This document shows positions 1-64,000 of a stretch of 64,000 bases of DNA, piece by piece. Both the position numbers and the translations under genes were made by a program. Location of the stretch: contig CP136061.1 of NCBI GenBank assembly GCA_032622095.1, positions 266,421,551 to 266,485,550 on the forward strand. The letters are read 5' to 3'. Position 1 is the stretch's first letter. Every line of letters begins with the position of its first letter. Origin of the DNA: Siphonodentalium dalli. Taxonomy: Eukaryota > Mollusca > Scaphopoda > Gadilida > Siphonodentaliidae. The notes under the pieces were generated by a model. It did no database searches. It was not told the origin of the DNA and saw only the letters and a list, made by a program, of their open reading frames with translations.

Positions 1-385
1 TGGGGACGAAAAGGGTCTAACAGGGGTAACGGGAGCAGAAAAGGTGGAGGGCATCAAAAATGATTAAATAGTATTGTCGCCGATTTCCACCAAACTTATA
101 CATTATATAACCATCTTCATGATGTGGCGCCGCTCGAGTCAGGGAGGAACCAAATGATAAAAAAAAAAAACAGTTTTAGTGCCGATTTGCATGGTACGTT
201 CTGAAGGAACGCGAACTGAACAATGCCATACATTGATTGTATGTATAGTATAACAGAACATACTAAATATAATCAATAGTAATTGATGGAAGCGTTTCCT
301 GTCCTTCTATCCAAAACAGCATTATCCCAACCGAAATCCAAAGTTGTTGTGGACAGAGAAGACTTGGTCTAGAAAATAACCTGAG

Positions 386-501
386 TTTTAAGGGGTATAC
401 CATATAACCACCAGCATTCAGCATATGGGAGAGGGAGGTTCTGATGAGGTTTAAAGGGTATACCATATAACCACCAGCATTCAGCATATGGGAGAGGGGA
501 T
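386..501. repeat. 63-bp direct duplication within the unit
   Basis: Two nearly identical blocks contain GGGTATACCATATAACCACC and then CAGCATTCAGCATATGGGAG. They start 63 bp apart. The same pair recurs at 5,882-5,997 and 13,399-13,514. The minus-strand frames open here are products of the duplication and are not taken as genes. Confidence 0.8.
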
Positions 502-659
502 CTGCAACCGGCGGAAGGTCTATAACGTTTGGTAGGTTGCTTACATTCATCGCCCAGATAGATGACAGATGACACCTTTGCACGTATGTCATTGGTCAAT
601 TATTTTTATTTCAGTCATTGTAACATAGCTATAGAAAAACAGAATAAATCTTCACTTAA

Positions 660-805
660 CAATTGCAAATAATACATATGATATAATGTTATATAATATA
701 ACATAATATTGTACAATATAATATAATATAATATATTATGATATAATTAAATATAATACAATATACTATAATATAATATCAGAATAAAACTTCACTTTGT
801 AAATA
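660..805. repeat. AT-rich cryptic microsatellite (ATATA/TATAA)
   Basis: A run of irregular ATATAATATA-type motifs. It is repeated at 6,156-6,301 and 13,673-13,818 in the other units. Confidence 0.7.
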
Positions 806-889
806 ATAATTGTAAATATATATCTCCGACATCGTGTGTATATACATGACTTTATGGAATCATTGATAAACATGAACATCCTGCTTGTG

Positions 890-1003
890 CATGAATCAGA
901 TCACCCACCGGATACTCTAGATCATGCCATGAATCAGATCACCAACTGGATACTGTAGATCATGCCATGAATCAGATCACCCATCGGATACTTTTGATCA
1001 TGC
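890..1003. repeat. 38-bp tandem repeat, three copies
   Basis: CATGAATCAGATCACC begins at 890, 928 and 966, an exact 38-bp period with substitutions between copies. It is repeated at 6,386 and 13,903 in the later units. Confidence 0.85.
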
Positions 1004-1155
1004 CATGAATCTCTACTCTGACTAACGCCCGTAGACATCATATTCCACCAATACAAAACCTGGAAGTTTTGACAGGGAGCCTTATGAAGTCATTATCTGT
1101 TCCTTAATAATGTACTTCGCTATATAGGTGAAGGTCCTAACTCGAAATGTGACAT

Positions 1156-1555
1156 TTAACCCTTTACCCAACAAACCGGCCAAAACCGGCCAAATAAAGC
1201 TTCAACAGCCTAAAATATCTCCGGTCTGTCTCAATAGACCATACAAATATGGATATCATTGGAACCGGCTCCTTGACCACATTGTGATAGTTACAGTAAG
1301 CCCTGTGCCAAATGCATTCTCTTATATATGCGAGTCGACCATAGGTCGCCTCGCATATATAAGAGAATGCATTGGCCTAAAAAAAATCTTTTTTTAACAC
1401 TTTTTACCATTTTTTCTTACATTCTTTAACAATTTTATAATTTTTAATGTGTTAAGCCAATGCATTCTCTTATATATGCGAGGCGACCTATGGTCGACTC
1501 GCATATATAAGAGAATGCATTGGCACAGGGCCCTTCTGTTTGGGTAAAGGGTTAA
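1156..1555 (+). mobile_element. TTAA-flanked MITE with twin hairpins, copy A
   Basis: A 400-bp element bounded by TTAA and terminal inverted repeats, CCCTTTACCCAACA on the left and its complement on the right. TTAA target-site duplication with CCC-starting ends is the piggyBac-superfamily signature; no transposase is present, so it is non-autonomous. Inside lie two near-perfect hairpins, each with 26-bp arms running from CCAATGCATTC to ATATGCGAG. The second hairpin is the reverse complement of the first, with an A/T-rich spacer between them. Confidence 0.85.
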
Positions 1556-1726
1556 ATGATATATTTAGCTGATATATTCCTTTCTTGGAGCGAATTTCTG
1601 CAACAATTTCACTGCGTAGTGTACCCATTTGGAAAACAATTACATTCCCTGTATCTAATCCTACATTTTGATATACTATACGCCCCATTATGTGGAATAT
1701 ATCAGCTGAAATTCTGTCCCGCAGAC

Positions 1727-1983
1727 TATCGTTCTATTCCATATTCCATCCCATGTTAGGTCAGTTGTCGACCAAATAATGCAACTTCTCGTGTCCGGTC
1801 AGTGGCGGGGTTAATATTTGTGGATAGGGCGAATGTGGGCCTTTCGTTAGACACCAAAAGGAGCCCTCTACGTGCTGTATTCCTCGAGACATCGGCCGTC
1901 GCACGCAATTTGAAATTCTGTCCCGCAGATTGTCGTTCTATCCCATAGCCCATCCCATCCCGCAGATTGTCATGTCCCGTTTA
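1727..1983. mobile_element. Solo right arm of the foldback element, unit copy 1
   Basis: Matches 9,238-9,494 of copy 2. The paired left arm is missing with the 2,015-bp gap. Confidence 0.75.
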
Positions 1984-2860
1984 TTGCAAAAGCTATGAAT
2001 TAACACAGATAACATGTATGATATATACAAGTGTGTACAATAGCAGGCAACTCGTGGGTACAATATATACATGTTTGATTCAGCGATCTGACCTCTTTAA
2101 CGAGACGTCATGCGAAGCCGAGATCAATTCACTGCAGCGATAACATGTTATTATATGACATGCTTTTTATTTGAAAAGCACAATTGATTATGAAATTAAA
2201 CCACACGTAGGCAACTAGTAACAAGAATAAAGAATGAACTATTTTTGTATAATTAATCGTCCGGCTTTTTTACGGACATGCGCAGTATACGCGAGATAGA
2301 GAATGGTGGTATGACATCGGATCAAACTGCAGCTGATCCGATGGTCGGGAAATGATCGCTTTACTATAGCGGTATTGTTGGAGAAAAACGATAGTCATAT
2401 AATGAATACTCATGCCAGATCTATATTTATAATATATATATTATTTATATATATCAACCCCAATGTGATTGGTGCAAATCAGCTACCTTTATTATAATTC
2501 ACCAGTATAGCCATTCTCGGTTGGATAGCCAGATTTTTGGTGAAATGTGTGTTATATTTTATGGGCATTTTATCTGATTCGATTTGGACGGGGACACAGA
2601 CATTTTTGAACATTGTTGAACAATCAATCAGGATTAGAATTTGGGATTGGATTTTCTCGAACTTTTTTCTCCCTATTATATTTTTGGATGTTAGTTTTGA
2701 ACAAAATTTGTAAAGAAGTTTTAGAGCTGTAGCAAAACTAATAATTTGAAAAATTACATGTTTGAAGCTATTTTCCCCAAAGTTGGTATTATTTGCTCGA
2801 AAATCCAGCTGTGACCATTCCAAATATCATATAATAAATTTTTGTTTAATTCTTTGAAGG

Positions 2861-3154
2861 TTCGCTCCCCTATACATATATATCCTGAACAGTTCTCTCC
2901 CCTATACATATATACCCTGAACAGTTCGCTCCCCTATACATATATACCCTGAACAGTTCGCTCCCCTATACATATATACCCTGAACAGTTCGCTCCCCTA
3001 TACATATATACCCTGAACAGTTCGCTCCCCTATACATATATACCCTGAACAGTTCGCTCCCCTATACATATATACCATGAACAGTTCGCTCCCCTATACA
3101 TATATACCCTGAACAGTTCGCTCCCCTATACATATATACCCTGAACAGTTCGCT
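2861..3154. repeat. 32-bp minisatellite, about 9 monomers, unit copy 1
   Basis: The monomer contains TTCGCTCCCCTATACATATA and TACCCTGAACAG with an exact 32-bp period and one or two variants. There are no unique spacers, so it is not a CRISPR. Read on the minus strand it contains GGGGAG, two extra bases, AACTGTTCAGGGT, very close to the FReD codons for Gly-Glu-Asn-Cys-Thr-Gly. Confidence 0.95.
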
Positions 3155-3156
3155 TT

Positions 3157-4643
3157 ACGTGCTTCATCAAATATGGTAAATCATTGTCAAGGGAAATCAA
3201 AATATTACAAGGCACGCGACAAGGGATTATTTTATCCCCCCTTCTATACATGTTATATATAGATGATCTTTTATCTGAACTCGAGTTATCGAACTATGGC
3301 CTTCGGATTGTCTCCACAAACTGCGCGTCGCCAACTCACGCTGATGATATGACGCTTTTTTCGCTCACAAATGTGGGCCTACAACGTCTATGTGATATTT
3401 GCACGCTGTACAGCCGATTGTGGCGGTTTACATACAACGCACAAAAATGTAAAACCATTGTATTCAATGAAAAAGTGAAGAAACTACCTGTGCATCCAAG
3501 GAGATGGAAACTTGGTGACGGGTATGTTGACGAAACTGATCACATAACCCATCTTGGCATAACGTTGCATAGAAACGACTTCGCTCGTGAGTTTATCGAC
3601 TGTATTGTCAACAAAATAAGATCCACCTACTTCATGCTGAGCAACGCTGGCATGTATGCAGGTGGAATCACTCCTCAAAGTTGCGAAACTCTTTACAGAT
3701 CCATAATTATTCCAAAGGGTTTATACGGATCTGAACTCTTGTGTGGTCTATCAGAAACCCATTGGTCAACTCTTGAGAAAATTCATCGCTTCTGCCTCAA
3801 GCATATCCAGGGACTTCCTGTACGTGCTCGCACTGATATCGTTTTGGGGATGCTTGGCATCCATCCTATCAAGTCATTGATTGATGCCAGGAAACTCAAT
3901 CTGTTTGGAAGCCTATGCCGTATGCCTCCTGGCAAAGCTTGCAAGGAGATTTTTGTCACAAGACTTCACATGTACTTCACGGGACAACTGATAAACCCAA
4001 ATGCGTTCATCAGCGACATAACAACACTCTTGTTGAATACAACCTATCCGAGCATATCCATCAGTATGCTCATTTCTGCTCATTTCCTCTGAAATCCGAA
4101 TGGAAGCGCATTACAAAAACTGCGATTAACGACAAATGCGAACAGAAATGGACAGAAAGAACAAATTGTGACACTTCATTTGCGCGTTTTCGAGAAATTC
4201 AACCAAACCCTACTATGTGTCACTTGTGGAGAACATGTCGTAAATACCCTACGCATAAGATTGCATTTATCACAGTCGGTCAGCTCATCGCAGGAAGCGC
4301 ATTCTCGCAACATAACACATGTACATTATGCTGTCAGTCACACTCTGATATTATCGAGCACGCACTTATCTCATGCAGTAGCCCACTTATGCATTCCCAC
4401 AGGAACGAAATGTGGTACCAGATGATTGATCGTTTCGGCATACCGTTATTCGTATGGGCCACGAGTCTCCGCAACAGCGACCTCTTATTGCTTCATCTCA
4501 CACATCTTCCACGTGATATATTCACATTTCTTCAGCAAGTTGAGAACACCTCAGAGTTTACGAGATTCATTGTTCTTCACACAAACTTAATTTGGAGGGG
4601 CTATGTCGAACTCTCAGCCACTACGCATGACGGTTTGTGTTAA
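3157..4643 (+). pseudogene. Non-LTR retrotransposon reverse transcriptase, 3' half, frameshifted (copy 1)
   Basis: This is the C-terminal half of a LINE reverse transcriptase. The frame from about 3,157 to 4,092 has the palm motifs QGTRQG, LSPLLYMLYIDDLL and ADDMTLFS (catalytic Asp pair), then SRLWRFTYNAQKCK and a thumb/connection region. The second frame, about 4,027 to 4,643, continues with SEWKRITKTAIN and a C-terminal zinc-knuckle-like CTLCCQSHSDIIEHALISC. The switch of frame lies near 4,023-4,036. The 5' part (endonuclease, fingers) is missing: the element begins straight after the 32-bp minisatellite. The usual open start is not an ATG, as expected for a truncated copy. The residue before the ADD is His where most families have Tyr or Phe-x. 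It cannot be active. I do not assign a clade. Confidence 0.88.
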
Positions 4644-5345
4644 ACAACCTTTGATCTTTGAACGTTACGGGTGTTCACCCTAAGTCGCATTTAAATGTAC
4701 CACCTTCTGTCCTGTCCATAAAATCCGAAGACGCGACAAAATAAATAAACATGAATAAATTAATATATATATATGCATATGTATGTGTATATGAGGGTGC
4801 GTGTGGGTGTGTATGTGTGTGTGTGAGGGTGTATACGTGCGTGTATATGTGTTCTTGTGTTAGCGTTTGCACTGTCACAACATCATTCTACATATAATCT
4901 ATTCCACTTAATGGGTGCATACGTTTACAGGGGAGCTATTGTCGAGCGAGGGCATTGCGTTTGCTGACTCTTTGGGGAGAGAGATTCTCCTATGCGAATC
5001 CAACTCCAACTAGAGTTCCTTTTGTAACTGTATGCACCTGCTTATGGAGTGCTGTTGTGACAGTGCATCCTAACGTATGTATGTACGGTTGTGTGTGTGT
5101 GTCTGCGTAATGTGTTAGATTGCATATGCGTACGGGTGTGGTCGAGAGGGTGTGTGTTGTCTGTTGATGTGATATGTAAGCTCGTGTTCATGTACATACA
5201 ATTAGAATGCTATTCTTTTCCTCGGTAGTTTGTTCTCTTGTCTGTCTTTTCATTACTTCTTGATTGCTAACTGTATTTATGTTTCATTCATGTACCCTAT
5301 GTATTTTTTTCAATCTTCAATACTGGAGGCAATAAAGATATATAT
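3157..5345 (+). mobile_element. 5'-truncated LINE including 3' UTR (copy 1)
   Basis: After the stop at 4,641-4,643 comes about 700 bp of non-coding sequence with TG-rich tracts (4,780-4,865 and 5,085-5,160), then AATAAAG at about 5,330 followed by TATATATAAAA, taken as the 3' end. The right limit is approximate because no target-site duplication could be matched (the left end abuts the minisatellite). Confidence 0.75.
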
Positions 5346-6504
5346 AAAACTGATAAAAATATGTTTAGCGCCAATTCCACCATATTAATATATATACACT
5401 TTCTTCTCCAATGATACGAGGAATCAAACTGTGTGGGTTAAAGACGCCACATTTGGTGCTTCTATTTGCGAATGTCTGTCTTCTATATAACTTCACTGGG
5501 GACGAAAAGGGTCTAACAGGGGTAACGGGAGCAGAAAAGGTGGAGGGCATCAAAAATGATTAAATAGTATTGTCGCCGATTTCCACCAAACTTATACATT
5601 ATATAACCATCTCCATGATGTGGCGCCGCTCGAGTCAGGGAGGAACCAAATGATAAAAAAAACAAACAGTTTTAGTGCCGATTTGCATGGTACGTTCTGA
5701 AGGAACGCGAACTGAACAATGCCATACATTGATTGTATGTATAGTATAACAGAACATACTAAATATAATCAATAGTAATTGATGGAAGCGTTTCCTGTCC
5801 TTCTATCCAAAACAGCATTATCCCAACCGAAATCCAAAGTTGTTGTGGACAGAGAAGACTTGGTCTAGAAAATAACCTGAGTTTTAAGGGGTATACCATA
5901 TAACCACCAGCATTCAGCATATGGGAGAGGGAGGTTCTGATGAGGTTTAAAGGGTATACCATATAACCACCAGCATTCAGCATATGGGAGAGGGGATCTG
6001 CAACCGGCGGAAGGTCTATAACGTTTGGTAGGTTGCTTACATTCATCGCCCAGATAGATGACAGATGACACCTTTGCACGTATGTCATTGGTCAATTATT
6101 TTTATTTCAGTCATTGTAACATAGCTATAGAAAAACAGAATAAATCTTCACTTAACAATTGCAAATAATACATATGATATAATGTTATATAATATAACAT
6201 AATATTGTACAATATAATATAATATAATATATTATGATATAATTAAATATAATACAATATACTATAATATAATATCAGAATAAAACTTCACTTTGTAAAT
6301 AATAATTGTAAATATATATCTCCGACATCGTGTGTATATACATGACTTTATGGAATCATTGATAAACATGAACATCCTGCTTGTGCATGAATCAGATCAC
6401 CCACCGGATACTCTAGATCATGCCATGAATCAGATCACCAACTGGATACTGTAGATCATGCCATGAATCAGATCACCCATCGGATACTTTTGATCATGCC
6501 ATGA

Positions 6505-7385
6505 ATCTCTACTCTGACTAACGCCCGTAGACATCATATTCCACCAATACAAAACCTGGAAGTTTTGACAGGGAGCCTTATGAAGTCATTATCTGTTCCT
6601 TAATAATGTACTTCGCTATATAGGTGAAGGTCCTAACTCGAAATGTGACATTTAACCCTTTACCCAACAAACCGGCCAAAACCGGCCAAATAAAGCTTCA
6701 ACAGCCTAAAATATCTCCGGTCTGTCTCAATAGACCATACAAATATGGATATCATTGGAACCGGCTCCTTGACCACATTGTAATAGTTACAGTAAGCCCT
6801 GTGCCAAATGCATTCTCTTATATATGCGAGTCGACCATAGGTCGCCTCGCATATATAAGAGAATGCATTGGCCTAAAAAAAATCTTTTTTTAACACTTTT
6901 TACCATTTTTTCTTACATTCTTTAACAATTTTATAATTTTTAATGTGTTAAGCCAATGCATTCTCTTATATATGCGAGGCGACCTATGGTCGACTCGCAT
7001 ATATAAGAGAATGCATTGGCACAGGGCCCTTCTGTTTGGGTAAAGGGTTAAATGACTGTGAGCGAATTTGATTTGCGTCGCTTACAATTAATGAATTTAT
7101 CCTGCGTAATTAGTTCAGTGTTTATTATGCGATATCGTCTCAGAAAAGTCAGAGAAAAGCATTAAATTTCGAGTTGGGACATTCACCTTCAGTGAGGTAC
7201 ATTACTAAGGAACAAATAATAACTAAGAAATATATTCACTGCATTATTTTTTCGATTTTATAAGATTCCCTGTCAAAACATCAAAAAGTTCCAAGGTTTT
7301 GTATACTGGTGAAATGTGATCTCTATACGGGCATTAGCCAGCGTAGAAATTCATGGCATGATCTAATACGGGCGTTAGCCAGAGT
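6505..7385. mobile_element. Foldback element interrupted by MITE B
   Basis: The stretch before the MITE (containing AGTTTTGACAGGGAGCCTTA and CCTAACTCGAAATG) is the inverted counterpart of 7,160-7,385 (containing TTTCGAGTTGGGACATTCAC and ATTCCCTGTCAAAAC). The arms are about 150 bp. It is present again at 14,022-14,902. In copy 1 only the left arm remains, because the right arm falls in the missing 2,015 bp. Confidence 0.7.
6652..7051 (+). mobile_element. TTAA-flanked MITE, copy B
   Basis: Same element as at 1,156, carried in the second 7.5-kb unit. It sits between inverted arms of another foldback (about 6,505-6,651 and 7,160-7,385), which suggests it inserted into that element before the unit was multiplied. 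Confidence 0.85.
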
Positions 7386-7586
7386 AGATATTCATGATGG
7401 CATCTACAGATACAGTTGATAGTGACGTAGGGTCACATAGCGGCTTTCAGTGATTTGGTTTGATTCACTATCAACTTTGATAAAACCAATTTGAAAAGTT
7501 AGAAATGTCATGCCTGACAATACGCGCAGAGATTGCGAATTTCAAACCGTTTTTATTGGAAAATAAGTTGAGATCGTTCTTTATTA

Positions 7587-7720
7587 TTATTCGAATCCTA
7601 TCATGAATCTCATTTGCGTCAGATAGAATATGCTGTTCGGATTACTGTAGTCTGTCCACTCGACCACGTGCGATCCAAGGATAGCATGCATATTCACCCT
7701 GAACCACAGGGGTCCGGAAA
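7587..7720 (-). pseudogene. Relic of a fibrinogen-related (FReD) C-terminus in unit copy 2
   Basis: On the minus strand a frame of about 42 codons ends in a stop at 7,587-7,589. It aligns with the end of the FReD exon at 20,110-20,260: ILGSHVVEWTDYSNPN here against IVGSHVADWPDYSTPN there, then FYLTQMRFM against YKLTQVGFM. The upstream segment for Gly-Glu-Asn-Cys-Thr-Gly is deleted, so the conserved cysteine is gone, and nothing further of the domain follows. It can be a decayed paralogue or an exon fragment copied into the unit. The open frame to a proper stop suggests the decay is not old, or that the segment is short by chance. Confidence 0.72.
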
Positions 7721-8237
7721 CAATTTATTTTAATTTTTATTATATTATTTTTTAGAAAGGTCACAGCTGCATTTTCGAGAATATGACACCAAGTTTGAGG
7801 GAATTTATTTCAAAATATCAAATGTGTTGACAGCGCTATCTCTTCCTTGAAGATCAGACTTCACAACTAATATCCATAAAATACGATAAAGAAAAACTAG
7901 TTTGAAAATTCTAATCCCAAAACTCAAAACTCGATAGATTTCGTAAAACTGTCGATCTGCCCGTCCATTTCTTTACCCAAATAGACGTCATTTATAGCAA
8001 TTTAACGCGGCCACGTGATAGTATACTCGAACGGATTGCACAAATATGTCAAAGATACTTAGCGCAACTTACCAAGAACAGACATAATTATGTTCGGGTC
8101 ACTCTAATGAAATAAATTATTCGGGTTTTATTCATTTCACAAGGCCAATCTCTGTTTGGTAGTTTCCAAAAGCTTCCATTTTGAAACAAATTTCACACCA
8201 TAATCAGCCCATGACAGCTGTAATTAATCAGAATCAG

Positions 8238-9494
8238 TTTATTGGGGACATGACAATCTGATGGGATATGGGATAGAACGACAATCTGCGGGACAGAATT
8301 TCAAATTGCGTGGGACGGCCGATATCTCGAGGAATACAGCACGTAGCGGGCTCCTTTTGGTGTCCAACGAAAGGCCCACATTCGCCCTATCCACAAATAT
8401 TAACCCCGCCACTGATCAGACACCAGAAGTTGCATTATTTGGTCGACAACTGACCTAACAGGAGATGGAATATGGAATAAAACGACAATCTGCAGGACAG
8501 AATTTCAAATTGCGTGGGACGGCCGATATCTCGAGGAATATAGCACGTAGAGGGCTCCTTTTGGCGTCTAACTAAAGGCCGATATTCGCCATAGCCACAC
8601 ATATTAACACCGCCACTGACCGGACACAAGAAGTTGCATTATTCGGTCGACAACTGACCTAACATGAAATTGTCGAAATCAAGGCCGTGGAACAGCGTGG
8701 AACAGCTGTAGAAATGCATTTTTACAGCGATAACGCTATGACCACAAGCAAACTTGGTATTAAAATGAAGTTTATCATATATTGCACAACACAAATCTAT
8801 TAATTCGAGCGAAGCTGTGATTTATGCACATCTAGAGACCGATTAACCCACACATGCGAAGGTGCCACGAAACACGGAAAACTGCGTTCGACATCAATGT
8901 TTAGAATTTAGATTTTTCGATGAATACGCTAGCAAACAACAAGTTTTAGGTATCAAATAACGCAGTGGAATGCTGCGCACTCGTTTTAGTACGAATACTG
9001 TAATGGCGAACACGCAATCACGCGCCGATAAAAAAAGCTAAAATAGACTCGATGTTTACAATTACAGGATCGATTTCAGCTGATATATTCCTTTCTTGGA
9101 GCGAATTTCTGCAACAATTTCACTGCGTAGTGTACCCATTTGGAAAACAATTACATTCCCTGTATCTAATCCTACATTTTGATATACTATACGCCCCATT
9201 ATGTGGAATATATCAGCTGAAATTCTGTCCCGCAGACTATCGTTCTATTCCATATTCCATCCCATGTTAGGTCAGTTGTCGACCAAATAATGCAACTTCT
9301 CGTGTCCGGTCAGTGGCGGGGTTAATATTTGTGGATAGGGCGAATGTGGGCCTTTCGTTAGACACCAAAAGGAGCCCTCTACGTGCTGTATTCCTCGAGA
9401 CATCGGCCGTCGCACGCAATTTGAAATTCTGTCCCGCAGATTGTCGTTCTATCCCATAGCCCATCCCATCCCGCAGATTGTCATGTCCCGTTTA
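8238..9494. mobile_element. Large foldback element with about 230-bp arms, unit copy 2
   Basis: The left side holds two direct copies of a block of about 203 bp (8,257-8,457 and 8,460-8,660, each with GGACGGCCGATATCTCGAGG). The right side, 9,227-9,494, is the inverted copy, ending with the complement of the left end (GGGGACATGACAATCTG against CAGATTGTCATGTCCC). A smaller inverted pair, CAGCTGATATATTCC at 9,069-9,089 and its complement near 9,207, lies inside. No transposase is seen. The short ORFs on these arms follow from the repeat. Confidence 0.75.
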
Positions 9495-10377
9495 TTGCAA
9501 AAGCTATGAATTAACACAGATAACATGTATGATATATACAAGTGTGTACAATAGCAGGCAACTCGTGGGTACAATATATACATGTTTGATTCAGCGATCT
9601 GACCTCTTTAACGAGACGTCATGCGAAGCCGAGATCAATTCACTGCAGCGATAACATGTTATTATATGACATGCTTTTTATTTGAAAAGCACAATTGATT
9701 ATGAAATTAAACCACACGTAGGCAACTAGTAACAAGAATAAAGAATGAACTATTTTTGTATAATTAATCGTCCGGCTTTTTTACGGACATGCGCAGTATA
9801 CGCGAGATAGAGAATGGTGGTATGACATCGGATCAAACTGCAGCTGATCCGATGGTCGGGAAATGATCGCTTTACTATAGCGGTATTGTTGGAGAAAAAC
9901 GATAGTCATATAATGAATACTCATGCCAGATCTATATTTATAATATATATATTATTTATATATATCAACCCCAATGTGATTGGTGCAAATCAGCTACCTT
10001 TATTATAATTCACCAGTATAGCCATTCTCGGTTGGATAGCCAGATTTTTGGTGAAATGTGTGTTATATTTTATGGGCATTTTATCTGATTCGATTTGGAC
10101 GGGGACACAGACATTTTTGAACATTGTTGAACAATCAATCAGGATTAGAATTTGGGATTGGATTTTCTCGAACTTTTTTCTCCCTATTATATTTTTGGAT
10201 GTTAGTTTTGAACAAAATTTGTAAAGAAGTTTTAGAGCTGTAGCTGTAGCAAAACTAATAATTTGAAAAATTACATGTTTGAAGCTATTTTCCCCAAAGT
10301 TGGTATTATTTGCTCGAAAATCCAGCTGTGACCATTCCAAATATCATATAATAAATTTTTGTTTAATTCTTTGAAGG

Positions 10378-10671
10378 TTCGCTCCCCTATACATATATAT
10401 CCTGAACAGTTCTCTCCCCTATACATATATACCCTGAACAGTTCGCTCCCCTATACATATATACCCTGAACAGTTCGCTCCCCTATACATATATACCCTG
10501 AACAGTTCGCTCCCCTATACATATATACCCTGAACAGTTCGCTCCCCTATACATATATACCCTGAACAGTTCGCTCCCCTATACATATATACCATGAACA
10601 GTTCGCTCCCCTATACATATATACCCTGAACAGTTCGCTCCCCTATACATATATACCCTGAACAGTTCGCT
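10378..10671. repeat. 32-bp minisatellite, about 9 monomers, unit copy 2
   Basis: Identical in monomer, copy number and variant order to the array at 2,861-3,154. It directly precedes the LINE remnant. Confidence 0.95.
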
Positions 10672-10673
10672 TT

Positions 10674-12160
10674 ACGTGCTTCATCAAATATGGTAAATCA
10701 TTGTCAAGGGAAATCAAAATATTACAAGGCACGCGACAAGGGATTATTTTATCCCCCCTTCTATACATGTTGTATATAGATGATCTTTTATCTGAACTCG
10801 AGTTATCGAACTATGGCCTTCGGATTGTCTCCACAAACTGCGCGTCGCCAACTCACGCTGATGATATGACGCTTTTTTCGCTCACAAATGTGGGCCTACA
10901 ACGTCTATGTGATATTTGCACGCTGTACAGCCGATTGTGGCGGTTTACATACAACGCACAAAAATGTAAAACCATTGTATTCAATGAAAAAGTGAAGAAA
11001 CTACCTGTGCATCCAAGGAGATGGAAACTTGGTGACGGGTATGTTGACGAAACTGATCACATAACCCATCTTGGCATAACGTTGCATAGAAACGACTTCG
11101 CTCGTGAGTTTATCGACTGTATTGTCAACAAAATAAGATCCACCTACTTCATGCTGAGCAACGCTGGCATGTATGCAGGTGGAATCACTCCTCAAAGTTG
11201 CGAAACTCTTTACAGATCCATAATTATTCCAAAGGGTTTATACGGATCTGAACTCTTGTGTGGTCTATCAGAAACCCATTGGTCAACTCTTGAGAAAATT
11301 CATCGCTTCTGCCTCAAGCATATCCAGGGACTTCCTGTACGTGCTCGCACTGATATCGTTTTGGGGATGCTTGGCATCCATCCTATCAAGTCATTGATTG
11401 ATGCCAGGAAACTCAATCTGTTTGGAAGCCTATGCCGTATGCCTCCTGGCAAAGCTTGCAAGGAGATTTTTGTCACAAGACTTCACATGTACTTCACGGG
11501 ACAACTGATAAACCCAAATGCGTTCATCAGCGACATAACAACACTCTTGTTGAATACAACCTATCCGAGCATATCCATCAGTATGCTCATTTCTGCTCAT
11601 TTCCTCTGAAATCCGAATGGAAGCGCATTACAAAAACTGCGATTAACGACAAATGCGAACAGAAATGGACAGAAAGAACAAATTGTGACACTTCATTTGC
11701 GCGTTTTCGAGAAATTCAACCAAACCCTACTATGTGTCACTTGTGGAGAACATGTCGTAAATACCCTACGCATAAGATTGCATTTATCACAGTCGGTCAG
11801 CTCATCGCAGGAAGCGCATTCTCGCAACATAACACATGTACATTATGCTGTCAGTCACACTCTGATATTATCGAGCACGCACTTATCTCATGCAGTAGCC
11901 CACTTATGCATTCCCACAGGAACGAAATGTGGTACCAGATGATTGATCGTTTCGGCATACCGTTATTCGTATGGGCCACGAGTCTCCGCAACAGCGACCT
12001 CTTATTGCTTCATCTCACACATCTTCCACGTGATATATTCACATTTCTTCAGCAAGTTGAGAACACCTCAGAGTTTACGAGATTCATTGTTCTTCACACA
12101 AACTTAATTTGGAGGGGCTATGTCGAACTCTCAGCCACTACGCATGACGGTTTGTGTTAA
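10674..12160 (+). pseudogene. Non-LTR retrotransposon reverse transcriptase, frameshifted (copy 2)
   Basis: Same truncated and frameshifted reverse transcriptase as at 3,157-4,643. Both copies carry the identical 5' break and the identical frameshift, with at least one silent A/G difference. The element was therefore already dead when the 7.5-kb unit was multiplied; this is a passenger copy. There is no third copy because the last unit ends before this point. Confidence 0.88.
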
Positions 12161-12862
12161 ACAACCTTTGATCTTTGAACGTTACGGGTGTTCACCCTAA
12201 GTCGCATTTAAATGTACCACCTTCTGTCCTGTCCATAAAATCCGAAGACGCGACAAAATAAATAAACATGAATAAATTAATATATATATATGCATATGTA
12301 TGTGTATATGAGGGTGCGTGTGGGTGTGTATGTGTGTGTGTGAGGGTGTATACGTGCGTGTATATGTGTTCTTGTGTTAGCGTTTGCACTGTCACAACAT
12401 CATTCTACATATAATCTATTCCACTTAATGGGTGCATACGTTTACAGGGGAGCTATTGTCGAGCGAGGGCATTGCGTTTGCTGACTCTTTGGGGAGAGAG
12501 ATTCTCCTATGCGAATCCAACTCCAACTAGAGTTCCTTTTGTAACTGTATGCACCTGCTTATGGAGTGCTGTTGTGACAGTGCATCCTAACGTATGTATG
12601 TACGGTTGTGTGTGTGTGTCTGCGTAATGTGTTAGATTGCATATGCGTACGGGTGTGGTCGAGAGGGTGTGTGTTGTCTGTTGATGTGATATGTAAGCTC
12701 GTGTTCATGTACATACAATTAGAATGCTATTCTTTTCCTCGGTAGTTTGTTCTCTTGTCTGTCTTTTCATTACTTCTTGATTGCTAACTGTATTTATGTT
12801 TCATTCATGTACCCTATGTATTTTTTTCAATCTTCAATACTGGAGGCAATAAAGATATATAT
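10674..12862 (+). mobile_element. 5'-truncated LINE including 3' UTR (copy 2)
   Basis: Same as 3,157-5,345, offset by 7,517 bp. Confidence 0.75.
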
Positions 12863-14168
12863 AAAACTGATAAAAATATGTTTAGCGCCAATTCCACCAT
12901 ATTAATATATATACACTTTCTTCTCCAATGATACGAGGAATCAAACTGTGTGGGTTAAAGACGCCACATTTGGTGCTTCTATTTGCGAATGTCTGTCTTC
13001 TATATAACTTCACTGGGGACGAAAAGGGTCTAACAGGGGTAACGGGAGCAGAAAAGGTGGAGGGCATCAAAAATGATTAAATAGTATTGTCGCCGATTTC
13101 CACCAAACTTATACATTATATAACCATCTCCATGATGTGGCGCCGCTCGAGTCAGGGAGGAACCAAATGATAAAAAAAACAAACAGTTTTAGTGCCGATT
13201 TGCATGGTACGTTCTGAAGGAACGCGAACTGAACAATGCCATACATTGATTGTATGTATAGTATAACAGAACATACTAAATATAATCAATAGTAATTGAT
13301 GGAAGCGTTTCCTGTCCTTCTATCCAAAACAGCATTATCCCAACCGAAATCCAAAGTTGTTGTGGACAGAGAAGACTTGGTCTAGAAAATAACCTGAGTT
13401 TTAAGGGGTATACCATATAACCACCAGCATTCAGCATATGGGAGAGGGAGGTTCTGATGAGGTTTAAAGGGTATACCATATAACCACCAGCATTCAGCAT
13501 ATGGGAGAGGGGATCTGCAACCGGCGGAAGGTCTATAACGTTTGGTAGGTTGCTTACATTCATCGCCCAGATAGATGACAGATGACACCTTTGCACGTAT
13601 GTCATTGGTCAATTATTTTTATTTCAGTCATTGTAACATAGCTATAGAAAAACAGAATAAATCTTCACTTAACAATTGCAAATAATACATATGATATAAT
13701 GTTATATAATATAACATAATATTGTACAATATAATATAATATAATATATTATGATATAATTAAATATAATACAATATACTATAATATAATATCAGAATAA
13801 AACTTCACTTTGTAAATAATAATTGTAAATATATATCTCCGACATCGTGTGTATATACATGACTTTATGGAATCATTGATAAACATGAACATCCTGCTTG
13901 TGCATGAATCAGATCACCCACCGGATACTCTAGATCATGCCATGAATCAGATCACCAACTGGATACTGTAGATCATGCCATGAATCAGATCACCCATCGG
14001 ATACTTTTGATCATGCCATGAATCTCTACTCTGACTAACGCCCGTAGACATCATATTCCACCAATACAAAACCTGGAAGTTTTGACAGGGAGCCTTATGA
14101 AGTCATTATCTGTTCCTTAATAATGTACTTCGCTATATAGGTGAAGGTCCTAACTCGAAATGTGACAT

Positions 14169-14568
14169 TTAACCCTTTACCCAACAAACCGGCCAAAACC
14201 GGCCAAATAAAGCTTCAACAGCCTAAAATATCTCCGGTCTGTCTCAATAGACCATACAAATATGGATATCATTGGAACCGGCTCCTTGACCACATTGTAA
14301 TAGTTACAGTAAGCCCTGTGCCAAATGCATTCTCTTATATATGCGAGTCGACCATAGGTCGCCTCGCATATATAAGAGAATGCATTGGCCTAAAAAAAAT
14401 CTTTTTTTAACACTTTTTACCATTTTTTCTTACATTCTTTAACAATTTTATAATTTTTAATGTGTTAAGCCAATGCATTCTCTTATATATGCGAGGCGAC
14501 CTATGGTCGACTCGCATATATAAGAGAATGCATTGGCACAGGGCCCTTCTGTTTGGGTAAAGGGTTAA
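14169..14568 (+). mobile_element. TTAA-flanked MITE, copy C
   Basis: Same element in the third 7.5-kb unit. It is identical in position within the unit, so it is a passenger copy and not an independent insertion. Confidence 0.85.
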
Positions 14569-15103
14569 ATGACTGTGAGCGAATTTGATTTGCGTCGCTT
14601 ACAATTAATGAATTTATCCTGCGTAATTAGTTCAGTGTTTATTATGCGATATCGTCTCAGAAAAGTCAGAGAAAAGCATTAAATTTCGAGTTGGGACATT
14701 CACCTTCAGTGAGGTACATTACTAAGGAACAAATAATAACTAAGAAATATATTCACTGCATTATTTTTTCGATTTTATAAGATTCCCTGTCAAAACATCA
14801 AAAAGTTCCAAGGTTTTGTATACTGGTGAAATGTGATCTCTATACGGGCATTAGCCAGCGTAGAAATTCATGGCATGATCTAATACGGGCGTTAGCCAGA
14901 GTAGATATTCATGATGGCATCTACAGATACAGTTGATAGTGACGTAGGGTCACATAGCGGCTTTCAGTGATTTGGTTTGATTCACTATCAACTTTGATAA
15001 AACCAATTTGAAAAGTTAGAAATGTCATGCCTGACAATACGCGCAGAGATTGCGAATTTCAAACCGTTTTTATTGGAAAATAAGTTGAGATCGTTCTTTA
15101 TTA

Positions 15104-15237
15104 TTATTCGAATCCTATCATGAATCTCATTTGCGTCAGATAGAATATGCTGTTCGGATTACTGTAGTCTGTCCACTCGACCACGTGCGATCCAAGGATA
15201 GCATGCATATTCACCCTGAACCACAGGGGTCCGGAAA
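15104..15237 (-). pseudogene. FReD C-terminal relic in unit copy 3
   Basis: Same relic as at 7,587-7,720, shifted by 7,517 bp, with the same deletion of the cysteine motif and the same stop. It is absent from unit copy 1 because it falls within the missing 2,015 bp. Confidence 0.72.
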
Positions 15238-15754
15238 CAATTTATTTTAATTTTTATTATATTATTTTTTAGAAAGGTCACAGCTGCATTTTCGAGAATA
15301 TGACACCAAGTTTGAGGGAATTTATTTCAAAATATCAAATGTGTTGACAGCGCTATCTCTTCCTTGAAGATCAGACTTCACAACTAATATCCATAAAATA
15401 CGATAAAGAAAAACTAGTTTGAAAATTCTAATCCCAAAACTCAAAACTCGATAGATTTCGTAAAACTGTCGATCTGCCCGTCCATTTCTTTACCCAAATA
15501 GACGTCATTTATAGCAATTTAACGCGGCCACGTGATAGTATACTCGAACGGATTGCACAAATATGTCAAAGATACTTAGCGCAACTTACCAAGAACAGAC
15601 ATAATTATGTTCGGGTCACTCTAATGAAATAAATTATTCGGGTTTTATTCATTTCACAAGGCCAATCTCTGTTTGGTAGTTTCCAAAAGCTTCCATTTTG
15701 AAACAAATTTCACACCATAATCAGCCCATGACAGCTGTAATTAATCAGAATCAG

Positions 15755-17011
15755 TTTATTGGGGACATGACAATCTGATGGGATATGGGATAGAACGACA
15801 ATCTGCGGGACAGAATTTCAAATTGCGTGGGACGGCCGATATCTCGAGGAATATAGCACGTAGCGGGCTCCTTTTGGTGTCCAACGAAAGGCCCACATTC
15901 GCCCTATCCAAAAATATTAACCCCGCCACTGATCAGACACCAGAAGTTGCATTATTTGGTCGACAACTGACCTAACAGGAGATGGAATATGGAATAAAAC
16001 GACAATCTGCAGGACAGAATTTCAAATTGCGTGGGACGGCCGATATCTCGAGGAATATAGCACGTAGAGGGCTCCTTTTGGCGTCTAACTAAAGGCCGAT
16101 ATTCGCCATAGCCACACATATTAACACCGCCACTGACCGGACACAAGAAGTTGCATTATTCGGTCGACAACTGACCTAACATGAAATTGTCGAAATCAAG
16201 GCCGTGGAACAGCGTGGAACAGCTGTAGAAATGCATTTTTACAGCGATAACGCTATGACCACAAGCAAACTTGGTATTAAAATGAAGTTTATCATATATT
16301 GCACAACACAAATCTATTAATTCGAGCGAAGCTGTGATTTATGCACATCTAGAGACCGATTAACCCACACATGCGAAGGTGCCACGAAACACGGAAAACT
16401 GCGTTCGACATCAATGTTTAGAATTTAGATTTTTCGATGAATACGCTAGCAAACAACAAGTTTTAGGTATCAAATAACGCAGTGGAATGCTGCGCACTCG
16501 TTTTAGTACGAATACTGTAATGGCGAACACGCAATCACGCGCCGATAAAAAAAGCTAAAATAGACTCGATGTTTACAATTACAGGATCGATTTCAGCTGA
16601 TATATTCCTTTCTTGGAGCGAATTTCTGCAACAATTTCACTGCGTAGTGTACCCATTTGGAAAACAATTACATTCCCTGTATCTAATCCTACATTCTGAT
16701 ATACTATACGCCCCATTATGTGGAATATATCAGCTGAAATTCTGTCCCGCAGACTATCGTTCTATTCCATATTCCATCCCATGTTAGGTCAGTTGTCGAC
16801 CAAATAATGCAACTTCTCGTGTCCGGTCAGTGGCGGGGTTAATATTTGTGGATAGGGCGAATGTGGGCCTTTCGTTAGACACCAAAAGGAGCCCTCTACG
16901 TGCTGTATTCCTCGAGACATCGGCCGTCGCACGCAATTTGAAATTCTGTCCCGCAGATTGTCGTTCTATCCCATAGCCCATCCCATCCCGCAGATTGTCA
17001 TGTCCCGTTTA
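15755..17011. mobile_element. Large foldback element, unit copy 3
   Basis: Same structure as 8,238-9,494 with a few substitutions. Copy 1 keeps only the right arm, at about 1,727-1,983. Confidence 0.75.
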
Positions 17012-17894
17012 TTGCAAAAGCTATGAATTAACACAGATAACATGTATGATATATACAAGTGTGTACAATAGCAGGCAACTCGTGGGTACAATATATACAT
17101 GTTTGATTCAGCGATCTGACCTCTTTAACGAGACGTCATGCGAAGCCGAGATCAATTCACTGCAGCGATAACATGTTATTATATGACATGCTTTTTATTT
17201 GAAAAGCACAATTGATTATGAAATTAAACCACACGTAGGCAACTAGTAACAAGAATAAAGAATGAACTATTTTTGTATAATTAATCGTCCGGCTTTTTTA
17301 CGGACATGCGCAGTATACGCGAGATAGAGAATGGTGGTATGACATCGGATCAAACTGCAGCTGATCCGATGGTCGGGAAATGATCGCTTTACTATAGCGG
17401 TATTGTTGGAGAAAAACGATAGTCATATAATGAATACTCATGCCAGATCTATATTTATAATATATATATTATTTATATATATCAACCCCAATGTGATTGG
17501 TGCAAATCAGCTACCTTTATTATAATTCACCAGTATAGCCATTCTCGGTTGGATAGCCAGATTTTTGGTGAAATGTGTGTTATATTTTATGGGCATTTTA
17601 TCTGATTCGATTTGGACGGGGACACAGACATTTTTGAACATTGTTGAACAATCAATCAGGATTAGAATTTGGGATTGGATTTTCTCGAACTTTTTTCTCC
17701 CTATTATATTTTTGGATGTTAGTTTTGAACAAAATTTGTAAAGAAGTTTTAGAGCTGTAGCTGTAGCAAAACTAATAATTTGAAAAATTACATGTTTGAA
17801 GCTATTTTCCCCAAAGTTGGTATTATTTGCTCGAAAATCCAGCTGTGACCATTCCAAATATCATATAATAAATTTTTGTTTAATTCTTTGACAG

Positions 17895-18537
17895 TTCGCT
17901 CCCCTATACATATATACCCTGAACAGTTCTCTCCCCTATACATATATACCCTGAACAGTTCGCTCCCCTATACATATATACCATGAACAGTTCGCTCCCC
18001 TATACATATATACCCTGAACAGTTCGCTCCCCTATACATATATACCCTGAACAGTTCGCTCCCCTATACATATATACCCTGAACAGTTCGCTCCCCTATA
18101 CATATATACCCTGAACAGTTCGCTCCCCTATACATATATACCCTGAACAGTTCGCTCCCCTATACATATATACCCTGAACAGTTCGCTCCCCTATACATA
18201 TATACCCTGAACAGTTCGCTCCCCTATACATATATACCCTGAACAGTTCGCTCCCCTATACATATATACCCTGAACAGTTCTCTCCCCTATACATATATA
18301 CCCTGAACAGTTCGCTCCCCTATACATATATACCCTGAACAGTTTTCTCCCCTATACATATATACCCTGAACAGTTCGCTCCCCTATACATATATACCCT
18401 GAACAGTTAGCTCCCCTATACATATATACCCTGAACAGTTCGCTCCCCTATACATATATACCCTGAACAGTTCGCTCCCCTATACATATATACCCTGAAC
18501 AGTTCGCTCCCCTATACATATATACCCCAAACAGTTC
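17895..18537. repeat. 32-bp minisatellite, about 20 monomers, end of tandem array
   Basis: The expanded version has variants TTCTCTCCCC, TTTTCTCCCC and TTAGCTCCCC scattered through it. The last monomer reads CCCCAAACAGTTCTATCCG and continues in register into the FReD exon scrap at 18,535-18,569. Confidence 0.95.
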
Positions 18538-18569
18538 TATCCGAACCACCAGCCCGAGCCCGTCATCTT
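18535..18569 (-). pseudogene. 35-bp FReD exon scrap with nonsense codon
   Basis: Read on the minus strand it gives Met-Thr-Gly-Ser-Gly-Trp-Trp-Phe-Gly-stop-Asn, the same as the intact FReD exon (MTGSGWWFGEN) except that the Glu codon has become TAG. It sits at the end of the minisatellite and in register with it. Confidence 0.75.
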
Positions 18570-18724
18570 TCTATCATTTTAATTCAGTCATTGGAACAGA
18601 ACATCAGACTAAACTTCTAAGTTGTAATTATTAATAATAATACATGGTAAATATATCTCAAGCAGACGTCGTGTCAGTGTATTTCTTTATTGAATATGGA
18701 ATATATTTAAATATATATGAAATG

Positions 18725-19217
18725 TTTTAAACGACGTGCAGAAATTATTCTACATTGAACGTGCCATCAACGAATTGAATTCATTACCGAAACTTGCCAT
18801 TTAAGCAGGCCATCTCAATGCACTCAAATATTTCATAGACTCGTTTGTCAATGATAGAAAATATCTGTTGATTATTTAGATATTAGTGTGTGCCTACTTT
18901 TTGCTATCACCAAATATTATGTTTCAAAAGACGTGCAGAAATTATTATTCACAGAGTGTGCCATCAATGAATTGAATTCATCACCGAAACTTGCTATAAA
19001 TGCAAGTCATCTCAATACATTCAAATCTTTCATAGACTCTTTCTTCTATGATCGAAAGTATCTGTTTGACGATGTGGATTTTTTCAACATTAGCTTGGGC
19101 CTACTTTTTGCTGCTGTATTACCAAAGTGTTTTTTTTTAGCCGGGACGATCAACGTTGGAGAGACTTGTCTCGCAGTGTTTAATGATGATGATGATGATG
19201 CTGATATATATATATGA
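18725..19217 (+). pseudogene. Two tandem LINE reverse-transcriptase C-terminal tails
   Basis: Two diverged copies (18,725-18,905 and 18,921-19,217) of a block starting with GACGTGCAGAAATTATT. The second keeps an open frame with INELNSSPKLAINASHLNTF and SFIDSFF, which fits the conserved closing segment of CR1/L2-type LINE ORF2 proteins (pattern I-x-x-WN-x-LP-...-SLN-x-FK). It ends in a GAT-trinucleotide run, a typical tail of such elements. The first copy has stops in frame. Confidence 0.6.
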
Positions 19218-19755
19218 ATATTGTCAATCGTGACAAAAACAATAGAATAGTTACATGTAGCAATAGTTAATTTCATACCTACAATATTTTGAGACCGTTC
19301 TGATATTATGAACTTTGCAGCCAATATTTAGGTTATAATGTGTCGTTTTAAAACTATTGGTCGAAAATGTTCAATTTCGAACCGGGACAAAAAGTCGAAC
19401 GACTTGCCTCGTAGTCTGTAATGGTGATGATGATGCTGCTGCTGATGATGATGATGATTATGACGACCACGATGATGATACATACATGAACATCCTGTAT
19501 GGGCATGATCCAGACCACTCAAATGACACAATTAGCCGATGTTAGGCACAGGGACATAGCAGCTGGGATTTTATTTGTCCAACTATCAACTTTGATAAAA
19601 TTGTTCAACAAAATGTCAATCATGACAAAAACAACAGCAATATTTAATTTCATACCAAAAATATCACGAGATCGTTATGATATTCTGAACTTTGGAATCA
19701 AAATTCAATAGCTAGGTAAGAATGTGTCGTTTTTAAGCTATTGGTCGAATATTTT
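19206..19755. repeat. Pair of 150-bp direct repeats
   Basis: 19,206-19,355 and 19,608-19,755 share the order GACAAAAACAA, AATTTCATACC, GAGACCGTT/GAGATCGTT, AATGTGTCGTTTT and CTATTGGTCGAA. Both also resemble 7,470-7,600 of the 7.5-kb unit (ACTATCAACTTTGATAAAA, GAGATCGTT), so this region is an older relative of the unit. Confidence 0.65.
19380..19490 (+). repeat. GAT/GCT trinucleotide microsatellite tail
   Basis: GATGATGATGCTGCTGCTGAT-type run after GTAGTCTGTAATGGTGATG, matching the closing segment of the LINE tail at 19,160-19,205. It encodes a fortuitous poly-Asp frame. Confidence 0.65.
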
Positions 19756-19764
19756 GCAAACATT

Positions 19765-19890
19765 TCAAAATACGTGCAGAAATTCTTATTCACATAACGT
19801 GCTATCAACGATTGGAATTCATCACCGAAACTTGCGTGTAATGAAAGTCTTCTCAATTCACTCATATATTTCATAGACTAGTTTTTCGTT
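19765..19890 (+). pseudogene. Third LINE C-terminal tail fragment
   Basis: TACGTGCAGAAATTCTTATTC, then GGAATTCATCACCGAAACTTG, then TTCATAGACTAG parallel the tails at 18,725 and 18,921. It is more broken and shorter. Confidence 0.5.
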
Positions 19891-20109
19891 TTTAGATTGA
19901 AATGGCGATCTATTGGAAACGGTTCAGCCATAATGGGGTGTTAGGTTAGAAACCCAACACAAGGAGGCTGGTGACAATGAAGTTTTTCTGAGGTTAGGAA
20001 TTTGATTATTCAAGAGGATTGGTGGGGTGTAGTTAGAAATCCAAAATCGGACACCGCAACAAAAACCCTCAGCTACGTCCCTGGTTGGATGGAGTGGAAC
20101 ATTGCCATC

Positions 20110-20777
20110 TTATCCGAATCTCACCATGAACCCTACTTGTGTCAGTTTGTATATGGTGTTTGGGGTAGAGTAGTCTGGCCAGTCAGCCACGTGCGATCCA
20201 ACGATATATGGCGTATGCAGATTGACCCCTGTACAGTTCTCCCCGAACCACCATCCCGAGCCCGTCATCATGGCACACCCTCCACAGTCGTTGTCGTATG
20301 CGCAAAAGCGGGAGCCGTTGATGCTTCCGGGAGACAGGTATGTTCCATCATCAAATCCATTGGCCAGAGGTAGTGTGGGATGCGGATACGAGTCTCCGTA
20401 ATGTATTGCGAATCCTTTCTCTTCATTGTCGATGTTGAAATTCTTGTAATATCTCTGATGGTTGCTCAAAGATCCCATGATGGTTAACATAAATGGCCCT
20501 CTTGCTGTTATATCTGATATTTTCTGAAGACCAATGAAGTAGTCCCCCGGCGACGCTGCGTGGATGTCCCCAAAGCCATCTTTGTACTCGGCCCATGATC
20601 TGTTGAAGTCTAGTGGTGGATTTGTATCGTATCGCCGAAGCTCCAGAAATGTCCAGCCACCATACCCAAGCATGCAGTAAACCTCAAATGGGGTTCCAGA
20701 AACCGCGGGCTTTATCGTTTTAAACCCAATCCCATTTCCTGGCCACACCCAACCACCAATGCTGATCTCACTGCAAT
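20110..20777 (-). CDS. FReD gene exon 3: fibrinogen C-terminal domain
   Basis: After acceptor CTTCTTCAG the split codon gives Asp, then CSEISIGG. Family landmarks in order: FEVYC (Cys 179), GGWTFLELRR, DFNRSWAEYKDGFGD, GDYFIGLQKI, HYGDSYPHP, NGFDDGTYLSP, the cysteine cluster at 303, 309 and 312, SGWWFGENC (Cys 326), then a C-terminal LTQVGFMVRFG and TAA. Total 222 residues, the usual FReD size. The calcium/ligand loop is altered: two extra cysteines (309, 312) sit where most FReDs have DND...C. A longer open frame extending to 20,880 runs into the intron and the MITE and is not used. Confidence 0.88.
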
Positions 20778-23700
20778 CTGAAGAAGAATGTTTACATATA
20801 ATGCGCTTATAATTTGTAACTTTAAAATATTTTCGGATTTTGTGGACATTCATTAACCCTTTACCCAACAAAACGGCCAAAACCGACCAAATAAAGCTTC
20901 AACAGCCTGAAATATCTTCGGTCTGTCTCAATAGAACCATACAAATATGGATATCATTGGAACCGGCTCATTGACCACATTGTGATGGTTACAGTTATGC
21001 CCTGTGCCAATGCATTCTCTTATATATGCGAGTCGACCATAGGTCGCCTCACATATATAAGAGAATGCATTGGCCTAAAAAAAATATTTTTTTAACACTT
21101 TTTACCATTTTTTCTTACATTCTTTAACAATTTTATAATTTTTAATGTGTTAAGCCAATGCATTCTCTTATATATGCGAGACGACCTATGGTCGACTCGC
21201 ATATATAAGAGAATGCATTGGCACAGGGCCGTTCTGTTGGGTAAAGGGTTAACATAACGACGCTGTCGGTCTCTCATGTGTTCGATGAACTTTGATTGAA
21301 ACTGTCTCTATGGGTATAGCTGAAGAATATATTATCTGTGACAAAATTCCAAAGAATATTGCTTTGATTTTTGGGAACGGAAAGTTTACCCTTATATTAC
21401 CGGCCACGAAGAGCACCAGCTAGTCCGCGGAGTTTAGCTAATCTTTCAAAATTGGACTCCAATCTTAAATTTTTTAATAAACGTCGTATGTCATGTGGTT
21501 TTACCGCATTAATTCACCAAACATTGCATGAATCCCTGTCGGCTCCTGACGTTTTTTGCTGTAAAAATCTCAAAATCACATTGAAACCGTTCTTAAAGAT
21601 GGAATATCTCTTTCTAATTACGTTTTATATAGCGTCCGGGGTATGCACTACTAAATATGAATCGAAGACACCTGTCCGAAACGCTTCTATCAATTAATAT
21701 TGATTTTGTATCGATATTTTCTAACATAATGCGATAATTAATTGGGATGTTGTTCGGTACTAATTAAAGGTGGATTATCTCTTTGTAAACATGTATTATA
21801 TAGTTACCGGGGTATAAAATATTAGATTTGAATCGAAGACTCCATAATTAATTTTATTTCGAATATTTTCTGGTCTAAAAAGGTGTGTTTGTTCAGCTAA
21901 CGAACAATAGTGGTTACTGTTAACAGAGACCAGAAATTATATTGTGCAATTTTGTCACAAATAAACGTTAATTATACTCATTATCGCTTATATCTGTGGA
22001 ACAAAACAGTACAAACAACCAATCTGTGACATTTGACATTCGTTGCGTAGCCGTAGGAACAGCCCAGTGCTCTATATCGCAATACGGTCTCATCCGAATG
22101 GAATATTAATTGATAGAAGCTATTCCGGACACGGGTCTTCAGTTCATATCTATTATTTTATACCCACGCAACTATTTAAAATTTGTTATTTAAAAAGATA
22201 ATCCATCTTTAACAGCAAACCGTCATGCCATTTCATAACGTTCAGGCCATTATATATCTATATGAACGTTTCATGGCGGTTTGCTGTTAATTTCTGACTT
22301 TGATTTTCACCGGGCTTTTTGCATATGGTTGGATGTGAAATCCCGCCGTATTTTGTATTAATGCTTCACATGAATTGATCAGTTTGTGCGATATAACGCA
22401 TACCTATGTTCGTATAATATTGTTTTTAAAGTTGTTTTTGTGTTGCTTTAGTTATGTTTTCATTCTGAGAAACAAATAAAGTTTAAAACAAAAATTTTAG
22501 TCATTAATTGTGAAGCGCCGAGAAAATGAGGATTTAATTAGGCCAAAGTTTATTTAATTTGGCCAAAAAACATTTGGTCAAAGTTTTTTTCATTTGGCTA
22601 ATAAAAGTTTCCTTTGGCTAAACTATTGGCCACAACATTTTTCGGTCCAGCGCGAACACTGGATATATAGTTTCCCCGCTTGCTACGCTCCCAACTTTTC
22701 CGCCAGCCGTAAAATGTTCCAAATTGATGTTTATGGGGAAGATAACTGTGATCGGAGATACTAGTTAGATGTGAATGATATTTCTAGGATTTAATCACAT
22801 GAAACGAGGGATTACATCATGCATACTTAAATGTGAGACAGCATTTGTTACAAGTCTTTAATCAACATATCCTGAAATTCTGATGCACCCAGTAAAATTG
22901 TGAAGATTAATACCATTGGTACATTGTCCGACAATCTGATATTTTCTTGTGTGCTCTTCGGACGAAAAACCAAACCATTCTAGCTGATGCATCAGATATC
23001 GGATTCAGTAACTTGTTCGTGCTTGAGAAAGAGAACAAACATTGGAAAACAGCGTATTGTGTGCTATCGAACCGGAAGATATTAACACCGAACCGGATAC
23101 CAAAAGCAGAACCAGATGCTATCGGTTGCGGCCTGTGAATCACATACACAACAACAGAAAGAACATTCTTCGTAATTCAGAAGTTTATCACGCAAAACTA
23201 TGAAAATGCATGTATATATTCATTTACGACGAAGATCAGCGCAATTTGTCAATGTGCTAATATAGCCTAAATGAATTAGCCTTTACTCACTGTGCGAATC
23301 GTGGAAAGCAAATGTGGTGTTTACGTGCTTACCATATGGATATCTCTCACAGAATGGTCCCATGAAGTAAGGGTCACATCCCTGACAACTCTGAACAGAT
23401 TGGTCCCAGACCCCACCGTTCTGACAATCAGGCATTTTCTGTGAACATAAATAAGTAAAGAAAGAACTAGAAGAGATTGCGGTGCACACAATCATGTAAA
23501 ACAATCATGTAAATCAACCATGTAAAACAATCATGTAAAATAATCATGTAAAAACAATCACACAGAACGCTGATTGGTGTTTCCACTATTTTCATTTCAG
23601 AAGTCGCGAAGTCCAAATGATATGATGTTGAAGAGCGTGAACATAGTTAGTTACCTAAGTCGTTTTAAGAAGTTAATTAATCGTTGTAACGAGTAACCTG

Positions 23701-26700
23701 AGTCATTACAAGAAAAATGGTTAGTTACTAACGTGTTATAATGATTTGGCAAGATCTTTGCAAGAAAAAAAGTTAGTCACTAAATCGTTATAACCAGTTA
23801 GTAACTAAATGTGAACTTATAGAGGTTTTTAAAATTATTTCTTTCATCCGCAAATCCAACAAACACAAAATCAATTTCTAAGAAATAATGCTGTCTTCGT
23901 TTTTGTTCGATTTAGGGACGAACGAAATACTTTTTAAAACCTCTATACAGTTCAGATCTTGTTGTTCTAAGATAATCCATCACGAATTATACTTTTAAAA
24001 TGGCGCATTGGCTTGGTTACTGTGATTAATAATATAATATATTTTCAGCATTGCGGGCTAGCCAGCAGATTGCATGCTTGTGTTCACCTCAATGCCACCA
24101 CCCCACCCCCACCCCCGAAATATACCTGCATTTGTGACATCTGTGTCGACACCAGTAGTCGACATTTTGACTGCAGCATATTGAAAATTGTTAACTTAGA
24201 TGTAATCTAGATGTCGGTCATATACATACTATAGAACTATTTGTAACACTAAACTGACCCGAAAGAGCTCAAAATATCATGTTACCCAATTGCCTAGCAT
24301 GTACACGTAGTGCACATAGGTCTCCTAAATTCATCAGAATAAAAAACAGAACGGCCCTGTGCCAATGCATTCTCTTATATATGCGAGGCGACACTGGCTT
24401 AACATATTAAAAATTATAAAAATGAAAGAAAAAATTATAAAATTGTTGTAAGAAAAAATGGTAAAAAGTGTTAAAAAAATATTTTTTTAGGCCAATGCAT
24501 TCTCTTATATATGCGAGGCGACCTATGGTCGACTCGCATATATAAGAGAATGCATTGGCACAGGGCATAACTGTAACCATCACAATGTGGTCAATGAACC
24601 GGTTCCAATGATATCCATATTTGTATGGTGTTATTGAGACAGACCGAAGATATTTTAGGCTGTTGAAGCTTTATTTGTGCGTTTTTGGCCGGTTTGTTGG
24701 GTAAAAGGGATGCTGAAATATATATCATGATGGAAAGTGACGTGGTGCCCATATCTCGTGACGTGGCGCCCATATCTCGTGACGTGGCGCCCATATCTCG
24801 TGACGTGGTGCCCATACCTCGCCCGTTGTCTCCAGCCCATAGATCGAATGTGTCTAAATAGATCAGCTCATAAAGTGATATTCACACATCAACTAGTTAC
24901 TTATGTACGTTTGTGCATGAAATAGAGAAGTGTGTGTGTGTGTGTACTTAGATATACAAAACAAATTTTAACCGTTTGTATATTAAATGGATTTTTCAAT
25001 TCACTTGTAAAATTATACAACGGAATGGTTTATTATTCATTTGGAGGGATGTTAAGGTAAACGCAGACGACAGATAAATAAAAGTGCAGAAGGATTCCTA
25101 TTTACTGTAAGTTATAAGTTAAACAAATGACCTATGGTCGTTTGTTGAATTATTATCTGAACATTCCTATGCGATAGTACTCATCAATGATGCTTTAGTA
25201 TAGAAAGGGTTAAACTTATTATCTGAACATTTCCTATACGATAACTTCTCATCAATGCTAGTTTAGTATAGAAAGGGTTAAACCTATTATCTGAACACTT
25301 CCTATCGGATAGTACTCATCAATGATGCTTTAGTATAGAAAGTGTAAACTTATTATCTGAACATTTCCTATGCGATAACTACTCGCCAATGATGCTGTAG
25401 TATAGAAAGGGTTATACTTATTTTCTGAACATTTCCTATGGGATAACTTCTCATCAATGATGCTTTAGTATAGAAAGGGTTAAACTTATTATCTGAACAT
25501 TTCCTGTGGAATAACTTCTCATCAATTATTCTTCGGTATGGAAAGGGTTTAAGAAACCAACGCCATCGACTACAACAGCTTCAATCTATGAACCTCATTA
25601 TCTGTATAGCATAGCAGCACAATATGAAAATTATGGATTATCAAGGACAGCTTATAAACGGAATCAGTTACCAACACTGGTGTAGCCTCTTACCGACGCC
25701 CATACAATATACGTGTCACAATATAGAATTTTCGGAATAATTTTCAAGTATAAACATACCGAGGTTATTGGTGACTGACACCAGATATATAACAACTATC
25801 AACGACGAAGTCTGAACAATGTAATTCGAGATTCTATAACGTAGAACAATTTTCCTTGTATTAGTGACAGGTAAGTTTGCGATCGCGGTGCTTGAAAATG
25901 TTTTCAAGTCACACTCGACATTATATCCATCGATTTGTTGTACTAGCTATCGCTGCGAGCACGTTTGGAATCCGAGCCTAAGCACCTTTTGCTCCCTAAT
26001 CTGGCCAACACAATGGCCAATAGCTCTGGTTTATCAGTATCCAGCTTGCGATACCTTATCGGGCCCCATAAGCTATAGTTAAATATCAATCTACAATGTC
26101 ACAAATTATATTTCCCTTTAGATAGTGTATATATAGTTTTGAATTTGTATGAAAGCAGTTCCTTCCTGTATCTTTTAAAATTGTTTTTGAAGTCAGTTAA
26201 TGGACTCGCGACAGGTCATTGCGAACTAAGATATATTATGTCCCTGCACCGTTCGTCCTTATTATTTTCGAATTACCAGTCGCTCGTCCATTAATCCTGA
26301 ATTAGTAAATCAACAGAATATTGATAACGGTTTTCACGTGACACTTGTCACATGTAGATAAAAATCGAAACTTTGGCGGCCATCTAGGATTGCGCAGAAA
26401 ATCTCAAAATGTTTCATCCTGTCTGTCAGCTGTTCACAAAAGATATTCAGGGGTACCGAAGTTATTGTAATAAGGCAAGAAGAAAAAAAATTCCATTCAC
26501 CAAAAGTATGGGTAAGTTTCATAAAAGAAACTTATGACATTGTTGGGACTTAATATGGTGTTAAGTTAAACCTTCAGCCATAATTGCTTTTCATGAATAA
26601 CACCACGTTCACATTTTGGGCAAGAAAATAGCAGGTATGAACCATGCGAATTACTTGACCAATGAAATTATACAATATAATACAATGAAAATAACACATG

Positions 26701-29700
26701 AATTTCACCGACGGAGACAAAGCACTTCTATTTTATCGCTGGTGGGTGATTTGTGTTCATCTAGATTTGTGGTCATTTATATCCATTAAATAATCTCTAT
26801 GATCATATTGCTGGTGTTAAATTTCCAACTAATTTTGTGCCAGGTATGAAATTTCCAATTGTTGAAAACATTGACCGCATGTAGTTGGAGGGAGACACCC
26901 TGTGTCGCCACACTCCTGTATATTTGGTAGCTATATATCACAGCCCCATGAACCAAACCAAAACCACAACTCTTTAAACTTCTTATGGTGTCTCGATGGG
27001 ATGGGGTATTCGGATTTTCCAAAAATCAAACATAATCACTTTTGCCACCCCATATATGTATTTACCATTGAATTATAATATAGGCATGTACAAATTTCCA
27101 AATAAAGTGCCCACTTTCTTATTTCGACCGGTTTGGAAGGTCTCTATTCATAAGTTCAACAACTTGGCGACATAGGTGGCATATAAGTATCTGCAAGAAA
27201 ATATCTGAAAGAAAATATCAGGTAACTTTGTGCCGTGATATTTGATTGCTGCAAGGAACACACCTGTGAGAACGCGGTGATTTAGATGGCGATGATTGAA
27301 CTCAATCAGAACAGCATTAGTCGTCATGGTAACATGACGTCGCATCAGTGCTATCAGGTCGTAACCTCAATCAGAACAGCATTAGTCGCGCTGGTGCAAG
27401 TGAATTGCGTCTGGTGAACAACATATAGTCCATATTGGCAATTCATAGAATTATGAAATATTTAACTGTTGAAATTTATTACCGAAGTCGGAGTGGGATG
27501 AAGCACCCAAACACCTGTCGCGACGTTGATACTCTCATGTATAAAGACATTCTATATAAAGAGAACGTGCATGGTCACGTTATTTGGAAATAAGTACACG
27601 CCTATCTTATAATTTAATAGTACATGCATATATCGGGTAACAAAAGTGATTATTTTTTTGTGGCAAATATGTTACCCCAACCACATTAAGACCATGTGAA
27701 GTTTTCTAGAGTTGAGGATTTGGTTCAGTTCGTGGGTCTATGGTGTATATCACCTTACCTAATATTATATGTACAAGCTTCACTCTACTATCGGATTTTG
27801 TGGTTTAAGCCCCACCCCACCCATAATATCCATAAATTGCTCCAAAGAACTGAGTTGTAATAAACAATATATATCTACACGTCCCGATTATCCATTAAAG
27901 TTGATATATATCGTACCATACATTCTTTGTCGTCAGTTCATAAATAATTTATGTTCGGTCGAGACCGACGAGTTATAACATAAGATTCGTACCCAGGTTA
28001 GCCGCTAGATCCAGCTATATATATATATATTTTGTACAAAGGCGAAAACAATAGACAAATATATCTATACTAATAAAACTCAATCTTGTTTGTTGGTTTG
28101 TGCGCTGGGGTTTTTTGTCTGCCTGTCGGGATATGGGCGACCAAACTGCTGGACCAACGGAACTTAAAATATATACACGTGGGTCAATTGACTCGGGGAC
28201 TGCCAGTGGATAGGTTGACGTCAGATGTCTTAAAGGTCACTGATATATTTAACTAAATAATTAAACATATACCCAAAATGGTTGGAATCTGGTCCTTGAA
28301 AATTGACTCACAGTGGTAAATTGACCCGATGAGTATCATGTGACAGGTGCCGTTGACATCTGACGACTAAAGTGGCTATAATAAACAATTCTATATAGTA
28401 GAGTCGCTTATGTACTTCCGCGTGAATTTTTGGAACAAATGTAGAAACTATGATTTTATGATAGGGTATCACTTACATTGTCGGACAAAAATTGTTAGAC
28501 TTCATGGGTCCGCGACTGGAAGGAATTATGACGTCACAAAAATGACGTTATTGTCAGTTCAGCTCAGATGTCGGGCTGTCCTAAGAACTGACAAATTCTG
28601 CCCATATTTCTTAACTGTTATGCTTTTTTTTCATTAAGGGCAATTCATCAATAGTTAATCTCCATGTTGAGTACCCAAATTCACGCAAACATGATATTCC
28701 AGTCAAAGATGGCTGCCAAAATGGCAGCCGAAAATCAACAATTTTCAAGAATCTCATGTAAATGACCTTCCTTTTGTAGCGACTGCGAATTGTGACAATT
28801 CAGCGTTTACTTATTGATTCAGCAATGTAGTGCACCAATGTATTATACAAAACATGTTCGATCTGTCAAACATCCACTTTAGACAATGGAATTATAGCAT
28901 TTTGTCAAAAATTTATACCAATATTCTGGTAACAGATTTTAAAAAATGAGCGGAATTCAGTGACGGGGGGGGATATTCGTGCCACATTTATTATCACACT
29001 TGAACAGAACTGTTCAATTTCATCCAACATGGCTACCAAATTGGCTGTCAAAATAGAAAAGTCAGTTTTCGGTACAACACCAAATGTTGCCATGACATTC
29101 CACCATGGTAAACCAGGATAATCGGCTAATTTTAATTAAATGCGCATAGCTTTAATTTCTTATACTGCATGCGTGTCATATCTTCAAATTGCCTGATATT
29201 AAGCGAGAAGGGAGTTGAAGAGAAAACCCAACTCTCTGTATGGAATTAGAAAGTATTGTAGACCTCCATCTTAGATTGAGGGGCAAGTGTTACCATCCCG
29301 ATGTCTAGCCTTCTACGCTCTAAGCCAGAGTACTAATTGAGAAATATTGGTGGTTACCATATCAAATGGCAATTGGTAATGGATATACGTGTTGGTGTTA
29401 GTTCTTTTAATGATATCTCCTCAGTAGAAAATGCCTATTGTGTATCATATAAGGTAGCAATACACAACTGTTTATTGTCGTATTGGCAAGCTAGAAACAA
29501 CACATCCTTGTTGATAAAACTCAAACAGTAGTAGAATTAATTATATGGCTGTCATTTGGCCTCTTTGTCTCACTGTTAGTAGCGCTGTAACCTTGAATTA
29601 AATTTGCATTGTAACACCATTTGATCCCTGTTTAGCTTAACTTAGCAGGTTTCAATCGTATTGATAACCATGATAGATCAAAATAGAATAGACCCCCATA

Positions 29701-32700
29701 TGTGGATAATATATTCGTATAAGGGGTAACGTGCCAAGATTTAAAGTGATATATTGTGAATACCAGGTTCTGAAATCTGGATGATATTCAACAAAGTAGT
29801 CTAACCACTTTCATAGCATATGTGGAGTCCTTTTGTGAAGTTACTATACGTTATTGACTTCCCGTGACATGTTTATTCAGTTGAGATGAAGTGGTGTGTC
29901 TGGTTATTGGCTGTCCTTGTGTTCAGTAATTGGTGGTAGCGACACAAAGTTATTCGCCCAACATACGAAAGGTGTCTTGGTATGAACACAGTACATACGA
30001 AAAGTGTCTTGGTATGAACACAGTAGGCTGATATGGACAATTGATAGTATACAGCAAAATGATATGAAATGATATGAAATGATATGAAATGATATGAAAT
30101 GATATGAAATGATATGAAATGATATGAAATGATATGAAATGATATGAAATGATATGAAATGATATGAAATGATATGAAATGATATGAAATGATATGAAAT
30201 GATATGAAATGATATGATTTATATGATTTAGAATAAAGAGTTTAGTGGGACAATTCATTGCGTTTGTACATCAGTTTAATAGGAAAGTGGTTCTTGGCAA
30301 TGGTTATGATTGTGCTGCCGATCTGACTTGATTAATGATTATTGTGAAGAGTGTGGAAATCAACAGGGACTGCGCATCTGCTCTGCATATCCAACATTGC
30401 AGTTTAGACGAAGAAAGAATGTAAATGGTAAACGCAATAGATACGAGGCAAAATGAACGGGCGGGATACTTATTATATTACCAACTCCTGCGTTTTGACG
30501 AAGTATACGACCACACGACGGGGAACGGATGAATAATTCATTGGTAGTGATGGGTCTTCTGGGGTCATGTCATCGGTTTTATTTATTATGTCCAATATAT
30601 TCTGTAATACAGGTTCTGAATACCGAATGGCATAAGGTGACAACGTAGTCCTCTAACTTCTTACAACACAATGTGAAGTAATATTTGGAGTCAATAACAG
30701 CTCGTGGCGTGCCATGGTTCTGGTTATAACGTTACCATGAACCAAAGGAAATGCGGAAAACATGGAAGTTGAATTAGCACGCGTAACTACGTGGAGGTGG
30801 CCATGGTTCACTATAATACTAATGACATCTTTCAGGTCATATTATATAGGCCGATCCATTTATATCATGATGCCTCAAACTGTTCTAATTCCGTTCGACT
30901 AGCAGTTATCAGATCAGTCTGGCTATATCCCATAAATTGTATATATCATCCTGCATTCGTGCATCATGATTATCTGCCCCAACAAAGTGCATATGTAGAT
31001 CAACTTCAGCAAAAATCTAAACAGTCACGGAGAGTCTATTGTACAAGAGCTCCATAGATGTTCACTTGATAAGCAATCCAGGTTGAACAGTATTTATTCC
31101 ATGAATAATACAACATCAATACGTATACGTTTCAATGTGGACCGGATTCGACATCAACTGTGCAAGCTTTTTTGAGTCATTTCTGGGAATCATTTTATAT
31201 TCACCCCACCTAACGAGAGTGTGATGGTCCAGACACACATATATTGTATATGAGACTAATTCTATACATACACGTAGTATTACAAAACATATGCCAATAA
31301 ATATATTTGAGTTCTAATTCAAATTTGAGTTCTAGTTCAAATTTGTCGCGATCCCATCTTGGTCTTCATATTAATGCACACGTGGAAATGTATCGGTACT
31401 TAATATGAACTGGTGACTAGAAGCAGTTTAAACAAGAGGCAATCATCAACATTTCTTCCTACACGTGTATGTTTGTCAGACTGGTAGAAGCGGGTGTCTG
31501 ATCACAAAGAGTACCCATACAAGGATTCAATTTACGAAAACTTTTATGGATATTATGTCAGAAAACTTCCATGTAATTTCGACAGACTATCTAACCTCGT
31601 TCACCAACCAAGCCAATACGGCGATAAATATTTACCATGGGGAAATGGACAAGATTAAATTATAGCTATAATATCTGAACAAGGTCCCGGGCGATCTCCT
31701 GGTTTATATTGTCAATTTCAGGCTTCAAACGCCAGTTAATATACAGTAATCTGATTGAGTCAGTCGCTAGACCTGTTAGTATATGAGTAGATATATTCAA
31801 TAATTATCGATATGCAAGAACGTATAGCGACCACATGCATCAGTTGAGCCCTGGTAGCTGACAGCGCCTGAGGTTGGCAACTTCACTATTCTCTCCTCAT
31901 ATACCATGTTGGTCTCTATTAAAATAATTATATAATATCAGAATCGGGTTTGGCACAAGCCCAACTACTTAATGTGCTTTGCTTAAACATATATTTCGGT
32001 TTTTATATAGTGAAAGGTATGTTCTAACCGAAACCCATATGCTAATGATATGCATATGTGCCATTCTTACACGCTGGCATATATTGCGAAATATATGTAG
32101 TTTAATGTCAAATTTCGACATTTCCTCCACATTGGCGGCCATCTCGATTACAATAAGATATTAATAACTTCGGATTATCTAAATCGGAGTACATTCATTC
32201 ATATATCTAACACCGAGATATCGTTCTCCTGTTGTGGTCATGCTATTTGGCGTATAAAAAATATGATGTTTGGCGAATTTTCACGATGCTTATTTGAAAA
32301 ATAATTATCATATCATGAACTCGCATTTTGAGTCATTGCAGTAAGATAACTAATAGGAATGTGTCATAACATGGCGATTATTTATTTGGAAGAAGCAAAT
32401 TAGTCTACTACATTCGCTTTCTACATTACAGAAACGTAATTGGACGAAAGAGGGTAAAATTCGCGTATTGTCAGGGGGGGGGGGGGTAGTAAACAAATTG
32501 CAGGAAGGTATGCCGTTTGTTTGCATCTGGCATTTTCGGGACCCACCATTTTTGTTTACTCCCAATTTGTTGACACCCCCCCCCCCCCCCCCAAATTTCA
32601 CTAAATTTGGTCTAAAATCTCATAAAACTCTACTGATATCACTAATGTGACTGGGAATTATCTCAATTAATTCAAATAACAGTTTAACCTGTTTCAGAAG

Positions 32701-35700
32701 CTGTTTTAATTTTTAAAATATGTTTTATAAATTGCTGATCATCTGTAAACCTAGGTCATTGTGCAGGATACACACAATTTCATAATTTGTAACTAGTTCC
32801 TTACTAGTATTAGTCTGTCAACCAGCCCATTATCTAACATATTCCATACCACTTGTGTTAATCTACTGGAACAACTTACTTCTATTATACTAAACTAGCT
32901 GAAACAGACTCCCTTTGGGAGCCTATATTCAGCGTCGGAGATACCTGCGGCCCCCTTAAGCTTTGTGGGACTTCGCACACATTTTGATCTTAGACAGAGC
33001 CTTTATTTAGCGGCGGCCCCTTTGTGAGCTTGAAGCACAATTTGATCATTGAAACATTTTGATTTATATATATTGTTTTAATATATTTGTTTAGATTGAA
33101 TTCCTTGCTCAATTTGACAAAACCAATTTTTTTTTTTTTTTTTAATTAAAAAATAATACCATCCGCCAGGGTACCCCGAGTCACCACACCAAATTTGTTG
33201 AACTCGGTCCAGAAGTCTGAGATAAAAATGCGAACAGATCCTACTCGTTTATATATATAGATGGCAAGCAGTCACAGCACTATACCATACTTGGATAGTT
33301 TAGGTCTTGTGAGAGGTCATCTGAGTTGATAGATGCAAATAATTCACTGATTGGCTTGTTGCGCTGATGACATATATTTTCTACCCATTGATAGTCACAT
33401 TTATGCTTGAGACAGTTGCTCGCTCTTTTCCCATGCACTCAATAAGATCTAGGCATTAGTTACATCAGGACAAGATTATTTATATATGCAACACTTTAGT
33501 TAATATACTGGAGCAACGTCTGGTATAATAAATGACAAACAGTCACTATGCCAAACTTGGATATTTTAGGTGTTGTGAGAGTAACAGATCTTATGAGTTG
33601 ATAGACATGCAAATAGTTCACTGATTGGATTGATGCACTGATGAACAGTGTGATGAGTTATATTCTAGCCATTGATAGTCACATTAATGTTTGAGACAGT
33701 TGCTCGCTCTTTTTCCACGCACACAATGATCTAGGCTTTTGGTCTATCAAGACAAGTTTATTTATTTCAGTTTTACATTTCTCGAAGCTTCTTTTCGAAG
33801 GGTGTCGGGAAGGAATTTGTTCACCCCACCGCCCCATATGCAACATGCCATAGCTTAATGTCATCTCAACTAAGGCCCATATGAGGTCCCATTAACATAA
33901 AAATGAAATGGTATTTTTGCAGTTATAAATTCATATAATATGTTTTAAACTGCTAGAATGTCAAAACATGGCACAGATCTTTAGTAAAACAAATTGCATT
34001 AGGTTGTAAAAAACGCGTTTTTTTACTCCTCGGGCCACACACCCACCCCGGCATACTTTCCTGCAATTTTTGTATTACCCCCCACCCCCCCAGGATTAAG
34101 TTGACAGATTCTGGATCCAATTAGATGTATATGCACTATGTAATGATCCTATTCATTTCCGTCACCGATTAATTCAAATTTTCTTTAAGGAAATAATGAA
34201 CAATAACATGTAAGTATATTTTGGCAAAATTCATACCACTTCCTTTAAAGGTACTCAACCCGTAAAGAGGGTCCCCATCTCAACAGATTCCAACAACAAC
34301 AATCCGATCGGAGGGTCCTATATTACTATTTCTTTGGCTTTGGGGGTAAAAAATATTTGATTCGAGTCGAGGAACCCATCAAACAAAGCTCAGAGTTATT
34401 AGATATTGATTTTTGAAATTTGTTATAAACTCGAGATCAGTACTGCTAACTGCCGTAATCTGCTCTGGATGTGTTCTCCAAATCTATTCAAACAGACAAG
34501 GATGGATAACTCTAAAATCAAGTGGTAATTTTAACGCAATTTTGCCTGAGTTCTGGGCCAGATAGTATTCCCGATAATGAAAAATAATAAATTTCTAAAA
34601 TCGATATCTAACAAATCTGAGCTTTGATGGGTGACTTCCTCGACTCGAATCAAATATTTTTGACCCCCGAAGCCATTGAAATAGTAATTGAGAGGAGTTT
34701 TATCGGGTTGAGTACCTTTAAAACATTGCATTTGGAAAAGAATATCAAAGCTATGATGCGAGAAATCAACTAATGTGATACCTAAGTGATTTTTATCAAG
34801 ATTGAAGAGAAGGGTAATCCCTAATCGTCATCAGTTCGATACAATCGGAAATTATGTAGTCGACATGTATTGAATAACATCAATTTCCCCACTTCCGGTC
34901 GCCATTTTGGCGGCCATATTTGATCGACAGGAACTTTTTTTAAATAAATATAACATGGCGTCACACAAACGGATTGTCGTATATTTTATATCACAATTAT
35001 TTTTCTATCATGAAATCCAACAATAGCGAACTTAAGAAATTGAGCATGGCGGCCATCTTTGTGACGTCAATAGATCACCCAGTCGCGACCCCAGGTTGTC
35101 TAACAATTTTGTTCTGAAGTGGAGACCATCAACTGCCTCATGAGCATGGTCTCTATATTTATTCATGATTTTCCCACGGGAGCCCAAGATCGGACATATG
35201 CGACTCTACTAATATTAAATAATTAATCATAACCCAAAATGAGTTTACCCTGGTGGCTGGAAATTGGTATACATGGGTAAATTGACCCATGGAGAACAGT
35301 GTATGTGTGTCGTTGGGCTTAAAGGGGGACTTATAAGCATCACAGTATCATATATGAGCAACAACAGAGCTTTCTTCAACAGCTTAGACGATATTCAGGG
35401 AAATGTGTACAAATGGGTCACCTGACTAGGGGAATATCATGGGATAGGCGCATTTGACATCAGACGACTTAAATTGGAACTAATAAATTATACTAGCATA
35501 TATCATAAATGAAGGGCGTTTATTGTCAGTTCAGAAGATATGTGGGGGAAATTGGTACACAGAGGTAATTTGACACGGGGTGTCCTGGAATAGGTTCCGT
35601 TGACATCAGATGACATAAAAGGGCACTAATAATTTGCAATAAAGAGTGTTTATTATCAACTTAAAATATAGAGGTAACTTTATCAGGAGAGTGTCATACA

Positions 35701-36566
35701 ACAATAGATGTTTACCTTGGGTGACTAATAATTAATTTAACCCTTTACCCAACAAACCGGCCAAATAAAGCTTCAACAGCCTAAAATATCTTCGGTCTGT
35801 CTCAATAGAACCATACAAATATGGATATCATTGGAACCGGCTCCTTGACCACATTGTGATAGTTACAGTTACGCCCTGTGCCAATGCATTCTCTTATATG
35901 TGCGAGTCGACCATAGGTCGCCTCGCATATATAAGAGAATGCATTGGCCTAAAAAAAATCTTTTTTAACACTTTTTACCATTTTTTCTTACATTCTTTAA
36001 CAATTTTATAATTTTTAATGTGTTAAGCCAATGCATTCTCTTATATATGCGAGGCGACCTGTGGTCGACTCGCATATATAAGAGAATGCATTGGCACAGG
36101 GCCGTTCTGTTGGGTAAAGGGTTAAATGACTTGAAGGGGAACTAATAATTTACTCGTCATTTACCCGTGCAATACCGGGTACCTCAGCTGGTAGTAACAC
36201 GTATATTAAACATGTCCAGTGGTGTCAAAATAAACATACCTCTTCCAAGTACATGAATTCCGCGCCAGTCATGTTTGTCAGACCTGAACAAGTCCTCACA
36301 ATGTCTTCTCCCAACTCACATCTCACTCCCTGACTTTGAGGGATAATGTTCACACTGTGACACGTTGGTTGTGAAGCACAATACGACACGCACATGGATT
36401 TAGAAAGAACGTCCAATGTTCCAATCTGATTCAAAAAGTTATATACATGATGCATGCCACAGTCTGGTAACATTCTGAACAGAGCCTGTTTGAGCATAGG
36501 CTGCCCAAACTCAAACCGAAGCACGAACACAACCAGCAGATGGACCATAGTACTGAACTGCACCAT
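20110..36566 (-). CDS. Secreted PAN/apple - EGF-like - fibrinogen C-terminal domain protein (3 exons)
   Basis: Joining exons 36,566-36,240, 23,438-23,333 and 20,777-20,110 gives 1,101 nt, or 366 aa plus stop. Residues 1-23 form a signal peptide with a hydrophobic VHLLVVFVL core. Residues about 34-105 look like a cysteine-containing PAN/apple module, 110-144 are EGF-like, and 145-366 are a fibrinogen C-terminal domain. Junction phases are 0 and 1 and fit on both sides. Proteins with this domain are extracellular lectin-like or recognition molecules in invertebrates; the ligand here is unknown. Possible N-glycosylation sites are NMT in exon 1 and NRS, NGS and NCT in exon 3. Introns are 12.8 kb and 2.6 kb and are filled with repeats. 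Start choice: the ATG at 36,566 begins the signal peptide; an in-frame ATG at 36,677 would put 37 polar residues before it. Further 5' non-coding exons cannot be seen. Confidence 0.82.
20853..21252 (+). mobile_element. TTAA-flanked MITE, copy D (FReD intron 2)
   Basis: An independent 400-bp insertion with TTAA at 20,853-20,856 and 21,249-21,252. It lies only 76 bp upstream of the exon 3 acceptor of the FReD gene. The ends TTAACCCTTTACCCAACA and its complement are complete and both hairpins are intact. Confidence 0.87.
21593..22212. mobile_element. TTAA-flanked foldback element (about 120-bp arms)
   Basis: The left arm begins TTAAAGATGGAATATCTCTT; the right arm is its inverse, ending GATAATCCATCTTTAA. 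Each arm contains GGGTAT... and GAATCGAAGAC. A second direct copy of part of the left arm lies at 21,765-21,843. TTAA occurs at both ends. It sits in FReD intron 2. Confidence 0.7.
22209..22290. mobile_element. 82-bp TTAA-bounded hairpin
   Basis: TTAACAGCAAACCG at the left is the exact inverse of CGGTTTGCTGTTAA at the right, with further pairing of CATAACGTTCA and TGAACGTTTCATGG. It shares its left TTAA with the preceding foldback element. It could be a minimal MITE or the loop core of a larger one. Confidence 0.65.
22291..23332. other. Remainder of FReD intron 2, no gene seen
   Basis: Contains AT-rich sequence and an AATAAAG at about 22,475 that could be the tail of an old element. A 60-codon open stretch near 22,950-23,140 reads in both directions and shows no recognisable domain. 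Confidence 0.5.
23333..23438 (-). CDS. FReD gene exon 2: EGF-like module
   Basis: 106 nt between acceptor TTATGTTCACAG|AAAATG and donor CATATG|GTAAGC. It encodes 35 residues plus one base: the motif DCQNGGVWDQ, then SCQGCDPYFMGPFCE. Cysteines at 114, 127, 130 and 139 match the second half of an EGF domain (C-xNGG ... C-x2-C-x8-C) with one expected Cys replaced by Val. Entry is in phase 0 and exit in phase 1, both matching the flanking exons. Confidence 0.8.
23490..23562. repeat. Short imperfect repeat of AATCATGTAAAAC
   Basis: Five imperfect copies of the motif just upstream of FReD exon 2. Confidence 0.7.
23563..24345. other. Intron 1 sequence, no gene seen
   Basis: Contains loose repeats of GTTAGTTACTAA-like motifs (23,645-23,815) and a C-rich run near 24,100. 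No coding signal is recognised. Confidence 0.45.
24346..24710 (-). mobile_element. Degenerate TTAA-type MITE, copy E (inverted)
   Basis: Same family in the opposite orientation. The hairpin at its low-coordinate side is missing most of one arm, the TTAA at both ends is lost, and one terminal repeat is reduced. It is an older, decayed insertion in FReD intron 1. Confidence 0.8.
24737..24820. repeat. 21-bp tandem repeat, four copies
   Basis: GTGACGTGGYGCCCATATCTC is repeated four times without gaps, next to the degenerate MITE E. Open frames through it arise because 21 is a multiple of three. Confidence 0.9.
25135..25560 (-). repeat. Diverged 66-68-bp satellite, antisense relative of the 45-bp satellite
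   Basis: About six monomers. On the minus strand they contain the 45-bp satellite's blocks in the same order: CCCTTTCTATACTAAA, then CATTGATGAGTAGTTATC, plus about 22 extra bp (ATAGGAAATGTTCAGATAAT). It lies inside FReD intron 1 and is clearly more diverged than the large arrays. Confidence 0.85.
25561..26909. other. Intron 1 sequence, no gene seen
   Basis: No repeat or coding feature beyond small AT-rich tracts. TTTGGCGGCCATCT at about 26,372 belongs to a motif that recurs at 32,130 and 35,045, probably from dispersed repeats. Confidence 0.4.
26910..27760. mobile_element. Foldback element with arms of about 170 bp
   Basis: 26,910-27,105 pairs with 27,560-27,760 in inverted orientation: AATCACTTTTG, CATATATGTATTTACCATTG and TTTCCAAATAA on the left have their complements on the right. 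The arms have diverged, so it is old. It lies in FReD intron 1. Confidence 0.65.
28060..28640. repeat. Dispersed repeat shared with 34.9-35.7 kb
   Basis: Starts CTATACTAATAAAACTCAAT, a beginning reminiscent of Helitron-type 5' ends, and carries CCAGTGGATAGGTTGACGTC and GACATCTGACGAC blocks repeated internally. AAAATTGTTAGAC...GTCCGCGACTGG at about 28,490-28,520 is the inverse of 35,085-35,115. Class uncertain. Confidence 0.5.
28641..30054. other. Intron 1 sequence, no gene seen
   Basis: AT-rich sequence with paired GGCTGCCAAAATGGCAGCC-type motifs near 28,712. No gene or clear mobile element is recognised. Confidence 0.4.
30061..30210. repeat. Perfect decamer microsatellite, (GATATGAAAT)15
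   Basis: Fifteen uninterrupted copies of GATATGAAAT with no substitution, followed by a degenerate half-unit. The open minus-strand frame through it is a by-product. Confidence 0.98.
30211..32473. other. Intron 1 sequence, no gene seen
   Basis: No recognisable feature beyond weak similarity between 29,745-29,870 and 30,600-30,720 (CAGGTTCTGAA, TGTGAAGT, GGAGTC in the same order). Confidence 0.4.
32474..32592. repeat. Poly-G(13) and poly-C(17) tracts in inverted arrangement
   Basis: G13 at 32,474-32,486 and C17 at 32,576-32,592, about 90 bp apart. Each is preceded or followed by related sequence (TGTCA + G run + GTAAACAAATTG; CCAATTTGTTGACA + C run), so the pair forms an imperfect inverted repeat. 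Confidence 0.85.
33262..33790. repeat. Direct duplication of about 267 bp
   Basis: 33,262-33,530 and 33,531-33,790 share GGCAAGCAGTCAC/GACAAACAGTCAC, CTTGGATA, ATTCACTGATTGG, CATTGATAGTCACATT and GAGACAGTTGCTCGCTCTTT in order. It is diverged, so not recent. Confidence 0.8.
34244..34723. mobile_element. Foldback element, 480 bp, with inverted ends TTTAAAGGTACTCAACCC
   Basis: The left arm (from AAAGGTACTCAACCCG through TTGATTCGAGTCGAGGAA) is inverted at the right (CCTCGACTCGAATCAAATAT to GGGTTGAGTACCTTTAAA). The arms are about 190 bp with substitutions. No coding capacity. Confidence 0.75.
34890..35715. repeat. Dispersed repeat with internal tandem blocks
   Basis: Holds several blocks of the type GGGTAAATTGACCCATGG / GTTGACATCAGATGACATAA, matching 28,160-28,400, and an inverted match of its first 250 bp to 28,400-28,640. 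Probably a non-autonomous element with variable internal copies. Confidence 0.5.
35737..36125 (+). mobile_element. TTAA-flanked MITE, copy F (FReD intron 1)
   Basis: A 389-bp copy with TTAA at both ends (35,737-35,740 and 36,122-36,125) and a small deletion in the CCGGCCAAAA region near its left end. It ends about 113 bp from the splice donor of FReD exon 1. Confidence 0.87.
36240..36566 (-). CDS. FReD gene exon 1: signal peptide and PAN/apple-like domain
   Basis: 109 codons from ATG to the donor GAG|GTATGT at 36,239. The mature part has DCGMHHVYNFLNQ, then KSMCVSYCASQPTCHSVN, GVRCELGED and TCSGLTNMTG, the Cys spacing and the C-x3-C...C...CEL pattern of a PAN/apple module. The exon ends in phase 0 after Glu-Glu. 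Conceptual continuation into the intron gives only four codons before a stop, which supports the splice site. Confidence 0.78.
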
Positions 36567-36710
36567 ATTTACGATAATTATATCAAATAGTGACTGTGCT
36601 GTGTTTCGGATTTGGTGTCTATTCGAATATTGGAATGTTCCGAATGAAAGGTTTCGTCGGCTGACGCGAGCTATCATATCGCCGGGCGGTGGCTGAATCA
36701 GGTGTCAATA

Positions 36711-36720
36711 AAATTATAAA
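36711..36720 (-). promoter_or_regulatory. Possible TATA-like element upstream of the FReD gene
   Basis: TTTATAATTT on the minus strand, about 145 bp upstream of the start codon. It is the only TATA-like motif between the start codon and the satellite array. Position is plausible but unsupported by any transcript. Confidence 0.2.
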
Positions 36721-36857
36721 TTCTGACCAATGAGCGAAAGGGAAATTCTTCGACTATAGTTTTCAAGTTTGTCGATAAACTAACGTCATAATTTGTGTCT
36801 GCATACATTGTCAATGAATAGCCCGCTTAATTCGAGGTATTATCTGATTGTAGGTTT

Positions 36858-38594
36858 ATGATAAACCTTTCTACACAAAATACTCATTGACGAGTAGTTA
36901 TCTTATAAACCCTTTCTATACTAAATACTCATTGACGAGTAGTTATCTTATTAAACCTTTCTTTACTAAATACTCATTGACGAGTAGTTATCTTATAAAC
37001 CCTTTCTATACTAAATACTCATTGACGAGTAGTTACCATATTAACCCTTTCTATACTAAATACTCATTGACGAGTAGTTATCTTATAAACCCTTTCTATA
37101 CTAAATACTCATTGACGAGTAGTTCCCTTATTAACCCTTTCTATACTAAATACTCATTGACGAGAAGTTATCTTATAAACCCTTTCTATACTAAATACTC
37201 ATTGACGAGTAGTTACCATATTAACCCTTTCTATACTAAATACTCATTGACGAGTAGTTATCTTATAAACCCTTTCTATACTAAATACTCATTGACGAGT
37301 AGTTACCTTATTAACCCTTTCTATACTAAATACTCATTGACGAGTAGTTATCTTATAAACCCTTTCTATACTAAATACTCATTGACGAGTAGTTATCTTA
37401 TAAACCCATTCTTTACTAAATACTCATTGACGAGTAGTTATCTTATAAACCCATTCTTTACAAAATACTCATTGACGAGTAGTTATCTTATTAACCCTTT
37501 CTATACTAAATACTCATTGACGAGTAGTTATCTTATAAACCCTTTCTATTCTAAATACTCATTGACGAGTAGTTACCTTATTAACCCTTTCTATACTAAA
37601 TACTCATTGACGAGTAGTTATCTTATAAACCCTTTCTATACTAAACACTCATTGACGAGTAGTTACCTTATTAACCCTTTCTATACTAAATACTCATTGA
37701 CGAGTAGTTATCTTATAAACCCTTTCTATACTAAATACTCATTGACGAGTAGTTATCTTATAAACCCATTCTTTACTAAATACTCATTGACGAGTAGTTA
37801 TCTTATAAACCCATTCTTTACAAAATACTCATTGACGAGTAGTTATCTTATTAACCCTTTCTATACTAAATACTCATTGACGAGTAGTTATCTTATAAAC
37901 CCTTTCTATTCTAAATACTCATTGACGAGTAGTTACCTTATTAACCCTTTCTATACTAAATACTCATTGACGAGTAGTTATCTTATAAACCCTTTCTATA
38001 CTAAACACTCATTGACGAGTAGTTATCTTATTAAACCTTTCTATACTAAATACTCATTGACGAGTAGCTATCTTATAAACCATGTCTATACTAAATACTC
38101 ATTGACGAGTAGCTATCTAATAAACCCTTTCTATACTAAATTCTCATTGACGAGTAGTTATCTTATAAACCCTTTCTATACTAAATACTCATTGACGAGT
38201 AGCTATCTTATAAACCATGTCTATACTAAATATTCATTGATGAGTAGTTATCTTATAAAACCCTTTCTATACAAAATACTCATTGACGAGTAGTTATCTT
38301 ATAAACCATGTCTATACTAAATACTCATTGACGAGTAGTTATCTTATAAAACCCTTTCTATACTAAATACTCATTGACGAGTAGTTATATTATAAACCCT
38401 TAATTTACTAAATACTCATTGATGAGTAGTTATATTATAAACCCTTTCTTTACTGAATACTCATTGGCGCGTAGTTATCTTATAAACCCTTTATATACTA
38501 AATACTCATTGACGAATGGTTACCTTATTAACCCTTTCTATACTAAATACTCATTGAAGTGTAGTTATCTTATAAACCCTTTATATACTAAACT
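36858..38594 (+). repeat. 45-bp satellite array, about 38 monomers
   Basis: The monomer contains CATTGACGAGTAGTTATCTT and ATAAACCCTTTCTATACTAA with a 45-bp period. Many neighbouring monomers alternate between ATAAACCC and ATTAACCC forms, giving a 90-bp dimer pattern. A block at 37,396-37,645 recurs 360 bp later. It starts about 290 bp upstream of the FReD start codon. Because 45 is a multiple of three, a 468-codon open frame of a 15-residue repeat (TSSYLINPFYTKYSL) runs through it; I do not consider it a gene. Confidence 0.97.
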
Positions 38595-40828
38595 AGAATG
38601 CACTCACTGGAGCTGCCTATACTTGCGCCCCTCACACATTTGGCATGTTGTGTGGTGTCTTGCCAACAACAGTTTGAACCACGGGTGCTGGCCCCTCGTT
38701 TGAGAGATCGATAACAAAAATCTAGATATCAAATATCTGTTCATCCATCGCTGAAATAGTTGTGTGTACGGACATAATATCTCTGTTATCTCAAGTTGAT
38801 CTACACTAGTTACACTAATGATAGTCTTAGTAATACGTACGAGTTGTTTGACATATTAATATAACAATATAGACATCGTTCATATGAAGGGTGGGAAGAC
38901 GATTGGTTGCCGACGATGCTATATTATATACCAATTGGGTTAACTTACTAGTTTGACTAGAATGATATCAAGCGTGTATGCCAGTGGCAAAAAAAACATC
39001 AAAGTAAATTACAAAATACCGACACAATTAAATCAAAGAAACGGGATCATTGGTTAGTCTTTGATTAACAATGTGTCAATGTGAACATGCCCTTAGCGAC
39101 TGATCTACAGACTTCGGGAACATATCAAAATGTATATTGCGTTGAGAATGAGAAAGCTTGTTTTCCCAGTTAATTAATAAGGCATTTTAATAATCCATGT
39201 TTCCACATTCACATTTTCAGTGCAATTGTTTTTCAATTGAACCACGCGCTCGACTGTTTGACCGGACATGATTTGTATGCACCAGGATCTTTCGAAAATG
39301 TTTTGAACTTTCCAGAAATATGTTCACACCTCACAGTCACTGCGAAAAAACCGATTCCGCACGCATCTTTTAGACTTGATCTCAACTCATTTCCTCGAGT
39401 TTCAAGTTATATAAAATAGGCTTCTAATGGGCATGTACTGTTGCCGACATGCAGTATATATATTTATAATAATAAAACACGAAGTTGTTGGCAGATGAAA
39501 TGGTTTAGCCTGCCCGTGTAACACGAGTCTCAGCTGTCTGCACATCGACGCAATCATGTCTGGTGTTTTGCGCGCCAATTAGTGGGGGGGGGGGGGGGCG
39601 GATAGATGACACAATCGTGCATTTTATGGTAAAAGCACCAATCTTGACACGCATGTACTACATATAAAAATAAGACATTTTTTATATCATGCCAAGCTGG
39701 AGAATGCCCATGGTTGCCATGGCAACCGTTTTGACAACAACTCTTGTTTTTCTCTCAATCCCAACAAGTATGCATCGTTATGACTCAGTTTCTGATCGAA
39801 AAACAATGTTGTATGTACCTATTTGTACTGAAAAGGGATCAGGCTATATATCCATTGACTCATGTGTCCGTTATAGTTGGGTAGAATCAAAATGGCGGAT
39901 AAAATGGCCGCCATTTGTTTGAAAGTCCCTATTATTGGCTGCGTGTATCGACATTTTATTGAGATGTGTGTATATTTTTTATTATAAAATGTACTTTGAC
40001 ACGAAAATATAAACTAATAAATCACTCTGTATATATATAACAATTCTAAAGATTGCAAAACAAAAATTATAGGCCAGAAGATGATGGAGTAGCGTAAATA
40101 TAATGCAAAAAAAAAACAATGGGTTGTTTGTTTTGATTACTATAATTGATGGTTACAATGATACGAGAAGCATTTCTATGATATAAAACTATCTGAAAGT
40201 TGATTATGACCATCTTCCGCGTTAACTTTATATCATATCATTTTAGCGAGTGTGTGTGGACAATATTGGTCTGGTACAAAACTGCTTGGCAACCGTTGCT
40301 ATGGAGCTACCCGATTACCTTTGTGCAGCTATAATAACACTTACTCACGATTTGACAAGCTGCTAATCATTGTGGTATTATATACGCAACATACAAGGTC
40401 CGCAAAGTTTACATATTTATGATATTAGCTATAATTCTTCAAAATAGAGGTAAGCAAATGTTTTTATTACGAGCGTAGGTGCGAATTATGTGCGACAATG
40501 TATGATATGAATTGCTTACATTTACAATAGCAATATCGTGAGATATATGTAATTCCCTATATAGTTGTTACACAACTTAAGTGTGCTAAAAATATTTATT
40601 CTAATATATTATGAGAATCGATCATGCAATAACTCGTGGCATTTCGCCGCTCCAATACATGATAAAACAGTCGAAGACACTCACTCTGCGATAAGTGGCA
40701 TTCAAGAATGTGCAATGGATAGTCAAGTATGAATAATACATGACAAATCGCCAGTCAATTCTGCTAGTTGTGTGAACGCACCCTAAAGAGTTGGAAAAAC
40801 TTGCATACATGTCACTTTTGGCAACACT
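38595..40828. other. Unique-looking sequence, no gene seen
   Basis: Contains a G15 run at 39,584-39,598 followed by a dispersed repeat (39,600-39,690) that recurs inverted at about 45,710-45,805. The 77-codon frame at 39,689-39,922 begins with hydrophobic residues but overlaps repeat-like sequence (GGTTGCCATGGCAACC, AAAATGGCCGCCATTTG) and is not supported as a gene. Confidence 0.4.
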
Positions 40829-40830
40829 TA

Positions 40831-40986
40831 CAGTAATGCCTTAAGTAATCGACATCCTAACCGCAGCAAAATTATGGGTAACTTTCAGGATTTAGTCGGA
40901 AATATGGATATTTATTTCCGACTAAATCCTGAAAATTACCCATAATTCTGATGTGGTTAAGGGGTTGATTACTTAGGGCATTACTG
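40831..40986. mobile_element. Tc1/mariner-like foldback MITE with TA target duplication
   Basis: A 156-bp near-complete palindrome. CAGTAATGCCTTAAGTAATC at the left is inverted as GATTACTTAGGGCATTACTG at the right; the centre has a perfect arm pair of about 35 bp (TAACTTTCAGGATTTAGTCG and its complement). TA flanks both ends (40,829-40,830 and 40,987-40,988). Confidence 0.8.
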
Positions 40987-41110
40987 TATTTGCAATTGCA
41001 ACTGCATAGAGCAGTACAGCGTAATGATGCCCTCGAAAATTTGCAATTGTTTTTGCATCCATTCTTGCAACCACGTCGCAATAGTTCTTGGCAACCTTTG
41101 GGTGCTCCAG

Positions 41111-41428
41111 GATTGATTGATTGATTGATTGATTGGGGTTTATTGTCGCTTTAGCAACTAAGGCCATATCACGACATTGCCAGTTTTAGTGGTGGAGGAA
41201 ATCCGCACACTTGCGACTAATCTAACAGTGATTTCAATGGCTGATAAACTCGTCAACCATGCGCCGCAAACCACCGGCCATCGGCGAGTAACTGGTATCT
41301 CCACCAGATAACGATTTCGAGCTACAAAGTCCACGACGGAAACATGAGGATTTGAACCCTTATCGCCAGCGCTGGAGGGCGAAACGGCTTGGAGTTGTAC
41401 CCCTAACCGATTGAGCCACCGAGGCCCC
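41111..41428 (-). mobile_element. tRNA-derived SINE with target-site duplication
   Basis: Read on the minus strand the head has a pol III A box, TGGCTCAATCGG (41,407-41,418), and B box, GGTTCAAATCC (41,348-41,358), at tRNA-like spacing, then a body of about 220 bp and a (AATC)n tail at 41,111-41,134. Near-identical flanks GGGTGCTCCAG (41,100-41,110) and GGATGCTCCAG (41,429-41,439) are the target-site duplication. The tRNA fold is no longer intact, so it is not a tRNA gene. Confidence 0.88.
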
Positions 41429-42139
41429 GGATGCTCCAGAAAGATCGGTCCATGTCACACTCCAACTTTCTTCATAGTAGCCTGTCATTTGTATAAAAAA
41501 ATGGGTTTCGTAAACAAAATTGGGGATTTCGTGCAATGTAGTTAATCGTAAATCCCATATACTGGAGACATTGGAAACCATTGTTGATAAGCTTCTTATC
41601 GATTAGTAGCCTAAAAAATGGCATTACCATAGCAACAGTATGAAGTGCTTTAAAGTTGTCGCCCTGGGATTACTCAAGTACACAATTTAAAATCCATATC
41701 TCAGGTAAAACATCCGCTTTGCGAGAACGACCGAGATGTTGCTATGAAAAATCCGTTTATCAACTATGCATCAAATCGGTCGACGTTTGTTCAAGTTATA
41801 TATCGCGATAACGACATTAAGTGTTTTAAAATAGGCAATGGGCCTTTTGTTTCTGTTTGACTGCTTTGAAAAATTCGACTGACTGAACACTGGGAAAGGA
41901 TAGTTGAACACTATTTCAATAGAACACAAACATTATATGTAAGACAAACGTAGAGAGAGAGATAATATAGAGTGAAAGACAAGGTATATAGATGGAGAAT
42001 GGAGAGAGAGTGCGGGAAGGGAAAGATGCTTCTTTTATATTTATATATTTGTCTGATAGATATATAGGGTTATTTTTATTAATTTCGGCGTAATGGTTGC
42101 GTGTTCGGTCAATGGATATGGATTTTGAATAGTTTAAGT

Positions 42140-42730
42140 GATTAAGCCTCAAGAGGAATCAGATTGTATTACTTGTTGTGCTTATCAAATAAGCCCATCT
42201 GCAGCCATAAACTATTGTATTGGTGTTGGGGTCCTTTTTCATAAAATGTTGGTACATGTGTAAGAAACAAGTATATTATAACGGTATATTTTGAAGGGGG
42301 TTACTTGTTTGTCCGAAAATGTAGCCTCAAGAGTTCCGAAATATATCAATGACCTTTTTTATAAAAACTGAGAGATTCTTGGTAATTCTTCTGTTGTGGT
42401 TATTGTATAGTGCTGCTAACTTGTTAGCGTTTGGTCTCCGATAATAGTGTGGTCCCAGGTATTGTATGCGTATGTCTTGGGGTTCAATACATTTAAGGAT
42501 TACATGATACTCGTCGCATATTTCTGAGTTGCAGAGGGCACATAATCTATCCGAATATGGGGCATTGGTCCACGTGCCATATTCTATTGAGAGTCTATGG
42601 TTCCTCGTTCGGAAAAGAAGGATGCTTTGCATGACTCTGTGGTTTGTTATTGATAGGTAACTTTCTCGTTCAAATGAGGTCTTGATAATACGATAAGATG
42701 CGAATTTACTGGATGTTGCTATTGATGACA
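42140..42730 (-). pseudogene. LINE reverse transcriptase C-terminal fragment
   Basis: A 134-codon frame ending at 42,327 shows SYRIIKTSFERESYL, then LLFRTRNHRLSIEYGTW, then the Cys/His cluster CALCNSEICDEYHVILKC and RRPNANKLAALYNN. This set, F-R-T-x-N-H-R-L-x-I-E followed by C-x2-C...H...C, is the closing region of a widespread animal LINE group. Everything upstream of it is missing. The left limit, in the 3' UTR, is approximate. Confidence 0.82.
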
Positions 42731-43014
42731 ACTAATTGTGCATGGCATGCTCATCGATACTCATTCTCATGATAACATTATGTATTCAAGCAAGTGTACT
42801 AGTCATCATAATTATAAACCTGAGGATATATATACATAATCATAATATTTAATGAACATTGAAGTCACTTCCGACATATATATTAGCTTACCACTAAATC
42901 CGTTTTATGTTAATGTTCTAATTGGACGCTAGGCCATTGGAAATGCATACATGGATGATCATGCAGTGCCATATTCGTCAAATGTGTTAGCGTTCATGAA
43001 TAACTCGTTCGGAC

Positions 43015-43905
43015 GTTAGAACGATCAACCAATTAGTTTGTAAAAGTGGTCAATATTAGCCAGTTTCTTTGCAAAAGACGTAAGCCTACATCCTTCTCTA
43101 AATTTGAATGCCATTGTGCGCAAATTTCACCGTTTAATCTTCTAGTCTATTCCAGACAAAGCAATTTTCCAAGTAGATTTGGAGAGCTTCTATGAGTACA
43201 ATGGCCTTTCCTATAGAACGTTAATGTCAATAGAACGTTGTTTGATAAACCAACGGCTAATTATGGACCCCTCTCCAATTCTGATCTCTCACGATAATCC
43301 AGCGACAAAAAGGGCACCAGTCTCGTAAGAGACATATACAACATCACAAAACAACAGGTATGTATTGGACAGTAAATGCCCTTTGTGCTTGTCGTGTTTA
43401 GTAACTCATTCAACGTTTTATTTTAAATATTTTAGAGTTTGCGAGTTGTTAGTCTTGGATCTGATGTTAGAATAATGAACCAATTAGTGTGTAAAAGTGG
43501 TCAATATCAGCCAGTTTCTTTGCAAAAGACATAAAGGTTACATCCTTCTAGAAAATTTAATTGTCATTGTGTTTCGCAAATTTAACGGTTTATTGTTCTA
43601 GTTTATTCTAAGCAAAGTCATTATCAAGGTAGACCTGGAGAGCTTCGATAGGCATTATGGTATTTCCCATAGAAATTTTATTTCAATAGAACGTTGTTTG
43701 ATAAACTAAAGGCTAATTTTGGACCACTCTCCAAATCTGACCTTTCACGATAATCGAGCGACAACAAAAGGCCATCAACCTCATATGAGCGATCTACAAC
43801 ATCACAGCACAACAGGTGTGTCTTGGAGGTATTAAGCGCCCTTTGTGTTTGTCGTGTCGAGTTATTCATTCAAAGTTTTTCAATTAAACATTAAAAGTTC
43901 TCTTC
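43015..43905. repeat. Direct duplication of about 450 bp
   Basis: 43,015-43,440 and 43,467-43,905 share TTTGTAAAAGTGGTCAATAT / TGTGTAAAAGTGGTCAATAT, CCAGTTTCTTTGCAAAAGAC, CAATAGAACGTTGTTTGATA and CCCTTTGTG(C/T)TTGTCGTGT in order. Moderate divergence. No gene is recognised in either copy. Confidence 0.85.
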
Positions 43906-45824
43906 CTGGTGGATCGGTAAAAAGCGACATTAGCCAGTCAATATAGGTGATCGTGAATATGTGGCAGTGAGGCTCAAATAGCCTCTACTCCTATCGTTAA
44001 GGCTACATACACATACAGACAATACGTTCACAACTTAAATTCTGAAAGTAACGGTATGACATGTTCAGACTAAAACCGGACCATTGTCATGTGCACATAA
44101 ATTATAAGTACTTGTAATAGCGTGTGTACCCCTCCCTTCTCACACTCCTGAATCAAACGGAAATTTGATAGAAACAATTTGATGGCGACAAAATGTTTCA
44201 TCAAATGTTTGGTCGGTATCCGTGGTGCATGTCATATATATATATATACCAGCCAGATAAACATGTATCACTTAACATGGCCTATGAATAAACCCATTTG
44301 TATGACATGTTATAATCGATATATATACAATCAAATACATACAACTGAGCAGTATTTGTTATGTGCTTCATTGTGTACGTATGCATATAAATTGTATACT
44401 AGCAGTTATTATGTATATATGCAAAATTATTATGTTGGGTTTTATGTTTGAACATATAGGCCGGAGTCATCATCTCCAGTTTAAACATCCAAGTTAAACC
44501 TGGTTTTAGACCTACATTGGTGGTCAAAGGGCGCATTTTGTCGTTCAGTTGTCATTTAGTTGATAACTATATTCGGTGGTATGAACATGCAGTCAAACTA
44601 CCTTGTTACCAATCAGAACAATGTGCAGGCCGATAAAACGCTTATTGAGAAACAAGTATCGCTCATGGACCACTAATCCATTCTTATTCTGCGTTTAAAC
44701 AAATCTGCCAAAGGGCATGTCTCTCGACGCGAGTTTCACCACTTTATTTGTGGTTTTCCGCAAGATGCTTTACCCGAAAAGACAAAAGTTGGTGTGTTTA
44801 CATGTATGTTTATATAGACATATTATGAGATCTGTCTATCTATCCGTCCGTCCATTCGCAACTTTTCGTCCTAACCCCAGAACCGCTGTTGTGGGTTAAG
44901 TAACTAGATAGAACAAGTTGTAACGAGCACATTTGTTTATTGTTTTGTGTCTACTGATCGCCGCCAAAAGAGTAGCCGTTAACGTGTCACTTGCAACACT
45001 TAGGAAACAGCCGTCCACACCATACTGTGCCATAACCAATAAAAAATCGAAGACTGCCCTCCTCCAATGTGTTTTTGTTCTTGAGGACACAATTGTCCCG
45101 GTTGTTCACGCTGTTGGGGTAGGATTGTAATATATGACAACTTCAGAAATTAGCAGTCTTCCGGGGACTTAGTATCGAACGTGTTTTTATTTTTGAAAAC
45201 AATGAAAACCGGTTCAGCCAGTTACAGAGGTGTGTTGACGATTTTAATGCAGACGGGGAACCACAGTGCAGTTATATTTGTCGTTAACTTCCTGTTGATC
45301 TCTCCAAGACAAAATCCATACATGGGAATGACATGACCGCCATCCGATTTTAAATCTTCAAAATACATTTTCAGTGTATAAACCTACACGGATTGAAATA
45401 ATTGGATGGGACATGGCATGACATGATATTAATTATTTGATACAATAAAGTGCACTAAGACATAGACGCATGTTTTGCGTAAATCGGGACAGCAATACAA
45501 TTTAACTAAATGATTTTTTTCTGGATCGTGAGAGATGAGCAACATTGAGTTTCACATATCACCATCACTGACTATGAAATGAAAACAGCCAAAGAGAAGA
45601 CCAAAAAAATATATAACTACAGTCCATGCATGTAGGTTAAAATAGTACGTTCCTTTGAGTATAAATGACAATGGAATAACACAATCAAACCACCAAATAC
45701 ATGTAGTGTGCTGTCCAAAATGTCTTATTTTTGTATGTAGTACATGCTGTCAAGTTTGGTGCTTTTACCATAAAATGCACGATTTTGTCATCTATCCGCG
45801 CACTATTTGTGCATTAGATTAGAC
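43906..45824. other. Unique-looking sequence, no gene seen
   Basis: Includes an AT microsatellite at 44,237-44,250 and, at 45,710-45,805, the inverted counterpart of the repeat at 39,600-39,690 (TGGTGCTTTTACCATAAAAT). Open frames here are short and lack domains. Confidence 0.4.
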
Positions 45825-46345
45825 GCCTTCAATCATAAACAATCATTTTATAGAACTGGAAGTGGAATTACGAACACAAATCTGTGATAAGAAATTCTGT
45901 AAGATGGTTGGGTGTGGGCTGGGGGGGGGGTTGGATGGTATCGAATAACTTTATTCTCAATACTTGGATGCCATATGAGTTTGTTATTTTGTGCATAATA
46001 TTAGATAATCCTTCAATCAAAAACAATCATTTTTAGAACTGGAATTGCAAACAAAAATCTTCGATCTGAATTGGGTGGGGTGGCGAATAACTTTATTCTT
46101 AAAACTTGGGGTGGCGAATAACATTGGTCTTTAAACTCCGACGTAGATACGTTTCTAACTTTTTGTATTTGATTAGACGATCCTTCATTCATAAACAATC
46201 ATTTCATAGAACTGGAAGTCGAATTGCGAATAAAAATCTGCGATCTGAAATTATGTATTGGTTGGTGGGTTGGTGGGGTGGTGAATAACTTTATTCTTAA
46301 TACTTGAATATCAGATAAGTTTCTTATGCTGTACATTAGATTAGT
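45825..46345. repeat. Three tandem copies of a 175-bp repeat
   Basis: Copies at about 45,825-46,005, 46,007-46,180 and 46,185-46,345 all have AAACAATCATTT, AGAACTGGAA, GAATAACTTTATTCT and a final TTAGATTAG-like segment. A G10 run at 45,921-45,930 lies in the first. Confidence 0.8.
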
Positions 46346-46361
46346 CGATTGACATTGAAAA

Positions 46362-46993
46362 TTGGAATAGAGTCCAATTATTTAGCACAACCCATCCTGA
46401 TGTTGAAAATGAACATGCCATGCTGCCACTAAGAAAAGTATACAAGGAACCAGTTTTTGAACAGTTGCCCCCACACTAGTGAAATCTATTTCATTCCTTG
46501 TATTGTCTTTAATGTGTTTGATGAATGTTAATTAACCATAGAGTTAGAGATAGAACAAAATTGATTAAGGTTAACGAGCCATACAGCTCTAATGGCAAAA
46601 TGAACAATGACCGTTTTCAACTATATCGGGTCTTGCGTACAATGTTATAAATCTATATTTTGTCTGAGTTAAACAACCCACAATGTTAACTCCAACCTTC
46701 CTGAGCACATCTGCTGTTTCGACTGAACCAGTAAACAATAAAGGCAAGTGAACCGGATGATTTGGGGATATATGGCGGCTATTTGGGGTAGATTTGGTCA
46801 AAAACATGCACAAAAATCCTCGAAAATATCCTTATTTTTGCTTAAGACGGCAGCCATCTTGGATTTGGAGATCACGTGACATTAAAACATTGGAATAGAG
46901 GGCAATTTCGATGTTGAAAATATGCATGCCATGCTTCTACTAAAAAGTATACAAGGAACTAGTTTTTGGACAGTTGCCCCAACCCTAGTAAAT
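46362..46993. repeat. Pair of direct repeats of about 110 bp
   Basis: 46,362-46,480 and 46,886-46,993 share TTGGAATAGAG, GATGTTGAAAAT, CATGCCATGCT, AAGTATACAAGGAAC and ACAGTTGCCCC. Confidence 0.75.
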
Positions 46994-47071
46994 GTCCCGT
47001 AGTATTAATTTTGTTTAACCCCAACGGTTTCGTGATCATTTTACCTTGATAAAAATATGATATATGTATCG

Positions 47072-47785
47072 TGCATGGACCTCAACATTGCACTTTTTGT
47101 TGCTAAATCGGCTGCGTGGCCAGCACCATGGTAGTCACAAGGGAATCCTTGAATTCTCGTGCGGTGCCGCACAGCGGGCATCTATATAGGACAGGGAGGC
47201 AACCATATAACCCGTTCCATATTTTCGAAAATAGGGCTGAAGTCGTGCATGGAGTGTCAAAATAGCCTCTTTTGATACTAAATCGGCTGCGTAGGCAGAT
47301 CCATGGCGGCCACCCGGGAATTCTTGCATTTTCGTGCGGTGCCACCCAGCGGGCATCTATAGGACAGGGACGTGACTATATAGGCCCTTCAAAATATTCG
47401 AAAATTGGTCTGAAGTCGTGCATGGAGACCAAATAGCACGTTTTGTTACTAAATCGGCTGCGTAGCCAGAACCATGGCGGCCACCCTGGAATCCTGGCAT
47501 TTCCGTGCGGTGCCACCGAGCGGGCATCTTATATATGACAGGGGCACGACCATATATACACGGAAGGATTCCCTTGTGACTGCAATGGTTCTGGCCACGC
47601 AGCCGATTTAGCAACAAAAAATGCAATGTTGAGCTCCGTGCACGACTTCAGCCCAATTATCGAACATTTGGAAGGGGTTATATGGTTGCGTCCCTGTCCC
47701 GTGGACGCCCACCGAGTGACACCGCATGCAAATGCAATGATTCCCGGGAGGCCGCCATGCTTCTAGCTACGTAATCATGTTTATG
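47072..47785. repeat. Tandem and inverted repeat cluster (175-bp unit)
   Basis: Three direct units start with TAAATCGGCTGCGT at about 47,104, 47,279 and 47,451. A fourth, inverted, follows from 47,562 to about 47,780. The first 81 bp (47,072-47,152) are the inverted match of 47,562-47,642, so the cluster is bounded by long inverted ends. The overlapping open frames on the minus strand share Gly/Cys/His-rich text only because of the repeat. Confidence 0.8.
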
Positions 47786-48311
47786 GGCTGCGAACCGGTT
47801 TTCAAAAACATTTCTTTGTTTTTTTTGTAACATCTCCCAGTCTGTTGTTGAAAATACGTATGAGTTTTAAGTCCTGATGGATCTGGGTTTTCTCTATCCA
47901 TATTGTCGATTTAATTGATTAAATACCAGAGGAGCAGATGCTGGCGATTTTCTGCTATGTCTATATAGTGGTATAAACGATACGACGTCACGATATCGGG
48001 AAGAGAAGTCCCAGAACCCAGGATACTGGCAGGTATACCACGATGAGATCAGTGAAACCCACTTGAAATCCTAAACGCTCTGTATAGTCACACCGACTAT
48101 CGACCCATTGGCCAAAGCCGGGATTATAGCCTATAGTATATACATGTATGAGATGGCGCGGCATTTCCAAACTAATTGTCAACACACCTCATCCCACGCG
48201 GACAACATCTTCATGTATACGGTATTTTTATTTGTTTATATATGCACTAATACTATAAAACAAGTTGATTATACGGTGACAGTCTTGATTTCTTGTTTAC
48301 ACTCAGACAGG

Positions 48312-48614
48312 ATGTCACCCGGAAAACTAGCAATTTATTTGTGCCTAATATTCAGCCAACTTAAGTCGGACAACGATTCCAACATTTTTAACCAAAATAT
48401 GCAATATATGTATATAGTCATTCTCCAAGACAATGCCAATTTGTATTGTAATAATCAATCGGATAGGAATTTCATGAAAGCATTGTCATTCTGTGTACGT
48501 AGCATCAATTATAAGACTGGAGCTATATTTCAGCCTTTTCTATACATGCCCAGCGATACCTATATCGATTGGCATGTGTCCCTCGTCAAAGTTTCAACAA
48601 GAAGGGGATCCTGA
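48312..48614 (+). CDS. Unrecognised ORF, possible secreted protein exon or broken gene
   Basis: I do not recognise this gene. From the ATG at 48,312 it reads 100 codons to TGA at 48,612. The start MSPGKLAIYLCLIFSQLKSD resembles a signal peptide, and three cysteines follow. A good splice acceptor (TTTCTTGTTTACACTCAG) ends 4 bp before the ATG, so it could be an internal exon. Immediately downstream, two other frames also look coding: one to 48,714 (with EGDPDVEMYTVERSTQC) and one to 48,868 (with GEVIKNNSIDTDTQCSVEMN). That pattern suits a pseudogene with indels, or an unseen intron. No domain is recognised in any frame. Confidence 0.3.
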   Translation: MSPGKLAIYLCLIFSQLKSDNDSNIFNQNMQYMYIVILQDNANLYCNNQSDRNFMKALSFCVRSINYKTGAIFQPFLYMPSDTYIDWHVSLVKVSTRRGS

Positions 48615-48868
48615 TGTTGAAATGTATACCGTTGAAAGAAGCACTCAATGTGATGAATACAAAAGGCTTTTACCACCCAAGGCGCACCTGTTATTCTGGA
48701 AATCCATATATTAATCTTATGAGACTGGTGGCAGCGAACAGAATTGGAGAGGTGATTAAAAATAACTCTATAGATACTGACACACAATGTTCTGTTGAAA
48801 TGAATCTCCTAATTGAAAATACCGCTAGGTTTATCGACGCTCCGTGGGTCTACTTGGATAGATCTTGA
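48569..48868 (+). pseudogene. Downstream frame of the unrecognised ORF region
   Basis: Overlaps the preceding ORF in another frame and ends at a TGA at 48,866-48,868 with the closing residues APWVYLDRS. Composition is balanced, unlike the low-complexity frames elsewhere in the window. Whether it belongs to the ORF at 48,312 through a frameshift or an intron cannot be told. Confidence 0.25.
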
Positions 48869-50944
48869 AACTTATGATGCAGAATAGCTTTTACCTCCCT
48901 TTAACTCAATTGGAAATTAATTGATTAATCTTGGCATCTATCACAAAGAAATGGGTTCATCGTCCAAACCATGACTAAAACGCACACTGCTATACATATT
49001 TAATAGAAAACATTTTTGACATAGCATCATACATCCTGGGACCCAACTTTAGCCCTAGCCTGTGTACATATTCCGTCATTTTCTAGTCATTTTTTTTTTA
49101 ATTTGGCACAGATATTAAACATCGTTGGAACCTGCAATTCTGAGTTTGGTTGGAACCATTTTTGTCGAGTTCTTGTCATTTTTGCCGACCTTTCTAGCTC
49201 GTTAGCGCAATAACTTGAACAAATATTAACCGATTTTAACAATGTTTTGCGTAAGAGCTATTTAAAAAAAATTCGAAAACCAGACTTATCCGATCTTTTC
49301 TACCGCAATTGTGGCCACTAGTTTGAGGAATTTTCTTGATTTTCAACATTTGAGGTTTCCGGACATATCCAATCCTTCAGTTAGCCACCGTCTCCAGGGA
49401 CATTGTGGTCGGTCGACCTTTTATTTAGTATGATTTGGTGTATCATTTCTAGATGAAGACAATCCAACTCGACCACCCATCGGACACTTGAATTATTCTA
49501 AACCACACAACTATCGGCATTGCCGCGCCGTATATATATCAGTACCCGATTCCTAGATTATATCCACGGTCCCCACACTACTTTCCCACCCATCGGAAAC
49601 ATGAATTATCAAAACAATGCTCTTCATTGTTCGGTCCACAAAATTTTAGGAGACAACGATACGATTAGGTGCCATTAACTTAGCAGGTATAATTCCATGC
49701 GCATTAAGATTCGTCGACTAAGATTGTTACAAGTAACACCACCAGGTGGGAGGTACAGCTGCACCTATGTAGCCTCTGATGTACGGTACATACAGTTTGC
49801 ATTGGTGTGTGGCACCGTGGTACGGTATATATCATCTCATTCAAAACCAGCTAAATAATCTTTTAATTCTTATTTAAAAAAAAACACAGATCTACCCATA
49901 TTAGCATTGCATTGTATTAACCCAATTTATTGTGCTGTAATGCCGTTGAAGGTTTTTTGTGAGTTTGTCAGTAGCTTCATATCTGCTCTTACACAAGTTC
50001 CATGAATTCCGTTACTAGTTCCCAGACCAACCCCAGTTTCTAGTTCCCAGTTCTCATAATATGATAACAATCGTTACTGAATCGCCCACATGTATGTATG
50101 CATAATCACAGCAGCTACGGTGCCATCCTTTCTGGATTCTTCTTGTGCCGCGACTAGTCCATGAGGAATCTAATGGTGTGGTTTACAGACGTCAATAGTG
50201 ACGCCATTTGAGTCAGGGATGCATGGAAGGGGAGAGGTGCACAAGAATTAATAAACCTGTTTAGCGCCGATTTCCACAAAGTTGATACACATTCTTCTCT
50301 ATGAAACGAGGAATCTAATCGTGTGCTTTCAAGATGGCAAAAGTGGCGCTATTTGAGTCAGGGGTGCAGTGCAGGGAGAGGGGCACCAAAATCGCACTTC
50401 CGCAAAAAGCCAATTTGGCATTTTTGGCGGCTATGTTTTTCGGTGGTTACCATGGCAACCATGGGCTTTCCCTAGCTTGGCATGATATCCAAATCCACAA
50501 GATATCACCTCAGGATATTGTATACAAAGTTTGTTGCTTTTACCTTAAAATGCACGATTCACCCTTTTTATTGACACGGAGCCGCCCTACTACATGTAGC
50601 TTGTGACGTCCTGATGTGCGTCGTGACGTCATGGCGTCTTGATCGGTTTCCAAAACGAAATAATTCAATATTTTCAGGGAACATAGAAAGATTGTTTACG
50701 TTCCCTGATATTGTTCATTTATGGACGATTTAATACCAAAATAAAACCAGATAACAATGGAAATTAAGTATATATGTGGATTTAAATTACAATTGATACA
50801 ACCATTTCATATTAGCGCGTGTTCATTTTTACAGTATGTACTTCCGGTATGACGTAACATATTCACGGAAGGAAGGACGGAAGGATAAACAGACATCCGA
50901 GCCGAAAACATTACTTGCGTCCAGCATGGACTGGCGCAAATAAT
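48869..50944. other. Intergenic sequence with dispersed repeat pieces, no gene seen
   Basis: 50,160-50,400 holds two versions of a block with TTTAGCGCCGATTTCCAC and ATGAAACGAGGAATCTAATC; the same block occurs in the 7.5-kb unit at about 5,365-5,440 and 60-140. TGCTTTTACCTTAAAATGCA at about 50,537 matches the repeat at 45,755 and, inverted, at 39,620. Confidence 0.55.
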
Positions 50945-53900
50945 AAGTATTCTTTACTAAATACTCATTGACGAGTAGTTATCTTATAAACCCATTCTTT
51001 ACTAAATACTCATTGACGAGTAGTTACCTTATTAACCCTTTCTATACTAAATACTCATTGACGAGTAGTCACCATATTAACCCTTTCTATACTAAGTACT
51101 CATTGACGAGTGGTTACCTTATTAACCCTTTCTATACTAAATACTCATTGAAGTGTAGTTATCTTATAAACCCTGTATATGCTAAATAAGTATTGACGAG
51201 TAGTTATCTTATAAAACCTTTCTACACAAAATACTCATTGACGAGTAGTTATCTTATAAACCCTTTCTACACAAAATACTCATTTTAGAGTAGTTATCTT
51301 ATAAACCCTTTCTACACAAAATACTCATTTTAGAGTAGTTATCTTATAAACCCTTTCTTTACTGAATAATCATTGACGAGTAGTTATCTTATAAACCCTT
51401 TCTATACTAAATACTCATTGACGAGTAGTTATCTTATAAACCCTTTATATACTAAATACTCATTGACGAGTAGTTATCTTATAAAACCCTTCTATACTAA
51501 ATATTCATTTTAGAGTAGTTATCTTATAAACCCTTTCTTTACTGAATAATCATTGACGAGTAGTTATCTTATAAATCCTTTCTATACTAAATACTCATTG
51601 ACGAGTAGTTATCTTATAAACCCTTTATATACTAAATACTAATTAACGAGTAGTTATCTTATAAACTCTTTATATACTAAATACGCATTGACGAGTAGTT
51701 ATCTTATAAACCCTTTCTACACAAAATACTCATTGACGAGTAGTTATCTTATAAACCCTTTCTACACAAAATACTCATTTTAGAGCAGTTATCTTATAAA
51801 CCCTTTCTTTACTGAATAATCATTGACGAGTAGTTATCTTATAAAACCCTTTCTATACTAAATACTCATTGAAGTGTAGATATCTTATAAACCCTCTATA
51901 TGCTAAATAAGTATTGACGAGAAGTTATCTTATAAAACCTTTCTACACTAAATACTCATTGACGAGTAGTTATCTTATAAACCCTTTCTATACTAAATAC
52001 TCATTGAAGTGTAGTTATCTTATAAACCCTTTCTATACTAAATAAGTATTGACGAGAAGTTATCTTATAAACCCTTTCTACACAAAATACTCATTGACGA
52101 GTAGTTATCTTATAAACCCTTTCTACACAAAATACTCATTTTAGAGTAGTTATCTTATAAACCCTTTCTTTACTGAATAATCATTGGCGAGTAGTTATCT
52201 TATAAACCCTTTATATACTAAATACTCATTGACGATTAGTTATTTTATAAACCCTTTCTATACTAAATACTCATTGACGAGCAGCTATCTTATAAACCAC
52301 CTTTCTTTACTAAATACTCATTGACGAGTAGTTATCTTATAAACCCTTTCTTTACTGAATACTCATTGATGACGAGTTATCTTATAAACCCTTCCTATAC
52401 TAAATAATCATTGACGAGTGGTTACCTTATTAACACTTTCTATACTAAATACTCATTGAAGTGTAATTTTCTTATAAACCCTTTATATACTAAATAAGTA
52501 TTGACGAGTAGTTATCTTATAAACCCTTTCTATACTAAATACTCATTGACGAGTAGTTATCTTATAAACCCTTTCTATACTAAACACTCATTGACGAGTA
52601 GCTATCTTATAAACCCTTTCTATACAAAATACTCATTGACGAGTAGTTATCTTATAAACCCTTTCTATACTAAATACTCATTGATGAGTAGTTATCTTAT
52701 TAACCCTTTCTATACTAAATACTCATTGACGAGTAGTTATCTTATAAACCCTTTCTATACTAAATACTCATTGACGAGTTGTTATCTAATAAACCCTTTC
52801 TATACTAAATACTCATTGACGAGTAGTTACCATATTAACCCCTTTCTATACTAAATACTCATTGACGAGTAGTTATCTTATAAATCCTTTCTATACTAAA
52901 TACTCATTGACGAGTAGTTACCTTATTAACCCTTTCTATACTAAATACTCATTGACGAGTAGTTATCTTATAAATCCTTTCTATCCTAAATACTCATTGA
53001 CGAGTAGTTATCTTATAAACCCTTTCTATATTAAATACTCATTGACGAGTAGTTATCTTATGAACCCTTTCTATACTAAATACTCATTGACGAGTTGTTA
53101 TCTAATAAACCCTTTCTATACTAAATACTCATTGACGAGTAGTTATCTTATTAACCCTTTCTATACTAAATACTCATTGACGAGTAGTTATCTTATAAAC
53201 CCTTTCTATACTAAATACTCATTGACGAGTTGTTATATAATAAACCCTTTCTATACTAAATACTCATTGACGAGTAGTTATCTTATTAACCCTTTCTATA
53301 CTAAATACTCATTGACGAGTAGTTATCTTATAAACCCTTTCTATACTAAATACTCATTGACGAGTTGTTATCTAATAAACCCTTTCTATACTAAATACTC
53401 ATTGACGAGTAGTTACCATATTAACCCTTTCTATACTAAATACTCATTGACGAGTAGTTATCTTATAAATCCTTTCTATCCTAAATACTCATTGACGAGT
53501 AGTTATCTTATAAACCCTTTCTATATTAAATACTCATTGACGAGTAGTTATCTTATGAACCCTTTCTATACTAAATACTCAATGACGAGTAGTTATCTTA
53601 TAAACCCTTTCTATATTAAATACTCATTGACGAGTAGTTATCTTATAAACCCTTTCTATACTAAATACTCATTGACGAGTAGTTATCTTATTAACCCTTT
53701 CTATATTAAATACTCATTGACGAGTAGTTATCTTATTAACCCATTCTATACTAAATACTCATTGACGAGTAGTTATCTTATAAACCCTTTCTATACTAAA
53801 TACTCATTGACGAGTGGTTACCTTATTAACCCTTTCTATACTAAATAATCATTGACGAGTAGTTATCTAATTAACCCTTTCTATACTAAATACTCATTGA

Positions 53901-56900
53901 CGAGTAGTTATCTTATTAACCCTTTCTATACTAAATACTCATTGACGAGTAGTTATCTTATAAACCCTTTCTATACTAAATACTCATTGACGAGTAGTTA
54001 TCTTATAAACCCTTTCTATACTAAATACTCATTGACGAGTAGTTATCTTATTAACCCATTCTATACTAAATACTCATTGACGAGTAGTTATCTTATAAAC
54101 CCTTTCTATACTAAATACTCATTGACGAGTGGTTACCTTATTAACCCTTTCTATACTAAATACTCATTGACGAGTAGTTATCTTATTAACCCTTTCTATA
54201 CTAAATTCTCATTGACGAGTAGTTATCTTATAAACCCTTTCTATACTAAATACTCATTGACGAGTAGTTATCTTATAAACCCTTTCTATACTTAATACTC
54301 ATTGACGAGTAGTTACCTTATTAACCCTTTCTATACTAAATACTAACTAACGAGTAGTTACCTTATAAACTCTTTCTATACTTAATACTCATTGACGAGT
54401 AGTTATCTTATGAACCCTTTCTATACTAAATACTCATTGACGAGTAGTTATCTTATAAACCCTTTCTATACTAAATACTCATTGACGAGTAGTTATCTTA
54501 TTAAACCCTTTCTTTACTGAATACTCATTGACGAGTAGTTATCTTATAAACCCTTTCTATACTAAATACTCATTGACGAGTAGTTATCTTATAAACCCTT
54601 TCTATACTAAATACTCATTGACGAGTAGTTATCTTATAAACCCTTTCTATACTACTCATTGACGAGTAGTTATCTTATAAACCCTTTCTAGACTACTCAT
54701 TGACGAGTAGTTATCTTATAAACCCCTTCTATACTAAATACTCATTGACGAGTAGTTATCTTATAAACCCTTTCTATACTTAATACTCATTGACGAGTAG
54801 TTACCTTATTAACCCTTTCTATACTAAATACTAACTAACGAGTAGTTACCTTATAAACTCTTTCTATTCTTAATACTCATTGACGAGTAGTTATCTTATG
54901 AACCCTTTCTATACTAAATACTCATTGACGAGTAGTTATCTTATAAACCCTTTCTATACTAAATACTCATTGACGAGTAGTTATCTTATTAAACCCTTTC
55001 TTTACTGAATACTCATTGACGAGTAGTTATCTTATAAACCCTTTCTATACTAAATACTCATTGACGAGTAGTTATCTTATTAAACCTTTTCTTTACTGAA
55101 TACTCATTGACGAGTAGTTATCTTATAAACCCTTTCTATACTAAATACTCATTGACGAGTAGTTATCTTATAAACCCTTTCTATACTACTCATTGACGAG
55201 TAGTTATCTTATAAACCCTTTCTAGACTACTCATTGACGAGTAGTTATCTTATAAACCCCTTCTATACTAAATACTCATTGACGAGTAGTTATCTTATAA
55301 ACCCTTTCTATACTAAATACTCATTGACGAGTAGTTATCTTATAAATCCCTTCTTTACTGAATACTCATTGATGACGAGTTGTCTTATAAACCCTTTCTA
55401 TACTTAATACTCATTGACGAGTAGTTACCTTATAAACCCTTTCTATACTAAATACTCATTGACGAGTAGTTATCTTATTAATCATATCTATACTAAATCT
55501 CATTGACGAGTGGTTATCTTATAAACTCTTTCTATACTAAATACTCATTGACGAGTAGTTATCTTATAAATCCTTTCTATCCTAAATACTCAATGACGAG
55601 TAGTTATCTTATAAACCCTTTCTATACTAAATACTCATTGACGAGTGGTTACCTTATGAACCCTTTCTATACTAAATACTCATTGACGAGTAGTTATCTT
55701 ATGAACCCTTTCTATACTAAATACTCATTGACGAGTAGTTATCTTATAAACCCTTTCTATACTAAATACTCATTGATGACGAGTTGTCTTATAAACCCTT
55801 TCTATACTTAATACTCATTGACGAGTAGTTACCTTATAAACCCTTTCTATACTAAATACTCATTGACGAGTAGTTATCTTATAAATCCCTTCTTTACTGA
55901 ATACTCATTGATGACGAGTTGTCTTATAAACCCTTTCTATACTTAATACTCATTGACGAGTAGTTACCTTATAAACCCTTTCTATACTAAATACTCATTG
56001 ACGAGTAGTTATCTTATTAATCATATCTATACTAAATCTCATTGACGAGTGGTTATCTTATAAACTCTTTCTATACTAAATACTCATTGACGAGTAGTTA
56101 TCTTATAAAACCCTTTCTATACTAAATACTCATTGACGAGTAGTTATCTTATGAACCCTTTCTATACTAAATACTCATTGACGAGTAGTTATCTTATAAA
56201 CCCTTTCTATACTAAATACTCATTGACGAGTAGTTATCTTATAAATCCCTTCTTTACTGAATACTCATTGATGACGAGTTGTCTTATAAACCCTTTCTAT
56301 ACTTAATACTCATTGACGAGTAGTTACCTTATAAACCCTTTCTATACTAAATACTCATTGACGAGTAGTTATCTTATTAATCATATCTATACTAAATCTC
56401 ATTGACGAGTGGTTATCTTATAAACTCTTTCTATACTAAATACTCATTGACGAGTAGTTATCTTATAAAACCCTTTCTATACTAAATACTCATTGACGAG
56501 TAGTTATCTTATGAACCCTTTCTATACTAAATACTCATTGACGAGTAGTTATCTTATAAACCCTTTCTATACTAAATACTCATTGACGAGTAGTTATCTT
56601 ATAAACCCTTTCTATACTAAATACTCATTGACGAGTAGTTATCTTATAAACCCTTTCTATACTAAATACTCATTGACGAGTAGTTACCATATTAACCCTT
56701 TCTATACTAAATACTCATTGACGAGTAGTTATCTTATAAATCCTTTCTATCCTAAATACTCATTGACGAGTAGTTATCTTATAAACCCTTTCTATATTAA
56801 ATACTCATTGACGAGTAGTTATCTTATGAACCCTTTCTATACTAAATACTCAATGACGAGTAGTTATCTTATAAACCCTTTCTATATTAAATACTCATTG

Positions 56901-59900
56901 ACGAGTAGTTATCTTATAAACCCTTTCTATACTAAATACTCATTGACGAGTAGTTATCTTATTAACCCTTTCTATATTAAATACTCATTGACGAGTAGTT
57001 ATCTTATTAACCCATTCTATACTAAATACTCATTGACGAGTAGTTATCTTATAAACCCTTTCTATACTAAATACTCATTGACGAGTGGTTACCTTATTAA
57101 CCCTTTCTATACTAAATAATCATTGACGAGTAGTTATCTTATTAACCCTTTCTATACTAAATACTCATTGACGAGTAGTTATCTTATTAACCCTTTCTAT
57201 ACTAAATACTCATTGACGAGTTGTTATCTAATAAACCCTTTCTATACTAAATACTCATTGACGAGTAGTTACCATATTAACCCTTTCTATACTAAATACT
57301 CATTGACGAGTAGTTATCTTATAAATCCTTTCTATCCTAAATACTCATTGACGAGTAGTTATCTTATAAACCCTTTCTATATTAAATACTCATTGACGAG
57401 TAGTTATCTTATGAACCCTTTCTATACTAAATACTCAATGACGAGTAGTTATCTTATAAACCCTTTCTATATTAAATACTCATTGACGAGTAGTTATCTT
57501 ATAAACCCTTTCTATACTAAATACTCATTGACGAGTAGTTATCTTATTAACCCTTTCTATATTAAATACTGATTGACGAGTAGTTATCTTATTAACCCAT
57601 TCTATACTAAATACTCATTGACGAGTAGTTATCTTATAAACCCTTTCTATACTAAATACTCATTGACGAGTGGTTACCTTATTAACCCTTTCTATACTAA
57701 ATACTCATTGACGAGTAGTTATCTTATAAATCCTTTCTATACTAAATACTCATTGACAAGTAGTTATCTTATTAACCCTTTCTATACTAAATAATCATTG
57801 ACGAGTAGTTATCTTATTAACCCTTTCTATACTAAATACTCATTGACGAGTAGTTATCTTATTAACCCTTTCTATACTAAATACTCATTGACGAGTAGTT
57901 ATCTTATAAACCCTTTCTATACTAAATACTCATTGACGAGTAGTTACCCCCTTTCTATACTAAATACTCATTGACGAGTAGTTATCTTATTAACCCATTC
58001 TATACTAAATACTCATTGACGAGTAGTTATCTTATAAACCCTTTCTATACTAAATACTCATTGACGAGTGGTTACCTTATTAACCCTTTCTATACTAAAT
58101 ACTCATTGACGAGTAGTTATCTTATTAACCCTTTCTATACTAAATTCTCATTGACGAGTAGTTATCTTATAAACCCTTTCTATATTAAATACTCATTGAC
58201 GAGTAGTTATCTTATTAACCCATTCTATACTAAATACTCATTGACGAGTAGTTATCTTATAAACCCTTTCTATACTAAATACTCATTGACGAGTGGTTAC
58301 CTTATTAACCCTTTCTATACTAAATAATCATTGACGAGTAGTTATCTTATTAACCCTTTCTATACTAAATACTCATTGACGAGTAGTTATCTTATTAACC
58401 CTTTCTATACTAAATACTCATTGACGAGTAGTTATCTTATAAACCCTTTCTATACTAAATACTCATTGACGAGTAGTTATCTTATAAACCCTTTCTATAC
58501 TAAATACTCATTGACGAGTAGTTATCTTATTAACCCATTCTATACTAAATACTCATTGACGAGTAGTTATCTTATAAACCCTTTCTATACTAAATACTCA
58601 TTGACGAGTGGTTACCTTATTAACCCTTTCTATACTAAATACTCATTGACGAGTAGTTATCTTATTAACCCTTTCTATACTAAATTCTCATTGACGAGTA
58701 GTTATCTTATAAACCCTTTCTATACTAAATACTCATTGACGAGTAGTTATCTTATAAACCCTTTCTATACTTAATACTCATTGACGAGTAGTTACCTTAT
58801 TAACCCTTTCTATACTAAATACTAACTAACGAGTAGTTACCTTATAAACTCTTTCTATACTTAATACTCATTGACGAGTAGTTATCTTATGAACCCTTTC
58901 TATACTAAATACTCATTGACGAGTAGTTATCTTATAAACCCTTTCTATACTAAATACTCATTGACGAGTAGTTATCTTATTAAACCCTTTCTTTACTGAA
59001 TACTCATTGACGAGTAGTTATCTTATAAACCCTTTCTATACTAAATACTCATTGACGAGTAGTTATCTTATAAACCCTTTCTATACTAAATACTCATTGA
59101 CGAGTAGTTATCTTATAAACCCTTTCTATACTACTCATTGACGAGTAGTTATCTTATAAACCCTTTCTAGACTACTCATTGACGAGTAGTTATCTTATAA
59201 ACCCCTTCTATACTAAATACTCATTGACGAGTAGTTATCTTATAAACCCTTTCTATACTTAATACTCATTGACGAGTAGTTACCTTATTAACCCTTTCTA
59301 TACTAAATACTAACTAACGAGTAGTTACCTTATAAACTCTTTCTATACTTAATACTCATTGACGAGTAGTTATCTTATGAACCCTTTCTATACTAAATAC
59401 TCATTGACGAGTAGTTATCTTATAAACCCTTTCTATACTAAATACTCATTGACGAGTAGTTATCTTATTAAACCCTTTCTTTACTGAATACTCATTGACG
59501 AGTAGTTATCTTATAAACCCTTTCTATACTAAATACTCATTGACGAGTAGTTATCTTATTAAACCTTTTCTTTACTGAATACTCATTGACGAGTAGTTAT
59601 CTTATAAACCCTTTCTATACTAAATACTCATTGACGAGTAGTTATCTTATAAACCCTTTCTATACTACTCATTGACGAGTAGTTATCTTATAAACCCTTT
59701 CTAGACTACTCATTGACGAGTAGTTATCTTATAAACCCCTTCTATACTAAATACTCATTGACGAGTAGTTATCTTATAAACCCTTTCTATACTAAATACT
59801 CATTGACGAGTAGTTATCTTATAAATCCCTTCTTTACTGAATACTCATTGATGACGAGTTGTCTTATAAACCCTTTCTATACTTAATACTCATTGACGAG

Positions 59901-62900
59901 TAGTTACCTTATAAACCCTTTCTATACTAAATACTCATTGACGAGTAGTTATCTTATTAATCATATCTATACTAAATCTCATTGACGAGTGGTTATCTTA
60001 TAAACTCTTTCTATACTAAATACTCATTGACGAGTAGTTATCTTATAAATCCTTTCTATCCTAAATACTCAATGACGAGTAGTTATCTTATAAACCCTTT
60101 CTATACTAAATACTCATTGACGAGTGGTTACCTTATGAACCCTTTCTATACTAAATACTCATTGACGAGTAGTTATCTTATGAACCCTTTCTATACTAAA
60201 TACTCATTGACGAGTAGTTATCTTATAAACCCTTTCTATACTAAATACTCATTGATGACGAGTTGTCTTATAAACCCTTTCTATACTTAATACTCATTGA
60301 CGAGTAGTTACCTTATAAACCCTTTCTATACTAAATACTCATTGACGAGTAGTTATCTTATAAATCCCTTCTTTACTGAATACTCATTGATGACGAGTTG
60401 TCTTATAAACCCTTTCTATACTTAATACTCATTGACGAGTAGTTACCTTATAAACCCTTTCTATACTAAATACTCATTGACGAGTAGTTATCTTATTAAT
60501 CATATCTATACTAAATCTCATTGACGAGTGGTTATCTTATAAACTCTTTCTATACTAAATACTCATTGACGAGTAGTTATCTTATAAAACCCTTTCTATA
60601 CTAAATACTCATTGACGAGTAGTTATCTTATAAACCCTTTCTATACTAAATACTCATTGACGAGTAGTTATCTTATAAACCCTTTCTATACTAAATACTC
60701 ATTGACGAGTAGTTATCTTATAAATCCCTTCTTTACTGAATACTCATTGATGACGAGTTGTCTTATAAACCCTTTCTATACTTAATACTCATTGACGAGT
60801 AGTTACCTTATAAACCCTTTCTATACTAAATACTCATTGACGAGTAGTTATCTTATTAATCATATCTATACTAAATCTCATTGACGAGTGGTTATCTTAT
60901 AAACTCTTTCTATACTAAATACTCATTGACGAGTAGTTATCTTATAAAACCCTTTCTATACTAAATACTCATTGACGAGTAGTTATCTTATGAACCCTTT
61001 CTATACTAAATACTCATTGACGAGTAGTTATCTTATAAACCCTTTCTATACTAAATACTCATTGACGAGTAGTTATCTTATAAACCCTTTCTATACTAAA
61101 TACTCATTGACGAGTAGTTATCTTATAAACCCTTTCTTATACTAAATACTCATTGATGAGTAGTTATCTTATAAACCCTTTATATACTAAATACTCATTG
61201 ACGAGTAGTTATCTTATTAAACCTTTCTATACTAAATCATCAGTGACGAGTAGTTATCTTATAAATCCTTTCTATCCTAAATACTCATTGACGAGTAGTT
61301 ATCTTATAAACCCTTTCTATACTAAATACTCATTGACGAGTAGTTATCTTATAAACCCTTTCTATACTAAATACTCATTGATGAGTAGTTATCTTATAAA
61401 CCCTTTATATACTAAATACTCATTGACGAGTAGTTATCTTATTAAACCTTTCTATACTAAATCATCAGTGACGAGTAGTTATCTTATAAATCCTTTCTAT
61501 CCTAAATACTCATTGACGAGTAGTTATCTTATAAACCCTTTCTATACTAAATACTCATTGACGAGTAGTTATCTTATAAACCCTTTATATACTAAATACT
61601 CATTGACGAGTAGTTATCTTATTAAAACTTTCTATACTAAATCATCAGTTACGAGTAGTTATCTTATAAACCCTTTCTATACTAAATACTCATTGACGAG
61701 TAGTTATCTTATGATCCCTTTCTATACTAAATACTCATTGACGAGTAGTTATCTTATGAACCATTTCTATACTAAATACTCATTGACGAGTAGTTATCTT
61801 ATAAACCCTTTCTATACTAAATACTCATTGACGAGTAGTTAACTTATAAACCCTTTCTATACTAAATACTCATTGACGAGTAGTTATCTTATTAACCATA
61901 TCTATACTAAATTCTCATTGACGAGTTGTTATCTTATTAAACCCTTTCTTTACTGAATACTCATTGACAAGTAGTTATCTTATAAACCCTTTCTATACTA
62001 AATACTCATTGACGAGTAGTTATCTTATAAACCCTTTCTATGCTACTCATTGACGAGTAGTTATCTTATAAACCCTTTCTATACTACTCATTGACGAGTA
62101 GTTATCTTATTAAAACTTTCTATACTAAATCATCAGTTACGAGTAGTTATCTTATAAACCCTTTCTATACTAAATACTCATTGACGAGTAGTTATCTTAT
62201 GATCCCTTTCTATACTAAATACTCATTGACGAGTGGTTACCTTATTAACCCTTTCTATACTAAATACTCATTGAAGTGTAGTTTTCTTATAAACCCTTTA
62301 TATACTAAATAAGTATTGACGAGTAGTTATCTTATAAACCCTTTCTATACTAAATACTCATTGACGAGTAGTTATCTTATTAACCATATCTATACTAAAT
62401 ACTCATTGACGAGTAGTTATCTTATGAACCCTTTCTATACTAAATACTCATTGACTAGTAGTTATCTTATAAACCCTTTCTATACTAAATACTCATTGGT
62501 GAGTAGTCATCTTATAAACCCTTTCTATACTAAATACTCATTGGTGAGTAGTTATCTTATAAACCCTTTCTATACTAAATACTCATTGATGAGTAGTTAT
62601 CTTATAAACCCTTTCTATAGTAAATACTCATTGATGAGTAGTTATCTTATAAACCCTTTATATACTACATTGACGAGTAGTTATCTTATTAAACCTTTCT
62701 ATACTAAATCATCAGTGACGAGTAGTTATCTTATAAATCCTTTCTATCCTAAATACTCATTGACGAGTAGTTATCTTATAAACCCTTTCTATATTAAATT
62801 CTCATTGACGAGTAGTTATCTTATTAACCCATTCTATACTAAATACTCATTGACGAGTAGTTATCTTATAAACCCTTTCTATACTAAATACTCATTGACG

Positions 62901-64000
62901 AGTGGTTACCTTATTAACCCTTTCTATACTAAATACTCATTGACGAGTAGTTATCTTATTAACCCTTTCCATACTAAATACTCATTGACGAGTAGTTATC
63001 TTATTAACCCTTTCTATACTAAATACTCATTGACGAGTAGTTATCTTATAAACCCTTTCTATACTAAATACTCATTGACGAGTAGTTATCTTATAAACCC
63101 TTTCTATACTAAATACTCATTGACGAGTAGTTATCTTATTAACCCATTCTATACTAAATACTCATTGACGAGTAGTTATCTTATAAACCCTTTCTATACT
63201 AAATACTCATTGACGAGTGGTTACCTTATTAACCCTTTCTATACTAAATACTCATTGACGAGTAGTTATCTTATTAACCCTTTCTATACTAAATACTCAT
63301 TGACGAGTAGTTATCTTATTAACCCTTTCTATACTAAATACTCATTGACGAGTAGTTATCTTATAAACCCTTTCTATACTAAATACTCATTGACGAGTAG
63401 CTATCTTATAAACCATGTCTATACTAAATACTCGTTGACGAGTAGCTATCTAATAAACCCTTTCTATACTAAATTCTCATTGACGAGTAGTTATCTAGTA
63501 AACCCTTTCTATACTAAATACTCATTGATGAGTAGTTATCTTATAAACCCTTTATATGCTAAATACTCATTGACGAGTAGTTATCTTATTAAACATTTCT
63601 ATACTAAATCATCAGTGACGAGTAGTTATCTTATAAATCCTTTCTATCCTAAATACTCATTGACGAGTAGTTATCTTATAAACCCTTTCTATACTAAATA
63701 CTCATTGACGAGTAGTTATCTTATGAACCCTTTCTATACTAAATACTCATTGACGAGTAGTTATCTTATAAACCCTTTCTATACTAAATACTCATTGATG
63801 ACGAGTTGTCTTATAAACCCTTTCTATACTTAATACTCATTGACGAGTAGTTACCTTATAAACCCTTTCTATACTAAATACTCATTGACGAGTAGTTATC
63901 TTATAAATCCCTTCTTTACTGAATACTCATTGATGACGAGTTGTCTTATAAACCCTTTCTATACTTAATACTCATTGACGAGTAGTTACCTTATAAACCC
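50945..64000 (+). repeat. 45-bp satellite array with higher-order structure, about 290 monomers, open at window end
   Basis: Same monomer and orientation as 36,858-38,594. Variant monomers mark sub-domains: CATTTTAGAGTAG only at about 51.2-52.2 kb; TTGATGACGAGTTGTC at 55.3-56.3, 59.8-60.8 and 63.8-64.0 kb, plus a variant near 52.37 kb; CATCAGTGACGAG or CATCAGTTACGAG only at 61.2-63.6 kb. About 2.95 kb at 53.69-56.64 kb recurs at 58.17-61.12 kb, exactly 4,479 bp away. Shorter higher-order periods of 360, 540 and 585 bp (8, 12 and 13 monomers) are also visible. Long open frames exist only because the monomer is 15 codons long, and they are cut by single-base variants such as ACTTAATAC. Confidence 0.97.

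Follow-up and report, generated by a model that had tools for sequence, protein, structure and literature searches.

A 32-bp minisatellite in the genome of the scaphopod Siphonodentalium dalli very probably arose by expansion in place inside a decayed FReD exon, because collinear scraps of a FReD exon are present on both sides of the array, the joins to both scraps are in register, and the monomers share sequence changes with the 3′ scrap. The window analyzed was the whole stretch of 64,000 nucleotides at positions 266,421,551–266,485,550 of contig CP136061.1 (assembly GCA_032622095.1), and all coordinates given below are positions within it. The original prediction that a paralogous FReD exon fragment had been amplified into the minisatellite was supported by the 3′ scrap, which was found to be in register across an insertion, and by three changes that this scrap shares with the monomers.

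The Minisatellite and Its 32-bp Unit

17891–18537, minus strand: 32-bp minisatellite, 20.2 copies, with the minus-strand unit GGGGAGCGAACTGTTCAGGGTATATATGTATA

Tandem Repeats Finder gave a period of 32, 20.2 copies and 97% matches for this array, and placed its start at 17891 rather than at 17895, as had been claimed. Minisatellites consist of near-identical head-to-tail units of approximately 10–100 bp in tens of copies, and this organization was found at 17891–18537. Fourteen of the 19 full units of this main array were identical to the consensus GGGGAGCGAACTGTTCAGGGTATATATGTATA. The change in four of the five variant full units was in a 2-bp insert located between GGGGAG and AACTGT on the minus strand (AG twice, AA and CT, compared to CG in the consensus). 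Since some units carry GGGGAGAGAACTGT, this insert may repeat the AG in front of it. The period of 32 bp is no multiple of three, which is consistent with a missing coding constraint.

Two more arrays of the 32-bp monomer were found in the window, at 2860–3154 and 10377–10671. A 13-base core of the monomer (AACTGTTCAGGGT) had 32 exact occurrences in the window, all of them within the three arrays, and the intermediates with two or three units that had been proposed as a check were not seen in the window.

Exact searches with the 32-base monomer in bacterial and archaeal genomes and with a 21-base part of it in viral contigs gave 0 matches each; these collections do not contain animals, and the results are hence uninformative. 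No minisatellite derived from a FReD exon was described in any of the titles and abstract openings listed by literature searches, and we make no claim that such an array is unreported.

Other tandem repeats in the window included a 45-bp satellite at 36861–38592 and 50950–64000 (38.5 and 291 copies, respectively). A 68-bp relative of this satellite was present at 25150–25549 and looks like the 45-bp unit with approximately 23 bp added.

The Intact FReD Gene and Its Similarity to the Monomer

20110–20779, minus strand: open FReD (Fibrinogen_C) exon of an intact paralogue (PF00147, E 3.4e-22), ends set by eye
23331–23438, minus strand: possible upstream cysteine-rich, EGF-like exon of the intact FReD gene, found by eye; no Pfam match

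The exon string GGGGAGAACTGTACAGGGGT at 20225–20244 (minus strand) was the sole match in the window at up to 3 mismatches. The 18/20 identity first noticed between monomer and exon holds as a count (1 mismatch, 1 gap) once the 2-bp insert has been omitted, and as sole evidence it would be weak. For the whole monomer, 25 of 30 aligned bases were identical to the intact exon when counted from the alignment. The score of this match (15) was reached by 10 of 2000 circular dinucleotide shuffles and by 21 of 2000 mononucleotide shuffles, which is modest if taken alone. The same score was obtained in 5 of 280 overlapping 669-base segments of the window, of which two represented the FReD exon and three came from two other places. 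As the 3′ scrap is in register and shares changes with the monomers (see below), the alignment to FReD covers approximately 30 of the 32 monomer bases and thus extends beyond the 18 that were first matched.

Monomer-like places in 42085–42753 and 25719–26721 were set aside, as they showed scattered gaps and no FReD match. A weak tblastn match at 45891–45947 (E 0.045) was not accepted as FReD.

A palindromic, MITE-like repeat of approximately 400 bp was found in six places (1156–1555, 6652–7051, 14169–14568, 20853–21252, 24345–24717, and 35737–36125). Five of the copies were 87–96% identical to the one at 20853–21252, which is located in the presumed intron of the FReD gene. This presumed intron also contains an imperfect palindrome of approximately 620 bp at 21593–22212 (61% over 655 columns). 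In the region 18710–19137, a segment from the 3′ flank of the intact gene (19704–19896) was present in two degenerate tandem copies (approximately 74–76% alike), and these copies sit between the intact FReD gene and the pseudogene scrap. Besides, an open frame at 36225–36704 (minus strand) showed sub-threshold matches to the PAN domain (E 0.023 and 0.024).

FReD Scraps on Both Sides of the Array

18513–18567, minus strand: 5′ FReD scrap and array edge unit (MTGSGWWFG, TAG, then AACTGT into the array), aligning with exon 20269–20214
15104–15216, minus strand: 3′ FReD scrap (VNMHA--ILGSHVVEWTDYSNPNSIFYLTQMRFMIGF), aligning with exon 20228–20110 (tblastn E 3.5e-9)
7587–7699, minus strand: duplicate of the 3′ FReD scrap in the preceding duplicated unit (self-comparison and tblastn)

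As predicted, the array was shown by alignment and by a register test to run in register into a FReD scrap at its right end, and this scrap does encode MTGSGWWFG followed by a TAG in place of the Glu codon (GAG) of the gene. Its translation, MTGSGWWFG-stop-NCLG, corresponds to FReD residues 173–186 (tblastn E 1.6e-4). On DNA level, 18570–18538 aligned with the exon at a score of 25 (dinucleotide-shuffle maximum 16 in 2000), and 18570–18513 at a score of 35 (shuffle maximum 18 in 2000). The similarity of the 5′ scrap to the FReD exon is thus beyond chance. The 30 bases past TTCGG, compared with the continuation of the exon, gave a score of 7, which was reached by 2 of 20,000 mononucleotide shuffles. 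When rotations of the consensus were compared with the exon, the three best of 32 (scores 11, 11, and 9) fell within 2 bases of the actual register. The edge unit is less exon-like than these rotations of the inner consensus, and this is a counterpoint to an origin in place, for which one might expect an ancestral edge unit to resemble the exon more closely. The region 18562–18723 also showed similarity to 588–752 (63%, AT-rich).

The 3′ scrap showed 73% identity to exon 20228–20110 over 119 columns in a sensitive self-comparison of the window, with a score of 54 compared to a dinucleotide-shuffle maximum of 20 in 1000. Its protein match by tblastn corresponds to FReD residues 187–223. The two scraps are collinear and on the same strand, one on each side of the array, and since their protein matches adjoin, they would be the halves of one broken exon. 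At DNA level, 15 exon bases were matched by both scraps; when the scraps were aligned apart with the monomer part trimmed, exon index 547–551 was left uncovered. When they were joined after removal of the array, the insertion, and the short stretch preceding TCAGGG, they aligned with exon index 510–669 at a score of 84, with no indel at the join and the nearest gap, of 1 base, three bases further on.

The Insertion and the Left-Hand Join

15235–17889, no strand assigned: insertion of approximately 2.65 kb that separates the array from the 3′ scrap and has long, imperfect inverted repeats at its ends
15235–15484, plus strand: left inverted-repeat arm of the insertion (65.9% over 264 columns)
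17613–17889, minus strand: right inverted-repeat arm of the insertion, whose end adjoins the array's last partial unit GGGGAGCGAACTGT

The terminal inverted repeats of the insertion comprise approximately 250 bp at 66% identity, an ungapped comparison gave 64 bp at 78%, and further internal repeats are present inside it. A Pfam scan found no domain above the cut-off, and no transposase, in any of the 21 stop-to-stop segments of at least 50 aa; the two matches obtained (E 0.08 and 0.025) were both below the cut-off, and neither was to a transposase. The insertion could be a non-autonomous element, and the label transposon was not applied. No clean target-site duplication was detected by eye, with CTGT present at both edges. 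Owing to extra bases (CTGTGG) in the 3′ scrap beside the insertion, there is no clean empty site.

The array's last partial unit, GGGGAGCGAACTGT, stops at AACTGT at the edge of the insertion, and after a few extra bases the 3′ scrap resumes with TCAGGGTGAATATGCATG. The missing part of the monomer, TCAGGGTATATATGTATA, was identical to the 18 bases of the 3′ scrap from TCAGGG at 14 positions, whereas the next best of the 32 rotations matched at 8. A match of 14/18 was reached by none of 20,000 mononucleotide shuffles, and among 20,000 circular dinucleotide shuffles by 2 in that register and by 13 in any register. This test and that of the right-hand join were both framed post hoc from alignments already seen, and TCAGGG was likewise selected as the starting point in this way. 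When the monomer and the 3′ scrap were aligned locally without a fixed register, the evidence was weaker: the score of 13 was reached by 19 of 2000 shuffles of either kind (dinucleotide or mononucleotide). Similarity at ATATATGTATA is cheap because this stretch is AT-rich.

Chance likeness between the monomer and the exon, with the array and the FReD scraps unrelated, appears highly improbable. Two unrelated places in the window do equal the exon's match to the monomer, but the register tests use different sequence on each side and were rarely reached by shuffled sequences (2 of 20,000 in both), though framed post hoc.

By-eye comparison of the alignments showed three features common to the monomers and the 3′ scrap and different from the intact exon: a change of A to T (TGT-T compared to TGT-A), a G run shorter by one G, and a change of C to A in a CTG codon. 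These three shared changes place the monomer with the pseudogene rather than with the intact gene. The monomer and the 3′ scrap differ from each other at 4 of 18 positions.

The shared changes also bear on the possibility that microhomology-mediated repair at AGAACTGT linked a FReD fragment to a pre-existing minisatellite, e.g., one at the end of the inverted-repeat element. Such an origin would fit with the array adjoining the right end of the element, with the small amount of sequence that array and 5′ scrap have in common directly at their join, and with the modest similarity of the monomer to the exon and to the scrap in free searches. However, it leaves unexplained the in-register continuation of the cut monomer in the 3′ scrap, the adjacency of the two scraps in their protein matches, and the changes common to monomers and 3′ scrap; besides, no array sequence was found in the 36 bases between the left arm of the element and the 3′ scrap. 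We therefore consider a pre-existing array unlikely, and expansion inside the decayed exon is preferred.

The sequence AACTGTTCA runs unbroken over the insertion point in all 19 full units of the main array and likewise in the full units of the other two arrays. As full units thus span this point, at least one tandem duplication probably predates the insertion of the element.

Weak homology was found to extend into the 3′ flank (19656–19554 compared to 15065–14952, 65.8% over 114 columns), which suggests that the pseudogene is a duplicate of the FReD gene plus some 3′ flank. Its frame is broken by the TAG in the 5′ scrap and by the shorter G run. No pseudogene counterpart of the 5′ part of the FReD exon was found in the window at an E cut-off of 0.05.

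Segmental Duplication With a Junction Inside the Array

3155–10671, no strand assigned: 7517-bp tandem segmental duplication unit, left edge at a reverse-transcriptase fragment and right edge inside the array
10672–18188, no strand assigned: next 7517-bp unit, 9 mismatches to the unit at 3155–10671
2860–3154, minus strand: shorter array copy, 9.2 units, ending at the reverse-transcriptase fragment junction and not at FReD
10377–10671, minus strand: second shorter array copy, 9.2 units, with the same reverse-transcriptase junction as 2860–3154

At the duplication junction, the interior of the array is joined to a reverse-transcriptase fragment (PF00078, E 4.7e-11). The two shorter arrays therefore seem to end at the duplication breakpoint, and only the main array seems to keep the original FReD-side end. 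The unit at 3155–10671 is preceded by a partial duplicated unit. In a comparison of 1–3154 with 5497–10671, this partial first unit was found to be without approximately 2 kb of the second, including the 3′ FReD scrap, with the break near 1559/7055.

Five of the nine mismatches between the two 7517-bp units are located in the last 297 bases, which comprise array and edge, and four in the other 7220. In addition, the T-variant unit of the main array is the third full unit from the insertion, and that of both shorter arrays is full unit 7. These two observations suggest that the array region evolves faster than its surroundings.

Long near-identical repeats are often misassembled, and the tandem 7517-bp units differ at 9 bases only. 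It is conceivable, although we think it rather improbable, that an assembly artefact, e.g., duplicated haplotypes, accounts for part of the repeated blocks, including the lengths of the arrays and the 7.5-kb units themselves. Against this, the order of variant units is not the same between the arrays. An artefact of this kind would be compatible with expansion in place, as the claim of origin rests on one unit and is independent of the number of 7.5-kb units; the scraps flanking one array would be unaffected.

Proposed Origin of the Array

How a minisatellite arose is often difficult to trace, as the parent sequence has been lost. Here, the unexpanded parent sequence seems to have been kept on both sides of the array, so that we can propose what the first unit was, where it was bounded, and in which order the events are likely to have taken place, i.e., gene duplication, decay, tandem duplication, element insertion, and segmental duplication. 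Duplication of a FReD gene would first have produced a copy in the same orientation, which probably included part of the 3′ flank. This copy would then have decayed, with its 5′ part missing, a stop, and a shorter G run. A stretch of approximately 30–32 bp that covers the Gly-Glu-Asn-Cys-(Thr/Ser)-Gly codons and a few more beyond them would have been tandemly duplicated in the dead exon, and slippage or unequal exchange may have expanded it to approximately 20 near-identical units. The inverted-repeat element was most likely inserted in the terminal unit, between AACTGT and TCAGGG, and would thereby have split the array and the 5′ scrap from the 3′ scrap. A later tandem duplication of approximately 7.5 kb with one breakpoint inside the array would have given rise to the shorter arrays.

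In the Haber and Louis 1998 model, as presented in PMC6947457, a first duplication occurs between flanking repeats of 5–10 bp and is followed by expansion. The array studied here is similar to that model, as far as it is outlined in PMC6947457, in that ordinary local sequence appears to have been duplicated and expanded, with the unexpanded parent beside the array. It differs from the model as outlined there in that the intact paralogue is without 5–10-bp flanking repeats and the parent is a pseudogene exon. Direct repeats of 5–10 bp that could bound the unit were absent from the intact exon at periods 28–35, the longest being 2 bp; the ancestral sequence of the pseudogene is gone. Minisatellites derived from transposable elements (Alu, B1, LTR, and others) are also described in PMC6947457. 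As in the cases described there, a recognizable parent sequence adjoins the array; unlike in those cases, the parent is a gene exon, and the nearby element interrupts the end of the array and looks an unlikely source. For the Sp185/333 immune genes of the sea urchin, short tandem repeats and segmental duplications around them are described in PMC5103432. The FReD locus is similar to what is described there in having tandem repeats both next to duplicated genes and where segmental duplications end, and differs from it in that the short tandem repeats of Sp185/333 surround genes, whereas here the duplication junction lies inside a gene-derived minisatellite.

The best interpretation of the array is that it is a side effect of the loss of constraint in a pseudogene, and no function is proposed for it. 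General knowledge of FReD genes and of minisatellites is unchanged by this array; the birth of minisatellites from ordinary local sequence is already known, and the present array is an unusually legible example from a protein-coding exon. We tentatively raise the further idea, to which we give a low probability, that a minisatellite formed from dead FReD coding sequence has become a breakage point that drives segmental duplication in a FReD locus. If this were true, the decay of one gene copy would seed copy-number change nearby. The array is a good case for studying how a first duplication occurs without evident flanking repeats, and whether the resulting array promotes breakage.
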